Positions 1 through 64,000 of a stretch of DNA of 64,000 nt are shown piece after piece. Position 1 is the first letter of the stretch. Each line of letters begins with the position of its first letter. The notes under the pieces are model-generated. The model did no database searches and had not been told where the DNA came from. It saw only the letters and a list, made by a program, of their open reading frames with translations. This DNA is from an uncultured Bacilli bacterium (lineage in GTDB: Bacteria > Bacillota_I > Bacilli_A > ML615J-28 > CAG-313). The position numbers and the translations under genes were made by a program. The stretch lies in the NCBI GenBank assembly GCA_949879765.1, contig CATLBQ010000007.1:1-64000 (forward strand), in the 5' to 3' direction.

Positions 1-2940
1 TCCTTGAATCTTTTTTTCTATTCTTCTTCCCAGTGTATCGTATATATAATCTATATCTTTTCCTATTTTTGTGAGTTTTGTTTCTTCGAATACTAAATTG
101 TACACTTGATTATTTTTGGTTATGCTTGTTGGATGTAAAGCACAATACCTATCATAAGTGATATGGATTGTATCTTCTCCTATGGTGATATCATCTAATC
201 TTGTCTTATAGGTTGTATTATATTGATAATCGATTTTCGTTGTTTTTCCTGTAATATGGTTATGTATTACTTTTTGGGTGATGTTTTGATAACTATCATA
301 GGTATAGTTCGTCTCAATTTGAGGAGAAGTTTCATTTTGATAAGTTACTTCTTTAGTGAGTCTACCTAATTGATCATATGTATAACTAACTTGATGAAGG
401 AATGCAAGATTTGTCTTTTTTCTAGTACATATATTGACTATTCTTCCCATCTCATATTGATAGTCGATTTGAGTATCTTCTCCAGTTTCTGTTTGAACCA
501 TTTGAGTAATTGCAACAGGATGATTCAGATAGGTATAGTTCTTTGTAAACGTATGTTGATAAGTTTTATATTTCGTCTCTACTAATCTATCCCAATGATC
601 ATATTTTTTTTGATAAATGGTTGGTGTTAAAATGGCTTCTACTTGGTCTTCTTCTATCATCAAAGCACTATTTGCATAATAAAAATTCTCAATTTCGCCA
701 CATAAAATATCTATAACTTTACCATTTTCTTTGCCACATCCAAGATAACAAATGCTATGCGTTAAATCGATAGGTTGTATGCCCAAATCTACTTTTTTTC
801 CATCTACAATGATTGTGAGTATACCTTGTTGGTTCCTTTGAATGAGGAGTGTGTGCCAGATATCTGAGTCAAAGCGTAAACTTGCTTGTAAGACTTGATT
901 ATTGACAATGAATTGAATTTCTTCTTTTGCTAAAATCCGAATTCCTAGTTGAGTGATTTCATCTTTGATAAAACACATTACGTATACATCCAATAGTGAT
1001 TTAGGTGTTTCCCATTTTACCCGAAAAGCAATGGTAAAGGTATCTTCTAATTCTAAATCATAGCGAGAATAACTTTGTCCTGATAGACAAATGTCTTTTA
1101 AATGTTGGACTTGATACATACCATAAATATGCCTATTTTCTTCCGGATCATAATGATACTCACGGGATAAGTTATGGATATAACTACTCTCTAAAGTACT
1201 AGATTCTATTGGGCCTTTCCCCGCAATGGATTCTTTAATTCCTCTAAACGTCAATAAATCCCCTTGTTGGATTAATTTTTCATTTACCCATGATGTGGTT
1301 GTATATGTATAGGATGGTGAAGTATTACAAAGATGGGAAATGCTTTGTTGATAACAATCTAGCAACGCTTGTTGGTTAAGATAGGCTTCTGTCATCATAA
1401 TTTTATATACTTCAAATGGCATTTGCAATTGAGTTTGCTCGTTTTTTCCATTTCCTATTTTCAATCGCATCTCTTGATGAAGTTTTAAAATGGTACTATG
1501 AGTGAATGCTGGCTGAATGATAGTACCTTTTTTGCCATTAACACTCAAAATTAACTCATAATCATTTGCAAAAACTGTCTTTCTTTTTATAGATAACACC
1601 AACATATTCCATTCTTCTATATGTATTTGTTGTGTAGTTGTATATGTGTTTTGCTCTTCTTCTATCCAATATAAATATCCACTCGCATCTATTTTTAAAT
1701 TCAGTAATTCAATACTATCATCCATATAACATAACGATAATAGATTTTCTTTTGTTCCATATGATTGATGAGGTTTGAACCATAACACCACTGTATAAGT
1801 AAATAGTTCATTGGGATGAGTTACTATTTCAATCGGAGCAAAAGAGAGTTTACTACTCTTATTGTTAAAGTAGAGACATGCACTCATTTCACTTGTTCTA
1901 TTTACTTCCTTTTTTACGAGTGGTATACCTTGATCAGATGTTGTATCATGATAAGCGTCTATGCTATCCGCATGATAAGCTTTCAATAAGCGTTCAAAAA
2001 AGCCAACTTTCGTATATTCATTTTGACTGTCATTCCATTCATAACTATAAACTTGCTTGCGATCTTTGAGTTGAAGAACTTTTTGACGGATTTCGCCTTT
2101 TTCTTTTTGGTAGGTGATTTGAATATCTGGCTCTATCCTTTGTCTTGGGAAATTGTCTTCATCATATCTATATTCTACGATTGTTTGATTTTGATTGTCT
2201 TGAATTTGTACCAATTGATTCTTTTGATATAGATATTTTGCTTTTAATTGATATTTGTAAGACACACTTTCTAACTGATGTTGTGCATTATATGTATAAT
2301 TGTACTGTTGATTGTTCGCATATATTCTTTTGGTTAAAAAGCTATCTTTTTGATATGTATTTTCTTGCAATGTAGTATCTTGATTTTGAACAGACTGAAT
2401 ATTTCCAAAAGTATCATAGTCCATACTATATTGATGGGTTTGATTTTGTTGAACCCCTATGATACGCAATTGACTATCATAACCTATATTCTGAGTGATA
2501 TTTTCAATTTGTTCATCTTGTATTCTCACATAGATGGTTTTGAGTTCATCGGTAATGCCATAAGTATTGCGAATAACCAGTTGATTAGGATAATTTACCA
2601 CCGTAACTCTATCTCGCAAGTCATATTGATACGTGGTCGTTTGACCCATTGCATCCGTAGCACTTATCATATGATGATTTTCATCATATACATATTCTGC
2701 TTGCTTTTGCTTGATATTCGCATCTTCTATCCACTGTTTAGTTAAATCATTTTGTTCATTATATTCATTTTGATACATCACCTTTTCATTGATGATTGTT
2801 TGAACCGCTCTATGATTGTCATCATATTGATAAATCATATGCTGAAGGGCTTGATCTACTTGTTTGATACACTGATTATGTTCATCATATGTATATCGTT
2901 CATACCCATTTTTCCCTTGGATTTGAATAACATTTCCCCT
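1..2940 (-). pseudogene. Downstream part of an RHS/YD-repeat protein, continuing off the left edge of the window; in frame with the 2941..5556 ORF and separated from it only by TAA at 2941-2943
   Basis: I read the minus-strand frame triplet by triplet from 2940 to 1 and found no stop codon. The translation is YD-repeat-like (YTYDEHNQ, YQYDLRDR, YSMDYDTFGNIQSV, YTYDQLGRLTKE) with two LamG/concanavalin-like stretches. Missing from the track because no start-to-stop ORF closes inside the window. Confidence 0.8.
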
Positions 2941-5556
2941 TTAATCATATGCATATTCTAATAACTCTTCTTTCTTGACCAGTTCGATGGCCGCAACACG
3001 AATATCATAGATATGGTGTTGAAACACATGAAATTCAATATTTTGATAATCTACTGGTGCTTTCATTTTTACACTAACATATTGATATCCTTTAATATAA
3101 GGTGTTACTCGTATGTCATAAGGATAATCTCCTTCATCATTTGAAAAAGCAAAGAGAATTTGAGGCATATCTTCTGCTGTACAATATGCTTGTATCAAAA
3201 AACGAAGGGTATAGTTATCCCCTTTTTTTCCTTCTACTCCCATCATATATGCCAAGGTTTTATTCCGATATTGATAAGGATTACATTGACTTACATTTTC
3301 AAGTAATAGACAATTGATTGGGCTAGAAAGAGGAAGGGTTGTTATAGGCTCAATCACATCACCTACAGACTGTTGATAGAGCTCAAATCCTTTTAATTTT
3401 TGAATATCTGCTTGGAAAAAGTATCCTCCATGGATATAATTGGGTTGAAGGACTTCAGGAATATCCACTACACTTAAATCATCTATTCCAAGACTATAGC
3501 CTTCTCCAGAACAAGTGATTCGAATCGTATATATTGTTGTAATCTTATCTTGATAATATGCGTTTACTTTAGGAAGCGTAAACTTTTGCCATGCTGTTTC
3601 TTGAATTGGTAACGTCGTCGCTGTTAGCGTTTCATTATACTGTACTAATTTTTGAACTGTTTCATAAGTTCCACTTGCAACACCTGGTACTAGTACTTCT
3701 ATATATTGACTATAAGTCCCTATTACTTCTATCTTAATCTCACAATTTATATTCTTTTTCATATGATGGAGTCGGTAATATCCACTCAGCACAATTTCTT
3801 CATTGGCAGGATCTAATGCTACAGTTTGTTCTATCATTAACTTTTCTGTATCCTTTTTTTGAATACGTAAGTATGTGCGATGTTCTTCTTTGATTCGTTC
3901 GACACGAGAGTTTTGCTTTCCTTTGATGATATAATCATTTAAAGTATCTTCATCAAAACTACCATTTTCTATCCACTGTCTTTTGATACGATTTTGGCTT
4001 TGTGTAATCACTTGATGAAAATGAGTATGAGTAGATAAATGATATTGATTAGAACTAACGATATCATCTGAATGGAATTGATAAAATGGTCTTCCCAAAT
4101 GGTCATAATAGTGATATATATTTTTTTCTAAATAACTGATTTGGGTATCCCCTTCGTGGTAATCATAATATTTTGGAGTAACATTAGATAATGTATATCC
4201 TATACCCACTGATTTTACTTGGTTGTCTTGATATTGTATCCACATTTTTTCTTTGGTTTGTTTGTGTGATATTATCATTTGATAATATGAATAGGTAATA
4301 TCTAGTGTTCTATAGGTATAAGAATGAATGGTTTCACCTTGAACAAAATGATATTGATAGGTTAAACTACTAAGATTTTGTTTACTATCATATGAAAGAG
4401 ACAAGCTATCTTTTTGTCCTGTTGTATATAAGCGAATCATTGTTCCTGCTAAATCATAGGAATAATGGATACTCTTGCTTTGATTGCTTACTTCTAATAA
4501 CCTATGGTGCACATAATGAAAAGTAAGGGTTTGATTAGGATAAACAATCTTAACTAAATGGATTTGTCCATCTGTGTGCTCATAATACCATTTTTCTTGA
4601 TTTACTTTTTCTACTCTATAACTTTGATTGGTTTTATCATAATACAGTTTATCTTGCGTTTCTAAATTGATAAATTCTGCTTGGTTTTGACTGTTTTCAA
4701 GATAAAACGTATCTACATATCCTGTAGGATCCTCAATCGTAATTTCTATTTGATGATCTTGCAATCGGTAATCATAACTATGTCTCATTTGATTTTTGGT
4801 TATTCCTTTTTGCACACCATAGTCTTGATAAATCAAGGATACACCAAAAGAAGATATGCCATCTTGAACGGTTAATCCTGGATAAAGAATATAAGCATCT
4901 TTAGTATACGTATTGACTTGTTGAATTAAAATATCTTTCCACATATTCGTATCTAATGCAAATCCTTTTCCAATTCCTTTTAGTGATTTGATATAGCCTG
5001 ATAAATAAACTTTATTGGTAGCATCTGCTGTATAATCAAGTAAAAGAGTGGCATCTTTTGAACGAATATGCATCAAAAAAGTCAAACTTTTGTGAGTAGG
5101 ACTCATATAATCATTTACAAAATTGGTTAAGTCAAAGATAATATCTTTTGTATACCACGTGTTGGTTTGAATCAATTGCTTTTGAAAAATCGTTTTCCAC
5201 GTTTGGATGTTTTGGTATAGTTGCATCAACTCTTCATTTGATTTTTCAAATGATATATCGATATCAAAATCACAATAGCGAATACTTTCATCATCTATGA
5301 GTTCTATTTGCGTATCTTGTTGAATATTGCGATTGCCATTCATTTGCCACTTTAAAATAGAAAATCTTTCTTTTTCAGCATAGTTTGCTATGGTTATATT
5401 CACCAAAACATATTCGTCAACTTCTCCTGTTCCCTTTGCTTGGTAAATTTGACTTTGATCAATATTGATTCTATTTCCTCTAATAAACACTCTTTTAAAT
5501 CGTAAATTGATTCCTTTGGTTAAATCTACTCCATAATTGCTTTGTACATATCTCAT
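2941..5556 (-). CDS. N-terminal part of an RHS/YD-repeat protein (871 aa up to an in-frame TAA)
   Basis: ORF track; ATG preceded by AGGAGG-like RBS; YD-like repeats (YSYDLAG, YYDHLGRPF, YAYD at the stop). The codon after the stop continues RGNVIQIQG in the same frame. Confidence 0.8.
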   Translation of the reverse strand: MRYVQSNYGVDLTKGINLRFKRVFIRGNRINIDQSQIYQAKGTGEVDEYVLVNITIANYAEKERFSILKWQMNGNRNIQQDTQIELIDDESIRYCDFDIDISFEKSNEELMQLYQNIQTWKTIFQKQLIQTNTWYTKDIIFDLTNFVNDYMSPTHKSLTFLMHIRSKDATLLLDYTADATNKVYLSGYIKSLKGIGKGFALDTNMWKDILIQQVNTYTKDAYILYPGLTVQDGISSFGVSLIYQDYGVQKGITKNQMRHSYDYRLQDHQIEITIEDPTGYVDTFYLENSQNQAEFINLETQDKLYYDKTNQSYRVEKVNQEKWYYEHTDGQIHLVKIVYPNQTLTFHYVHHRLLEVSNQSKSIHYSYDLAGTMIRLYTTGQKDSLSLSYDSKQNLSSLTYQYHFVQGETIHSYTYRTLDITYSYYQMIISHKQTKEKMWIQYQDNQVKSVGIGYTLSNVTPKYYDYHEGDTQISYLEKNIYHYYDHLGRPFYQFHSDDIVSSNQYHLSTHTHFHQVITQSQNRIKRQWIENGSFDEDTLNDYIIKGKQNSRVERIKEEHRTYLRIQKKDTEKLMIEQTVALDPANEEIVLSGYYRLHHMKKNINCEIKIEVIGTYSQYIEVLVPGVASGTYETVQKLVQYNETLTATTLPIQETAWQKFTLPKVNAYYQDKITTIYTIRITCSGEGYSLGIDDLSVVDIPEVLQPNYIHGGYFFQADIQKLKGFELYQQSVGDVIEPITTLPLSSPINCLLLENVSQCNPYQYRNKTLAYMMGVEGKKGDNYTLRFLIQAYCTAEDMPQILFAFSNDEGDYPYDIRVTPYIKGYQYVSVKMKAPVDYQNIEFHVFQHHIYDIRVAAIELVKKEELLEYAYD

Positions 5557-5573
5557 TGCTTCCCTCCTTTTTT

Positions 5574-6392
5574 CTATCTCTTATGGCTAAAGATACATAT
5601 TCTTTCTTGGATGGCATCCTTGGAAAAAAATAGTGATTCTGATTGAAATATTTTAATGTCTACTGGTCTTCTACACATAGTGGTCAAATATTTTTTTAAC
5701 TCTTGCAAATCACAATTGGCTAGGGTATCCACCATAATATCAATATCACTATATTCAGTTTGTTCTTCTCTTGCAAACGATCCATATAGCCACATATTTT
5801 GAATTGAAAATTCAGTTTGAATGACTTTTTGATTGGACTTCAATATTGTGATGAGTTCTTCTCTAGATAAAGACGCATAGACTTGATTGAAGAAAAGTGA
5901 TTTTGCTTCACACAGAAATAAAATTTCTTCAATCGATGTATCGACTAGTCCTCTATTTATTTCATACTCAAGTTGCTCTAGCAGTCTATTTCCTATAATA
6001 AGTGGCAATTTTTGAAGTCTTAGACGATAGACATTATAAAAAATAGCTGCCATTTCTTTACTATATTCACCAAATAGATGTTCTTGGATGATGGAACGAA
6101 AATATTGAATAGGGGTCATATCCGTTTCCAAAACCAAGGCGAATTGAGGACTATAGGCAATTTGATATTTATCCCAAATACGATGGGATAGTATATTTGC
6201 TTGCACTAAATCGGCAAATAAACTAGATAATTGAAAAAAGAATACCTCGATTTCGTCTTCAGGTATTCTTTTCCTTCTTAAAATGGAACGAAACTGAAGA
6301 TATTTTTCTTCTCTTTGATAAAATGGTGCCATGGTATATAGCATTTTAAATATGATTTTGTCATTTATCTTCATCAGTTTCATCCCCCCCAT
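5574..6392 (-). CDS. Minimal nucleotidyltransferase-domain protein
   Basis: Motif GSFAREEQTEYSDIDIMV (GSxxR...DxD) plus downstream PVDIKIF acidic residue, as in NTP_transf_2/MNT-type proteins. Confidence 0.7.
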   Translation of the reverse strand: MGGMKLMKINDKIIFKMLYTMAPFYQREEKYLQFRSILRRKRIPEDEIEVFFFQLSSLFADLVQANILSHRIWDKYQIAYSPQFALVLETDMTPIQYFRSIIQEHLFGEYSKEMAAIFYNVYRLRLQKLPLIIGNRLLEQLEYEINRGLVDTSIEEILFLCEAKSLFFNQVYASLSREELITILKSNQKVIQTEFSIQNMWLYGSFAREEQTEYSDIDIMVDTLANCDLQELKKYLTTMCRRPVDIKIFQSESLFFSKDAIQERICIFSHKR

Positions 6393-6427
6393 TTTTTACC
6401 ATATTTTAACATATTCTTTTTTTCTTT

Positions 6428-6718
6428 TCAAGGGTTTATATTATTTTTTGATAAAAAATAAAAACATTCTAAATCTTTTACCGGAATGTTTTTTGATGTT
6501 GTCAAAAATTGTTGCATGATGTAAAGGCTTTGAAGATTTATCATCAATATATCCAAAACAGTATTTGCACTTTTTGTGACAGGATATATCCGGCCTGCTT
6601 GATCCGCATCAGTCAATAGCCCTAGTTTTGACATATCTTGTTGGATGTCATTTTCTTGATAAACTGAAAGAATAGATTGAACAAATGGGTTATTATAATA
6701 TTTTTCATTCTGCATCAC
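6428..6718 (-). CDS. Hypothetical protein (96 aa)
   Basis: ORF track; lies in the same-strand run upstream of the nucleotidyltransferase gene; no recognised domain. Confidence 0.4.
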   Translation of the reverse strand: MMQNEKYYNNPFVQSILSVYQENDIQQDMSKLGLLTDADQAGRIYPVTKSANTVLDILMINLQSLYIMQQFLTTSKNIPVKDLECFYFLSKNNINP

Positions 6719-7002
6719 CTACTTTATTTTTATAACTATCAAAGAAAGCATCTTCTAATGCTCTTCCTTGCATGATATGAACTACTTCATCTCAAATAAT
6801 CATCTTACCATTGTTGACAAAAAAGTGCCTTACATTTTATTAAAAAGATAAGGGCATAAAGCTGAGTATATCAGTTTATAAGAAATCCAAAAAGTCACGA
6901 AGTGGTGCTTTTTTTCTTATTTTACCTGAAATGTATACGATTTGACTGCATATATTAACTGCTATACTAAATTTTGTTATTAATCATCTTGTAGACAAAA
7001 AA

Positions 7003-7032
7003 GGACTACTATTTCATATTAACTAGTAGTCC
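7003..7032 (-). terminator. Intrinsic terminator downstream of the SUKH-like gene
   Basis: 9-bp stem ggactacta/tagtagtcc followed on the minus strand by a T run. Confidence 0.7.
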
Positions 7033-7110
7033 CTTCTATCAACTCAAATTAAAATAACCTAATTTACACACAAAAACTTCATTTATTAAGTTTTGTTTTT
7101 AACAACAAAA

Positions 7111-8001
7111 TCATTTCATTAAGTTATCAACCAATAAAATATTAAAAGGTTTGTATTCTCCACTAAAATCACATTTTACTATTCGATTATCAAAATAATG
7201 TAATATTTTCTCTTTATACAAGTCCTCAAATATAGCTTTAATATCTAATTCTTTTGATAAAAAATCATTATAATCTTTTATTATCAACAAATATGAATTT
7301 CTTTTACTACTGGTAAAATCAAACCGGTGATCCCACGCAATTATATAAAAAGAATGATGCTTAACATCTTTATAATAATGGTCGACTGAATATTTTTTTT
7401 CTAACTCATGAATATAATCTTTCCATTTTTTACATTTTTTTCCATCAATTTCTATACAAAAAGCTTCTTTAAATTTATTTTTATATTCTTCCAATTCATT
7501 AAAATGAATATGATATATTTTGTTTTCAAATAAACAAGGATCAACTTTTAACTCTATTTGTTTAATTTTAGGACCTTCATACAAATTCATTAAAGCCTCT
7601 TCAATATCATTACCTAAAAAGTAAAGGACTATATCAAGTCCCGCATATATTTTTCCAGACAATGACATCATAAATATATAATGAAAACTATTGCTACCAA
7701 TCATAACTAGTTTTTCATCTATTGTATTTTCGTATACTTTTTCTCTTCCTTTTTCTATTTCATTAATTTTAATACAATCCAAAGTTATAATATCAATTGG
7801 ATTCTTTTCATATTTTTCTAAATACTTTACAGGGTATTTAAGTTGATGACCATCAAATATTTCTAAATACTCTAATAATTTATCAAATACTGGCAAATCC
7901 TTACTCTTTAAATAAGCAAGCACATTATTAATTTCTTGTTTTTTTTCAATATTAAATCCTTGATTTTTTAAATATTGCATTAATTTATAAGATATTCTCA
8001 T
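7111..8001 (-). CDS. SUKH-family-like immunity protein (track ORF starts at 8052; I prefer MRISYKLMQ at 8001)
   Basis: ENTIDEKLVMIGSNSFHYIFMMSLSGKIYAGLDIVLYFLGNDIEEALMNLYEG resembles SUKH-3-type immunity proteins; located immediately 3' of a deaminase-like toxin remnant. Confidence 0.5.
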   Translation of the reverse strand: MRISYKLMQYLKNQGFNIEKKQEINNVLAYLKSKDLPVFDKLLEYLEIFDGHQLKYPVKYLEKYEKNPIDIITLDCIKINEIEKGREKVYENTIDEKLVMIGSNSFHYIFMMSLSGKIYAGLDIVLYFLGNDIEEALMNLYEGPKIKQIELKVDPCLFENKIYHIHFNELEEYKNKFKEAFCIEIDGKKCKKWKDYIHELEKKYSVDHYYKDVKHHSFYIIAWDHRFDFTSSKRNSYLLIIKDYNDFLSKELDIKAIFEDLYKEKILHYFDNRIVKCDFSGEYKPFNILLVDNLMK

Positions 8002-8006
8002 TTTAA

Positions 8007-8313
8007 TTATCCACTTACAACGAGTAGAACTCCTTTCATAGTTATTTGACAATTTCTACACATTACAGCCATTGTAAAATTTGAAACACGCACAGTAGTA
8101 ACAACTAAATCTTCCATCTTCGCACCACTATTGAGCGCTGAATTTACTGCATTAAATTCAGCACAATTTGCAACTTTTCATATGAGTATATGGTTCCAAT
8201 AGTTCATTGATATTATTGGCAATGTGACTAGACTCTCCACGATATACTTTTCCAGTTGTCTTGTCAACAGCAGCAGAAACCATCGTAGGTCTATTTTTTT
8301 CATTGATTGTCAT
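8007..8313 (-). pseudogene. YwqJ-like deaminase toxin C-terminal module, frameshifted
   Basis: Minus-strand translation in two frames: MTINEKNRPTMVSAAVDKTTGKVYRGESSHIANNINELLEPYTHMK, then after removing one A from an AAAA run, VANCAEFNAVNSALNSGAKMEDLVVTTVRVSNFTMAVMCRNCQITMKGVLLVVSG*. CAE and CxxC zinc-binding deaminase motifs are present. Confidence 0.7.
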
Positions 8314-8572
8314 TCCTTAACGTGCTTAGTGCAGTTTGCTTAGAAATGTTCGCAAATTTTATTCTATTTGCTTTTTGAATTGTATGCGAAATACGAAGAC
8401 AAGTACTTAATATTGCAAAAAATCCAGTAATAGCAGCAACTCTAATATTAAATATACCTACAATAATGATTACTGCAACCATCATTAAACCTATCGCCAA
8501 TCTTTTCCCATGTGACTTGCCAAAACTTTTTCCACTTAATTTATTCATCAGCAGCATACGTGATTTCTTCAA
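8300..8572 (-). CDS. Small membrane protein, hypothetical (90 aa)
   Basis: ORF track; hydrophobic stretches RLAIGLMMVAVIIIVGIFNIRVAAITGFFAILSTCL. Confidence 0.4.
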   Translation of the reverse strand: MKKSRMLLMNKLSGKSFGKSHGKRLAIGLMMVAVIIIVGIFNIRVAAITGFFAILSTCLRISHTIQKANRIKFANISKQTALSTLRNDNQ

Positions 8573-9061
8573 ATGTTTCCTATGTATATGTATTATATAC
8601 TAAATGAACTAGATTCTCAATAGTTAAACTATACAAATTCAAATTATCCTATTAGTATTTCTTGTCTTACATCTTTTTTATACTGATAAGAAATTGTCTT
8701 TCAATAAAAGGGAATAAGTAGATTACACTCATCTACAATTGCTTTGAACACAACATCCAAATGCGTTTTTGGAAAATCCATTACTAGTTTTATTCTACTA
8801 TTCATTTTCCCTCCTTTCATGAAAGATGTATATATTTTATAATATTTTTCATTTTATTTTAAATCTTGTCAATTATTTTTTTTGTACAATAATATTGAAT
8901 TTTGATAAAAAACATTCAGTTTTGTGAACATTTTATATGCTAAATATATTTCTTAAAAAATTTACAAACATTTTATAATATTCACTCGATTTTGATTCCT
9001 TTATATTTTTCTAATGCTTTAACAATCTTTTTTCAAGAATTTATATTTTTTTTAAAAATCA

Positions 9062-9093
9062 AAAACATCCTGATTTCACAATCAGGATGTTTT
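9062..9093 (-). terminator. Intrinsic terminator after the pseudouridine synthase gene
   Basis: aaaacatcctgat...atcaggatgtttt hairpin. Confidence 0.7.
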
Positions 9094-9094
9094 C

Positions 9095-9790
9095 TTATAT
9101 TGCAAAGAAATGTTGAATCTTTTCTACTGAAAGTTCTAGGTAATGTCCAACTTCTAAGTTTTTAGGTAACATAACTGAGCCGATTTGTACTCTTTTTAGT
9201 GCAGTTACTTTCCCCCCTAAATAAGCAATGATGCGTTTGACCTCATGAAACTTTCCTTCTGTTAAAGTCATATATAGATTTTGGTTATCAATTGGTTCTA
9301 TTTGAGGTGGCAAAAAAGTAGTGCCATCTTTTAAAACAATAGGTTCACCTTGATATGATTTTAACATACCTTCATAGGTCACTAGATACCTTTTCTCAAT
9401 ATGCAAGTGAGGACTAGTTAGTCGATGGGCAAAATCACCATCATTGGTCACTATGAGCATACCTTCTGTATCTATATCCAATCTACCAACAGGAAATAAA
9501 GTTTGAACCAATAGAGGGGGTAAATCTTGAAATAAAGCAAGAATTGTGGGTTGATAGTTATCTTGAGTTGCACTCACATACCCTTTGGGTTTGTTAAGCA
9601 AAAAATAGTGGTAAACTTGATAATGCAATACCTTGTCTTGAAATGAAACTTGATCGTTTATTTCATCAACTGCATATTCTGCGTCTTTTACTACAATCCC
9701 ATTGACTTTGATCTTTTTTTCTTTAATCCAACCCCTTACTTCTTTTCTACTTCCAATATAACAACTTGTTAAATATTTATCGAGCCGCAT
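9095..9790 (-). CDS. rsuA: 16S rRNA pseudouridine synthase, RsuA family
   Basis: S4-like N-terminus MRLDKYLTSCYIGSRKEVRGWIKEKKIKVNG; LNKPKGYVSA; FPVGRLDIDTEGMLIVTNDGDFAHRL catalytic motif. Confidence 0.9.
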   Translation of the reverse strand: MRLDKYLTSCYIGSRKEVRGWIKEKKIKVNGIVVKDAEYAVDEINDQVSFQDKVLHYQVYHYFLLNKPKGYVSATQDNYQPTILALFQDLPPLLVQTLFPVGRLDIDTEGMLIVTNDGDFAHRLTSPHLHIEKRYLVTYEGMLKSYQGEPIVLKDGTTFLPPQIEPIDNQNLYMTLTEGKFHEVKRIIAYLGGKVTALKRVQIGSVMLPKNLEVGHYLELSVEKIQHFFAI

Positions 9791-12700
9791 ATTTTTTGAA
9801 AACTACATATGCGATGCTTGCAATAACAGTAATATATATCCACATCACTACTGAACCATTGCAATTGCTACATCCTTGAGCAGGTGGCGTAGGTACTATA
9901 TCTGGGGTTTCTTGATGAATGGACTGAACGATTTTCTTGAAATCGGTAAAGAACTGTTCCATACTATCTACATAATGATAGGTATCTATTTGAGCAAATA
10001 TTTTTTCTTTTTCTAGACCAATACGATCCAATTCTTCTTGAGGATACGCAAGACTCTTGATATAGTTTGTAATTTTATCCTTGATTTCTTGTCGTTTTGG
10101 TACAATCCACTCCTCTACTTCTTGTTGGAATGCAGTATACGCTTGTTGCACTTCTTGAATGATTTGAGCCCCTTGAATGGCTTCATCTGCTTGTTGAATC
10201 GCTTGATTGATGGCATCTTGATAGATATAATCCATGGTTACATTCCATTTATCTAAGGCTTTCAAGGTATTTTCCTTTTCAAGTGTCAATTTTTCATGAT
10301 ATTGGGTATTGAAACTAGATAAGATATCTTCTACTTCTGATACTGTTTTTGCCTTGGCAAGTTGTTGTTTGGCCTTGGCAATCCATTCGGTAACTGTTGC
10401 ATCTGTTGGCATTTCCTTTTGACTGATTTGTGCAATAGCTTGATTGATTGCCTCAGTAATCGCTTGAATGTATACTTGAACACTATGCTGACAGGCTTCT
10501 TGTAGTGCGATGACTTCTTGCTTTGTGCCACAAAGCAAGATATTCGCTACTGTTTTGTCAATCATTTGTCCAATATATTCATTTTGAGCATCCGTATACC
10601 ACTGTTCTTGTAACTGCGATAATGCTACTTGGGCATCTGCTTTGGCTTGTTCTAAAGCATCATGTGTGGATTCCACTTGTTGGATAAACACAGTTGGATA
10701 AGCCCGAATCACTTCAATATCTGCCATTTCATCAATTATAGCTATAGCGTCTTGTTGAGCCTGACGAATAATGATTAGTTCTGCTTCATTGTAAGTTAAA
10801 CCATCAATGAACTTTTGAATGCTTGTTTTAGCCTGATTTTGGGCATTTTCTAGATTTTCAAAGTACTCATTAAAGGTAGCAACGACTCTTGTCCAAATGT
10901 ATTCAATATCAGATACTGAAATAGCCTGGCGAATTTGCTTTTTAAACGCCTCACCTTGTTGAATGAGTTCTTGATTAATGGCGTCTGAAACATCGTAACT
11001 ATTGATGAGCGTATCTATTTTTTGAATATAGGTTGTTTGGGCTTGTTCTAACTGTTCTTTGAGCTTTGTCAAGGTACGAATCGCTTCAAATAATTGATCT
11101 TGATTGGTCACTAGTGCTTGATTGGATGGACTCAGTGATTCATATTGGCGTTGTATTGATAGAATCAGCTCTTCTTGATCAAATGTAATCGATGTAGGAA
11201 TTTGATTGATTTGTTCGATGATGTCTTTTACTTCTTGTGGAATCTCAGGCACACCTGATTCTTGGTCAATATATGCCTTTGTCCCTACTGCTAATTTGGT
11301 TGCTGGAACAAATGGAGACCCATTGATTAGACCATCTAAATAACGTGTAATCACAATCGCATCGCCTGGTGCTAGTGTAATGGTTTGATTTGTATCAAAA
11401 CCAGTTTGTACTTCTTTTATCTTTTCATTAGAAATAATAAAATAACCATCCGCAGACCCACTTTTCGATTCATAGGCATCGGTTAATTTCATAGTTAGGG
11501 TTTGTTGGGTTTTATTGACATAAACACCTGCGGCAGATATATGAATACAGCGTTCAATTTGAGTAGGATTGGTAATTTCATGATAATTTGTACCATTCTC
11601 ATTTCCTGTAATATAAAGCACATATCGGTCCACAATCACACGATGACCTGACCAACCAATGTATCCACTCGAACCAGGACGATAATTTCCTTTATCTTCT
11701 GCACCTATTGCGCTTGGGTCATTGCGATAAAACAACCCTTCTTGATCCATTCTCGTTAATCCTACATTGACTTCAAAAGATTGGCTAACGGTTTTACCAC
11801 TATGTTCTAATGTAGCAATTAAACCAATTTTCGTTGTGGCTAAATAGTTCTTATATCTAACCCCAGTTTGTAAATCATACACTTGTTGATCTGATGCATT
11901 TTGATAAGATAACTGAATATAGTCTGGTGTAGGTAATATCCGATCTGTTTGAATTTCTTTATCTAAGTGTTGAATATAATCATTCAAAGTAGCCTCTAAA
12001 TCAGCAAACGCAGCGAGTTGTGCTTCTGCATCTACCAATTTTTGATAATTGGTTACACTTGCTTGTTCTGATGGACTTAATAAATTATAAACCATTCGAA
12101 TATGTTCAATTTGACTTTTATGTTCTAGCGTGATGGTTTGAGGAATTTGCTCAATTAACGCCATTACTTCTTCTACTTCTAAAGCAATGGGAACCAAAGC
12201 CCCATCACTTATTTCATTTGCTAAATTGACACTAGCTACATAATAATCATATCCAGGGTCTTGTGCTAAATTGATGGTTGTTTGTTGAGTATACGCATAA
12301 ACTTGTGAAATATTTTCTTTATTTAACCGACTTCCCTTTGGCACTTGATATACCATATATCCTCTTGTTTGTTCCACTGGATGCCATGAAAGGGTATGGC
12401 TCGTCTTATTATACGTGATTCCTGTTGGATCTACTTCGTCTAATAAAGGTGCATAGTAAGGAACAACTGCTCCTGGTATTTTGACTTTCCAGTAATCATT
12501 AGAGATGGTATCTACAGCATGAGCAATTGTGGCATTAGAAGTATTGAGTAACGTACTATATTTATAAAAACTAGCCCCTTTAAACTCTTTATATTGCCCA
12601 GAAATCAATAGTTGCAATTGAACCTCATTTACATTCTTTTTCCAATAAATATTAGACTCTAATGTCATATATATACCAATACCCGTATATAGATTAACTT

Positions 12701-13817
12701 TTTTATAGCGTACAGCCCAACTCCACCATCTCACGAGTTCTGCATAACTTGCGGCCTCTTGCTCAATCGGATGATAACATTGTGGCATGATATAGTCAAT
12801 CCATTCATGATTGATCCAGTTGAGGGTATCAGAATACAAATAATCACCATAGTGAGCAAAACCTGCGGTATTAGAATACGTTGGACTAATCAAAGTTCCA
12901 TTAGCATCATATGTAGGTGATGCAGTATATCCACCATTACGGTATACATTAGATGGTGAAATTCCAATTTGTACACATGTATTATGTTGCGCATTATAAG
13001 CACGAATCTCTTGTGACAAACTTTCAATGAATAAATCCACTTGCTTTCTTCTAAAATCAGCAATAGATAAATTTTCTGTATTGTATTTGGCACGGGTTTT
13101 TTCATCATTTGCCCCACTAATATAAAAATAATCATCAAAATGGATAGCATCGATATCATAATTTTCTACTAGTTCCATACAAGTGTCTACAATAAAATCA
13201 CGTACTTCTGGAATACCTGGGTCAAAAATAATATTATTTCCTACTGTTATCAAGTTATCTGGATTATTGGCTGGATTCACAGCAGGTAATGGTTCTGCTG
13301 AAAACGATGGATTTTGACCATTGGTTGCAATACGATAGGGATTCAACCAAGCATGAAATTCGATACCTCTACGATGGCATTCTTCAATTAACCATTCTAG
13401 TGGATCAAATTGATCAAAATTTACCCCACTCCACCAACTTGCTAAAGGGTTCAGTTCGGATTTATACATAGCATTATTGTGGGTACGCACATGATAAATG
13501 ATAGCATTCATCCCCATGTTTTGCATATTATCTAATACTTCATTCATCATTGACTTATACTGTGATTCACTAGAATACCCAGCAATGTCTCCCGCAAATA
13601 CCGTTACCCAAGCTGCTCGCAATTGGCTTGTTGGATAATTGTATTCTTCTAATCGGTACACTTTTTCATTACTATTTCGGTAAGTCAAGTCTGTACCATC
13701 GGATGCTTTGACGACAACTAAGTTACTTGCTTCGATATGTTTCATTTGAAATAAAAGACCTAAGCAAATAGAAATGGTTGTCATCAATAGAATCATTGTT
13801 TTTTTCATATATTTCAT
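9777..13817 (-). CDS. GHL10 (family 10-like) glycosyl hydrolase with long helical C-terminal region and C-terminal transmembrane anchor
   Basis: Signal peptide; LRAAWVTVFAGD...GMNAIIYHVRTHNNAMYKSEL...RGIEFHAWLNPYRI...IHFDDYF motifs; C-terminal MWIYITVIASIAYVVFKKYAAR hydrophobic helix plus basic tail. Confidence 0.8.
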   Translation of the reverse strand: MKYMKKTMILLMTTISICLGLLFQMKHIEASNLVVVKASDGTDLTYRNSNEKVYRLEEYNYPTSQLRAAWVTVFAGDIAGYSSESQYKSMMNEVLDNMQNMGMNAIIYHVRTHNNAMYKSELNPLASWWSGVNFDQFDPLEWLIEECHRRGIEFHAWLNPYRIATNGQNPSFSAEPLPAVNPANNPDNLITVGNNIIFDPGIPEVRDFIVDTCMELVENYDIDAIHFDDYFYISGANDEKTRAKYNTENLSIADFRRKQVDLFIESLSQEIRAYNAQHNTCVQIGISPSNVYRNGGYTASPTYDANGTLISPTYSNTAGFAHYGDYLYSDTLNWINHEWIDYIMPQCYHPIEQEAASYAELVRWWSWAVRYKKVNLYTGIGIYMTLESNIYWKKNVNEVQLQLLISGQYKEFKGASFYKYSTLLNTSNATIAHAVDTISNDYWKVKIPGAVVPYYAPLLDEVDPTGITYNKTSHTLSWHPVEQTRGYMVYQVPKGSRLNKENISQVYAYTQQTTINLAQDPGYDYYVASVNLANEISDGALVPIALEVEEVMALIEQIPQTITLEHKSQIEHIRMVYNLLSPSEQASVTNYQKLVDAEAQLAAFADLEATLNDYIQHLDKEIQTDRILPTPDYIQLSYQNASDQQVYDLQTGVRYKNYLATTKIGLIATLEHSGKTVSQSFEVNVGLTRMDQEGLFYRNDPSAIGAEDKGNYRPGSSGYIGWSGHRVIVDRYVLYITGNENGTNYHEITNPTQIERCIHISAAGVYVNKTQQTLTMKLTDAYESKSGSADGYFIISNEKIKEVQTGFDTNQTITLAPGDAIVITRYLDGLINGSPFVPATKLAVGTKAYIDQESGVPEIPQEVKDIIEQINQIPTSITFDQEELILSIQRQYESLSPSNQALVTNQDQLFEAIRTLTKLKEQLEQAQTTYIQKIDTLINSYDVSDAINQELIQQGEAFKKQIRQAISVSDIEYIWTRVVATFNEYFENLENAQNQAKTSIQKFIDGLTYNEAELIIIRQAQQDAIAIIDEMADIEVIRAYPTVFIQQVESTHDALEQAKADAQVALSQLQEQWYTDAQNEYIGQMIDKTVANILLCGTKQEVIALQEACQHSVQVYIQAITEAINQAIAQISQKEMPTDATVTEWIAKAKQQLAKAKTVSEVEDILSSFNTQYHEKLTLEKENTLKALDKWNVTMDYIYQDAINQAIQQADEAIQGAQIIQEVQQAYTAFQQEVEEWIVPKRQEIKDKITNYIKSLAYPQEELDRIGLEKEKIFAQIDTYHYVDSMEQFFTDFKKIVQSIHQETPDIVPTPPAQGCSNCNGSVVMWIYITVIASIAYVVFKKYAAR

Positions 13818-13973
13818 ACTTGTATACCTCTTTTCTTTCTATTTGAATCATTATATCATAAAAATGATTTATCCCAAAGGGTTTTGCAAGCGTTTTTATA
13901 GTAAGTTATGGAAGTTTGTATATATTTACATATTTTTGAAAATGATACATATAATGAGATTGAGGTATATATT

Positions 13974-14438
13974 ATGAAATGGTTAAAACGAATTTTATTA
14001 TTTTTATTTGTCTTGTTTTTATTTATTCTTCCTACACTCCTCTTTAAACCTGATTTAGAATTTTATCATAGTTTGAAAGGACCTAAATTACCAAGTATCG
14101 TCTTCCCCATTGTGTGGAGTATCATTGATGTTTGTATGAGTATCTTTTTTGTTTATCATTTTGAAAAAAGAAAAAGTTACCATCCAAAAGATTGTGCGCG
14201 TGTCCTTCTTTTCTACACCCTAACGTACTTATCCTATTTCATGTTTCCTTATTTCTTTTTCGTTAAACAGAGTTTATTTTTAGGATATGTATTTACCCTC
14301 CTTAATTTTCTTTTTGCAACTTTGACCCTTTTAGAGTCTTTATTGCTAAACAAAAAAGCAAGTTTATGGGTACTGCCTTATGTACTTTGGGGAATCATTG
14401 CCACTGTATTATCCATTATTGTTTATCTGAACAACTGA
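13974..14438 (+). CDS. TspO/MBR family-like membrane protein (track start 13908; likely start MKWLKRILL at 13974)
   Basis: YHSLKGPKLPSIVFPIVWSIIDVCMSIFF resembles the TspO motif; GAGGT upstream of the internal ATG. Confidence 0.6.
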   Translation: MKWLKRILLFLFVLFLFILPTLLFKPDLEFYHSLKGPKLPSIVFPIVWSIIDVCMSIFFVYHFEKRKSYHPKDCARVLLFYTLTYLSYFMFPYFFFVKQSLFLGYVFTLLNFLFATLTLLESLLLNKKASLWVLPYVLWGIIATVLSIIVYLNN

Positions 14439-14447
14439 TTGATGTAT

Positions 14448-14495
14448 ATAAAAAAGTAGCCAACAATCTTTTTGATTTGCTTGCTACTTTTTTTC
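14448..14495. terminator. Bidirectional terminator between convergent genes
   Basis: aaaaaagtagc...gctacttttttt imperfect hairpin with A and T tracts on both sides. Confidence 0.6.
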
Positions 14496-14498
14496 ATT

Positions 14499-15665
14499 TT
14501 ATCGATCATTTGAAATAAAACAACCATGTACATTATAATAACCCAGTTCTTGGTGGTTTCCATCATATAACCTAGCATAGTCATCGACTTGATATTCACT
14601 TCTTATTCCTTGTTCATCATATAAGTATCCCATATTGCCCCTTGTATATCTTTTATTTCCAATCGTATAATAGGTTGTAGAACCCGTTAGTTGTTGGCTA
14701 TTGGCCAAATGGCCTAGTGCATCAGCCACATGTATGAAACTCAAATCATTTTGATCCGCATATCCATCAGAATAATAGACTTCTCGGTTTTCTAATCGTT
14801 CTTTTTCTTCTGCATAATAGGTTTCATACTTTTCCCACAAAGCATCATAGGTATCTTGGTATTTCTCTTGACTACTTGGAGAAAGGGATACATAGAGTTT
14901 GTCATATGTTGACATCGTTTGATTGGCTAGCCGAAGATCACTCATTCCCATCACATTATCCAAAATAGCCATAGCATAAAACCGGGTTGCTGTAAGCTTT
15001 AATTCGTCATCTGTACAATATTGCATAGCGAGTTGATAAGATGTCCTAAAGGCTTGTCGGTCTGAGTCATCTCCCCATATATAATATCCCAATACACAAA
15101 TCAAATGGGCATGACCATACAAACTTTCCCAAGTCATTTGATCATAAAAAGGATGATACGTCTCATACTCTTTTAACATGTCATCTGAACCCGTTTGTCT
15201 TAATCTCAGTACTTCTTTTAAATAAGTTACTGATTTTTTCATGCTATCATAGACCATCTCTTGATTTATATATCCTTCTACATAGCTATCTAAATGACAT
15301 TTTGCTCGGTACAATTGAAACAATCCATCTTTGATTTGAGGATGCGTGATACAAAAATGACATAATGCCTCATATTCTTCTAATTCTTCTAAAAGCATCG
15401 CATACATGCCATAAGCATATGTATTTCCTAATGCACAGGCTTGTTCTAGACATTGTCGATAAGTTTGAATATCTTGTTCAGATTTTGGCACAACATGAGT
15501 TTGTAAACAAAGTAGTGCTTTACAAAACATGGCTCTTGCATTTTTAGCATCTGCTACTTGACAAACTTTACGATAACATGTCTCATATGCTTGATGTTGA
15601 TAATCCGCCAATGCCTCTTGTAATAATTGATTTTGCGGATTATTTTTTTTGTGAAATAACCCCAT
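14499..15665 (-). CDS. Hypothetical protein, TPR/Sel1-like helical (388 aa)
   Basis: ORF track; helical Ala/Leu/Tyr pattern (ALCHFCITH, LLEELEEYEALC); no firm family. Confidence 0.45.
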   Translation of the reverse strand: MGLFHKKNNPQNQLLQEALADYQHQAYETCYRKVCQVADAKNARAMFCKALLCLQTHVVPKSEQDIQTYRQCLEQACALGNTYAYGMYAMLLEELEEYEALCHFCITHPQIKDGLFQLYRAKCHLDSYVEGYINQEMVYDSMKKSVTYLKEVLRLRQTGSDDMLKEYETYHPFYDQMTWESLYGHAHLICVLGYYIWGDDSDRQAFRTSYQLAMQYCTDDELKLTATRFYAMAILDNVMGMSDLRLANQTMSTYDKLYVSLSPSSQEKYQDTYDALWEKYETYYAEEKERLENREVYYSDGYADQNDLSFIHVADALGHLANSQQLTGSTTYYTIGNKRYTRGNMGYLYDEQGIRSEYQVDDYARLYDGNHQELGYYNVHGCFISNDR

Positions 15666-15667
15666 AA

Positions 15668-16054
15668 CTATTTGATTTTTTGTACTACAGTTGGATTCAA
15701 TAAATCCTGATTATTGTCCTGTTTGCTGATTAACACAATCACAACTTTAAATAAATAATAAAATCGCGCTGTAGAAAGTACCTTTTTAATTAACTTTTGT
15801 TCTTCTTTTGTAGTATTACCCTTTTTCCATTTAGCACCAACGGCATTAACTTTTTTGAATTCTCCACCACGCATTGCTAAGTATCCTGCAACAAGTGCCA
15901 CATTCATTGGTGTTTTAGACATTTTTCCTTTGGTACATTGCAATACTTCTTGTGTGTCTTTTAACAGTTGGTCTTGTTCTATCCCACTAAATGTGGTGTA
16001 ATCCGTTTGGGATAAATCAATAAACTTATAATTTTTTTTGTCAAACTGTTTCAT
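15668..16054 (-). CDS. Hypothetical protein (128 aa)
   Basis: ORF track; starts 3' of RBS-like cttctcctct (plus strand). Confidence 0.5.
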   Translation of the reverse strand: MKQFDKKNYKFIDLSQTDYTTFSGIEQDQLLKDTQEVLQCTKGKMSKTPMNVALVAGYLAMRGGEFKKVNAVGAKWKKGNTTKEEQKLIKKVLSTARFYYLFKVVIVLISKQDNNQDLLNPTVVQKIK

Positions 16055-16135
16055 TATTTCTTCTCCTCTTTTATTTTTTTTAATTATATCATAGAGGGTG
16101 CTAATAAAGTGCTAATTATCAAGGCACAGACGTCA

Positions 16136-16176
16136 AAAAAAGACTGAAAAAGCCCATATCCTCTTTCAGTCTTTTG
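16136..16176 (-). terminator. Intrinsic terminator
   Basis: aaaaagactgaaa...tttcagtctttt hairpin directly 3' of the lipoprotein gene. Confidence 0.7.
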
Positions 16177-16187
16177 ATATCATTTGA

Positions 16188-19001
16188 TTATTCTACAACT
16201 GTATAGTTAGCAATCACATATGTATATTGTGTTTTATACCAATTGTAGGCAATCAAGGTAACTCGAATGGTTTTTCCATTGAATGCTTCTAATGCTTGAT
16301 AATTTTCAGCATAATAATTGGCATTGGTATAATTGTATAATTCGATTTCATCATTACCTACAGATAAGTAAGCTCTTTGACTTGTCCCTTCTACATGGAT
16401 TGTCGCAACTACATCTTGATATACAACTGCACCTAATTTTGCATCTTCTCCTGCTAAACTCGCCGCAGCCAAATTAGCAAATAAAATATCTTGAATAAAC
16501 GAGTTATTAGGTACTGCATTTCCTTTAGAAACTACTGTAATGGTTGCACCTGCGGCAAATTGTGGTAAGCCATAATACAAATCCATATTTCCTTTTAAGA
16601 TGACTTGATCACCCACTTCAACAGTACCTAGAGTTTTGCAATATAGTGTGCCAGTTTCATCAGTAACAAAGAATCCCCAAGAAGTAGCACCTTTGGATTT
16701 CACAACGGCACTAACAATGCCTTCAACGATAACAGTTGAACCATTTCTTTGGGCTTGTTCTCTGAATGCTGCAACCGTAATACTTTCAGCTTTGACAATT
16801 TTGAAAGAAACTTCAATGGTTGTTTGATAGTTACCATATGCAAAATCAAGCGCCAATGTTACATCTTCAGTTTGGGTAGGAGAAGCAATTGTAAGTGTAA
16901 ATTCTTGACCTACTTGTGATGCACTTACTTGTTTAGAACTACAGTTGTCAAGAGATAACGTAGCTCCTTGTGGTACATTGTATGTGATGGTGGCTTCATT
17001 CGCATATTCTGATGCAAATAAATGTTCAATGGTTGATGTTTCAAAGTAACCAACTAACTGGTCTGGTGTTGCAACTTCGCCTAATACTTGTAATACGCCT
17101 GCTTTCCAAACGAACTTTTTACTAGATACTGCACCAATACGAAGTGTAACATACGCTTCAACGCATTTACCTGCATATGGTTCTAACCATGCATATTCGC
17201 CTGGACCATTTTTACCTGAATTTTGTGAATACACAATCATACTAAGTGATGGATCATTGAGATCATGAATATAATAATTTACATAAGAACCAGTTGTTCT
17301 TTCTATATACATTGTTGTTTTGAAGACCATATTGCTGATATTATTATCAGATGGATTTTGAATAAGGCTAGCAAGATCTTTTTCTTCAATCTGATCTACT
17401 GGTAATTCATGTTCTTGCCAATCATGATACAAAACTTCTGCTTGATTTAAACGAATAGAACCAGTATGATTATGGTCTTCTCTTGGTTGATATAAATCCC
17501 CAAAACCAGTTACATATACATATTCACCTACTTTTAATTTGGTGATATCTGTTTTTGTATCTACCGCAGTCGATACAAATACCGCAATTGAACTGGTTTC
17601 ATCGATGATTTCAAAACCAGCTGGAGTGGTTGCACCTTTTAAATATAAGAAACCTACAATATATCCTTGAATCGTCACTTGTTCACCTACTGGTGCTTTT
17701 CTTGCTTCTTCAATCGTGATGGTTTCAATATCAGGTTTAGCAATAGCACCTTCAAAAGAAACTGTTCTTGTTGCAACTAAATCGTTATATTGAAGTGTGA
17801 TTTCTACTTCCATCTTTACTAATTCTGCACCAAAGTCTAGTGATATTTCATATCCTTCTTCTTTTTGAATCAAGGTTACCCCATCGGATACAGATGTATA
17901 ACTTACCTTTGCTCCTGCTAATTGATTATCTGTTGTTGCAAGAGTAAATGTACAAGGATTATCATATGTTGCGCTAAACTGCGTAGCTAAACGATCTAAT
18001 GCATACTCCATATAAGTTTTATCATCCACATTCACCTCATCTAAAATTTGAATAGGTACAATACGCCAGAAATTACCACTTGCGGAAAGTTTACAATTGT
18101 GTACAGCTATGATGCATTCTCTTACACTGCCATCATATGCTTCAAGCCAAGCAAGATCTTTCCCATTTGCCGTTGTATAAGCATAGTAACTATTGACACC
18201 ATTTAAGTCATTAAAGTAATAATTGACAAAACCATTTCCTACTGATTTATGAATCTTTGCAACAACTTTATAGACATTAGATGTAATATTTTCTGATACA
18301 GGAATTTTGCATAAATCAGCAATTGATGTTTCTTGAATACAGGATGTAGGCACAGGATGAATTTGGTTATCATTGGTAAGGGTTGTTGGAATAATTTGTT
18401 TTGCCCCTGTATAGCCTGCTTTTTCAGCTGATGTTGTACTGTTAGCATCAATATACTTAGTAAATTCACCTTGAATTTGAACAAGATTACCTACTTTTAC
18501 TGTTTCTGCATAACTTGAACTATGTACATAAATCGCATCGGTCTCATCAAATATATAGAATCCAACAGGTACATTCTTTTCTGTTCCATAAACAACGTAA
18601 GCTACAATTCCCTCAACTACAACAGCTTCTTTGTCATTGTATTGCTTTACTTCTTGGATGGTTGTTTTACCTTTTGCGATAACTGTCACCACATAGACTT
18701 TCTTTTCACTATAATCGTCTTTTGTGAATGTGACCGTAATTTCTACAGTTACATTCTCAGTTTGTCGATTGACTACACCTTCGTTAGAAATAACATTTTC
18801 ATTCGAAGACACATAACTGAGTGTAACCTCACCAAGTTTGGTTTTAAATTCGAGATTCGCTTCTACTTTTGACAAATCAACGTCTTTAAAACATTCAACC
18901 ATCGCATCTTTGACTGCAGTTTGTGCATTATTTTGAACTACACAAGCACTCATACCTAAAGATGCCAAGACTAAAGCTAGAAAAACAAATACTTTTTTCA
19001 T
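16188..19001 (-). CDS. Lipoprotein with three tandem modules of about 310 aa containing OB-fold-like domains
   Basis: Lipobox LGMSAC; repeated TIQEVKQY..VVVEGIVAYVV..GFYIFDETDAIYV / TIEEARKA..VTIQGYIVGFL..GFEIIDETSSIAVFV / TVAAFREQ..VIVEGIVSAVV..GFFVTDETGTLYC. Confidence 0.7.
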   Translation of the reverse strand: MKKVFVFLALVLASLGMSACVVQNNAQTAVKDAMVECFKDVDLSKVEANLEFKTKLGEVTLSYVSSNENVISNEGVVNRQTENVTVEITVTFTKDDYSEKKVYVVTVIAKGKTTIQEVKQYNDKEAVVVEGIVAYVVYGTEKNVPVGFYIFDETDAIYVHSSSYAETVKVGNLVQIQGEFTKYIDANSTTSAEKAGYTGAKQIIPTTLTNDNQIHPVPTSCIQETSIADLCKIPVSENITSNVYKVVAKIHKSVGNGFVNYYFNDLNGVNSYYAYTTANGKDLAWLEAYDGSVRECIIAVHNCKLSASGNFWRIVPIQILDEVNVDDKTYMEYALDRLATQFSATYDNPCTFTLATTDNQLAGAKVSYTSVSDGVTLIQKEEGYEISLDFGAELVKMEVEITLQYNDLVATRTVSFEGAIAKPDIETITIEEARKAPVGEQVTIQGYIVGFLYLKGATTPAGFEIIDETSSIAVFVSTAVDTKTDITKLKVGEYVYVTGFGDLYQPREDHNHTGSIRLNQAEVLYHDWQEHELPVDQIEEKDLASLIQNPSDNNISNMVFKTTMYIERTTGSYVNYYIHDLNDPSLSMIVYSQNSGKNGPGEYAWLEPYAGKCVEAYVTLRIGAVSSKKFVWKAGVLQVLGEVATPDQLVGYFETSTIEHLFASEYANEATITYNVPQGATLSLDNCSSKQVSASQVGQEFTLTIASPTQTEDVTLALDFAYGNYQTTIEVSFKIVKAESITVAAFREQAQRNGSTVIVEGIVSAVVKSKGATSWGFFVTDETGTLYCKTLGTVEVGDQVILKGNMDLYYGLPQFAAGATITVVSKGNAVPNNSFIQDILFANLAAASLAGEDAKLGAVVYQDVVATIHVEGTSQRAYLSVGNDEIELYNYTNANYYAENYQALEAFNGKTIRVTLIAYNWYKTQYTYVIANYTVVE

Positions 19002-19129
19002 CTTTTTTTAATTTTCCTTTTCTTCAAATTTTTGGGGGGAGATGTAATCTCAATCATATTATATCTTTCTTCTTTCTTTTTTACAAGAAAAGACAATTAG
19101 AAAGCGTTGTCAAAAAAAGCGTATGAAAA

Positions 19130-19171
19130 AAAAGATAAAGGCTTGGCATCTTTCTCTAACCTTTATCTTTT
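19130..19171 (-). terminator. Intrinsic terminator downstream of the aminopeptidase operon
   Basis: aaagataaagg...cctttatcttt hairpin. Confidence 0.65.
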
Positions 19172-19296
19172 GATTTTGGTTTCGTTTTTAGTCTTTTTTT
19201 ATACTCTAACGCTATCCACTGAACATCAAATCATATTTTCAATGTCTGAATGGATACAAAAACGAATGCTTATTTTTTTGTTTTCATAGGAAATTT

Positions 19297-20583
19297 TTAT
19301 TGAGTGATTTTTGTAGATAATTTGAAAATTGCTTGGCTTTTTTCCTTTTGAATCGACGTTTCATAAAATTGTTGAAATACCCGTTTCATATATATCACAT
19401 CCTGAGTTCCTGCCGTTTCATAACAAGAATGCATAGCGAGTTGGGCAAGACCAACATCTACGCTAGGAATGCTCAAATGAGATTGCGCAATAGCACCCAA
19501 TGTACTTCCACCTCTTACATCACTGCGATTGGTATAATCTTGATAAGGGACTTGCGCCATTTGACATAGTTTCTTAAAAATAGCCTCACTATATCCATCT
19601 GTAGTATAACTTAATCCCGCCTGATGTTTGATTACAATTCCTTTATTCATATATACCGCATTGCTTGTATCACTTTTTTCAGGATGGTTTGGATGTACTG
19701 CGTGTGCATTATCAGCTGATACCATAAAAGATTGGGCCATCAAAGCATAAAAATCGAGTGATAAAGTTTGGGCAATTCTTGTCAACACATCCATTAGAAA
19801 ACTAGAATCAGCACCATTAGAAGATCTGCTGCCTACTTCTTCATTGTTAAAAATGGCTGCTATGGCAATACTAGATGGTGTTGCATTGACTAAGGCATCT
19901 ATAGATAAATAAGCACATTCTAAATCATCTAGTCTACCTGATAATATATATTCTTGATTGGCTCCTCCTAAACACGCCTCTTCTTTATTATATAAGAATA
20001 AATCATGAGATAGAATCGTTTTGCCTTTGGCATACAAAGACAATGTTTCTTCAAATGTTGTCGCAGATTCTGCAAAGATTGGCAAAAGATCGACTTGTGG
20101 ATTGGGTGAAAACTCACTACTTCTATTCATATGAATAGCCACACTTGGAATTACCAATGTTTGGTCTAGTTCAACTAGTTGTTCACTGATGCTATCCCCT
20201 TCTTCAGTGAATATTCTTCCTGCAACGCCAAGAGGTCTATCTAACCATGTATAGTGTAACATGCCCCCATAAGGCTCGGTATTTAGACGCGTATAATGGT
20301 TGCGCATATCTTGAAGGGTCATATTGGGTTTCAATTTATAACAAGGTGAGTCACTATGACTCGCAATAATGGCACATGTAGGTTGATTGACTTCTTTTGG
20401 AATTTGAAAAGCAATGATACTTGATCCATTTTTAATGACATAGTATTTTCCACCTGCATCAATTGACCACTGATTTTCTTCATATAACTGGATAAATCCT
20501 GCTTGTTCTAACTTGATTTGAAGTTGACGAACAGCATGAAAACAAGTATAGGACTGATTTAAAAATGACATCAATGCTTTCAT
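19297..20583 (-). CDS. apeB: M18 family aminopeptidase
   Basis: ASHSDSPCYKLKPN, NNEEVGSRSSNGADSSFL, SADNAHAVHPNHPEKSD, RSDVRGGSTLG motifs of M18 aspartyl aminopeptidases. Confidence 0.9.
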   Translation of the reverse strand: MKALMSFLNQSYTCFHAVRQLQIKLEQAGFIQLYEENQWSIDAGGKYYVIKNGSSIIAFQIPKEVNQPTCAIIASHSDSPCYKLKPNMTLQDMRNHYTRLNTEPYGGMLHYTWLDRPLGVAGRIFTEEGDSISEQLVELDQTLVIPSVAIHMNRSSEFSPNPQVDLLPIFAESATTFEETLSLYAKGKTILSHDLFLYNKEEACLGGANQEYILSGRLDDLECAYLSIDALVNATPSSIAIAAIFNNEEVGSRSSNGADSSFLMDVLTRIAQTLSLDFYALMAQSFMVSADNAHAVHPNHPEKSDTSNAVYMNKGIVIKHQAGLSYTTDGYSEAIFKKLCQMAQVPYQDYTNRSDVRGGSTLGAIAQSHLSIPSVDVGLAQLAMHSCYETAGTQDVIYMKRVFQQFYETSIQKEKSQAIFKLSTKITQ

Positions 20584-21821
20584 TAGAATACAAAATTCCC
20601 TTCTTTAAAAATAGTGATTTTTTCTCCATCATGAGTAGTACCTACAATTTCCATATCAGCAGAACCAAACATAAAATCTACATGTGTTAAGGATACATTA
20701 TACCCTAGCTGAACCAGTTCTTCTTCTGACATCGTTGTACCCCCTACCACATTCATTGCATACGCATTACCTAGCGCCAAATGACAAGAAGCATTCTCAT
20801 CAAATAACGTATCATTGAATAAAATATTTAAATTGGATATCGGTGAATCATGGGATATGAGTGCCACCTCACCGAGTCTAGAAGAACCTTCATCTAGTTC
20901 AATCAAACTCTTTAGGGCTTCTTTTCCAACTTTTGCATCATACTCTACAACTTTACCATCTTGAAAGATAAAATAAAAATCTTGAATCAATTGTCCTCGA
21001 TAATTGAGTGATTTCGTACTAACTACTTTACCATTGACTTTGTCTTTATGTGGCATCGTGAATACTTCTTCAGTAGGGATATTGGGTACAAAATAAACAC
21101 CATTGCCGCCCATTTCTCCTCCACCTGCCCAAAGGTGATTTTCAACAAGTTCAATCGTTAAATCTGTACCTAAACTATTTTTGAAATGTAAACTTTGAAA
21201 GCGATAATCATTCATTTTCGCACTATGGGCTTCTAATGCTTGGGTATGTGCTTTCCAATCTACTACTGGATCATTTTCTAAACCAATTCTAGACGTATAC
21301 ATAATAGCATCAAATAACTTATCCCACGCTTCGTCTGGTTCTACATCTGGGAAAACGGTTTGACACCATGCTTGATTGGGGTAAGCTACTATGGTCCATT
21401 GGGATTTACTTGCACTATAGTGATTGTGGAAAAAAGCTGTTTTTGGACCAATGGCACGTTCTGCTAGCATCAATCTAGACATATCAACGCCTTGCATACC
21501 CTGAGGATTTCTAGAGTCAATTGCAATGCGACAAGCATTTTGATCAACAAAGTACTGCATTCGCTCAATTTGCCATGTTGGTATTTCTTGTAAGGTTTCG
21601 TCTGTCGCATAAGTATAGTAGTTTCGATTTAATTCATCATCACTCCAGTCAATATATACCTTTTTGGCTCCGACTTGATAGGCTTCTTTTTGAATCAGCT
21701 TGGCAAGTGGAGCTGCCTCTAAGGTAGATGCAACAACAACAATTTGTCCTTTTTGGACATTGGCGCCCACTTTTACAGCGAGACTCGCTAATTTTTCTAA
21801 TAAGATTTGTTTTTTATTCAC
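20583..21821 (-). CDS. M29 family aminopeptidase (AmpS-like)
   Basis: LGTDLTIEL, AGGGEMGGNGVYFVPNIPTEEVFTMPHKD, HDSPISNLNILFNDTLFDENASCHLALGNAY motifs. Confidence 0.9.
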   Translation of the reverse strand: MNKKQILLEKLASLAVKVGANVQKGQIVVVASTLEAAPLAKLIQKEAYQVGAKKVYIDWSDDELNRNYYTYATDETLQEIPTWQIERMQYFVDQNACRIAIDSRNPQGMQGVDMSRLMLAERAIGPKTAFFHNHYSASKSQWTIVAYPNQAWCQTVFPDVEPDEAWDKLFDAIMYTSRIGLENDPVVDWKAHTQALEAHSAKMNDYRFQSLHFKNSLGTDLTIELVENHLWAGGGEMGGNGVYFVPNIPTEEVFTMPHKDKVNGKVVSTKSLNYRGQLIQDFYFIFQDGKVVEYDAKVGKEALKSLIELDEGSSRLGEVALISHDSPISNLNILFNDTLFDENASCHLALGNAYAMNVVGGTTMSEEELVQLGYNVSLTHVDFMFGSADMEIVGTTHDGEKITIFKEGNFVF

Positions 21822-23607
21822 TTTTATATTTCTCCTTTTGATATGCTATTATTTTTTCATGAATAGCATGTAAATATGTATAACGTTGATACAATTGTTC
21901 AAGCTTAACTTGTACTTGCGCAATAGTTTCGTTTAAAGACAACAATTTTTGATAATCACTACCACAAAGAAAGGTTTCTTTTTGGAGTTGTTCTAGTCGC
22001 TCTTCTTCTGTCATAATCTTTTCTTCAATGGAATCAAACTCTTTTTTTTCTTGTGAGGTAAACCGTGGTATATCTTCTTTGGGTAAGAATCCTTTGGTCT
22101 TGGTTTCTTTATGTTTGGTGATAGCCTCTGTTACATAATCACTAATCAAACCAGTATATTCTACCAATTGTGTATTCTGGTAGATAAAACTGTGTTGTAT
22201 CACTTTATCTAAAAAATAGCGATCATGGGAAATGACAATGACTGCTCCTTTGAACTTTTCTAAATAATCCTCTAATAGTTCAATGGTATATAAATCCAAA
22301 TCATTGGTTGGTTCATCTAAAAATAAGACATTGGGATTTTGAATCAAAATCGTAAGCAGTTGTAATCTTCTTTTTTCTCCACCTGATAAACAAGATACAC
22401 TCATATACTGCATTGTCTTGGTAAAAAGAAAATTTTCTAATAACTGACTTGCGGTGAGCGTTCCTTCTGTGGTTTCGATTTCTTCTCCAAATTGTTTTAC
22501 ATAATCAATTATTTTCATAGAAGTAGTCGCAATGGAATCCTCTTGTTTGAAGTACCCCACTTTTACAGTATCCCCGATAATAATACTTCCAGTATCTGGC
22601 GAAATTTCGCCTAATATGGTCTTAAATAAAGTCGTTTTACCAATACCATTCATTCCGACAATACCCAAACGATCAAAACGTTTCACGAGATATGAAAAAT
22701 TTTGAAACAGTACCTTTCCTCCAATAGATTTAGAAAGGTTGGATATTTCAATTGTTTTTTTACCCAATCTTGTATTTTTACTAGACAAACGAAGAGTTGA
22801 ATTAGATTCATCGATTTGTTTTTGATTTTGCTTGGTTTGTTCTTCTAATGCATAAAAGCGAGATAATCGTTCCTTAGATTTGGTTGAACGCGCCTGGGGA
22901 TTCAATGAAGCCCATACCGCCTCTTGTTTTAAAAGGGCTTTTAATTTCCGATTTGTAGCCAGTTGATGTTCTAAACGTTCTGCTTTCAATTGTAAGTATG
23001 CAGAATAATTGGCCTCATATAGATATACGTTTCCTGATTCTAAATCCATCGTTTGATGAGTGATTCGCTCTAGAAAATAGCGGTCATGGGTTACCAACAA
23101 GAGTGCTTTATTCCATTTGATTAAAAATTTTTCTAACCAATTGATCATCCAAATATCCAAATGGTTAGTTGGCTCATCTAGTATCAATAAATCGCAAGGT
23201 TGGACTAGCGTAATTGCAAGTGCCAATCTTCTTCTTTCTCCACCTGATAATTGATGAACCAATTGATCGTCTTTTTCTAGCCCCAATTTGGAAAGCATCG
23301 ATTTGATTTCATACTCATTTTCGACTTGTGAGCGTTTTTTGGCTATTTCTAGGACTGTATCGGTTTCTTCAAACGTAGGCATTTGAGAAAGATATGCGAT
23401 ACGAATCCCATTCTTTTTGTAAATGGTTCCAGTCAATGCCTCTTTCTCTCCTATTATTGTTTTAAGCAAGGTTGATTTTCCTACTCCATTGGGTCCAACA
23501 AGGCCAATTTTATCCGTATCATTAATAGTAAAAGAAACATGATTCAATAGATACTTATCTGTATAACTGACCGAGACATCATGAAATGTAATTAACATAT
23601 CCACCAC
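21814..23607 (-). CDS. ABC-F family ATPase
   Basis: Two Walker A (GPNGVGKST, GMNGIGKTT), two signature motifs (LSGGERRR, LSGGEKRR), LDEPTNHLD and LDEPTNDLD, C-terminal coiled coil. Confidence 0.95.
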   Translation of the reverse strand: MVDMLITFHDVSVSYTDKYLLNHVSFTINDTDKIGLVGPNGVGKSTLLKTIIGEKEALTGTIYKKNGIRIAYLSQMPTFEETDTVLEIAKKRSQVENEYEIKSMLSKLGLEKDDQLVHQLSGGERRRLALAITLVQPCDLLILDEPTNHLDIWMINWLEKFLIKWNKALLLVTHDRYFLERITHQTMDLESGNVYLYEANYSAYLQLKAERLEHQLATNRKLKALLKQEAVWASLNPQARSTKSKERLSRFYALEEQTKQNQKQIDESNSTLRLSSKNTRLGKKTIEISNLSKSIGGKVLFQNFSYLVKRFDRLGIVGMNGIGKTTLFKTILGEISPDTGSIIIGDTVKVGYFKQEDSIATTSMKIIDYVKQFGEEIETTEGTLTASQLLENFLFTKTMQYMSVSCLSGGEKRRLQLLTILIQNPNVLFLDEPTNDLDLYTIELLEDYLEKFKGAVIVISHDRYFLDKVIQHSFIYQNTQLVEYTGLISDYVTEAITKHKETKTKGFLPKEDIPRFTSQEKKEFDSIEEKIMTEEERLEQLQKETFLCGSDYQKLLSLNETIAQVQVKLEQLYQRYTYLHAIHEKIIAYQKEKYKSE

Positions 23608-23670
23608 CCTTTCTTTTGTCTATTGATTGTATTATACCATATTTTTCCGATTTCAATTCTTTTGTTGCAA

Positions 23671-23714
23671 AGAAAAACACGTAAGGTGCATACACACTCC
23701 TACGTGTTCTTTTT
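23671..23714 (-). terminator. Intrinsic terminator of rpmE
   Basis: aaacacgta...tacgtgttct hairpin with flanking A/T tracts. Confidence 0.6.
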
Positions 23715-23716
23715 CA

Positions 23717-23932
23717 TTAATTCTTTTTTTGAGCTTGGGCAGCACGTTTATTGAAACGATCAATTCTACCAGCAGCTTGAACGAATTTTTGTTCACCTGT
23801 GTAAAATGGATGACATTTTGAACAAGTATCTACACGAATTTCTCCTTTTGTAGATCCAGTTTCAAATGTTGAACCACAAGATACACAAGTTACTGTTACC
23901 TTTTGATACTTTGGATGAATTCCTTCACGCAT
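23717..23932 (-). CDS. rpmE: 50S ribosomal protein L31 (track start 23977; likely start MREGIHPKY)
   Basis: [46 protein letters not shown], with zinc-binding cysteines. Confidence 0.95.
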
Positions 23933-24061
23933 ATTGTTTACACTCCTTCCGCCATGATTTGGTTGTCTATCAATCATAGTAAGTTATTAACCTTTCTTAT
24001 TATATCAAATATTTTGATAAAAGTCAAATGTTTTAGATAAAAGGATGAAAAGAAAGAAAAA

Positions 24062-24097
24062 AATAAGGTAGACCCCGAAAGGTTTACCTTATTTTGT
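24062..24097 (-). terminator. Intrinsic terminator of the giant gene
   Basis: aataaggtagacc-ccgaaa-ggtttaccttatt hairpin. Confidence 0.75.
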
Positions 24098-24099
24098 TT

Positions 24100-27000
24100 T
24101 TAAAGTGCATTGGCTCTCGCAATGATACTTGCAAATTGTTGTACTTTTGCATCAGTCCAATATGCTTCATTATATACATATGTTCCATTGACATATGAAT
24201 CATACTCAGCTTGGAATTCTGTATCTAATAATCCAGATGCTTCAAGTTGTTGTTGTACAGTAGTGTTTTCTTCAATCACGTTGAAGACAATACACATAAC
24301 AGCCGTTCTTACAGCAACACATTCATTGATTGTTGTGAAGAATTCTTTCAACTGTGTTTCATCTTGACAAGCATATACATCATTATAATCAAATGTTGAA
24401 CCAGATGTAGTTTCAAATGCCATCATTTGATCCAATACATCCATAATTTGATATGCCTCATCATTCCAATCTCTATCATCTGTTGTATCAATACTTACCT
24501 TTGCATTATTCGGGAAGTTAAAGAAACCTCTATTATAGAAACGAGTTAACCAAAGTTGTGGTCTAGATGTTACAGTATATAAACCCTCTTCTTGATGTTC
24601 TCTTGTTCCAAACATCAAAACCATAATGTCTTTGGCGTCTTGGAGAGCAATTTCTTTACTTGTACCATACCCTACTTCTTGTAATTTGCTATATGCTACA
24701 AATAACTTCTCAAATTCACTAGCCCACTTATCAGGAGTAAATCCTGGATCAGTGAAGTCCACAATATCACGATAATCTTCATTGCCAAGCATTGGTTCTA
24801 CCTTATCCATATAGAATTGTGGTAAGAATTGTTGTCCAACAATAGATTGACTCATTGCGTCAACGACTTTGACAAATTGTGCTTGAACTGCTTTATCTTC
24901 TAATGCACTTGAAGATACATTATTGATATCCATAAGTTTACTTAAAGATACAAGTTCTTTTAAGGCATCCATTAATACAACTTGTTCAGCTGTCCAATCT
25001 TGAACTGCATCAAAGTCAAATGTATATGCTTTTAAGGCATCCACACGTTTTACAACAGCATGGAGTAATGTTGCTTCTAAGCCTTTGGTATACTCTAGTG
25101 CGAAGAATTCTTCTGCAAGTGTAAGGATTGGATCTAAATAATTATAATCTAATCCACCTTCAAAATAGCCTAGGTCAACTACTGCTTTTAAGATATCGGA
25201 AATACGAGCATAGTCACTCATCAATTTATCATCAGTGTATGAAGTTTGATATAAATGATTGATATATTGATTGAATCGATCGCCAAATAATTTTTGAGAT
25301 AATTTTTCAGCAAATTGTCTTGCTACTAGTGGAAGAATTGTTGAATTTTCCATATGAGGTGTAGCATTTGCTACAGCATCTAAGAAGGCATTATTCTTCA
25401 TTGTAGATTTGTCATGAATATCAATTGTTGGTAATACGTTTTCTACTTCACGAAGGGCACTTGCTAATCCTTGATATTCCATCTCCCAGTTGACACTAGA
25501 GAAATCAACATCACGAATATCTATACCTACTACATAACAAGCATATTGCATCAATTGATCTAAGTATGGTGCAAAACTTGTACTATGAACAGCTATATCA
25601 GCCAAATCAATGATACCTTGAGCATTCTTATAATCGATTGTCTTCTTGAATAATCCTAATACATTTGCTTTTTCTACAATGTTAAATACATCTGGTAAGA
25701 ATGTATTGACAAATGTCTGGCTATCCATATGTTCTAAAATGGTAATTTCAACGATATCTTTTGTAAAGATACGTACGATGCCATCCGCAATTGGAGTTGA
25801 AATCTGTTCAAGTACTTTCGATTCAAATGCTTGATTTACTAAAGCAGTAACTTCGTTTTGGAAAGTTTGATCGTCAAACAATTCATATTTTTCTGTCTTC
25901 AATTGATCACCATAACGAGTGATGATATCAAGAGCTTTCATCATCGCACGATAGATTGCTTTTAATTCTACTTTCAGACTACCCTCAGGATATACCAAAT
26001 CCACTTTACCTAGTACATACATATTCTTCTTTAACTTATTGATTGGTGTCATTGTCTTATCTGATAAATCAAATACATTTGTGAATACACCAAATAAGCG
26101 GTCTGTATTTTCTGTGTTAGTGAAATCAATACCATTATTACTGAAAGCACCCATATCAAGTAAAGCGTCTAGTACAACACCGAATTCTTGACAAAGCGGT
26201 TCAATTGAATTTTCATCAATACCTAATCGATGAGCAAGATTTGCATTTTCAAGTTTTGGTAATACATATTTTTCATATCCCCAACTTGAAATGGCTTTGA
26301 ACACATTTGTATCTAATGCACCTTGATATAATGCCACAACTGCGCTCATCAGTTCTGTGTTACCGACATGTTGAAGTTTAACTTTGAGTAATCCTGTTTG
26401 AGCAACAATCGTTAAGATTTCTTTTGCATATGCGGAAAGAACCTTACCATCACTCGCTAAATCAACACCGGTTAAATCAAGATCACTCATATCTATTTCA
26501 CCAACAAAAGTGTTAGCAAAACGAACAAGTTCTTGTTTCTTTTGATCTACAAAATTTAGCGCAAAGACTTCTTCAATGATTGTTTGTGCAGGGATTATGC
26601 ACTCATCTTTAGACACATTGTCTTTGATACTTCCAGGAACAGCATCCATTTGAGCTACTGCTCTTGTAATACGTGCAACACGTGCCATATCTTCGTCTAA
26701 ATCAGCTACTGTGTATGTATCTAAATTACCTAATTCACCAAGTGATACAGGTAAACGATGATATACAAATCTATTGTATAGAGGTTTAAATAATTGATTA
26801 AAGGCATCAGATAAATCTAATGTTTCCATCACTACTGCTAAACTGTCTGTATCAGCAAGTCTAGCCATAGCTTTTATTTCAGATTGAATATTAGTTCTAT
26901 TGAGAGATTTGATATAAGCATATACTTCTTTTACTGTATGCCAGCCACATGATGCAAATACATCAATACCTTCTGTAATTAATGTACGTAAATATGCAAA

Positions 27001-30000
27001 TTCATAATCCCAATTTACACCACTTAAATCTATTTCATTGGTGATTACACCCAATGTTTCTAAAGCTTCTAGAAGAACTTCACTTCTATCCGCTAAGCAG
27101 TGCAATGCTTCAAGATAATCTACAATGCTATTCAAGGCTTCTGTTCTTGTCATTTCTGTTGTTTGAGCATTTAATGTTGAAGTGATAGTTCCAGTAAATG
27201 GAATATCTTTATTCTTAACAACATCAATGATACCAAAGTCAACAAGAGTTCGAACTAACGTTGCGGAAAGAAGAGCATCTTCTTTGATTTGTTCGAAAGT
27301 AAGTCCATCAAAGGATACTGCAGCAACTACACCACGATATTTTTCAGGAACTTTTGTTTCTACAAACTCTTTTAATTCAGGAAGCAACAATTGATAAGTT
27401 GTTGTTTGAACAAATTTATCATAAGCATCCACAAATTGATATCTATATTGGTTTGTACCGCTTAACATATCTCTAGTGATATTGAATCCACTATTCATAA
27501 AGGCACGAATATCTTGATATGTAGGGAATGGGTTGTATTTGCTTGTCAAATAAGGCACTAAGTCTTTATACATTTGTGCAAATACATTCATATCACCAGC
27601 AAAATCAAATTCGCTTGCATGTAATGCTTGAATACTGAATGGTAAAATAGAACGTCTATCTACAAAGTCAATGATTTGATCCATATGATACTTGAAGTAA
27701 TTCATATCAGCTAGACTTGACAATATAGCCTCAACTGCATCCACATTTGCGTAATCAATATTTTGATTATTTAAAATAGATACAATGTCTAATTGATGAA
27801 GTGCTTTAACTACTGATGTAGCAAGCGCTAAATCTTCCATAAATTCTTCATTTGTATACATACTTACATCACTAGCATGACCTAAAGTTAATGAATATTG
27901 TTCAATATATGGTGTAATGATATTATTCATCATTGCCAATCCATTTTCTTGTACAAGGGTCATACGAGTTAAGGCATCCATTATGTTTTCCATCATAATC
28001 CAATTTGCTTCTTGACTTAAGAAGGCTTTGATACCTGCTTTATTCATCAATTGTTGGATATAGGCTTTTGCATCTGCTATATTGTTGATATGTTCTCTAG
28101 CAAATAAATCATATAACTCATTCATCACTAGTTTCATATCTTCTTTATCTAACGCAAATACAGTTGTTTCAAACTTGAATGCATCTTCTGCGATTTCAAA
28201 TCCAGCAATCTTCTTACCATTGATGAAGTCTTTAGCAACCAATGTAAGTACAGCTTCCATATGTCCATTTAACATATCTAATGCAACTACATCATCAAAT
28301 ATACGAGTTACCATTTCACGCATTTGTTCTGTAAAGTATGCTTTATTTTCAATTGTTGTAGTTAAATCCATTTCTTTCATGGCAAAGACAATGTCTTCTA
28401 AGTATGGAATATCATGTTCTACAACATCTAAAGTCAAGTGTTCTAAGTCAAGTGCTTCATAATATTGAGGTGCGAACTTCTTCATCAAAGGAAGAGATAC
28501 TAATAAAATAGCAGGTCCTGTCTTTTCATAAATCGTCGTATCCATATAAGTTAAGATGAAGTCTAATGCATTTTCATAGAAACTTGCTTGTCCAAGTAAT
28601 TGCATATTGAAGTTGTTGTTCTTCACATCTGCATTGCTATTGATTGTCCAATATTTGTTTCGTGTAATGTTATAGAAATAACTATACATTTCAATTATCT
28701 TAGGTGCATCTGCTTTTAAGTTTACACCATCAGCAGTAATATCACTTAAGTCTTGTGAAACTAATCCATCTACAGCTTTGATTACAGCATCTAGTCTACC
28801 ATCATTATTGAAATAGTATAGACCAAATAAATGGTTGACTACTGTTTCAACAACATCTGAACGATCAAATGGATATGGTGCATCTTCTTTAACAATTTGA
28901 TATAAATCTAATGTACGAATAGATTCAATTGTTGTAGCCAATGCACTTAAATCGGCTGTAAATTCTTGTGGATGATTATAAATTTGGTGAATACCAATTA
29001 AATCAAATAATTTATTATTCTCTTTTACATATTTTTCTGAAATAGGGAAAGCAATTGCTTCTACTAATTCTGATTCACTACATAACTTAGCTAAATCTAT
29101 CATTGCATCTAGATAAGTATCTGTTTGTTCGTTGACTTTCCATAATTCTTGAGCAAATTCTTTCGTGAATAATGCTTTGATTTGAGAAAGTGTATCTGCT
29201 TGTTTTGCATTGAAAATGCGATATGCAATACGAACAACTTCATTGATTTCAGCCCAAGTTTGTTGATAATCAATTGTACTTAGAGCCATTGCAGTTGTAT
29301 CAATACCTAATTTATCAAATAACGCTGTTAATAGATTTTGTTCATTATGATTCATGCAATGTAGTGTTTGCATCTTATTGATTGCAGCATTGATTACATC
29401 TGCTGTAGATACATCAATGGCACCACCAAACAACATGAATTCAAGCATACCATAATCTAATAATTCACGGCTTATAGAAGCAAGTGTATGTACATCTGCT
29501 ACTAATTCTTCTGTTGTTGCATCGATGAATAAATATTCCATTGCAAAGCCTTTTTGGCCAGTAAATTTAGCCATATGCATTGCAAATGTTGGAAGTAATA
29601 CTTGAAGTGTTTTTACCTCAACGGCTTGATCAACACCATTTACAAAGGCATTTACTACATTACGATTTAGTGTAGCTTCATCTTGGTATGTCTTATTCTT
29701 GAAGATACCTAAAATATCTTTTACGGTTAAGACATTCGATGCTACATAAGCTGCTTTAAATTCTTCTAATGCTTGAATAAGTTGTGGAGCTTCATCTTTG
29801 AAGACGATACCTTCAAATAAACTTGCTTCTACTGTATCACTTGATTTTAATGCTTCTAAGATTTTGTTTGTTGCAAGTGCTGCTATATCTGCCCACTTCT
29901 TATTCAAAATATGAAGTTCGCTTGCTGCTGCTACGATTTCTTCGTAATCGTTGAAATGAAGTGATATATCTTCAATCTTAGTGCCAAATATAACATCTAT

Positions 30001-33000
30001 AATTTCTGCTCTATCCATTGGTGCTACTGCCAACAAGATTTGTCTTGCATCTTGTACCAATTCTTCTTTGGTGAATGCACCTTTTAAGAAACTTACATCT
30101 ACACCTTTTACTTGATCTACCCCATAATTGAATACATCTGGTAATAAGAAGGCAACAGTTTCTAAATCCAATACTTCACGTGCGAATTCCACTAATGCAT
30201 CTAAAGTTGCCCCTTTATAGAATGCTTTATATTGATAATCTTTGTTATTGACAATCTTCATTACATCTTTTAAAGAAGTATATTCTAAACTATCCATCAA
30301 TGGACGAACCGCTACAATTGCTTCAGCAAGAGATGCAAATTCGTTTTGATATTGGATGGTTTCGAAATCTGCTAATGTTACATCAAATGAAATGACTACT
30401 TTCTTTGTTGCCAATTGGAATAGTTCATACATTAGATTTGGTGCATGTTTTTGAATCATATGGAAATCATATAATCCTTCTACCATTTCAGCTATTTTTT
30501 CAACATTTAAGTTTTGAATGTCTTGTGTAGTCACATATTCTAATGCGCCTACTGTTACAGCATCTTTTAAGTATGCTACTAACAATTTAGCATCTTGTAC
30601 TAATTCTAATTGATTCAAGTCATCTAATATGAATACGAAATCTTTTGTTGCATTATTTTTAGTTAATTGATCACGACCTACACGAGCAGCAGTTGGTAAT
30701 ACGGCTTGAATAGTTTGTGTATCAAGTAATGCATCTAATGCATCTAGTAATGGATTGACTACAGCTTCGTTTGCATATTTTGCATCTTTATATGCTTTAT
30801 ATTGCATAATATCGATGGCATCTTTTACTTTTACAATCGCTGCATTTTCAAAGGATTGTTGTGCAGCTTGAATTGCTTGAACAAGACTAGATACTTCATC
30901 TTTAAAACGAATACCTTCAAATAGACTAGTTTCTACACGATCTTCTACTTTTAATGCACCTAAGACTTGGTTGGTTGCAAGTGTTGCAACATCGGCCCAT
31001 TTGTGATTTAAAAGATGTAAATCACCTAAAACAAGAACCATTTCTGAATAGATATCCATATGAAGTGGTAATTCTTTGACATCTAATCCAAATACCAATT
31101 GAATAAGTTCAGCTTGAATAGCCGGAACAATTAACTTCGCAGCAGTACGAATATCTTCTACCCATTCTTCTTTTGTTAATGTACCTTTTAAGAAAGATAA
31201 ATCCACTTTCTGAACTTGAGTAGCAACTAAATCAATCACATCTACAAGTACCAATTGAAGAATTTGAGAATCTACTACTTGTACTACCATATCTGAAAGA
31301 ATTTCACCCATTTCAACATCATAGAAAGCTTCTTTCTTATAGGTATCTCCGCTTATAAATGCTTGAATATCAGTTATCGAACGTAAATCTTGTTTGTCTA
31401 ATACTCTTTGTGCATTTCGAATGATTTGTGCAAGAAGAGTGAATTCTTGTTTTACATCAATTGTCTTCACTTGTGAATCTGTTACATATAGGGTATCATT
31501 CCACTTGTCATTGATTAATTTTAATCCATAGTTAATGGCATTAAATAATAATTCACTTTCATTTGCTTGTACAACATGTAAATCATACATCTGTTCCACG
31601 ATATTTGCAGCTTGATTTAAATCAACCATTTGGATGTTCTTGGTTCTCAAGTATTCCATAGCACCAAATGAGATGGCTTCATCAAGAATATTCGCTAATG
31701 TACCTAAATCTTCCATCAATGCCTCTTTAGAAACTTGAGATAAATAATCGATAGAGAATGGAACTTTGCCTGAACGGTTAGCCAAATCAACTATATATTT
31801 AAAGCCTTTTTCAATGATATTACCTACCAATTGAGATTGTTGTAATGTTCTAAGTGCTTCTGTAGCCACATAACCTACACCATCTGTCAATACAGTTGGA
31901 TATGTATACCATTTATCTTTAAAGAAATTGGTTAGAGCATACATGGTTTGAACATTAGCCGTTTCAAAGAAATCGTATCCTAATGCAAGAAGTGCTTTAA
32001 TAATTTCTTTTTCACTTGCCCAATCAATATTTCTAAAATCGAAATCGTCTTTACTGAGTTCAAATACTTGATCTTGTGCATAAAGTGCAATCAATTTATC
32101 ATATACAACTTCTGCTAAACGACCATTGGCACATTGTACCATATTCAAAGCATATATATCATCTACAAGCGAAAGCACTACAGATTCATCTGGTAAAGCC
32201 ATTTCGCCTTTTTCTCTATCTAGATAGTAATCTACGATATGTGCATCTTCTACTAATTTATGATCAATTGTTACTAAACTACGGAAATCATCAACCAATT
32301 GTTCATTGGTAAGTTCATAGATATAATCCAATTGAATGCCTTGTTCACCAAGGAATTTTACACCACACTTGATACCTAACGGAATAATCGCATCAATAAC
32401 TTCTACATCCGCAATCTTATCTATGATATTTAATATACTTGTGGCATTGGCATCTGTTACATATGTGTCATACTCATGATTTCCTTTTAGAATGCCTTGA
32501 ATAATTTCAATGGCGGCATTGACATCAGTCACTTGATTTTCTTTGAATAAAGCAACAATATCGGTAATGATGTTTTTGTATACTGCCTTTTGGCCTTGCC
32601 AATCTACATTCGAGAAATCTTCATTGATTGCACCTAATTCAATCTTCAATAATGATGCAATATAATTTACTCCCCAAGATAATGTAGCTTCTTCATGACC
32701 ATGGAATAACTCCATATCATGTAATGCATCTATAATATTGCAAAGAGCATCACTCAATTGATCATTGATAGCAATATTGCCTCCTTTGGTCAAGAAGGAT
32801 TGAGCATCTACAGCAACAAGTTGGTCTAACACATATACCAAACAACGTAAATCGTGGACTAGCGTTTGTCCACTTGCATTGGTTAAATCTAACTCTTCTA
32901 CAATGCTCTTGAAATCTTCTGGAATGATATCTTTAGCTTCTACATAAGTATCATAAATTGTAGGAAGTAAAACTTCAATTAATTTTGATCCACTTGCATT

Positions 33001-36000
33001 TGCGTCTTCATATGTACCAAATAATACTTTTACACCATCAACTAAAGTTTGTGCATTTTCATTTTCTGCCCAGAAATTTAAATCCAAAATCAATTGATTT
33101 TTTTCATTAAAGAGTGAGAATGATTCATCTTGTAATACGTCACTAATTTCATCAATGAAAGATAATAAGATATCTTTTTCACCAGTATAATCTAACGCAA
33201 CCAATTGATTGTATACATCACCATCTTTTTCAATATCTAAAAGACCAGAGACTTTTAGTAATAAACGAATGATTCTACCTTCAAAACCTTGGATGATTTT
33301 TGAATCAAAAATACCAGACACAATCGTCTTCATAGCATCTACTTGTTCTAAAGCAAGTGCATGTAATCCATCATTTTTGATATCTAATACATTTAAATCC
33401 ACAACGGCTTTTACAACATCAACCAATTGAATAACTTCATTCACCAATTCTTCGGAAGAAATATGATCTAAAATATCTCGAATCAAAGCACTGTCATCTA
33501 TTGTTTCTAATTTTTCAATTTGTGGTACTAAATATTTGTCTAAAACATTTGGCAATATCGCCAATACCACTTGAGATTCAACTATATTTTCAAGTGCTTC
33601 TACTACATAATCTAAGAAAGTATCATTTTCTAATAATTGTTCAATATTCTGACTCAAACTAGACAAATCATAGATATCAAATCCTTCTACATCAATCAAT
33701 TTTGCATAGGTATCAATCAAACTCAATAAAACAAGCGTTTCATGATTCCAATCTACATTTTGGAAAGCTTCTTCTTCTAAAGCTTCAATCCAACCAAATT
33801 GTCTCATTGAAGCAAGAACAAGTTTGTTTTTCAATTGATTGTCACCAAGAAGATGTAATCCCAATGCTTTTTCTACAATCAATTTTAAATTTGCAATTGC
33901 TTGATCACTTGTAAGATCTAGATTTTGGTAAACAAAAGGATTTAAATTTTCTAATACTTTGATTTCATTGGTTGCTTTAGCAATATCCAAGATATCTTTT
34001 AAATCGTCTTTCCATTCTTCACTTGTCATACCACTAACATCTACAATGTCATCAAATTCATTTGCTTTTTGATCAATCCATTCATCTAAGAATTTTTGCA
34101 TTGTTGGTGTACCTGCAAGTTGATACAATTGTAAGTCAACCAATTGACTAGCAAAAGTATTTGCAGATTCAAATTTATCCGTATGCTCTAAAATATCTTG
34201 AACAATATCTACCCAATTTTTAGTTTGGAATTCTTCAACAGATTCAAAACCAAATGTAAGGAATGTTTCATACAAACTAACCAATTGTCCAAATTCTTTT
34301 TGCCATTCTACTTTGCTGAAGTCCACATTGTCTAAAGCATGTTTGGTAATATCTTGAACTTTCTCTATAGAAACGCCAACTGCTACAGCAATATTAACAA
34401 TATCATGCATCTTTTTCGTTGAAAATAATTTGTTTACTACACTACGTAAAATAGTTGCATCTAAATGAAGATAATCTGCTGTTACTCGGTCTGGAAATTC
34501 TTTGAAATTAGCCAAATTAGCAGCTTCTCTAACAGCACTGACAATTTGCTTCAAATCGTCTGTAGTCAGTTCCCCTTTTAACTTTTCAACAGCTTCTAAT
34601 TGGTTGGCATCTTCTAATAATTTTCGAATTTGCTCTTGACGAAGTGCATAGTCAAGTCCTACTGGAACTACTACTTTGTCCGCAATTTGAAGAGATAGAA
34701 TGTGGTGTACCATCACCAATACATCGTCCAAACGGTTCGAATCATTGAGAATATCGTGCAAAATACTATTGTAATTTTCTTTTACATTTTCAATAGTTTT
34801 CAAATCAAATTTTTGTACTTCTTCGTAAATGTTCACTATATCATGGAATTCTTGTTTCCAATTGATGCCTTTAAAATCAATTTGATCTAATGCATCGCCC
34901 ACGATTTCTTTGACTTGAGCTTGATTAAGCCCTATCGCAAGACCAATTTTTACAACATCATATAAACTTGAAGTTTGAGTTTCTTTATCTAATGTTGAAA
35001 AAATTTGATCAACAACAGCATGCAAAATAGCTACATCTAAATTCAAATAATCCACTTCAATCGTTGGATAATTTGAAAAATCAATTAATGGTAATGCCGT
35101 TTTGATGGCAGCTACAACTGCTTTTAAGTCTTCAATCGTCATATCAAAACGAAGACTACTAAATGCATTAAATTGATCTGCATCTTCTAAAAGTTTTTTG
35201 AATCCTTCGATATTAGAAGCATATTCAATTCCAGAAGGTACTGCAATTTGTTTGAGTAATTCTACTTCTAATGCTTGATTGATGATTTCAAACAATGTTT
35301 CTGTTTTACCTGCATTGTTTAAAATATCTTTGATGAATGCATTGGTATCTAACCCTTCAAACGTGGTAACACCAAAGGTTTGGAAATTAGCATACATATC
35401 CACAAGGATATTCAATTCCTTTTTCCAATCGATGTCTTCAATACCACTGACAAATTGATAACCTATCCATTCTACAACCTTTTCATGAGATAACCCTGTA
35501 TTGATTGCAATTGGAAGAATTTTTTGAATCAATTCTGTTTTTGCCAGTACATTCACTACATTTCTCAGTTGTTCTGCATTCATTGTCAAATAGTTGAATT
35601 GATCAAGTGGGAAAATGCCCAATTGGTATGCTTCTACAACAGCATCCAAAATAGCATCTAAATCTTTGCCCCAGTTGATATAACGCAGACTCAAATAATC
35701 TGAGTCTTGATACGCATTGTTAAGTGCTTCTTGAATAACTGGTATTTCATATCCATATTCAATCGCTACAGGCATACCTTCAACCAATAACTTTGATTTT
35801 TTCAATGCATTTAAGGCATTTTGCAATTCTTCAATTGACCATTTTTCGGGATTGGATTTGCCATTTAATGCATTTGCAGCTTTGATAAAAGTGATTAATT
35901 CTTCACTTACACTAATGTTTTGGTTTTTTGTTTCAATTCTTAGCAAATCATCAAACAAACTTTCACTAAATGATTTACCAAAGAAATAACTTGATGCATT

Positions 36001-36843
36001 TGCAAATTTACCTAAACCACTTTCGTCATAGGCTTTTGCAAAGTCAAAAATCATTTCAATGGGATCATCTGTGGAAGTTGTTTGTTGTTCTTTACCATTC
36101 ACCAAATCGGAAATCATTCCTCTGGTTTCTGGAGTAGCTGTGTTAAGAACTGTACAAATCCCAGAAAGTGGCACACAAACCAAAATAACTACAAAGACAC
36201 CTTTCAATGATCCAGCAAGAGCACCCCACCAGCGTTTTTTGCCAGCAGGCTTTTTGACCAACTCATTGGCTTCTTTTGTTACTACAGCTTCTTCGACACT
36301 TTCTTCGCCAGTAGAAATTAAAACTTGTTCCTTTTCAGAAACAGCGGTTTCACTGGCTGCTTGTTCTATAGGTTTTTTCTGCTTTGCTGCACGGATAATC
36401 AACTCAATCATATGTGTAATCAAACGAATGATTGGAGAAATGATTAATACAACTACTGTGCCAGCAAGTAATCCGACTGCGCGGAAGATGGTACCAACCA
36501 CACTATAGAAAAGCGTGTACGTTTCCTTTCCTTCAACTAGTAAATCCTCTCCATTAGGAACAACGCTTCTAGCATATACTAAAATCGCATCCCAAATAGT
36601 AGAGATAGAATCATCTTGGACCCCTAGTATTTCAGCAACTCGTTGACCGGCCTTTACATTGAGTAAAGTGGCTTGATCACCAAATACTAGCCAAGATAAA
36701 ACTAGTAAAACTATGAAAACGGCTACGCACCTAAGTTCTCTTTTTAGTCCACCTAAAAAGCCCCAAAGTGCGAAAAGTAATACTATTACTAGCAATCCCA
36801 AACCAGCAAATAGTAAGATTTGATTAAAATCCATCATTTTCAC
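24100..36843 (-). CDS. Giant CvpA-like-anchored helical-repeat protein (4247 aa)
   Basis: Intact ORF; N-terminal hydrophobic segments ILLFAGLGLLVIVLLFALWGFLGGLKREL, VAVFIVLLVLSWLVF, VVGTIFRAVGLLAGTVVVLIISPIIRLI, LKGVFVVILVCVPLSGICTVL; the remainder is leucine/isoleucine-rich helical repeats with recurring (I/V)(N/D/E)WxxE motifs. Confidence 0.85.
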   Translation of the reverse strand: MKMMDFNQILLFAGLGLLVIVLLFALWGFLGGLKRELRCVAVFIVLLVLSWLVFGDQATLLNVKAGQRVAEILGVQDDSISTIWDAILVYARSVVPNGEDLLVEGKETYTLFYSVVGTIFRAVGLLAGTVVVLIISPIIRLITHMIELIIRAAKQKKPIEQAASETAVSEKEQVLISTGEESVEEAVVTKEANELVKKPAGKKRWWGALAGSLKGVFVVILVCVPLSGICTVLNTATPETRGMISDLVNGKEQQTTSTDDPIEMIFDFAKAYDESGLGKFANASSYFFGKSFSESLFDDLLRIETKNQNISVSEELITFIKAANALNGKSNPEKWSIEELQNALNALKKSKLLVEGMPVAIEYGYEIPVIQEALNNAYQDSDYLSLRYINWGKDLDAILDAVVEAYQLGIFPLDQFNYLTMNAEQLRNVVNVLAKTELIQKILPIAINTGLSHEKVVEWIGYQFVSGIEDIDWKKELNILVDMYANFQTFGVTTFEGLDTNAFIKDILNNAGKTETLFEIINQALEVELLKQIAVPSGIEYASNIEGFKKLLEDADQFNAFSSLRFDMTIEDLKAVVAAIKTALPLIDFSNYPTIEVDYLNLDVAILHAVVDQIFSTLDKETQTSSLYDVVKIGLAIGLNQAQVKEIVGDALDQIDFKGINWKQEFHDIVNIYEEVQKFDLKTIENVKENYNSILHDILNDSNRLDDVLVMVHHILSLQIADKVVVPVGLDYALRQEQIRKLLEDANQLEAVEKLKGELTTDDLKQIVSAVREAANLANFKEFPDRVTADYLHLDATILRSVVNKLFSTKKMHDIVNIAVAVGVSIEKVQDITKHALDNVDFSKVEWQKEFGQLVSLYETFLTFGFESVEEFQTKNWVDIVQDILEHTDKFESANTFASQLVDLQLYQLAGTPTMQKFLDEWIDQKANEFDDIVDVSGMTSEEWKDDLKDILDIAKATNEIKVLENLNPFVYQNLDLTSDQAIANLKLIVEKALGLHLLGDNQLKNKLVLASMRQFGWIEALEEEAFQNVDWNHETLVLLSLIDTYAKLIDVEGFDIYDLSSLSQNIEQLLENDTFLDYVVEALENIVESQVVLAILPNVLDKYLVPQIEKLETIDDSALIRDILDHISSEELVNEVIQLVDVVKAVVDLNVLDIKNDGLHALALEQVDAMKTIVSGIFDSKIIQGFEGRIIRLLLKVSGLLDIEKDGDVYNQLVALDYTGEKDILLSFIDEISDVLQDESFSLFNEKNQLILDLNFWAENENAQTLVDGVKVLFGTYEDANASGSKLIEVLLPTIYDTYVEAKDIIPEDFKSIVEELDLTNASGQTLVHDLRCLVYVLDQLVAVDAQSFLTKGGNIAINDQLSDALCNIIDALHDMELFHGHEEATLSWGVNYIASLLKIELGAINEDFSNVDWQGQKAVYKNIITDIVALFKENQVTDVNAAIEIIQGILKGNHEYDTYVTDANATSILNIIDKIADVEVIDAIIPLGIKCGVKFLGEQGIQLDYIYELTNEQLVDDFRSLVTIDHKLVEDAHIVDYYLDREKGEMALPDESVVLSLVDDIYALNMVQCANGRLAEVVYDKLIALYAQDQVFELSKDDFDFRNIDWASEKEIIKALLALGYDFFETANVQTMYALTNFFKDKWYTYPTVLTDGVGYVATEALRTLQQSQLVGNIIEKGFKYIVDLANRSGKVPFSIDYLSQVSKEALMEDLGTLANILDEAISFGAMEYLRTKNIQMVDLNQAANIVEQMYDLHVVQANESELLFNAINYGLKLINDKWNDTLYVTDSQVKTIDVKQEFTLLAQIIRNAQRVLDKQDLRSITDIQAFISGDTYKKEAFYDVEMGEILSDMVVQVVDSQILQLVLVDVIDLVATQVQKVDLSFLKGTLTKEEWVEDIRTAAKLIVPAIQAELIQLVFGLDVKELPLHMDIYSEMVLVLGDLHLLNHKWADVATLATNQVLGALKVEDRVETSLFEGIRFKDEVSSLVQAIQAAQQSFENAAIVKVKDAIDIMQYKAYKDAKYANEAVVNPLLDALDALLDTQTIQAVLPTAARVGRDQLTKNNATKDFVFILDDLNQLELVQDAKLLVAYLKDAVTVGALEYVTTQDIQNLNVEKIAEMVEGLYDFHMIQKHAPNLMYELFQLATKKVVISFDVTLADFETIQYQNEFASLAEAIVAVRPLMDSLEYTSLKDVMKIVNNKDYQYKAFYKGATLDALVEFAREVLDLETVAFLLPDVFNYGVDQVKGVDVSFLKGAFTKEELVQDARQILLAVAPMDRAEIIDVIFGTKIEDISLHFNDYEEIVAAASELHILNKKWADIAALATNKILEALKSSDTVEASLFEGIVFKDEAPQLIQALEEFKAAYVASNVLTVKDILGIFKNKTYQDEATLNRNVVNAFVNGVDQAVEVKTLQVLLPTFAMHMAKFTGQKGFAMEYLFIDATTEELVADVHTLASISRELLDYGMLEFMLFGGAIDVSTADVINAAINKMQTLHCMNHNEQNLLTALFDKLGIDTTAMALSTIDYQQTWAEINEVVRIAYRIFNAKQADTLSQIKALFTKEFAQELWKVNEQTDTYLDAMIDLAKLCSESELVEAIAFPISEKYVKENNKLFDLIGIHQIYNHPQEFTADLSALATTIESIRTLDLYQIVKEDAPYPFDRSDVVETVVNHLFGLYYFNNDGRLDAVIKAVDGLVSQDLSDITADGVNLKADAPKIIEMYSYFYNITRNKYWTINSNADVKNNNFNMQLLGQASFYENALDFILTYMDTTIYEKTGPAILLVSLPLMKKFAPQYYEALDLEHLTLDVVEHDIPYLEDIVFAMKEMDLTTTIENKAYFTEQMREMVTRIFDDVVALDMLNGHMEAVLTLVAKDFINGKKIAGFEIAEDAFKFETTVFALDKEDMKLVMNELYDLFAREHINNIADAKAYIQQLMNKAGIKAFLSQEANWIMMENIMDALTRMTLVQENGLAMMNNIITPYIEQYSLTLGHASDVSMYTNEEFMEDLALATSVVKALHQLDIVSILNNQNIDYANVDAVEAILSSLADMNYFKYHMDQIIDFVDRRSILPFSIQALHASEFDFAGDMNVFAQMYKDLVPYLTSKYNPFPTYQDIRAFMNSGFNITRDMLSGTNQYRYQFVDAYDKFVQTTTYQLLLPELKEFVETKVPEKYRGVVAAVSFDGLTFEQIKEDALLSATLVRTLVDFGIIDVVKNKDIPFTGTITSTLNAQTTEMTRTEALNSIVDYLEALHCLADRSEVLLEALETLGVITNEIDLSGVNWDYEFAYLRTLITEGIDVFASCGWHTVKEVYAYIKSLNRTNIQSEIKAMARLADTDSLAVVMETLDLSDAFNQLFKPLYNRFVYHRLPVSLGELGNLDTYTVADLDEDMARVARITRAVAQMDAVPGSIKDNVSKDECIIPAQTIIEEVFALNFVDQKKQELVRFANTFVGEIDMSDLDLTGVDLASDGKVLSAYAKEILTIVAQTGLLKVKLQHVGNTELMSAVVALYQGALDTNVFKAISSWGYEKYVLPKLENANLAHRLGIDENSIEPLCQEFGVVLDALLDMGAFSNNGIDFTNTENTDRLFGVFTNVFDLSDKTMTPINKLKKNMYVLGKVDLVYPEGSLKVELKAIYRAMMKALDIITRYGDQLKTEKYELFDDQTFQNEVTALVNQAFESKVLEQISTPIADGIVRIFTKDIVEITILEHMDSQTFVNTFLPDVFNIVEKANVLGLFKKTIDYKNAQGIIDLADIAVHSTSFAPYLDQLMQYACYVVGIDIRDVDFSSVNWEMEYQGLASALREVENVLPTIDIHDKSTMKNNAFLDAVANATPHMENSTILPLVARQFAEKLSQKLFGDRFNQYINHLYQTSYTDDKLMSDYARISDILKAVVDLGYFEGGLDYNYLDPILTLAEEFFALEYTKGLEATLLHAVVKRVDALKAYTFDFDAVQDWTAEQVVLMDALKELVSLSKLMDINNVSSSALEDKAVQAQFVKVVDAMSQSIVGQQFLPQFYMDKVEPMLGNEDYRDIVDFTDPGFTPDKWASEFEKLFVAYSKLQEVGYGTSKEIALQDAKDIMVLMFGTREHQEEGLYTVTSRPQLWLTRFYNRGFFNFPNNAKVSIDTTDDRDWNDEAYQIMDVLDQMMAFETTSGSTFDYNDVYACQDETQLKEFFTTINECVAVRTAVMCIVFNVIEENTTVQQQLEASGLLDTEFQAEYDSYVNGTYVYNEAYWTDAKVQQFASIIARANAL
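29590..31200 (-). repeat. Two clearly related in-frame copies inside the giant gene, offset 1104 nt (368 aa)
   Basis: SFLKGTLTKEEWVEDIR..LHLLNHKWADVATLATNQVLGALKVEDRVETSLFEGIRFKDEVSSLVQAI versus SFLKGAFTKEELVQDAR..LHILNKKWADIAALATNKILEALKSSDTVEASLFEGIVFKDEAPQLIQAL. Confidence 0.8.
34300..35460 (-). repeat. Three W-anchored repeat copies inside the giant gene (spacing 189 and 185 aa)
   Basis: IDWKKELNILVDMYANFQTFG, INWKQEFHDIVNIYEEVQKF, VEWQKEFGQLVSLYETFLTFG; Trp codons at 35425, 34858 and 34303 (plus-strand positions). Confidence 0.75.
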
Positions 36844-36870
36844 CTCTTTTTTTCATGACTTTACTCACTT

Positions 36871-36899
36871 ATTTTACCAAATTTTTATTTTTTTTGCAA
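36871..36899 (-). promoter_or_regulatory. Predicted sigma-A promoter of the giant gene
   Basis: Minus strand TTGCAA - 17 nt - TAAAAT, 28 nt upstream of the start codon. Confidence 0.5.
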
Positions 36900-37037
36900 G
36901 TGTTTTTAACTAATTAGAATGTTTTTACATTTTTTTCGTTTTTACCTTTATATTTTATTTCCTTTTATTGTGAAATATTCCAATTTGTTACAAGCATATA
37001 TACTAGGAATTTTTTGTTTGAATTTTAGATGATAAAA

Positions 37038-37067
37038 AAGAATCCAAATCCATAGATTTGAATTCTT
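37038..37067 (-). terminator. Intrinsic terminator of the 1001-aa gene
   Basis: aagaatccaaatc-cata-gatttgaattctt hairpin (one mismatch) with T run on the minus strand. Confidence 0.65.
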
Positions 37068-37078
37068 ACTTGGGCTAT

Positions 37079-40000
37079 TTATAATATCTCTAAATAAGTT
37101 AAAACAGCAGTAATCACAGCACTTTCTTCTACTTGAGTAGCTAGTTCTGGATAATCTTGTATATTAAATTCTTCTTGTTGGCTTATGGCTTCTTGGTACG
37201 TTGTGAGTGCAGCTGTTAGTGTAGCGGCTTCTTTTGTCCAATCGACATGTTCATCTATTTCTAACCCTTCATTTCCAACAAGTTGTGATAGCATATCTTG
37301 AGTTAAAGTTGTGCTATTTTCTATTTGATTTAAGGCAGAAAAAGCAGTAGACAAACGCTGGATGTTTTCATCCGTAATGTGATGCTTATCGGTATCTTGA
37401 ATTGCTTGAGCAACATCAATCATATGTCCTATGGTTTTAGCATACATCTGTAGCGATTCTGGGTGCGTAAAATCATACTTGGGTTGTTGCGTGATATCAT
37501 CTATTGGCAAAATATGCATTCCCTTTTCACCTAAAGCGTCATTTAAAAGTTGCCCTACTACTTTAGATGCAAGAATAGATGTACTCGATTGCCTCATGAT
37601 TTGTTCAACTGCACCACCTTGAATAGCACTGGTTTGGAATTGACCTGTTAAGGCATCTTTTAAGAATATATTTTTACTACTTTCTAACACCCTCACTAAC
37701 ACCCCTAGCTCTTGAACCATGGTGTGTTGCATCATTGTTTCTTTTTCTTGTGGTGTAAGCGTCACTGTAAATCCAGTTTGTTGTAATAAACAATCCAAAA
37801 GTGTAAATGTATATGGATTCATGATATGAGAAACATACATATCATCAAAGAAACCACCCACTTTTTGAGCGATATCTAACGCATTGTCTAACGTAGAGAT
37901 ATCTTGTTCTAGGAAAGACAAATCTGTACTCAAATCAATGATATCAAATAACACCTGTTTGAGCAAAGGTTGTTCTTCATTCCAATCGGTTGGTGTACTT
38001 GGTGCTACATAACTTATATATTGATTCATACCACTTAAATCTAAGAATAGTTGTACCAATTGTTGTTCATTCTTTTGTAACAACTGTAAACTGAGTAAAC
38101 AATCTAACATTTGCTCGACTTGAGCTTTGACTTTTTCATCGGTTAAATCCAGTTGATATGCCTGATTTGCATCAAAATGGTCTTTCAGCCGAATCTCTTG
38201 AGCAATTCGATATGCGGTAAAGAACGATTCCACATCAGTTGAAAAATCTTGTTGGAGATACTCCACTTGAATCAAATCGACGATGGGCGCAAATTCTGAA
38301 TGGCGTGTAGCTTGTTGTAACATTTGAATGACTGCTGGCAAATAATATGTTGTAGAAAGGGTAGAACGATTCAAGTCTTCTACTATGGTTTGAATGATGC
38401 TTGGCGTATGCTCATTTTCTAATAATTTGGATAAATCATTTCGGTCAAAAGGACAAGTGAGTACCAATTCATATGCATCTATACAAATGTCCAATAGAAT
38501 TTCGGTTTCTTTTGACCAGTCTACTTCTTCTTTGATAAAGGCATCTATATCGATGCCATATTCACTCACATCAAAACTTTTTTGAATTTGATTGGCCATC
38601 TTCTCTAGAATAGATGGGTAATTATCCTTTAATAAATAAACAGACAAAATATGGCGTTTGGCTTGTTGTAATTGAGTTTTTAATTCCTCAGTAAAGATAT
38701 ATGTACCTTCTACTTTTCGGATATAATCCAATACTTTGGTTTCCTTTAACAATTGGTATGCCTCAACTATTTCTTTTACATCCTTTGCTAAATAGGTTTG
38801 AATATATATCTCATTGATCCAATCTGTTACAAATGCATAGTCAGTCTCTCGCAAATAATCCTGTAAATAAAAATAAGATACTTTCGTAAAACATTCTTCA
38901 AACAATTCAACGGCCATTGCCTTAGTTAACGCATCACTAAAGTCATTTGCAAATGTATCACTTTCTAATAGCTGTTCTGTTTGAAAATCATCTAAATTGA
39001 TATGTTGAAGCAGTTGATAAACAGATTTTAAAAACGGTTCTGTTTCTGAAAAATTTTGGTTAATATCTAATTGTGATAAACGATCAAAATCTAAATTCCA
39101 TTTTTGAATATCTAACTTTTCTTGTTCAGTTTGTAAATAACCAATGATATATGGATAAAAGGCTTCAATGACTCTACTATCTCCTAAATATGTACAAAGT
39201 AAGTGAATATCTTCTTCTGTGAGTAAATCTAACTTTTCGTTGTTTGAAATATCTTGTGATGCACCTTCTACAATCTGTAAAATGCGTGGTAGCATAGGTG
39301 ATAGTGCATCTATTTCTGTGACAAAATTAATAGTTACACCATTGGTTTTGATTTGAAATACATTGCCCAAACGCTTGGCGGCTAAACCAAAAGAACCATT
39401 TTCTTTTTTCCCTAATGTCTTGGTTGTCTTTAATATAAAAGATGAAGACACAATTTCATTAAAATTCTCTGATTGTTCTATATAACTTTCATCTTGTTTT
39501 GCTACTTCTTCTAATGCTTTTTGTGTCACTTCTACAGCACCATATAACGGCAAAACAAAAATATAAAACATAAATATAAATCCGACAAAAGCAATACCTG
39601 CACCCAGTAGTCGGTCTAACAAGAACCGGTGTTTTTTCTTTCTAATTCCAGGAAGGACTAAAAAGAAAATAAATCGCAATAATGGCGCTCCAATCAATAG
39701 CCATACAATAGCAAAAGCAAGACAAATGACAAAACGACCTACCGAAATGGCCATATCTTCAATCAATATATCCATTTTGGCTTCCTTTAATTTATTCATA
39801 TCCCCTTCAAAACATTGATCGGCAACACCTTCTTCAATCCATGTATATAGTGAGGTTTCTTCTTCTGTAAAAATGTGATTTTCCATATAGATGACTTTTT
39901 GGGCTGCTCTTCCCGCAAAAATAAAACAAAGTATCAGTGGAACAATTTTAATAGTTACAATAATTCCTGTTCGAAGCGTCCCTTTGGTAAAACCTTTTAA

Positions 40001-40084
40001 TAGTGCGATTAAACCAATCAATAATACAAAAATATCAATTCCTAATACGATTATTCTGAATGTCTCATTACTCATCATTGACAT
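37079..40084 (-). CDS. CvpA-like-anchored helical protein (1001 aa), architectural relative of the 4247-aa protein
   Basis: TMs IIVLGIDIFVLLIGLIALLKGFTKGTLRTG, VICLAFAIVWLLIGAPLLRFIFFLVL, AGIAFVGFIFMFYIFVLPLYGAVEV; C-terminal EEVDWSKETEILLDICIDAYELV and EHVDWTKEAATLTAALTTYQEA. Confidence 0.8.
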   Translation of the reverse strand: MSMMSNETFRIIVLGIDIFVLLIGLIALLKGFTKGTLRTGIIVTIKIVPLILCFIFAGRAAQKVIYMENHIFTEEETSLYTWIEEGVADQCFEGDMNKLKEAKMDILIEDMAISVGRFVICLAFAIVWLLIGAPLLRFIFFLVLPGIRKKKHRFLLDRLLGAGIAFVGFIFMFYIFVLPLYGAVEVTQKALEEVAKQDESYIEQSENFNEIVSSSFILKTTKTLGKKENGSFGLAAKRLGNVFQIKTNGVTINFVTEIDALSPMLPRILQIVEGASQDISNNEKLDLLTEEDIHLLCTYLGDSRVIEAFYPYIIGYLQTEQEKLDIQKWNLDFDRLSQLDINQNFSETEPFLKSVYQLLQHINLDDFQTEQLLESDTFANDFSDALTKAMAVELFEECFTKVSYFYLQDYLRETDYAFVTDWINEIYIQTYLAKDVKEIVEAYQLLKETKVLDYIRKVEGTYIFTEELKTQLQQAKRHILSVYLLKDNYPSILEKMANQIQKSFDVSEYGIDIDAFIKEEVDWSKETEILLDICIDAYELVLTCPFDRNDLSKLLENEHTPSIIQTIVEDLNRSTLSTTYYLPAVIQMLQQATRHSEFAPIVDLIQVEYLQQDFSTDVESFFTAYRIAQEIRLKDHFDANQAYQLDLTDEKVKAQVEQMLDCLLSLQLLQKNEQQLVQLFLDLSGMNQYISYVAPSTPTDWNEEQPLLKQVLFDIIDLSTDLSFLEQDISTLDNALDIAQKVGGFFDDMYVSHIMNPYTFTLLDCLLQQTGFTVTLTPQEKETMMQHTMVQELGVLVRVLESSKNIFLKDALTGQFQTSAIQGGAVEQIMRQSSTSILASKVVGQLLNDALGEKGMHILPIDDITQQPKYDFTHPESLQMYAKTIGHMIDVAQAIQDTDKHHITDENIQRLSTAFSALNQIENSTTLTQDMLSQLVGNEGLEIDEHVDWTKEAATLTAALTTYQEAISQQEEFNIQDYPELATQVEESAVITAVLTYLEIL

Positions 40085-40151
40085 CCTCCTTATTTCTTAC
40101 ATTCTGCTATATTATACTACAAATCTATGCTTTATTCAAGTGTTTCTGCCA

Positions 40152-41417
40152 TTATCTTTCATTTTCTAAAATTTGGATTGAGACGCCAATGGATTTCAAT
40201 TTAGGGATAATTTGTTCATATCCTCTCAGTATAATTTGCGCATTTTCAATGATTGTGGTGTTGTTTGCTATTGCTGCTAATACAATACAAGCAAAACCAC
40301 ATCGTAAGTCATAGGCCTGTATCGTTGTCCCCATTAATGTCGAAGGAAAAATATGGAGTACCTCTTCTTCTATTGTCATTTTCCCACCCATTTTCTTAAT
40401 AGCTTCTATTTGAGAAAACCGGTTCGGATAGACCAAATCCTTTATCCTAGAAGGTGAAGTAACACTCAAACAAACCACAGATAAGATTTGTTGCAAATCA
40501 GTTGGAAAATGAGGATATATATCTACTATAGTTGTTGTACCTATCAGTGGTACATCATTGATAATTTCTATTTCATTATCCCCAATGCGCATCTGAAGTC
40601 CCATATCCTGTAATGTATGGATGACTTCTTCTATATACCGAATATCTACATTTTGTAGCGTTACATGCGCATGCGGGATGGCACTAGCCAAAAGCAAATA
40701 ACTTCCTGCTTCAATCCGGTCACTCATGATGGTAAAGCTAGCCCCTTTTAATCTTCTTACCCCTTCAATATGAATGGTATCTTGCAACACCTCAATTCGT
40801 GCTCCCATTTGCTTCAACAATGCAATGACCTCTAAGACCTCAGGTTCAGTAGAAGCATTGGATATACTGACTTTGCCTTTTCGCTTGGTACTTGCTAATA
40901 AAATATTAATAGTCGTGCCAACTGATTTTTGGGGTAGATAGATATGGATATCTTCTTTTTTCTGATTCTTTGGTCTTTGAAATATCAATTTACCAGATAC
41001 TTCACGAATCTGATACCCCAGTTTCTCAAAAGCATCGATATGGTAGTCAATCGGACGTCTTGAGAAATTACATCCTCCAGGATATACGGTTTCAAAAGAA
41101 ACATGGCAACCAACTAGGGCACCCATAATATAATACGAAGCCCGAATTTGCCGAATCAAATCCATAGATAAATCGGTTTTAATTTGTTTTTTAGTTAAAA
41201 TCATTTTTTGTTCATCAGGGGTATATTGGATTTCTACACCGATAGATGCTAAAATGTCTTTCATACAAAGGGTATCTGTAATATCGGGAAAATGAGACAA
41301 ACAAATAGGCTCATGGGTAAGAAGGGAGCAAGCCATAAGAGGTAAACTTGCATTCTTAGATCCACTAATCGATAGGGTTCCTTTTAATTGCTCGACGTGA
41401 CAAATTTTTAATTTCAT
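40152..41417 (-). CDS. murA: UDP-N-acetylglucosamine 1-carboxyvinyltransferase
   Basis: GTLSISGSKNASLPLMA, RASYYIMGALVGC, YPGGCNFSRRPIDYHIDAFEKLG with active-site Cys, FPTDLQQIL. Confidence 0.92.
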   Translation of the reverse strand: MKLKICHVEQLKGTLSISGSKNASLPLMACSLLTHEPICLSHFPDITDTLCMKDILASIGVEIQYTPDEQKMILTKKQIKTDLSMDLIRQIRASYYIMGALVGCHVSFETVYPGGCNFSRRPIDYHIDAFEKLGYQIREVSGKLIFQRPKNQKKEDIHIYLPQKSVGTTINILLASTKRKGKVSISNASTEPEVLEVIALLKQMGARIEVLQDTIHIEGVRRLKGASFTIMSDRIEAGSYLLLASAIPHAHVTLQNVDIRYIEEVIHTLQDMGLQMRIGDNEIEIINDVPLIGTTTIVDIYPHFPTDLQQILSVVCLSVTSPSRIKDLVYPNRFSQIEAIKKMGGKMTIEEEVLHIFPSTLMGTTIQAYDLRCGFACIVLAAIANNTTIIENAQIILRGYEQIIPKLKSIGVSIQILENER

Positions 41418-41556
41418 TTTTATATCACCTTATATCATTTTATGTGAAAAAATCATTTCTAGTATTTGAATTTTAAAATTGCATTTATTTTTATTTGAAA
41501 AAAAATAAAAAGTATGGTATCATATATGAGAATAAAAAATTCCAGAGGAGAAAAAA

Positions 41557-42984
41557 ATGAGATACCGTATAGAACGAGACTCTTTAGGTGAAAGACAAGT
41601 ACCGGCGGAAGCATATTATGGTATTGAAACCTTAAGAGGAAAAGAAAATTTTGAAATCACAAAAAGAGGCATTTGTAGACAATTGATTAAAGCGCTTGCT
41701 ATCGTTAAAAAGTCTGCCGCAAAAGCCAATATAGATGCTGGAAACATTGATGAAAAAGTGGGCAAAGCAATTATGCTAGCTTGCGATGAAATCCTCAATG
41801 GTAGACTACATGGCCAATTTGTCACAGACCTTATCCAAGGTGGGGCAGGTACTAGTATCAATATGAACGCCAATGAAGTAATTGCCAATCGTGCGAATGA
41901 ATTGATGGGTGGAAAAAAAGGTGTTTACGACTTTGTTCATCCGAATGATCATGTTAATTTTGGCCAATCTACCAACGATGTCATTCAAACTGCAGGTAAA
42001 ATTGCGGTTGTCAAACAGCTGAAAAAATTACAAGTTGAATTGAAAAAACTATATAATTCTTATTTAGATAAGGCAAAAGAGTTTGAAAACATCATCAAAA
42101 TGGGTAGAACCCATTTACAAGAAGCACTGCCTATTCGCCTAGGACAAGAGTTTGAGGCCTATGCTAGTGCACTTTCTCGAGATATGAAACGAATTGATAC
42201 CACAATTGATGCTTTATTAGAAGTCAATATGGGAGCTACCGCGATTGGTACAGGATTAAATGCCAATGAAAAATACATTAAAAAAGTCATTCTACACTTA
42301 TCTAAATTTTCTGGTGAATCCGTTAAGCAAGCTAAAAATTTAATCGATGCCACTAGAAATCTAGACGTATTAGGACAAACTAGTTCTGTTCTGAAACTTC
42401 TTGCTACTAACTTATCTAAAACAGCGAGCGATTTACGTTTAATGGCAAGTACGGGTATGAATGGTTATAGCGAAATTCTATTGCCAAACGTACAACCTGG
42501 TTCATCCATTATGCCCGGTAAATACAATCCCGTTATTCCTGAAATGGTCAATCAAGTTTGTTTTTATGTGATGGGATTAGATGTAACCATTACCAAGGCT
42601 ATTGAAGCAGGTCAATTGGAACTCAATGTATTTGAGCCCATTATTTTAATGTCCTTATTTGAACAAATCACCACACTTCGTAGAGCAGCCAGAACATTTA
42701 ATAATTTAGCCATTACAGATATGAAAGCAAGCCATCATGTGGCTCATTTCCGAACTGAAAATAGCATTTTCTTTATCACTGCCTTATCCCCCCATATTGG
42801 ACACGATATGGCTTGTAACATCATCAATGAAGCTTTAAGTTCAGGAAAGACCATTAAAGAAATTGTGATGGAAAAAGCGCTGCTTTCTGAAGATGTAATT
42901 GATGCCATTTTGGATGTTAAAAATATGACTACTCCTGGTATTGTTGGAGAAGATTTATTAAAGAAAAAATCAGAGAAAGCCTAA
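41557..42984 (+). CDS. aspA: Aspartate ammonia-lyase
   Basis: MRYRIERDSLGERQVPAEAYYGIETLRG; GQSTNDVIQTA; GSSIMPGKYNPVIPEMVNQV. Confidence 0.93.
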   Translation: MRYRIERDSLGERQVPAEAYYGIETLRGKENFEITKRGICRQLIKALAIVKKSAAKANIDAGNIDEKVGKAIMLACDEILNGRLHGQFVTDLIQGGAGTSINMNANEVIANRANELMGGKKGVYDFVHPNDHVNFGQSTNDVIQTAGKIAVVKQLKKLQVELKKLYNSYLDKAKEFENIIKMGRTHLQEALPIRLGQEFEAYASALSRDMKRIDTTIDALLEVNMGATAIGTGLNANEKYIKKVILHLSKFSGESVKQAKNLIDATRNLDVLGQTSSVLKLLATNLSKTASDLRLMASTGMNGYSEILLPNVQPGSSIMPGKYNPVIPEMVNQVCFYVMGLDVTITKAIEAGQLELNVFEPIILMSLFEQITTLRRAARTFNNLAITDMKASHHVAHFRTENSIFFITALSPHIGHDMACNIINEALSSGKTIKEIVMEKALLSEDVIDAILDVKNMTTPGIVGEDLLKKKSEKA

Positions 42985-43016
42985 AAAATAAGCTATAATC
43001 ATAGCTTATTTTTTTC
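42985..43016. terminator. Bidirectional terminator between aspA and degV-like gene
   Basis: aaataagctat-aatc-atagcttattttttt. Confidence 0.75.
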
Positions 43017-43021
43017 ATTTT

Positions 43022-43855
43022 TTATACGCGCTCAATATAGGCTACTCCATACCCACCAGGACCGATATGACAACCAATGACTGGTGCAATGTGATCAACT
43101 TGAATGATGCGTTTTTGAAGATTTGTATCAGTGAACAATTGATATAAGGCATCATAATTGTCTTTATCTTTGCTATATAATCCATAGATCGGATACTGTT
43201 CATCGGGCAAATGGTGCATCATATAGTCGACAATATATTGCATGGCTTGTTTTTTTCCTCTTCTTTTAGAAAATACCACCACTTTTCCATCTGATATACC
43301 AATAATGGGTTTTAAGCCGATGATTGTACCTATAACAGATGAAGTTTTACTTAATCTTCCCCCTCTATGTAAATATTCTAGTGTGTCAATTCCCGCAATA
43401 ATTCGAATTCTTTTGCGAAGACGCATGAGTTTTTGGATAATTACATCTAGTGATTCATCTTGATAGCGCAAAGCCTCTGCGATTAAAAAACGAAGGCCAC
43501 TGACAGTCGTCAGTCCATCGATAATTTGAACATTTTGATGGTCTTCAAAAAGGGCCTGCATTGTGGCATAGGAACCTGATATTTCTTTTGATAAAGGAAA
43601 AATAAGAATGGTGTATCCTTCCTCTTCATATTTTTTGACTTGTTCTTCTAATTGATATAAGTTGGGGAGGGAGGTTTTGGGGAAAACAGGACTTGTCACT
43701 AACTTTTCATAAAAAGCTTCACTTGTGATGTCTACTCCATCCAAATATTCTTCCTCATCAAAACTGAACCGAAGTGGAAATACTTCTATCCCCATTGTTG
43801 TTGCTTCTTCTTTTGTAATACCAGAAGAAGAATCGACCATTATTTTTAATTTCAT
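43022..43855 (-). CDS. DegV family fatty-acid-binding protein
   Basis: MKLKIMVDSSSGITKEEA; FPKTSLPN; GSYATMQAL; LKPIIGISDGKVVVFSKRRGKKQAM. Confidence 0.9.
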   Translation of the reverse strand: MKLKIMVDSSSGITKEEATTMGIEVFPLRFSFDEEEYLDGVDITSEAFYEKLVTSPVFPKTSLPNLYQLEEQVKKYEEEGYTILIFPLSKEISGSYATMQALFEDHQNVQIIDGLTTVSGLRFLIAEALRYQDESLDVIIQKLMRLRKRIRIIAGIDTLEYLHRGGRLSKTSSVIGTIIGLKPIIGISDGKVVVFSKRRGKKQAMQYIVDYMMHHLPDEQYPIYGLYSKDKDNYDALYQLFTDTNLQKRIIQVDHIAPVIGCHIGPGGYGVAYIERV

Positions 43856-43883
43856 GATTATTCTCCTTGATTATGAATGATAA

Positions 43884-43906
43884 ATATGATACAATTTGTA
43901 TCATAT
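43884..43906. promoter_or_regulatory. Palindromic operator candidate in the DegV/TetR divergent intergenic region
   Basis: atATGATACAATTTGTATCATat is a perfect 23-bp inverted repeat; the half-site atatgatacaa recurs at 43925-43935. Confidence 0.55.
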
Positions 43907-43953
43907 GGTATTATATCATAGAATATATGATACAAACAAGTGGGGTTTTGTCT

Positions 43954-44463
43954 ATGGATAAAAGAAAAGAATTAAATCAAATTGTAAAAGAATCTATTGC
44001 ACAAAGTGTTTTTCTCCTAATGGAAGAAAAGCCATTTTCAGACATCACCATCACAGAGATTATCCAAAAAGCAGGTGTAGCAAGAGCTTCGTTTTATCGT
44101 AACTTTTCGTATAAAGAAGAGGCGATTCGCTATTATTTAGTCGAAAAGATGAAACAGTTTAAATTACAACATAAACAAAGTGGTATTAAATTATATCACT
44201 ATGAAGCCATTTTGAATACGATGCAATTTGTTATCAATTATAAACACGAATTAAAAAGTTTATTTACTGCTGGACTATCCCAAATATTACTAGAAGCAAT
44301 CAATACCTATTTATTTGATGTTTATCCCGTTGAAACGCACAAAGCAGCAGAAAAATATATTTTATATTCTTATGGTGGATCATTATTCAATATCATATAT
44401 CACTGGGTCTCTTCTGGACTACAAGAGTCCCCAGAAGAAATTGCCCATCTCATTTGTGCATAA
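43954..44463 (+). CDS. TetR family transcriptional regulator (track start 43867; likely start MDKRKELNQ)
   Basis: FSDITITEIIQKAGVARASFYRNFSYKEEAIRYYL helix-turn-helix. Confidence 0.85.
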   Translation: MDKRKELNQIVKESIAQSVFLLMEEKPFSDITITEIIQKAGVARASFYRNFSYKEEAIRYYLVEKMKQFKLQHKQSGIKLYHYEAILNTMQFVINYKHELKSLFTAGLSQILLEAINTYLFDVYPVETHKAAEKYILYSYGGSLFNIIYHWVSSGLQESPEEIAHLICA

Positions 44464-44509
44464 TGCTAAAAACAAGCAGTATGGTCAATTTCTTATTCCT
44501 TATATAATA

Positions 44510-44550
44510 AACAAAAAGTTACAGCCTAATTAGGCTGTAACTTTTTGTTT
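44510..44550 (+). terminator. Intrinsic terminator of tetR-like gene
   Basis: caaaaagttacagcctaattaggctgtaactttttg, near-perfect hairpin. Confidence 0.8.
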
Positions 44551-44671
44551 AGACTGTTTTTTTATTTCATATCCAAGATATGAAGCGTTTGGTCCCCTTT
44601 TATAAACTGGTGTTTTTTTTGCTAAAATATAATTACAATGTTTATTCTTTGCCTATATTTTTTTCTCGTTT

Positions 44672-46399
44672 CTAAAAAACTGCATAAGCAAGTGCTAATA
44701 AATCGCCTTCTTCACTCACTCTATCAGAAAACATAGTTATTCGTATAACATATGTCGTAGTCTCTTCCACAAGATATGAAAATAATTCTACATTAGAATC
44801 AGAGCATTGTGAAGAAAGAATAATTTGACCATCAGGTAAAAATAACCTTAAGTCATAATCCCCCGTAACTGTTCCATTCTTTTTTCCATTCGCTTTTGCT
44901 AACCAAGCAAGTGACGCCCGAAGTGTTTGACCTTTTTCCAAATCAATACGATGTTCTATTACAAGTGCATCACCACTATTTACTGGATTTACCGTAGAGC
45001 ATGCCATATAAGCATTATACACATTTTTAATTGCATTCCCCAAATGCAATTTACCTGCCCCATAACCTGATGCTAGAGGCTGAAATGTTTGCGGTGCGCC
45101 AAAATTCCCCAATTGTTGCGCATTCGCACACAATATAGCAGTTACTAATTGAGGGTAACATTTCAAATATGGGCGTTTTTCCATAAGAAGCGCAATAGAA
45201 CCACTCGTAATCGCACAAGAAAAACTTGTACCATAATAGTTTTTATTAAAACCATCTACATAAACAGTTGTTCCTCTTGCTAGTAATGTTGGCTTCTCTG
45301 GTGCTCCATTTTTATATAAATAATTGGAAAAATAAGCATAATTTGTACCTTCTTCGTTGTGTGCACCAACACTAATTACATTGTATCCTAAAGCAAGTGT
45401 ATTGATATTGCCACCTTCATTTCCCGCCGCTACCACAATGGTAACTCGGTAGGTATATACAATATAATCTAAGTATGCCGATTTTGCATCATAATATCCA
45501 TCTGATACAGCATCGCCACAGGATAAATTAATGATATCTGCACCTTTACTTAGTAACCAGTCTATTTCATTACTAGGACTACCATATAAATATGAAGTTA
45601 AAATGGTAGCATTTGGTGCCATTCCTCCATGACCTGCTATAATAGCTGCCACTGCGGTCGTGTGTTCAACAACGGTATTCGCATGCAAAAATTGTTTGTG
45701 TGTAACAACATTGGTTCCTACTAAAGAAGCATGATCTTTATCCGCTATACCTAGTTCTAGTACCCCCACTTTTACACCATCACCAGTTAGCTCTCTACTT
45801 TCAAATAATTGCCCTGCCCCCATACCATAAAAAGCATTACACACTTTTTGCTCTATACTCATTTCATTAGTGCGTCTTACATATACGGTTTTAACAAAAG
45901 CTGTATTCGATAATTTAGATAATAGTTTTTGTTTGCATTGTTCAAATGTTTCTATCTCAAAGATATATTCAATATACGGCATATAATGCGATATATATTT
46001 ATCCATATATCCTTCTATTTCTAACAATTCATCTAATACCTTATTTTCTTCTAAATGGTATTGTCTAATAGCTTCTCTTGCATATCCACGAATCTCATTG
46101 ACCTCTCTATTCGTCATATCTTCTGTGACTTCAATGGGATTGATGGATGCCTCAATATTTTGCAATACGTTTTTGTTATGTTGGTTGTAATCTAATTCAA
46201 TTTCTAAAATGATGGCATCATTTGTGGATTCTTCTTCAGTAGTGTTATTATCACTAGTTAAACTTTCTGATGTTTTTGCTTCTGTTTTATACTTTAGGTC
46301 ATCTCGATATATAATCTTTTGATTATCTATACCATAAGTAATTAAAAAAGATCCCAAAATAATGACAATAGCTACCCCCATTACTGCTATTTTTTTCAT
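44672..46399 (-). CDS. S8 (subtilisin)-like serine peptidase, N-terminal signal/anchor
   Basis: VKVGVLELGIADKDH (Asp position is Glu), EHTTAVAAIIAGHGG (His), VTIVVAAGNEGGN (oxyanion Asn), YYGTSFSCAITSGSIALLM (Ser). Confidence 0.85.
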   Translation of the reverse strand: MKKIAVMGVAIVIILGSFLITYGIDNQKIIYRDDLKYKTEAKTSESLTSDNNTTEEESTNDAIILEIELDYNQHNKNVLQNIEASINPIEVTEDMTNREVNEIRGYAREAIRQYHLEENKVLDELLEIEGYMDKYISHYMPYIEYIFEIETFEQCKQKLLSKLSNTAFVKTVYVRRTNEMSIEQKVCNAFYGMGAGQLFESRELTGDGVKVGVLELGIADKDHASLVGTNVVTHKQFLHANTVVEHTTAVAAIIAGHGGMAPNATILTSYLYGSPSNEIDWLLSKGADIINLSCGDAVSDGYYDAKSAYLDYIVYTYRVTIVVAAGNEGGNINTLALGYNVISVGAHNEEGTNYAYFSNYLYKNGAPEKPTLLARGTTVYVDGFNKNYYGTSFSCAITSGSIALLMEKRPYLKCYPQLVTAILCANAQQLGNFGAPQTFQPLASGYGAGKLHLGNAIKNVYNAYMACSTVNPVNSGDALVIEHRIDLEKGQTLRASLAWLAKANGKKNGTVTGDYDLRLFLPDGQIILSSQCSDSNVELFSYLVEETTTYVIRITMFSDRVSEEGDLLALAYAVF

Positions 46400-46545
46400 T
46401 TTATTGCTGCTTTTCCTCCCTTATTATTACCCTTGTGTTTGATATTTTCGCAAACACCATCTATATATACTACAAACTAGTCAAAATCGCCCCAAATTCT
46501 TTATAATTTGTCAAACTTTTTTTCTTATTTCCAAATTGCAACAAA

Positions 46546-46569
46546 AAAAGGGATACAATTATCCCTTTT
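46546..46569 (-). terminator. Intrinsic terminator overlapping the 3' end of the anti-sigma-like gene
   Basis: aaaagggata-caat-tatccctttt. Confidence 0.7.
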
Positions 46570-47158
46570 AATCCATTATAGTATATTCTTTAGATAGTCC
46601 GTCTACATTAATTATAAACTGCAATGCTTCTCCTTTTTCTATAGATACTCTTGACAAGTGGCCACAAGATGTCTCGGATATACTGACTGCTTGAGCATTT
46701 ATTAAAATGGTAATAGGCTCATTTCTTGTATGTTCAAAATGAACAATATAAAAATAATCAGAAATTTGCTCTTTTACATCTACACCTTTATATATATACA
46801 TTGATACATTATCATTGATACGTATGTTACATTGGTACTGTCTATTTACATTTTGATTGATAGAAATCATATAATCATAATATTCATCTGTTAAATATAT
46901 ATCACCCATTTCTTTATTTGTGAGATGTAACTGCCTATATACTAAACCAATTACACCAAATAAAAGAACGATAGACATAATCGCTGATAATCTAAAAGAC
47001 AATTTATATTGTTTTAGTGCTTTGTTATTTTTTGCACATTGCTCTTTCAAGTCTATATTGAAATACTCTGTTTTCTCCATTACATCAGAAGCCTTTAACT
47101 TAGGCTGGTATGTTTTTTCAAAATCTTCTTTAAGCATCATTTTAATTGTTTTTTTCAT
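46568..47158 (-). CDS. Single-pass membrane protein, putative anti-sigma factor
   Basis: One TM (AIMSIVLLFGVIGLVY), N-terminal cytoplasmic region; overlaps the stop of the sigma gene. Confidence 0.55.
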   Translation of the reverse strand: MKKTIKMMLKEDFEKTYQPKLKASDVMEKTEYFNIDLKEQCAKNNKALKQYKLSFRLSAIMSIVLLFGVIGLVYRQLHLTNKEMGDIYLTDEYYDYMISINQNVNRQYQCNIRINDNVSMYIYKGVDVKEQISDYFYIVHFEHTRNEPITILINAQAVSISETSCGHLSRVSIEKGEALQFIINVDGLSKEYTIMD

Positions 47159-47685
47159 TTCTCTGTTCCCCCCTTAATGAATCTTTTTACTTTTCCATGA
47201 GAATTATAGTAAATGTGTTTTACTTTACTAATTGTCATATTGCTTTCTTCCGCAATATCTGAAAATTTCATTCTTAACCCATCTTTCATATATAAAATAC
47301 GATATGCTTCTTCCCCAATATATCGTTCTACCTCTGATAACATAATGAGATTATCTTGATTAGTTATGCAATGTGCACTTTCTACATGTTGATTATTTAT
47401 AGATAGAACATGACTTCTTGATTCTTTTACCTTTATTATGTCTTTTAAATGGTTATTAGCAATGGTAAACATCCAGGTTTCAAAACTTGCCTTTTTTTCA
47501 TCATATGTATGAATGTGATCTAATACTTTAATAAATATTTCTTGCACAGCGTCTTCTGCATCTTCTACGTTGTGTGTATATTTTAAAGCATAGTAGAATA
47601 ATATTTTGTTATACTTTTCAAATAATTGTTCAAAAGCAACTTCATCTTTTTCAATGATTCCTTTTATAATTTTTTTATCCATCAT
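47155..47685 (-). CDS. ECF-type RNA polymerase sigma factor
   Basis: FEQLFEKYNKILFYYALKYTHNVEDAEDAVQEIFIKVLDH (sigma70 region 2) and a region 4-like C-terminus. Confidence 0.85.
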   Translation of the reverse strand: MMDKKIIKGIIEKDEVAFEQLFEKYNKILFYYALKYTHNVEDAEDAVQEIFIKVLDHIHTYDEKKASFETWMFTIANNHLKDIIKVKESRSHVLSINNQHVESAHCITNQDNLIMLSEVERYIGEEAYRILYMKDGLRMKFSDIAEESNMTISKVKHIYYNSHGKVKRFIKGGTEK

Positions 47686-47789
47686 ACCTATTACATTTCC
47701 CTGCCCTATCCTATAGCCAATATTTTCTCCATTTTTCCATAATTTTAATTGATTATATATTTTTGATGCGTAACTTTAGATGTAAAAAC

Positions 47790-47811
47790 ATGCCCGGAAT
47801 GAACCAGGCAT
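47790..47811 (-). terminator. Intrinsic terminator of tRNA-Gly
   Basis: Minus strand ATGCCTGG-TTCATT-CCGGGCAT followed by GTTTTT. Confidence 0.7.
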
Positions 47812-47822
47812 AATATCTCTTT

Positions 47823-47897
47823 TGGAGCAGGTAACCGGAATCGAACCGGCATCTTCGCCATGGCAAGGCGGTATAATAGCCGTTATACTATACCTGC
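47823..47897 (-). tRNA. tRNA-Gly (anticodon GCC)
   Basis: GCAGGTATAGTATAACGGCTATTATACCGCCTTGCCATGGCGAAGATGCCGGTTCGATTCCGGTTACCTGCTCCA: acceptor GCAGGTA/TACCTGC, loop TTGCCAT, TTCGATT arm, encoded CCA. Confidence 0.95.
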
Positions 47898-47954
47898 AAT
47901 TAATTGCACTAATATTATAGCAAAACTTGCCTATTAATGCAACTCATTTGATTA

Positions 47955-48704
47955 TTATTCTTCGTCTGATTCAACTAGATCTAAACCAACAACATTGTGA
48001 TATACATCTTGAACATCATCATCTTCTTCAAGTAAATCAAGAAGACGTTGTAATTGTTCTTTTTCCTTATCTGTTGCAAGTTCTACTGGATTAAGTGGAA
48101 GCCAAGCGACAGTATCTTCTAAAAATTCTTTTCCTTCTGGAAGTACTTCTCTTAAAGCTTCTCTAATTTTACCATATTCTGTACTAGGTGCAGTAATTGT
48201 GACTACATCTTCGTCAGAAGAAATATCTTCTACATCACAATCTGCTAAAAGTAATGTTTCAAGTACTTCTTCTTCACCCATAAAATCAATGGAGAAAATG
48301 GCTGTATTTTTAAACATATGTGTTACACTACCACTTCCCGCAATCTTACCACCACAACGTTGCAATGCCACTTTTACTGCTGTTTGGGTACGATTGTGAT
48401 TATCTGTTAAACATTCAATGACAAACATTGAATTTCCAGGTCCAAAGCCTTCTAATGTCATTGGATCATAAGATTCTTGATTGGCTCCTTTGGCCTTATC
48501 AATTGCTCTTTTGATAACATCCGCAGTGACTTGTTCTCTTTTTGCTTTTTCGATTTCCTTCTTTAAGTTTTGGTTTAAATCTGGATCAGGCACACCGGAT
48601 TTCGCAGCCATATATATGATACGGCTCCATTTGTTATTTAATTTTGATTTTGCTGCGGCCGTTTTAGCCATTGATGCAGCACGAACTTCATGTGCTCTAC
48701 CCAT
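47955..48704 (-). CDS. YebC/PmpR family DNA-binding/translation regulator
   Basis: MGRAHEVRAASMAKTAAAKSKLNNKWSRIIYMAAKSGVPDPDLN; GFGPGNSMFVIECLTDNHNRT. Confidence 0.93.
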   Translation of the reverse strand: MGRAHEVRAASMAKTAAAKSKLNNKWSRIIYMAAKSGVPDPDLNQNLKKEIEKAKREQVTADVIKRAIDKAKGANQESYDPMTLEGFGPGNSMFVIECLTDNHNRTQTAVKVALQRCGGKIAGSGSVTHMFKNTAIFSIDFMGEEEVLETLLLADCDVEDISSDEDVVTITAPSTEYGKIREALREVLPEGKEFLEDTVAWLPLNPVELATDKEKEQLQRLLDLLEEDDDVQDVYHNVVGLDLVESDEE

Positions 48705-48815
48705 AAATAATCTCCTTTACTGATTGATTCGACTTATTATACCACTATTGGTAAAAATTTGAAAGTAATTTGAAAATTTTTATATCCTATGGTATCACCT
48801 AGATCAATAGATTTC

Positions 48816-49997
48816 TTATTGAAAGGTGACCACAAGTCCATTATTTTCAATATACGTTTCTATGGTTTTGATGCGTGATCGATTTTCTTCTGATAGCTCA
48901 GTTAATTTTAAAATATTGTGTTTGGAACAACGCACCTCAATATTTTTTCGGTTCAATTGATGATCTACAATGGCACGAAGTCCTTTATAAAGCGCCTTAT
49001 ACATAGCAGTCAATAACTCCTGTGGTGTATTGGCATAAGAACCGCCACTATTACTATAATCACTATTCTCAATACTATATTTCCATGCAAAAGTATCACT
49101 ATCTTTGATGGCTATAGGTTGAATGGATAATACGACTGTTGCATTTGTTCCCATAGAAAGATCTACTTTTGTATCTACTAGTTTCGATAACACCCGTTTT
49201 AACTTACGATATTCACCAATAGATATCTCATTGACATATTCAACTAAATTGTTATTGGGATTGGCTACATCTAATACCATGTAGTTTTTCTTCACTTGAT
49301 TATTAGGATCAACACCTAGTTTTTGATAAATATCTTTTGATACTTCTATTTTTTTGCCTTTCATCAATTCATCTAAAGCCTTGATAAAAGCATGAAGATA
49401 GTCTTCATAACGATTGTCTTTAAAGTAGGTATTGAGTGCATAATACAAAATAATTTCTATGATATATCCTGAAATATGAATATGTTGCTCTTCCTTATAA
49501 TACTGAATGATTTTTACAGCATTTCTAAAATAAGTATAGTCTCGATTGGCTAATTCTGTAAATTGAATTTGTAGTTCGTCTGTCGTTGCAAGATAAGCTT
49601 CTTGCGTATAACGAATCAAAAGGTGAATGATATAATTTCTCCATCGAATGGTGATACTATTTCTAGAAACATTTCTTGTAATATCACTTAATTTTTGCAC
49701 TTCCTTTGCGTAAATAAAGGCATTGACAATTTCATTGCATATGGCTTCATTTTCTAATGCAAATGGAGTCTCACCGGTTGGTTTTACAATTACCATGATG
49801 TCTAATTCCTCAGCATCATTAAGTAAGGTTCCTTTCGCCCATGATCCTGCTTTTTTAATCTCTTGAATATGGGTATGTGTTGTCACATTTTTTTCAATGA
49901 TTGTACGAATTTGTAATAATTTTTCATTGAGAGCATCTCTTTCATCTGCTAAGATTTCTACATCGGTGACTAATCTTCTAAATTCTTTTTCGGTCAT
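48816..49997 (-). CDS. Nucleotidyltransferase-like (OAS/CD-NTase fold-like) protein with additional C-terminal domain
   Basis: IKKAGSWAKGTLLNDAEELDIMVIV resembles GSxxxGT...DxDxxV; C-terminal SGGSYANTPQELLTAMYKALYKGLRAIVDHQLNRKNIEVRCSKHNILKLTEL. Confidence 0.55.
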   Translation of the reverse strand: MTEKEFRRLVTDVEILADERDALNEKLLQIRTIIEKNVTTHTHIQEIKKAGSWAKGTLLNDAEELDIMVIVKPTGETPFALENEAICNEIVNAFIYAKEVQKLSDITRNVSRNSITIRWRNYIIHLLIRYTQEAYLATTDELQIQFTELANRDYTYFRNAVKIIQYYKEEQHIHISGYIIEIILYYALNTYFKDNRYEDYLHAFIKALDELMKGKKIEVSKDIYQKLGVDPNNQVKKNYMVLDVANPNNNLVEYVNEISIGEYRKLKRVLSKLVDTKVDLSMGTNATVVLSIQPIAIKDSDTFAWKYSIENSDYSNSGGSYANTPQELLTAMYKALYKGLRAIVDHQLNRKNIEVRCSKHNILKLTELSEENRSRIKTIETYIENNGLVVTFQ

Positions 49998-50806
49998 AAA
50001 TCCTCCTGATTGATGGGATATTGATATTCTTTGCGCTCTATATAATAAACTAGATGATCAAAACCACAAGATTGAATCAAACGCATATAATGGGGAAATG
50101 AAGATTCATATCGCTCTACGCTATGCGCATCACTCGATAAAGTCAAACGCTTTCCACCTACTTGTTGATAGAGGCGTAATAAGTAAAGCGTATGTTGATC
50201 ATCATCAATGGCTTCTTGAACCTTTGTATTGATTTCTAGTGCTTTACCATAGGCAATCAAGTTTTGATACACTTGTTTGATTTGGTCTTCATAGGTAGAT
50301 ATGTTTAATGTTTTATCCATCAAGTACGCTGTTTTAAAAGCATAATCAATATGTGATAATACATTATAATTGGTGAAATGAGAAGTTGCCTCAATCATTT
50401 CATCAAAATAAGCCGTTAACAAGGTATGAATACCATATTGTTTGAAATACTTTGGCCAGTAAAAGTCAGCATCATCATTTTCATGGATGCTTAGATTGAC
50501 TACATCATACGATTCACTATTGATTTGGGCATGGATTTGATCTATATGACCTTTTCGATACCCTACTTCAATACCCAATAAAAAAGAAATCTGGGGATAT
50601 TGCAATCGCAATTGTTGTTGTTCTTGTTTTAAACGAGCAAAATCTACGGTCCAGTCCACTTGTCCTTCCACCATATCTAAATCGAAATGTTCTGTTGTTA
50701 CCACATAGGAACACCCTAGTTCAATGGCTTTTTGAACATAGGATTCTAACTGTTCAGTTGAATCCACCGAGTACATTGAATGAACGTGTTGATCATGTAA
50801 TTTCAT
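49994..50806 (-). CDS. PHP-domain histidinol-phosphatase-like protein
   Basis: HDQHVHSMYSVDS; VVTTEHFD; GIEVGY; SIHENDD; LSSDAHSVER. Confidence 0.85.
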   Translation of the reverse strand: MKLHDQHVHSMYSVDSTEQLESYVQKAIELGCSYVVTTEHFDLDMVEGQVDWTVDFARLKQEQQQLRLQYPQISFLLGIEVGYRKGHIDQIHAQINSESYDVVNLSIHENDDADFYWPKYFKQYGIHTLLTAYFDEMIEATSHFTNYNVLSHIDYAFKTAYLMDKTLNISTYEDQIKQVYQNLIAYGKALEINTKVQEAIDDDQHTLYLLRLYQQVGGKRLTLSSDAHSVERYESSFPHYMRLIQSCGFDHLVYYIERKEYQYPINQEDL

Positions 50807-50927
50807 ATCTATCGCCTCGAATCAGTTCATTATACCATATTTTGTAAATAAAGTAAAGTTACAAGTGATGAAGCATTTTATCAATTTTTCTGATTTTGAT
50901 TTATTTAACCGAAATAATCTTGATTTA

Positions 50928-51371
50928 CTAGATACACTCTTCTAAAATAAATCCTTTTACCTTATGAATAATGACACCATAATCATCGATGACTTCAATA
51001 ATTTTGTCTTTCAATCCTGTGGCAAGTTCCTTATTTTCTTCTAAGAATTTCAGTGCACTTATAAGACCCATATTTGTCGATTTGATAGCATTGATACAAA
51101 TCGTAAATGCATCATGAAACACCTTCATCTTTTCTTTATAAACCCCCATAATCCCTGCTGCGGTGAGGCTACTTGTTGGCTCTTCATTGAATTCTTGAAT
51201 CAATGAACGAATCCCCTCTTCATGTTTTTTAAACATTTCCATAATTTCAACAATTAAATGACTCAGTTTTTCTTCTTTTAATCTTTGGGCTTCATCATAA
51301 TAAATACGATAAATGCTATTGCCCATATGTACATAAGATAAAAATTTATTTAATTCATTTGTTTTTTCCAT
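50928..51371 (-). CDS. Ferritin-like four-helix protein (DUF2383-like)
   Basis: Helical pattern YVHMGNSIYRIYYDEAQRL...LIVEIMEMFKKHEEGIRSLI. Confidence 0.5.
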   Translation of the reverse strand: MEKTNELNKFLSYVHMGNSIYRIYYDEAQRLKEEKLSHLIVEIMEMFKKHEEGIRSLIQEFNEEPTSSLTAAGIMGVYKEKMKVFHDAFTICINAIKSTNMGLISALKFLEENKELATGLKDKIIEVIDDYGVIIHKVKGFILEECI

Positions 51372-51660
51372 AAAACAATCCTCCTTTTTCTATAGTATTT
51401 ACTATAAATGAAAAGATTATGATTTTATTTTTCATTATAGCCTAGGAAATAATCAATTGAATTAAATGTTTTTTGAATGTGAAAAAAAACTCCCCTTTTC
51501 ATAGAGGGTATTTTTTTTATTGATATTTTGTTGAATAGATAATGCCATACAAACAAAACTGACTTGAAGCAAAATTATAGTTTCATGAGTTGCACTGATT
51601 TGTCTTGACAAGTAAAAAAGAATATATTTTATGTATATTCTTCCTTTTGATTTGATTCAA

Positions 51661-52728
51661 TTATATATTGGCAGTTGATGTAAGAAAATCAATATATGCA
51701 ACGATATCAATCACTGCTTGGTGGTATATACCCTGATTTTTTTGTAGATTCACATTGAAATGAACTTCTACTCCCTCTTCTGTGAAGTGATATTGTCTAG
51801 TACATAAAACATCTTGATAATCGTATATTGGTACTTCTAAACATCTACATAGATAATTCCACTGTTTGAATGCTTTTAACTCTTGATCATTTAAAATAGT
51901 GGTACTAATATAACAATTGTCTTGATAAATCACATGGCCCAATGACTGTGTACTAAAATATAAATCTAGCCAATCATAAATATAATTTTGATAGGACTCA
52001 AATACAAACGCTGAAGTTGGATGTACTTCATGATTGATATCTATGACGTAACGCCCCTCTAATGGATATAGTGCTTCATTATCAATTCTTACATATTTTT
52101 TATGGTCATCGATAATATAATGATTTTTATCCTTTTGCACATCCATTGCATTATCCCGATCCCTTTTATAGATATCTACATTAGATTCAATATGTACCCT
52201 TTGATTTAACCCGTTCTTTTGTAACCACTCTAGTTTTTGAGATAATGCCTGCTTATCATGCTCACTATGCGCACCAATCAATTGACTTGGATAGCGCCCC
52301 AATATCAATTCACCAGATACTGCTAATATTTTCATCGTTGGTTCACTAATCCATGGAAGAGCTTCTTCTGTCCACATTTTACTATAAGTTTGTATCGTAC
52401 TTTCATTCTTACGCAAAAATAACGCTTCTTCTAAATAACATATTCCCTCTTTATCTTCTGCTGTAGGGATATTGATTTGATAAACTACCTTTACAGAACT
52501 AAATGCATATATCGCTTTAGGCCAAAAAATAGTTGTGAAATCCAACCCTACTCCTACTGGTTGTTCTGTATCATTTATTTTTTGAATTTGACAAGAAACA
52601 TTCCAGTCAAAATATTGTGAAAAATTATCTGAAGTAATGGTCTTCCTTTCTGCATCTTGTTGAGGAATGCACCCCACTAACATCATCAGTATAATAAAAC
52701 TGATGACAATTCTCCTTTTCATATATAT
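51661..52728 (-). CDS. Lipoprotein, hypothetical (track start 52806; likely start MKRRIVISFI)
   Basis: Signal peptide and lipobox-like MMLVGC. Confidence 0.55.
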   Translation of the reverse strand: MYMKRRIVISFIILMMLVGCIPQQDAERKTITSDNFSQYFDWNVSCQIQKINDTEQPVGVGLDFTTIFWPKAIYAFSSVKVVYQINIPTAEDKEGICYLEEALFLRKNESTIQTYSKMWTEEALPWISEPTMKILAVSGELILGRYPSQLIGAHSEHDKQALSQKLEWLQKNGLNQRVHIESNVDIYKRDRDNAMDVQKDKNHYIIDDHKKYVRIDNEALYPLEGRYVIDINHEVHPTSAFVFESYQNYIYDWLDLYFSTQSLGHVIYQDNCYISTTILNDQELKAFKQWNYLCRCLEVPIYDYQDVLCTRQYHFTEEGVEVHFNVNLQKNQGIYHQAVIDIVAYIDFLTSTANI

Positions 52729-52992
52729 ATTCCCCCCTTTATTTGAATATTGCAATTGTAATTTGTTTTCCTGTGGTATCTTGTTTTTTTGTTTGGCTAT
52801 GTTCACCTTCTTGTATTGATATTTTGAAAAATGATGATGCTACTCATCTTTTTTTCATTTTGTTATTATACTCCAAAAAAAAGTCGAAATATGAAAAAAT
52901 ATGACGATATCCATCAAATAAAAAAGGTTTTTAAAAAACATACACACATCCTGCAAAGTGATAAAAACTGTCACCAAACAAAAATAAAACAA

Positions 52993-53023
52993 AATAGGAT
53001 GTGAAATCCCTTCACATCCTATT
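52993..53023 (-). terminator. Intrinsic terminator
   Basis: aataggatgtgaa-atccc-ttcacatcctatt, perfect 13-bp stem. Confidence 0.8.
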
Positions 53024-53057
53024 CTATCTTGTTTTAAAAATAATATCCATTTTCTCT

Positions 53058-53546
53058 TTATTTGGATTTGACTGCTCTAAGTTCAATATATCCCCGTGTG
53101 CTGCGTGGTTCTAATTGAATACGGGGATGCTCATCATCCCACTCGTATCCAATTAGGTTTGGATGATACTGTTCTATTGCTTGTTGTACAAGACAAATGG
53201 CATCACCATAATCCTTTTCCTCAAAAGGTAATCCTTGAAACATCAAATAGTCACAAGCAGGAAGACAAATGGTATCAAAACCTTCTGGCACGCTTCTTTG
53301 ATCATCAAATGCAACCTCAATACCTTGTACATATGTGGAAGTGTTTGGTGTTTTGTATTGTTCAGGTAACCATAAGCATACTGGTTCACCACAAAGAGAC
53401 TCCATACTTGAAAGTATTGTCCAGATATTACACCCTACTTCTTCACAATAAGAAACATATTCTTTCGCTTTTATTCCTCGTTTACAAATTACCTTGCGCT
53501 TAGGTTTATGTACAATTGAAATCGCAATGTGATTAGAATTTTTCAT
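53058..53546 (-). CDS. GyrI-like small-molecule-binding domain protein
   Basis: Domain pattern ...GIEVAFDDQRSVPEGFDTICLPACDYLMFQG...; standalone effector-binding domain length. Confidence 0.6.
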   Translation of the reverse strand: MKNSNHIAISIVHKPKRKVICKRGIKAKEYVSYCEEVGCNIWTILSSMESLCGEPVCLWLPEQYKTPNTSTYVQGIEVAFDDQRSVPEGFDTICLPACDYLMFQGLPFEEKDYGDAICLVQQAIEQYHPNLIGYEWDDEHPRIQLEPRSTRGYIELRAVKSK

Positions 53547-53609
53547 CGCTGCATGCTCCTTTTTTAAAAGTTTACTTCACTTGATTTGATCTATAAAAAG
53601 AAAAAATCA

Positions 53610-55433
53610 TTAGTGTTTTTTTATTTTAGTCGCATCAAATTTTTTCCGTTCCACAGTATCTAAAATCAATTTACGTAAACGAATCGTTTTAGGGGTTACT
53701 TCTACCAGTTCATCATCATCAATAAAGGACAAATAGTTTTCTAAACTAAATACACGTGGTTTTTTTAATACAACGGTTGTATCCTTTGTTGCACTTCTTT
53801 GATTGGTCATTTGCTTTTCGCGTGTAATATTTACTGCTAAATCTTCTTCCCGATTACAAATACCCACAATCATCCCCTCATATACATTCGCACCTGGTTC
53901 AATTAATAATTCGCCTCGATCTTCTACCCCACCACAAGCATAAGCCGTTGCCATGCCTTGATTGATAGAAACCAAAACACCCAATTTTCTACCTGTAAAT
54001 ACATCTGGTTGAATCGGTCTATAGTCTAAAAAGGTGTGATTAATGATACCATAACCATGTGTTGCGGTTAAGAAATCTGTCATAAAACCAATGAGTCCTT
54101 TCGAAGGTATGGTATAAATTAATCGGGTTTGACCATCTTGGCTATGCATGTTTTCTAGTATGCCTCTACGATTGCCTAGCATTTCAATCGCAGCACCTAC
54201 ATATTCATCAGGTACATCTACTTGAACATATTCATAGGGTTCACAAGTAACGCCATCTATTTCTTTTAAAATAACCCTTGGTCTAGATACTTGGAACTCA
54301 AAGCCTTCTCGTCTGAGATTTTCCATTAGAATAGAAAGATGTAACTCCCCTCTTCCCGATACAATCCATTCTTCTTTATTGTCTACCCGTTCGATTTTTA
54401 AACTGACATCACGCTGGGTTTCTCTAAAGAGACGATCTTCTATTTTTCTACCTGTAACATGTGTGCCTTCTTTTCCCGAAAAAGGAGAAGTATTGGTGCC
54501 AAAGTTCATTTGAACAGTTGGTTCTGAAACCCGAATTAAAGGTAGGGCTTCTTCACATCCTTCTTTACAAACCGTTTCTCCAACATATATATCATCTAGT
54601 CCCGCAATAGCAACGATATCTCCTGCTTGGGCAGTTTCTACTTCTATTTTTTTTAGTCCTAAAAAACTATATAGTTTTTGGATGCGAAATTTTTGAATTT
54701 TTCCATCAACACGAATGCAAGAGACCATCTCATTGAGACGCATGGTTCCTCTTTGAATGCGGCCAATACCAATTCGCCCTACATAATCATTATAATCTAA
54801 TAAGGCAGGTTGAAACTGAAGGGGTGCTTCATCATCATATTCAGGATCAGGAATTTCTTTTAAAATCATATCCAAAAGAGGTATCATGCCAGGTTCTTGC
54901 GTGGCAGGATCTTCTGATAAACTACAGGTTCCATTGACCGCAGAAGCATAAACTACTGGAAACTCTAATTGATCATCATCTGCACCTAAATCAATAAACA
55001 AATCCAATACTTCATCAATGACCACCGCAGGACGTGCAGAAGGTTTATCAATTTTATTAATAACAACGATGGCTTTGTGATGATATTCTAAGGCCTTTTT
55101 CAATACAAAGCGAGTTTGAGGCATCGTTCCTTCATACGCATCTACTACCAAGAGTACGCCATCAACCATTCCCATAATCCGTTCGACTTCACCAGAGAAG
55201 TCGGCATGTCCTGGTGTATCTAAGATATTGATTTTATAATCTTGATAATGTACCGCCGTGGTTTTTGCCAAAATGGTAATCCCTCTTTCACGTTCAATAT
55301 CATTTGAATCCATGACACAAGTTTCTACCATTTCGTTTGTACGAAATGTTTCTGTTGATTTTAGCAATTGATCAACAAGTGTTGTTTTTCCATGGTCGAC
55401 ATGGGCAATAATGGCTATATTTTTAATTTTCAT
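53610..55433 (-). CDS. typA: Translational GTPase TypA/BipA
   Basis: [53 protein letters not shown]-terminal BipA signature region. Confidence 0.95.
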
Positions 55434-55477
55434 ATGTATACCTTCTTTTTTCCTTACCTATTTTACAAAAAGATAAC

Positions 55478-56458
55478 TTATTTGTCAAAAAACAGACTTT
55501 CTAAAACGATTACACTTTTTTGGTAGGTATCGATTCTAACCTTGACACCAAGAGGTACATTGACAAATGGACGACTATGCCCAGTTGGAAAACCAAACAA
55601 GACTGGACAAGTTAAATCTTTTGTATAATCCTTTAATACATCTTGTAAACGCTGGGTACCATCTTCTTCTTTTCGCTCACAATCAGTAAAATACCCAAGT
55701 ACAATTGCTTTTGCATCTTGTAATTTATGGGCAAGTTGAAGAGTACACAAGTAACGATCAATGGTGTAAGGTTCTTCTGTAACGTCTTCTAATAAAAGAA
55801 TTTTATCTTTGGTATCAATTTCATAAGGTGTACCCATTAAACTCGCCACAAGGCATAGATTCCCTCCTACAATTTCTCCTTCAACAATGCCTTCATTTTG
55901 GAAAACGACACCTTCATGTTTTAACAATAACTCCCTCGGTGCAACACCCAATAAAGTATCGATAAGGTGGGCAAATGAGATATCTTCTTTTTCTAACATT
56001 GTTTCTCGAAAGACACAGCCCATTTCACCATGTAATGTCGGTAGACCTGTTTTTTGATAAATGGCATTCAACAATACCGTTACATCACTAAAACCTACCA
56101 ACAGTTTCGGATGTTTTTTGATTTGCTCATAGTCAATTTGGTCTAAAAACCGAGCTGCACCATAACCACCCCGAAAGCATAAAATCGCATCAATTGCATC
56201 GTCTTGAAAAAATTGATTGAGATCATCTGCCCGAAGCCTATCTGAACCCGCCAAATAGCCTTCCTTGGCAAACATCGATTTTCCAAGTTGATAGGAAAAT
56301 CCCTTTTGAGTCAAATATTGTAAAAACCATGCTAATGTTTCAGGTTCTTTCATTTTAGAAGAAGGGCACATGATACCAAATGTGGCACCTTTTTGTATTC
56401 TTTTACATTTCATAAACCGCTCTATAGCTGATTGTATTTGGTGCTTTTTCCATAGCAC
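55478..56458 (-). CDS. LD-carboxypeptidase (S66, MccF-like)
   Basis: CPSSKMKEPE; DAILCFRGGYGAARFLDQIDYE; HGEMGCVF; GEIVGGNLCLVASLMGTPYE; LLLEDVTEEPYTIDRYL; GFPTGHSRPFVNVPLG. Confidence 0.92.
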   Translation of the reverse strand: MLWKKHQIQSAIERFMKCKRIQKGATFGIMCPSSKMKEPETLAWFLQYLTQKGFSYQLGKSMFAKEGYLAGSDRLRADDLNQFFQDDAIDAILCFRGGYGAARFLDQIDYEQIKKHPKLLVGFSDVTVLLNAIYQKTGLPTLHGEMGCVFRETMLEKEDISFAHLIDTLLGVAPRELLLKHEGVVFQNEGIVEGEIVGGNLCLVASLMGTPYEIDTKDKILLLEDVTEEPYTIDRYLCTLQLAHKLQDAKAIVLGYFTDCERKEEDGTQRLQDVLKDYTKDLTCPVLFGFPTGHSRPFVNVPLGVKVRIDTYQKSVIVLESLFFDK

Positions 56459-56742
56459 TTTTCCACAGGATATTTGGCTTCATTTTTAGCCATTTTATGA
56501 TTCACGATGGTATCCATATCAAAATGGTATTTTTCACATAAGTAGGTCGCATAAACCAGCACATCAGCTAACTCATCTTGTAATGCTTCGATATCGGTTG
56601 GTTCATCTTGCCATAAAAAGAGCTCTAAGACTTCTGCAGCTTCTATCGATAACCCTTTGGCCAAATTGGCACCTGTATGAAATTGTTCCCAGTTTCTATC
56701 TTTGGTAAATTGTTCAATCCGCTTGATGGTTTCTATCTTCAT
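56422..56742 (-). CDS. MazG-like nucleotide pyrophosphohydrolase
   Basis: FTKDRNWEQFHTGANLAKGLSIEAAEVLELFLW...DELADVLVYATYLCEKYHFD. Confidence 0.85.
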   Translation of the reverse strand: MKIETIKRIEQFTKDRNWEQFHTGANLAKGLSIEAAEVLELFLWQDEPTDIEALQDELADVLVYATYLCEKYHFDMDTIVNHKMAKNEAKYPVEKCYGKSTKYNQL

Positions 56743-57838
56743 ATCTCAATACCTCCTGTAACACTCCTTCTTGTAATGTTGTAATGCCTGATGGTCGGTA
56801 AGTATACTTTGCGCCATTACACATACAAATATAACCATAATGGTCATCAAAAAACATAAAACTTCTCAGTCCATATGCACTTCCTGTATGCCCATAAAGT
56901 CTTGGCCCATAGTCATCTAAAATAAGCAATTGCAATCCTTTTTGTTGATATAATCCCACTCGCTGATTGGTATGCCAGTGGATTTGCTTCATCAGCTGAA
57001 CTGTTGTTGATTTTAGATACTGTTTTCCTTCAAAGGTTCCTTCATTCATCAACATTCTCATAATTTTAGATAAATCTAAAGGACTAATAAATAATCCCCC
57101 CGCAGGCCCTCTAAAATTGTTACCTAGTGGATACTTCGGAAAGCAAACTTCTCTAAATCGTTTGGCATCACGAATCAATACCCAAGCGTCATTTTCATAT
57201 TCATATAAACTCGCAATGCGTTCTTGATGTTGAATATCTTCTACCCTAAAACTAGCATCTAATCCCATTGGAATAAACAGACGTTGTCTTACAAAATCAG
57301 TAAAATACATCCCCGTTACTTTTTCAATGATGCAAGCCAAAATACCACATCCAAAGTTAGAGTAACAATATGTTGTGCCTGGTTTTTCTTGTAAATATGT
57401 CTTTGAAGTATAATAAGCATAGCCTGGATTGGTCAGTAATTGTTCTAAGTCAACAAAAAATGTGGGACCATTTACACCATCATAGCCATAAATTTGATCT
57501 TCTCCATCACATATACTAGAAGTTTGTGTCATTAACATGCGCAGTGTAATAGAGTCATTAGGAAAATAAGGGTTTCTCACATGATAGCCCAAATATTTAC
57601 TAATATCTTCGTAGATATCGACTACCCCCTCATCATAAAGCATCATGATACAAGTTGCTACAATCACTTTAGAAATAGAAGCAATTCGGTAAATGGTATG
57701 GATATCTGTAGGTTTTTGTTCTTCTAGTGATGCATATCCATATGTAAACTGCTCCATAACACTGCTTGGATTGGCAATCAAGACGTTTAATCCGACAGCT
57801 TGGCTTTCATTAAAAATGGCATTTAATTTTTGTTTCAT
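56714..57838 (-). CDS. Serine hydrolase, beta-lactamase/class C family (track start 57928; likely start MKQKLNAIF)
   Basis: IASISKV (SxxK), CYSNFGCG (YxN), GHTGSAYGLRS. Confidence 0.85.
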   Translation of the reverse strand: MKQKLNAIFNESQAVGLNVLIANPSSVMEQFTYGYASLEEQKPTDIHTIYRIASISKVIVATCIMMLYDEGVVDIYEDISKYLGYHVRNPYFPNDSITLRMLMTQTSSICDGEDQIYGYDGVNGPTFFVDLEQLLTNPGYAYYTSKTYLQEKPGTTYCYSNFGCGILACIIEKVTGMYFTDFVRQRLFIPMGLDASFRVEDIQHQERIASLYEYENDAWVLIRDAKRFREVCFPKYPLGNNFRGPAGGLFISPLDLSKIMRMLMNEGTFEGKQYLKSTTVQLMKQIHWHTNQRVGLYQQKGLQLLILDDYGPRLYGHTGSAYGLRSFMFFDDHYGYICMCNGAKYTYRPSGITTLQEGVLQEVLRYEDRNHQAD

Positions 57839-57931
57839 ATTCTTACTCCTTCTTCCTTTTTTTGAATAGATATTGTGGTTTTTTGTTTTATATGTATTAT
57901 ACCACAGGTATTTCAAAATCACTATCAAAAA

Positions 57932-57955
57932 GAAGTACTTTTGAAAAAGTACTTC
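57932..57955 (-). terminator. Intrinsic terminator
   Basis: gaagtactttt-tg-aaaagtacttc-type hairpin with T run on the minus strand. Confidence 0.65.
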
Positions 57956-57957
57956 AT

Positions 57958-59004
57958 CTATTGGGATATCACTGTTGTATAAAATGTCCTACACTCTCGT
58001 TTTGTTCCCTTTTGGATACAAATTTGGTAAGCCACTTGTTCTTTTTGGGTTATTCTTCCATTGGGTAGAATATGACTACTTAAGGGGATACAAGTGATTG
58101 CATAACCTTCTTGGGTAAAACCTAACATATGAGATTCTACTGCCACCAAGTTTAAAAAGTGATTCCATAAGTGATTTCTTCTTAATGTTTCTGGACAGTC
58201 TTTACCACTAAAATAATGGTGTTGCTTGATATTTTCTAAGGTGAGATGATAGTGGTCCATCAAGTAAGCTACAAGTTTTGCGGCAAGCTGAAAGGTGTAA
58301 TATATATCCGTTTGTTGACATACACACATTTCAATACCAATCCCATTGTTATTTCCACCTCGGTTAGCCACACGATGATAGGTTTCATTATAATACGTTT
58401 CACCAATATAATACTTTCCTTGGATGGATTGACAAAGAATACCTAAATCATTGATGTTTTCAGTAGTACCTCCAAGAGGAGCTTGGATAGTTGTTGCGAT
58501 GCCATTGATTGCATAGGTTCCATCTTGGATGGTAATATGTGGCAAAGCCTCTCCTACTACACCAGTATCATATAAGGTATAATCATATTGGGTACTATCT
58601 CCCGCATGATAGGCTATTTCATCATCTGGAATGTTATGATAAATGCCATCATTGCCAACTACATATTGAAAACTAGCTCCATAAGGTTTGCCTTCATTTT
58701 GTTCTGTCCAAACCACTTGATTCCAAAACTGAGCATTTCGATGAGCTGCGGTATCTCCTGTATCATGAATGACAATATAGTATTTGGGTTTGATGCATCC
58801 ATCCCGATTTTGATTGGTAATCGGAGCTAGATGTTCTTGAATGTCTAAAGGCTCAAATAGATAGGGAATGACACTAGATATTAGTTCGGTTTCAAATTGT
58901 TCTTCCCACCCGTACACTTGAATGATTTTTGCAAAGGGATGCTGCTGTTGCAATGATTCGATATAACGCCATACTTTTTCCATTGTTACACCTACTTTTT
59001 CCAT
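57958..59004 (-). CDS. N-acetylmuramoyl-L-alanine amidase
   Basis: YYIVIHDTGDTAAHRNAQFWNQVV; YHAGDST; NNGIGIEMCV; HHYFSGKDCPETLR. Confidence 0.88.
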   Translation of the reverse strand: MEKVGVTMEKVWRYIESLQQQHPFAKIIQVYGWEEQFETELISSVIPYLFEPLDIQEHLAPITNQNRDGCIKPKYYIVIHDTGDTAAHRNAQFWNQVVWTEQNEGKPYGASFQYVVGNDGIYHNIPDDEIAYHAGDSTQYDYTLYDTGVVGEALPHITIQDGTYAINGIATTIQAPLGGTTENINDLGILCQSIQGKYYIGETYYNETYHRVANRGGNNNGIGIEMCVCQQTDIYYTFQLAAKLVAYLMDHYHLTLENIKQHHYFSGKDCPETLRRNHLWNHFLNLVAVESHMLGFTQEGYAITCIPLSSHILPNGRITQKEQVAYQICIQKGTKRECRTFYTTVISQ

Positions 59005-60542
59005 GTATGCGGATGGAATAAGATAAGAACAGGCAGAATCTCTAACCGGCCAATCAACATTGCAAGGGTCAATATGATTTTTGAAAAACCACTATACATA
59101 GCAAAACTACTATAAGGCCCTACAGCTTCTAGTCCTGGTCCAATATTAGAAAGACAAGAAATCGTTGCACTAAAGTTGGTCATGATTCCATGCTCTACTG
59201 CGATACCATCAATGGTATGTATTACCCCATTACAAGGATCAAAAGCCAAAATAATAGTAATCACAAAAGCAAGTAATCCATACATTGTCAAAAAAGCAAA
59301 TACATCATCAATGGTACTTGTTTCTAATGATTTTCCTTCAAATTTAGTTTTAGCTACATATCTTGGATTGATGAGTTTTCGAATTCTTAAACCAATTCCT
59401 TTTACAGCAATCACCAGTCGTGAAACTTTAATACCACCACCAGTAGATCCCGCCATAGCCCCACAAACCATCAAAATAAGTATAACGGTTTTGGCTAAAA
59501 CGGGCCAATAGGCATCATAATTTATCGTTGAAAAACCAGTTGTTGTGATGATAGAAGCCACTTGAAAATACGCATGCCTAAAGGTTTCTTCTAATAATCC
59601 TGGTGTGAGTTCTTGTAAAGAATGGATTTGATTACTGATAACATTGAATACAATCAAAGCAATGGCGACTACAATAATGGTTAAATATGTACGTAATTCT
59701 TCACTTTTGAAAATTTCTTTGACTTTTCCAATTAACAAGATATAGTATAAGCTAAAATTGATACCAAAAATAATGAGGAAGGTAGCAATTACATATTGCG
59801 TATATGGACTAAAATATTCCATACTGTTTGCTACAAAGCCAAATCCACCAGTACCAGCACTTCCAAAAGAGGCCAATAGTGCATTGAATACATCCATCTT
59901 ATACACTGTACCATCAGGTCCAATATGCTCTGGACTAAATAACAATAAAATCACTTCAAGAATCGTTAATCCTAGATAAATCAAATATAAGATTCTTGTG
60001 GTTATCTTCATTTTCGAAGCGATTTTACCGACTTGTGGACCTGGAGATTCTGCTTTTAATAAGTGAAGCGAGGAGCCGTCGTCACTTTCAGGAATGAAAA
60101 TGAGAATGAACACCAAGATACCCATACCCCCAATCCAGTGGGTAAAGCTACGCCAAAATAATGAACTATGGGATAAAGCTGTCACATCGGTGACAATACT
60201 TGCACCAGTTGTTGTAAAACCAGACATCGTTTCAAATAATGCATCAATATAATTGGGAATATCTTGATTGATAACAAAAGGAATTGCTCCAAAAATAGTC
60301 ATAATAAGCCATGCAATAGCACATAAAGCAAACCCTTCTTTTTGGTATAATCCCTTTCTTGAAGGTTGCAATAATTGTAACAAAAATCCTCCACCAATCA
60401 ATACAACAATCGGAATAATAAATGAAAGGGTATATCTGACCTCTTCTTGATACAAAAGACAAACAATTAAGGGAAAGCACATCAAAATGCCTTCTAAGAC
60501 CATAATCTTTCCAATAATTTTACCTAGTAATTTGAGATTCAT
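58992..60542 (-). CDS. trkH: TrkH family potassium uptake protein
   Basis: MSGFTTTGASI; FTHWIGGMGILVFILIF; GSAGTGGFG; MVCGAMAGSTGGGIKVSR selectivity-filter-like loops. Confidence 0.93.
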   Translation of the reverse strand: MNLKLLGKIIGKIMVLEGILMCFPLIVCLLYQEEVRYTLSFIIPIVVLIGGGFLLQLLQPSRKGLYQKEGFALCAIAWLIMTIFGAIPFVINQDIPNYIDALFETMSGFTTTGASIVTDVTALSHSSLFWRSFTHWIGGMGILVFILIFIPESDDGSSLHLLKAESPGPQVGKIASKMKITTRILYLIYLGLTILEVILLLFSPEHIGPDGTVYKMDVFNALLASFGSAGTGGFGFVANSMEYFSPYTQYVIATFLIIFGINFSLYYILLIGKVKEIFKSEELRTYLTIIVVAIALIVFNVISNQIHSLQELTPGLLEETFRHAYFQVASIITTTGFSTINYDAYWPVLAKTVILILMVCGAMAGSTGGGIKVSRLVIAVKGIGLRIRKLINPRYVAKTKFEGKSLETSTIDDVFAFLTMYGLLAFVITIILAFDPCNGVIHTIDGIAVEHGIMTNFSATISCLSNIGPGLEAVGPYSSFAMYSGFSKIILTLAMLIGRLEILPVLILFHPHTWKK

Positions 60543-60550
60543 ATATACGC

Positions 60551-61906
60551 CTATTCAAAAGCATCCATCAAATCATCAAAGTTTTGATGGGTAGTCACAA
60601 CCAATACGCTATCATTTAAAGTAATGCAATCATTTCCATTAGGGATAATGACTTTTCCTTCTCGAATAATACAAGCTATCAAACAATCATGACGGATGTT
60701 TAAATCTTTAAGTGTTTTATCAAATATTTTTTCTTTCTTTTTAGCATGGAATTCAAGTGCTTCGACTTGATTATTAACGAGTTTATATAATGTAAGTACA
60801 TTACTGCCTTTTTTATTGGCCAATGCTCTAATATAACTGATGATACGATTGGCTACAATATCTTTAGGTGAAACAGTGTTGGCAATCCCTAAATCACTGA
60901 CCATTCCCATAAAGCTACTTCTTTTGACCTTCGCAATGACTTTTTTTACTTTGAGTTTTTGAGCATACATCGATACAATGATATTTTCTTCATCAATATT
61001 GGTTAAGGCAATACAAGCATCACTGCTTTCAATACCTTCTTCTAATAACAAATCATGATCTGTTCCATCACCATGGATAATGGTTGCTTTGGGTAAGAGT
61101 TCAGCCAAATCCTCTGCTCGTTGTGCATTGTTTTCAATCATTTTGACACTATAACGCTTATCGAGCAATTCTTTTGCGAGGTAATAACTTATTTTCCCTC
61201 CCCCTATAATTAAAATACGTTTTAAAGGTGTTTTGATTAAGTTTAATTCTTTTAAGAAATTGACTAAAGAACTTGCATCTGCGGTTAAGTTAATTCGGTC
61301 TCCTTTTTGAATTTTAAAGTTACCTGTTGGAATAATCACTTGATTATTTCGTTGTACAGCACAAATCAATACCTTTGTTGTTAATTTTTTACTTAATGAG
61401 ATGAGTGTTTCATCTTTCAATAAACTATCTTCATCCACTAATAATTCTATCAAGTTCACTTTTCCCTTTGCGAAAGGTTCTATTTTTAATAAAGATGGTA
61501 AATCGACCATACTGGTAATCTCATCTGCAGTTTCTTGTTCAGGATTAACTACCATAGAAAGACCCAATTCTTCTTGCATGATGATGGTTTGTCTAGAGTA
61601 TTCTGGATTTCTCACCCGAGCGATTGTACTTTTTGCGCCTAATTTTTTGGCAACCATGCAAGCTAAAATATTAATCTCATCTTCTGGTGTTACCGCAATC
61701 ACTAAATCAGTTCCTCTAACACCTGCTTCTTCTTGGATATCTAGACTTGCGCCATTACCAACTACCCCTAGTACATCAAAATGTTCAATGAGAGCTTCAA
61801 CTCGTTTTTTATCATCATCAATGATAACAAGATTATGTCCTTCTTTAGATACATGTTCAATAATGGTTCCACCAATTGTGCCACATCCAATAACTACGAT
61901 TTTCAT
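60551..61906 (-). CDS. trkA: Trk system potassium transporter TrkA (two RCK modules)
   Basis: MKIVVIGCGTIGGTIIEHVSKEGHNLVIIDDD; second Rossmann RILIIGGGKISYYLAKELLDK. Confidence 0.93.
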   Translation of the reverse strand: MKIVVIGCGTIGGTIIEHVSKEGHNLVIIDDDKKRVEALIEHFDVLGVVGNGASLDIQEEAGVRGTDLVIAVTPEDEINILACMVAKKLGAKSTIARVRNPEYSRQTIIMQEELGLSMVVNPEQETADEITSMVDLPSLLKIEPFAKGKVNLIELLVDEDSLLKDETLISLSKKLTTKVLICAVQRNNQVIIPTGNFKIQKGDRINLTADASSLVNFLKELNLIKTPLKRILIIGGGKISYYLAKELLDKRYSVKMIENNAQRAEDLAELLPKATIIHGDGTDHDLLLEEGIESSDACIALTNIDEENIIVSMYAQKLKVKKVIAKVKRSSFMGMVSDLGIANTVSPKDIVANRIISYIRALANKKGSNVLTLYKLVNNQVEALEFHAKKKEKIFDKTLKDLNIRHDCLIACIIREGKVIIPNGNDCITLNDSVLVVTTHQNFDDLMDAFE

Positions 61907-62045
61907 CTTTTCATCCTTTCCATAGGGTCAAGAAAAAAGTGGGAAGATATCCCATCATTTGACTCATTGTACACATATATTTATGCTACTTATTATATCA
62001 CATCTCCTATAACGTGTCAATTTTTATTGATTCTATCCAAAAGAA

Positions 62046-62075
62046 AAACTATTGAACAAAGTCAATAGTCTTTTT
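62046..62075 (-). terminator. Intrinsic terminator of glyA
   Basis: aactattga-acaaag-tcaatagtc hairpin. Confidence 0.6.
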
Positions 62076-62093
62076 AATGATATCTGTTTTATT

Positions 62094-63314
62094 TTATCTT
62101 ACTGGAAATTGCTTAGTCAGTTGAAGAACCTCTGCTTTGATTTGCTCCAAACGCTCTTCATCATCAACAGATTGTAAGGCTTGATCAATCCAATCGGCAA
62201 TTTGAATCATTTCTTGTTCCTTCATTCCTCTAGATGTCAAAGCAGGTGTACCTAAGCGGATGCCACTTGTTACAAATGGGGATTCTGTATCATGCGGAAT
62301 AGTATTTTTATTGCATGTAATATGGACCCGGTCTAATACTTCCTCTGCCTTTTTTCCTGTAATGTTGGCTCCTGCTTTGACATTGACCAACATCAAGTGG
62401 TTATCCGTTCCACCACTTACCAAAGGATATCCTTTTTGCATTAACGCATTAGCTAATACTTTGGCATTTTGAACCACTTGTTTTTGATAAGTTTCAAAAG
62501 ATGGGTCTAATGCTTCCTTGAAAGCGACAGCTTTTGCAGCAATAATATGCATAAGTGGACCACCTTGGATTCTTGGGAAAACAGCTTTGTCTATTTTTTT
62601 AGCCAGTTCAGCATCATTGGTTAAAATAATACCCCCTCTTGGTCCTCTTAAGGTTTTATGAGTTGTAGAAGTGGTAATATGGGCATAAGGAATAGGACTC
62701 ATGTGTAGTTTTGCTGCAACCAGTCCCGCAATATGAGCCATATCTACCATCAAATAGGCTCCTACTTCGTCCGCAATTTCTCGAAACTTTTGAAAATCAA
62801 TTTCTCTAGGATAAGCACTTGCTCCAGTTACAATCAATTGAGGGTGTACTTCTTTGGCTATCTTTCTCACCTCATCATAATCAATATACCCTGCTTCATT
62901 CAAATAGTAGGGAACAAAATGATAATCTAATCCGGAAAAACTCAGTGCATGCCCATGGGTTAAATGTCCCCCATCAGTAAGGGCTAATCCCATAACAGTA
63001 TCCCCTTTTTCAATCATAGCCGCATAAGCTGCCATATTCGCTTGACTACCTGAATGGGGTTGAACATTCACATACTTAGCATCAAATAGCTTTTTCAGTC
63101 TTTCTTTAGCCACATTTTCAATTTTATCAACATATTCACATCCACCATAATATCGCTTTTTGGGGTATCCTTCTGCGTATTTATTGGTTAGTATTGAACC
63201 AGTTACAAAACGAACCTCTTCAGATGCATAATTTTCAGAAGCAATCAATTCTAAATGATCGTTTTGTCGCTTTTCTTCTTCTTCAATATAATGCCTAATT
63301 TCTAGGTCTTTCAT
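62094..63314 (-). CDS. glyA: Serine hydroxymethyltransferase (track start 63461; likely start MKDLEIRHY)
   Basis: [51 protein letters not shown]-lysine motif. Confidence 0.95.
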
Positions 63315-63528
63315 ATGGTATTCCCTCTTTCTGTTTTCGTTGTTCGAATAAAACGGTAAAAAATCCAAATCCAAATAAACCAGTAGATAGATATCCCAAT
63401 AAAACAATCCAGTGCCTAAGGGATGGAACTTGCGCTTCTTGCACCAGACAAACAATGACATACAAACTCAAAAATAATATGACACCCATCACCACACTTA
63501 TATATCCAATGATTCGTTTATGCTTCAT
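63295..63528 (-). CDS. Small two-TM membrane protein
   Basis: ORF track; [22 protein letters not shown] and [22 protein letters not shown]. Confidence 0.5.
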
Positions 63529-64000
63529 CTGTATTCACCTGTTTGATATTCTCGCCAATGGCAAGAGCAGTTTTCACAATCTGTCCTGTTATTTCTAATG
63601 TAATATCACTTTGAATATGATTATTAAAAAACATAATACTTCCCCCATCTACGTCCATTTGGACGGTTTTCCCATCTAAATCATTGATAATCCACTTACC
63701 ATTTGTGGTTTTCGTTGTCGTTTCTGAAATGGTATTTTGAGTCATCTCGATGGTTGTTTTTTGAACTGTACTATGAAAACTTTTCATAGTTGATTCAAGT
63801 ATTTCTACCTTACCACTTTTTAAAGTTGCTTCCACCACACAAGCGCTCACAAATGCATTGTATGCATCTATCTTTTGTTGTACTTTTTCATCTTCAGAAG
63901 TTGCTGTAGTATTTTGACCCAATTGATGCATATATACCGTTGTATGTTCTGTAGAGAGTTGATATAACTTGGTTTTTAAACAATTGATTTGAACAATATC
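63518..64000 (-). CDS. Hypothetical protein, likely continuing past the right edge
   Basis: The track ORF begins at an internal ATG (63931), but the same frame stays open to 64000 (DIVQINCLKTKLYQLSTEHTTVYMHQLGQN). Confidence 0.45.
   Translation of the reverse strand, partial: DIVQINCLKTKLYQLSTEHTTVYMHQLGQNTTATSEDEKVQQKIDAYNAFVSACVVEATLKSGKVEILESTMKSFHSTVQKTTIEMTQNTISETTTKTTNGKWIINDLDGKTVQMDVDGGSIMFFNNHIQSDITLEITGQIVKTALAIGENIKQVNTDEA

Follow-up and report, generated by a model that had tools for sequence, protein, structure and literature searches.

A giant CvpA-anchored helical-repeat protein and its short adjacent paralogue in an uncultured Bacilli bacterium

The window analyzed here (the whole stretch of DNA under study, 64,000 nucleotides of contig C7 from a 1.48-Mb genome with a completeness of 93%) encodes on its minus strand a protein of 4,245 residues in which a divergent CvpA-type membrane domain is followed by a very long array of helical repeats, and the adjacent gene encodes a short paralogue of the same design. 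Our reading, offered tentatively, is that the giant is an extracellular envelope rod that would organize or protect the cell envelope as a long scaffold, spacer or tether on the surface.

An earlier note on this DNA had reported one uninterrupted 12.7-kb ORF encoding 4,247 residues. The ORF is intact on the minus strand (24100-36843), but the length needs a small correction: the GTG at 36843 falls within a Shine-Dalgarno sequence, AGAGGTG (36847-36841), in the region upstream of the giant gene, which reads AAAAAGAGGTGAAAATGATG. Because this GTG is part of the ribosome-binding site, the likely start is the ATG at 36837, giving 4,245 residues. The features of the locus are as follows.

24100..36837, minus strand: giant CvpA-anchored repeat protein, 4,245 aa (ORF with ATG start; dN/dS 0.11 against the orthologue in G001)
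36133..36837, minus strand: CvpA/Colicin_V-like four-TM domain, residues 1-235 (hhalign, Pfam, unrelated TM controls)
36763..36819, minus strand: TM1, residues 7-25 (hydropathy 2.91; AlphaFold2 helix 4-28)
36679..36735, minus strand: TM2, residues 35-53 (hydrophobic segment; AlphaFold2 helix 35-52)
36418..36474, minus strand: TM3, residues 122-140 (hydrophobic segment; AlphaFold2 helix 105-151)
36145..36201, minus strand: TM4, residues 213-231 (hydrophobic segment; AlphaFold2 helix 202-232)
35836..36144, minus strand: membrane-proximal region, residues 232-334 (alignments; AlphaFold2 strands)
24403..35835, minus strand: tandem repeat array, residues 335-4145 (iterated profile HMM, AlphaFold2)
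24103..24402, minus strand: C-terminal tail, residues 4146-4245 (no clear TM, no LPXTG)
37079..40084, minus strand: short partner, 1,001 aa (repeat HMM, hhalign, AlphaFold2)
37038..37067, minus strand: terminator-like hairpin and T run 3' of the short partner (folding z -4.5)
36871..36899, minus strand: candidate promoter of the giant gene, TTGCAA-17-TAAAAT (matches at chance level)
24060..24095, minus strand: terminator hairpin of the giant gene (folding z -4.3)

The terminator previously assigned to the giant gene clearly exceeds chance (1 found, against an expectation of 0.3). The promoter that was also assigned to it exists as a sequence match, but such matches occur at chance frequency (3 found against 2.5 expected), which leaves that claim weakly backed. 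The short partner gene, paralogous and adjacent to the giant, had gone unmentioned. An operon comprising both genes is unsupported, as the terminator at 37067-37038 separates them; because each gene has its own terminator, the pairing is one of adjacency and not a proven operon.

Several neighbors deserve mention. The gene 68 bp upstream of the short partner, on the same strand, encodes a MurA-type enolpyruvyl transferase (40152-41417), and genomes throughout the window's family (f1; f2 denotes the other family of its order, and other f numbers families of the same class) repeat the order aspartate ammonia-lyase-like, MurA type, short, giant, ABC-F. In G002 the MurA-type gene beside the giant is broken into two frames (L091:8545-9813), and the short partner gene on contig C57 is likewise split. 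Elsewhere in the window are a nucleotidyltransferase related to CD-NTase/SMODS cyclases (48816-49997; PADLOC Cyclase E 7e-11), which adjoins a PHP-domain protein and may be a defense gene or an orphan; an exported protein of 1,346 aa that resembles GHL10-type glycosyl hydrolases, has a long C-terminal region of helical appearance and ends in a hydrophobic segment (9777-13817); and a subtilase with an N-terminal hydrophobic segment (44672-46399), in whose vicinity lie a sigma-factor-like gene (47155-47685) and the gene of an anti-sigma-type protein with one TM (46568-47158). A SUKH-3 immunity-type protein (7111-8052; E 6e-9) may be the remnant of a polymorphic-toxin immunity island, and two further proteins lack any Pfam family (2941-5556, 871 aa; 14499-15665, 388 aa).

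Hydropathy places four hydrophobic segments within the first 231 residues of the giant (7-25, 35-53, 122-140 and 213-231), as had been described, and AlphaFold2 places helices at 4-28, 35-52, 105-151 and 202-232, with low confidence there (pLDDT about 25-60). The best Pfam family for this anchor alone was PF02674 (CvpA), under its curated cut-off (E 0.015; 15.7 bits as a single sequence against a cut-off of 29.3). PF02674 was also the top match of the partner's anchor, again under the cut-off (E 0.0015), and it matched 9 of 16 homologous anchors; homologues of the short partner reached 33-39 bits with pieces summed, above the 29.3 cut-off. When a profile of 16 giant-type anchors was aligned by hhalign with a profile of 8 ordinary CvpA proteins from relatives, the match spanned residues 4-234 and all four helices (97.6%, E 4.4e-12). 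The partner's anchor matched CvpA at 97.3% and the giant's anchor at 99.3%, whereas three unrelated membrane-protein profiles reached just 0.04-1.4%. Kinship between the two anchors is visible by profiles only (BLASTP E 0.32, not significant). The arginine at position 202, before TM4, is invariant, and P223 and G226 within TM4 are nearly so. Given these high matches and low controls, residues 1-235 of the giant are, by profile comparison, a divergent CvpA/Colicin_V four-TM domain, which agrees with the CvpA-like N-terminus proposed earlier. Ordinary CvpA relatives nearby have 173-251 aa and no ectodomain; because the giant and its partner (4,245 and 1,001 aa) are not TM domains only, we refer to them as CvpA-domain proteins rather than ordinary CvpA. 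The earlier note had called a CvpA-anchored solenoid unusual, which is true against textbook CvpA but not within the class, where the architecture is widespread.

The basic TM1-TM2 and TM3-TM4 loops noted before in the giant recur in ∼50 homologues from 10 families, in which both loops are net positive and the TM2-TM3 loop is acidic. These charges, together with the four helices, indicate that both termini lie outside (N-out/C-out), and the positive-inside rule thus supports the prediction, also made in the earlier note, that the repeats lie outside the cytoplasm. A precedent for this topology is the mycobacterial protein MarP, whose C-terminal domain lies in the periplasm after four N-terminal TM helices (PMC4992679). 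The ectodomains of the ∼50 homologues are acidic, with a net charge of -5 to -16 per 100 residues, and contain 0-0.9% cysteine; that of the giant contains 0.35%, compared to 1.26% in 15 other window proteins. Because secreted proteins can equal cytosolic ones in this metric (three secreted window proteins contain 0.7-1.5%), low cysteine is weak evidence of topology.

Analyzed with an iterated HMM seeded with residues 471-690 (172 model positions), residues 335-4145 proved to be tandem copies of a single all-helical repeat of ∼185 aa, 20 of them strong (E 2e-33 to 2e-19) and one weak (E 1.4e-3); against reversed, shuffled and neighboring proteins, the best E of this HMM was 0.21. The copies have diverged inside the giant, sharing about 9-30% identity with the first. 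The motifs singled out in the earlier note (DWxxE, LLEDAxQ, LTxEDLK) are real but are fragments of this one repeat rather than stand-alone elements. AlphaFold2 modeled the array within residues 1-1150 as nearly all helix (pLDDT mostly 70-90); with a pTM of 0.49, the overall superhelix is undefined in the model. The membrane-proximal region contains a conserved strand pair common to the giant and its partner, F-D-x(2)-L-x(3)-E-T-x-N-Q-x-I-x(4)-E, which AlphaFold2 models as strands near residues 299-310 (giant) and 244-253 (partner). At the other end, the C-terminus (...FASIIARANAL) has neither an LPXTG signal nor a clear terminal TM, and Pfam identified no trypsin-like or other protease family in giant or partner.

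The full-length giant matched no family in Pfam or NCBIfam (in Pfam nothing at E ≤ 5 except DUF6331, 0.27), FIVAR/GA helical bundle repeats gave no Pfam match, and a PDB sequence search returned no significant relative. Foldseek searches against the PDB gave best E values of 0.09 and 0.045, neither significant, and the nearest of these non-significant folds were the HEAT-type solenoids importin-beta, CRM1 and FANCI. Named alpha-solenoid repeats of the HEAT/ARM/TPR type thus had neither a Pfam repeat match nor a significant fold match. No giant CvpA protein was described in the literature searched, and a characterized giant family of the same architecture, which the earlier note had said would count against its view, was found in neither that literature nor the libraries. 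The repeat and the architecture appear to be new, being without match in Pfam, NCBIfam, the PDB and the searched literature, with an anchor of a known family.

Array length differs between relatives. The orthologue in the sister species G001 is 91.6% identical and has 24 copies, the main difference being one in-frame 552-residue insertion of three units bordered by a shared LHFNDYEEI. In G006, at least 31 copies occupy 6,049 residues of an ORF that leaves the contig end. A third protein with strong repeat copies (open frame 1,100 aa) lies distant from the main locus in G003 (G003:C3:109720-111153).

The short partner, immediately upstream of the giant, has the CvpA-like anchor, the strand pair above the membrane and three repeats (370-543, E 5e-24; 552-720, E 4e-22; 825-965, E 6e-4), and its AlphaFold2 model is helical (mean pLDDT 77.7). 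Short and giant genes are adjacent on the same strand in at least 8 other f1 genomes, while G007 (judged 97% complete) has the short protein and no giant was found in it. In G005, a gene for a 1,131-aa secreted BspA-like leucine-rich-repeat protein lies between the two (L071:5359-8754). In family f22, long (2.2-2.9 kaa) and short (0.9-1.3 kaa) CvpA-solenoid genes are also neighbors, in the order opposite to that in f1. In a tree of anchor plus base (unrooted, with long deep branches), the f22 long and short proteins share one clade (100/100) apart from both f1 clades, which suggests that long/short pairing probably arose independently at least twice. The f22 pair is adjoined by a divergent lipoprotein gene with a trypsin-like domain (PF13365; L127:2665-3522, L140:1966-2859; by position also L128:3031-3858 and L146:1515-2342) and followed by a 5'-nucleotidase-like lipoprotein. 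The separate trypsin-like lipoprotein recalls MarP, in which TM helices and trypsin form one protein, but a link is unproven.

Against G001, dN/dS is 0.11 for the whole giant gene (0.08-0.17 per 400-aa block) and 0.096 for the partner. A ratio this low over the whole length points to a real, constrained protein, as the earlier note had argued from the intactness of the ORF alone, and purifying selection on both proteins fits poorly with a diversifying or variable antigen. Identity falls from base to tip: f1 genera share about 40% in the anchor and 15-20% at the far end, with the C-terminal tail the least conserved part, and inside the genus the values are 58-63% at the base and about 30% at the tip. 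Despite this fall, close species show selection of even strength all along the giant.

The relatives that carry names are metagenome-assembled genomes, and most of these come from animal guts. One, labeled Anaeroplasma bactoclasticum, is 95% identical over the first 600 residues, and others are labeled Bacilli or Erysipelotrichaceae. Among 398 sampled class genomes, the anchor-plus-base profile matched 138 (E ≤ 1e-3) or, at the stricter threshold of E ≤ 1e-10, 106, so that between roughly a quarter and a third of them encode relatives in which CvpA is joined to 0.9-6 kaa. All 20 regions taken from these matches encode a CvpA-type protein of 875-3,683 residues, and 18 of the 20 have at least one copy of the repeat (HMM E < 0.01), usually near the membrane; a 1,691-residue f21 protein and the short f22 partner in L146 had no match at this threshold. 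Distal sequence has drifted past the HMM in other families, and the full tandem array is thus shown for f1 only. With the repeat profile alone, a phylum sample of 398 genomes gave 28 matches, all in the same class and none beyond it.

All 12 f1 genomes that have the giant also encode penicillin-binding transpeptidases (PF00905), f2 is divided (present in 11 genomes, absent in 13), and 72 of the 106 stronger carriers lack these enzymes, among them one- or two-contig genomes (G155, G167, G134, G146, G084 and G185). Judged by PF00905 alone, carriers that lack it are likely wall-less. Because so many carriers lack these enzymes, CvpA-solenoid proteins are clearly independent of PBP-made peptidoglycan; the same observation leads us to reject a peptidoglycan-specific factor, an idea prompted by the MurA-type neighbor in f1. 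Presence of CvpA-solenoids is associated with transpeptidase loss (Fisher p 0.004), but as most families are all-or-none, the association is confounded by phylogeny and we do not claim it.

Among known systems, CvpA (PF02674) resembles the giant across the entire N-terminal four-TM domain, including conserved glycines in TM1 and R-x-x-G before TM4; the giant differs in its ∼4,000-aa repeat array and in scoring below the Pfam cut-off. In staphylococci, Ebh is likewise a giant membrane-anchored helical-repeat rod, linked to envelope robustness, but it is built of three-helix-bundle FIVAR/GA repeats and has another anchor. The giant also lacks the C-terminal sorting signal and terminal TM of the Gram-positive LPXTG class, as checked in the sequence. 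MarP (Rv3671c) likewise begins with four TM helices and has its C-terminal domain outside the membrane, although its ectodomain is a single trypsin-like protease where that of the giant is a solenoid (PMC4992679). Giant1-3 of Apilactobacillus kunkeei are giant extracellular proteins of mostly rod-like alpha-helical repeats encoded by neighboring genes, but, compared by description, they have an N-terminal beta-solenoid and other C-terminal domains, and a CvpA anchor is unmentioned (PMC12863079). Gli349 and Gli521 of Mycoplasma mobile, from a related wall-less lineage, are also giant membrane-anchored surface proteins of neighboring genes; by description, they differ in TM and domain layout and serve gliding, with neither a CvpA domain nor the repeat mentioned (PMC7052211).

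Computation establishes the family of the anchor, the repeat array and its indels of whole units, purifying selection over the full length, the tandem partner, the distribution across the class and the charge signature of the topology. From these data, we infer the localization of the giant, its extended shape, its partnership with the short protein and its role as a scaffold. The CvpA-type four-helix domain would sit in the cytoplasmic membrane with both ends outside, and about twenty 185-residue repeats would form one continuous acidic alpha-solenoid rising from the conserved base above the membrane. One A. kunkeei helical-repeat protein, Giant3, from a set of 3,000-8,000-aa proteins, has been estimated at 0.2 µm (PMC12863079); scaled from this, ∼3,800 residues might reach roughly 0.1 µm, a rod of about 100 nm by rough scaling that assumes extension. 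The short paralogue probably acts with the giant at the base, perhaps via packing of the conserved glycine-containing CvpA helices, and rod length may be tuned through gain or loss of whole repeats. The most likely job would be mechanical and structural. The drop in conservation from base to tip fits a rod working from its base, and the conserved base, the diverging far end, length changes by whole units, the pairing and independence from peptidoglycan together favor a scaffold, spacer or tether over an enzyme. CvpA itself points to the envelope, because loss of cvpA makes EHEC and two Vibrio species sensitive to deoxycholate, a bile salt (PMC6705877).

Other readings fit parts of these data. 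It is unlikely that the giant is an adhesin or interaction rod whose solenoid stalk bears a binding tip for host mucus, plant fiber or other microbes. Giant proteins of bacteria often serve adhesion or aggregation (PMC12863079), the named relatives come mostly from gut genomes, and the distal part and tip are where genera diverge most; however, purifying selection is strong throughout, also in the tip region (0.08-0.17), the Pfam search found no recognized binding domain, and what is conserved class-wide is a CvpA anchor, not an LPXTG or single-TM anchor. We consider it unlikely that the long/short pair forms a protein coat or mesh, a surface skeleton without need of peptidoglycan that would give strength and shape to wall-less Bacilli and would persist beside the wall in relatives that kept one.

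Very long alpha-solenoids of eukaryotes are mostly intracellular and the nearest, though non-significant, folds are of the HEAT type, so one could envisage an inverted topology in which a HEAT-like solenoid on the cytoplasmic side of the membrane would serve as a platform for binding proteins. This is rather unlikely, since loop charges in the homologues indicate the opposite orientation, MarP offers a precedent for it, and the low cysteine content argues weakly in the same direction. A long continuous amphipathic-helix solenoid rooted in a conserved membrane base might instead provide a hydrophobic groove or conduit that moves lipid or another ligand between the membrane and outer envelope layers, and the deoxycholate sensitivity of the cvpA mutants (PMC6705877) could be read in this way; nevertheless, an outer membrane is not expected in this lineage and the Pfam search gave no lipid-transfer family match, making such a function quite improbable.

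A large and a larger membrane-anchored protein encoded side by side, and the apparently wall-less state of many carriers, also recall the force-transmitting surface machine of M. mobile, with Gli349 (3,183 aa) as leg and Gli521 (4,727 aa) as crank (PMC7052211). A role of this kind is highly improbable: the Gli proteins, compared by description only, are described with other TM and domain layouts, neither an ATPase nor a motor gene is conserved beside the pairs, and CvpA-solenoids occur in walled cells too. A sequencing or annotation artifact (a chance ORF or joined genes), for which nothing speaks beyond the length of the giant, has a negligible probability and is refuted by orthologues of 4.0-6.0 kaa in independent assemblies, the dN/dS of 0.11 and the in-frame indel of whole units.

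Returning to the envelope rod, the giant and its partner take up about 1% of the 1.48-Mb genome, and the pair must therefore pay its way. CvpA is an old and widespread membrane domain; in the giant it is joined to a helical array that ranks among the longest known from small-genome bacteria, in an architecture that is conserved across the class, including many lineages without penicillin-binding transpeptidases. The repeat is nameless in current libraries and merits a family of its own. If these proteins do act as a surface scaffold, they would bear on how wall-less bacteria hold their envelope together and may provide a handle on the role of the CvpA domain.
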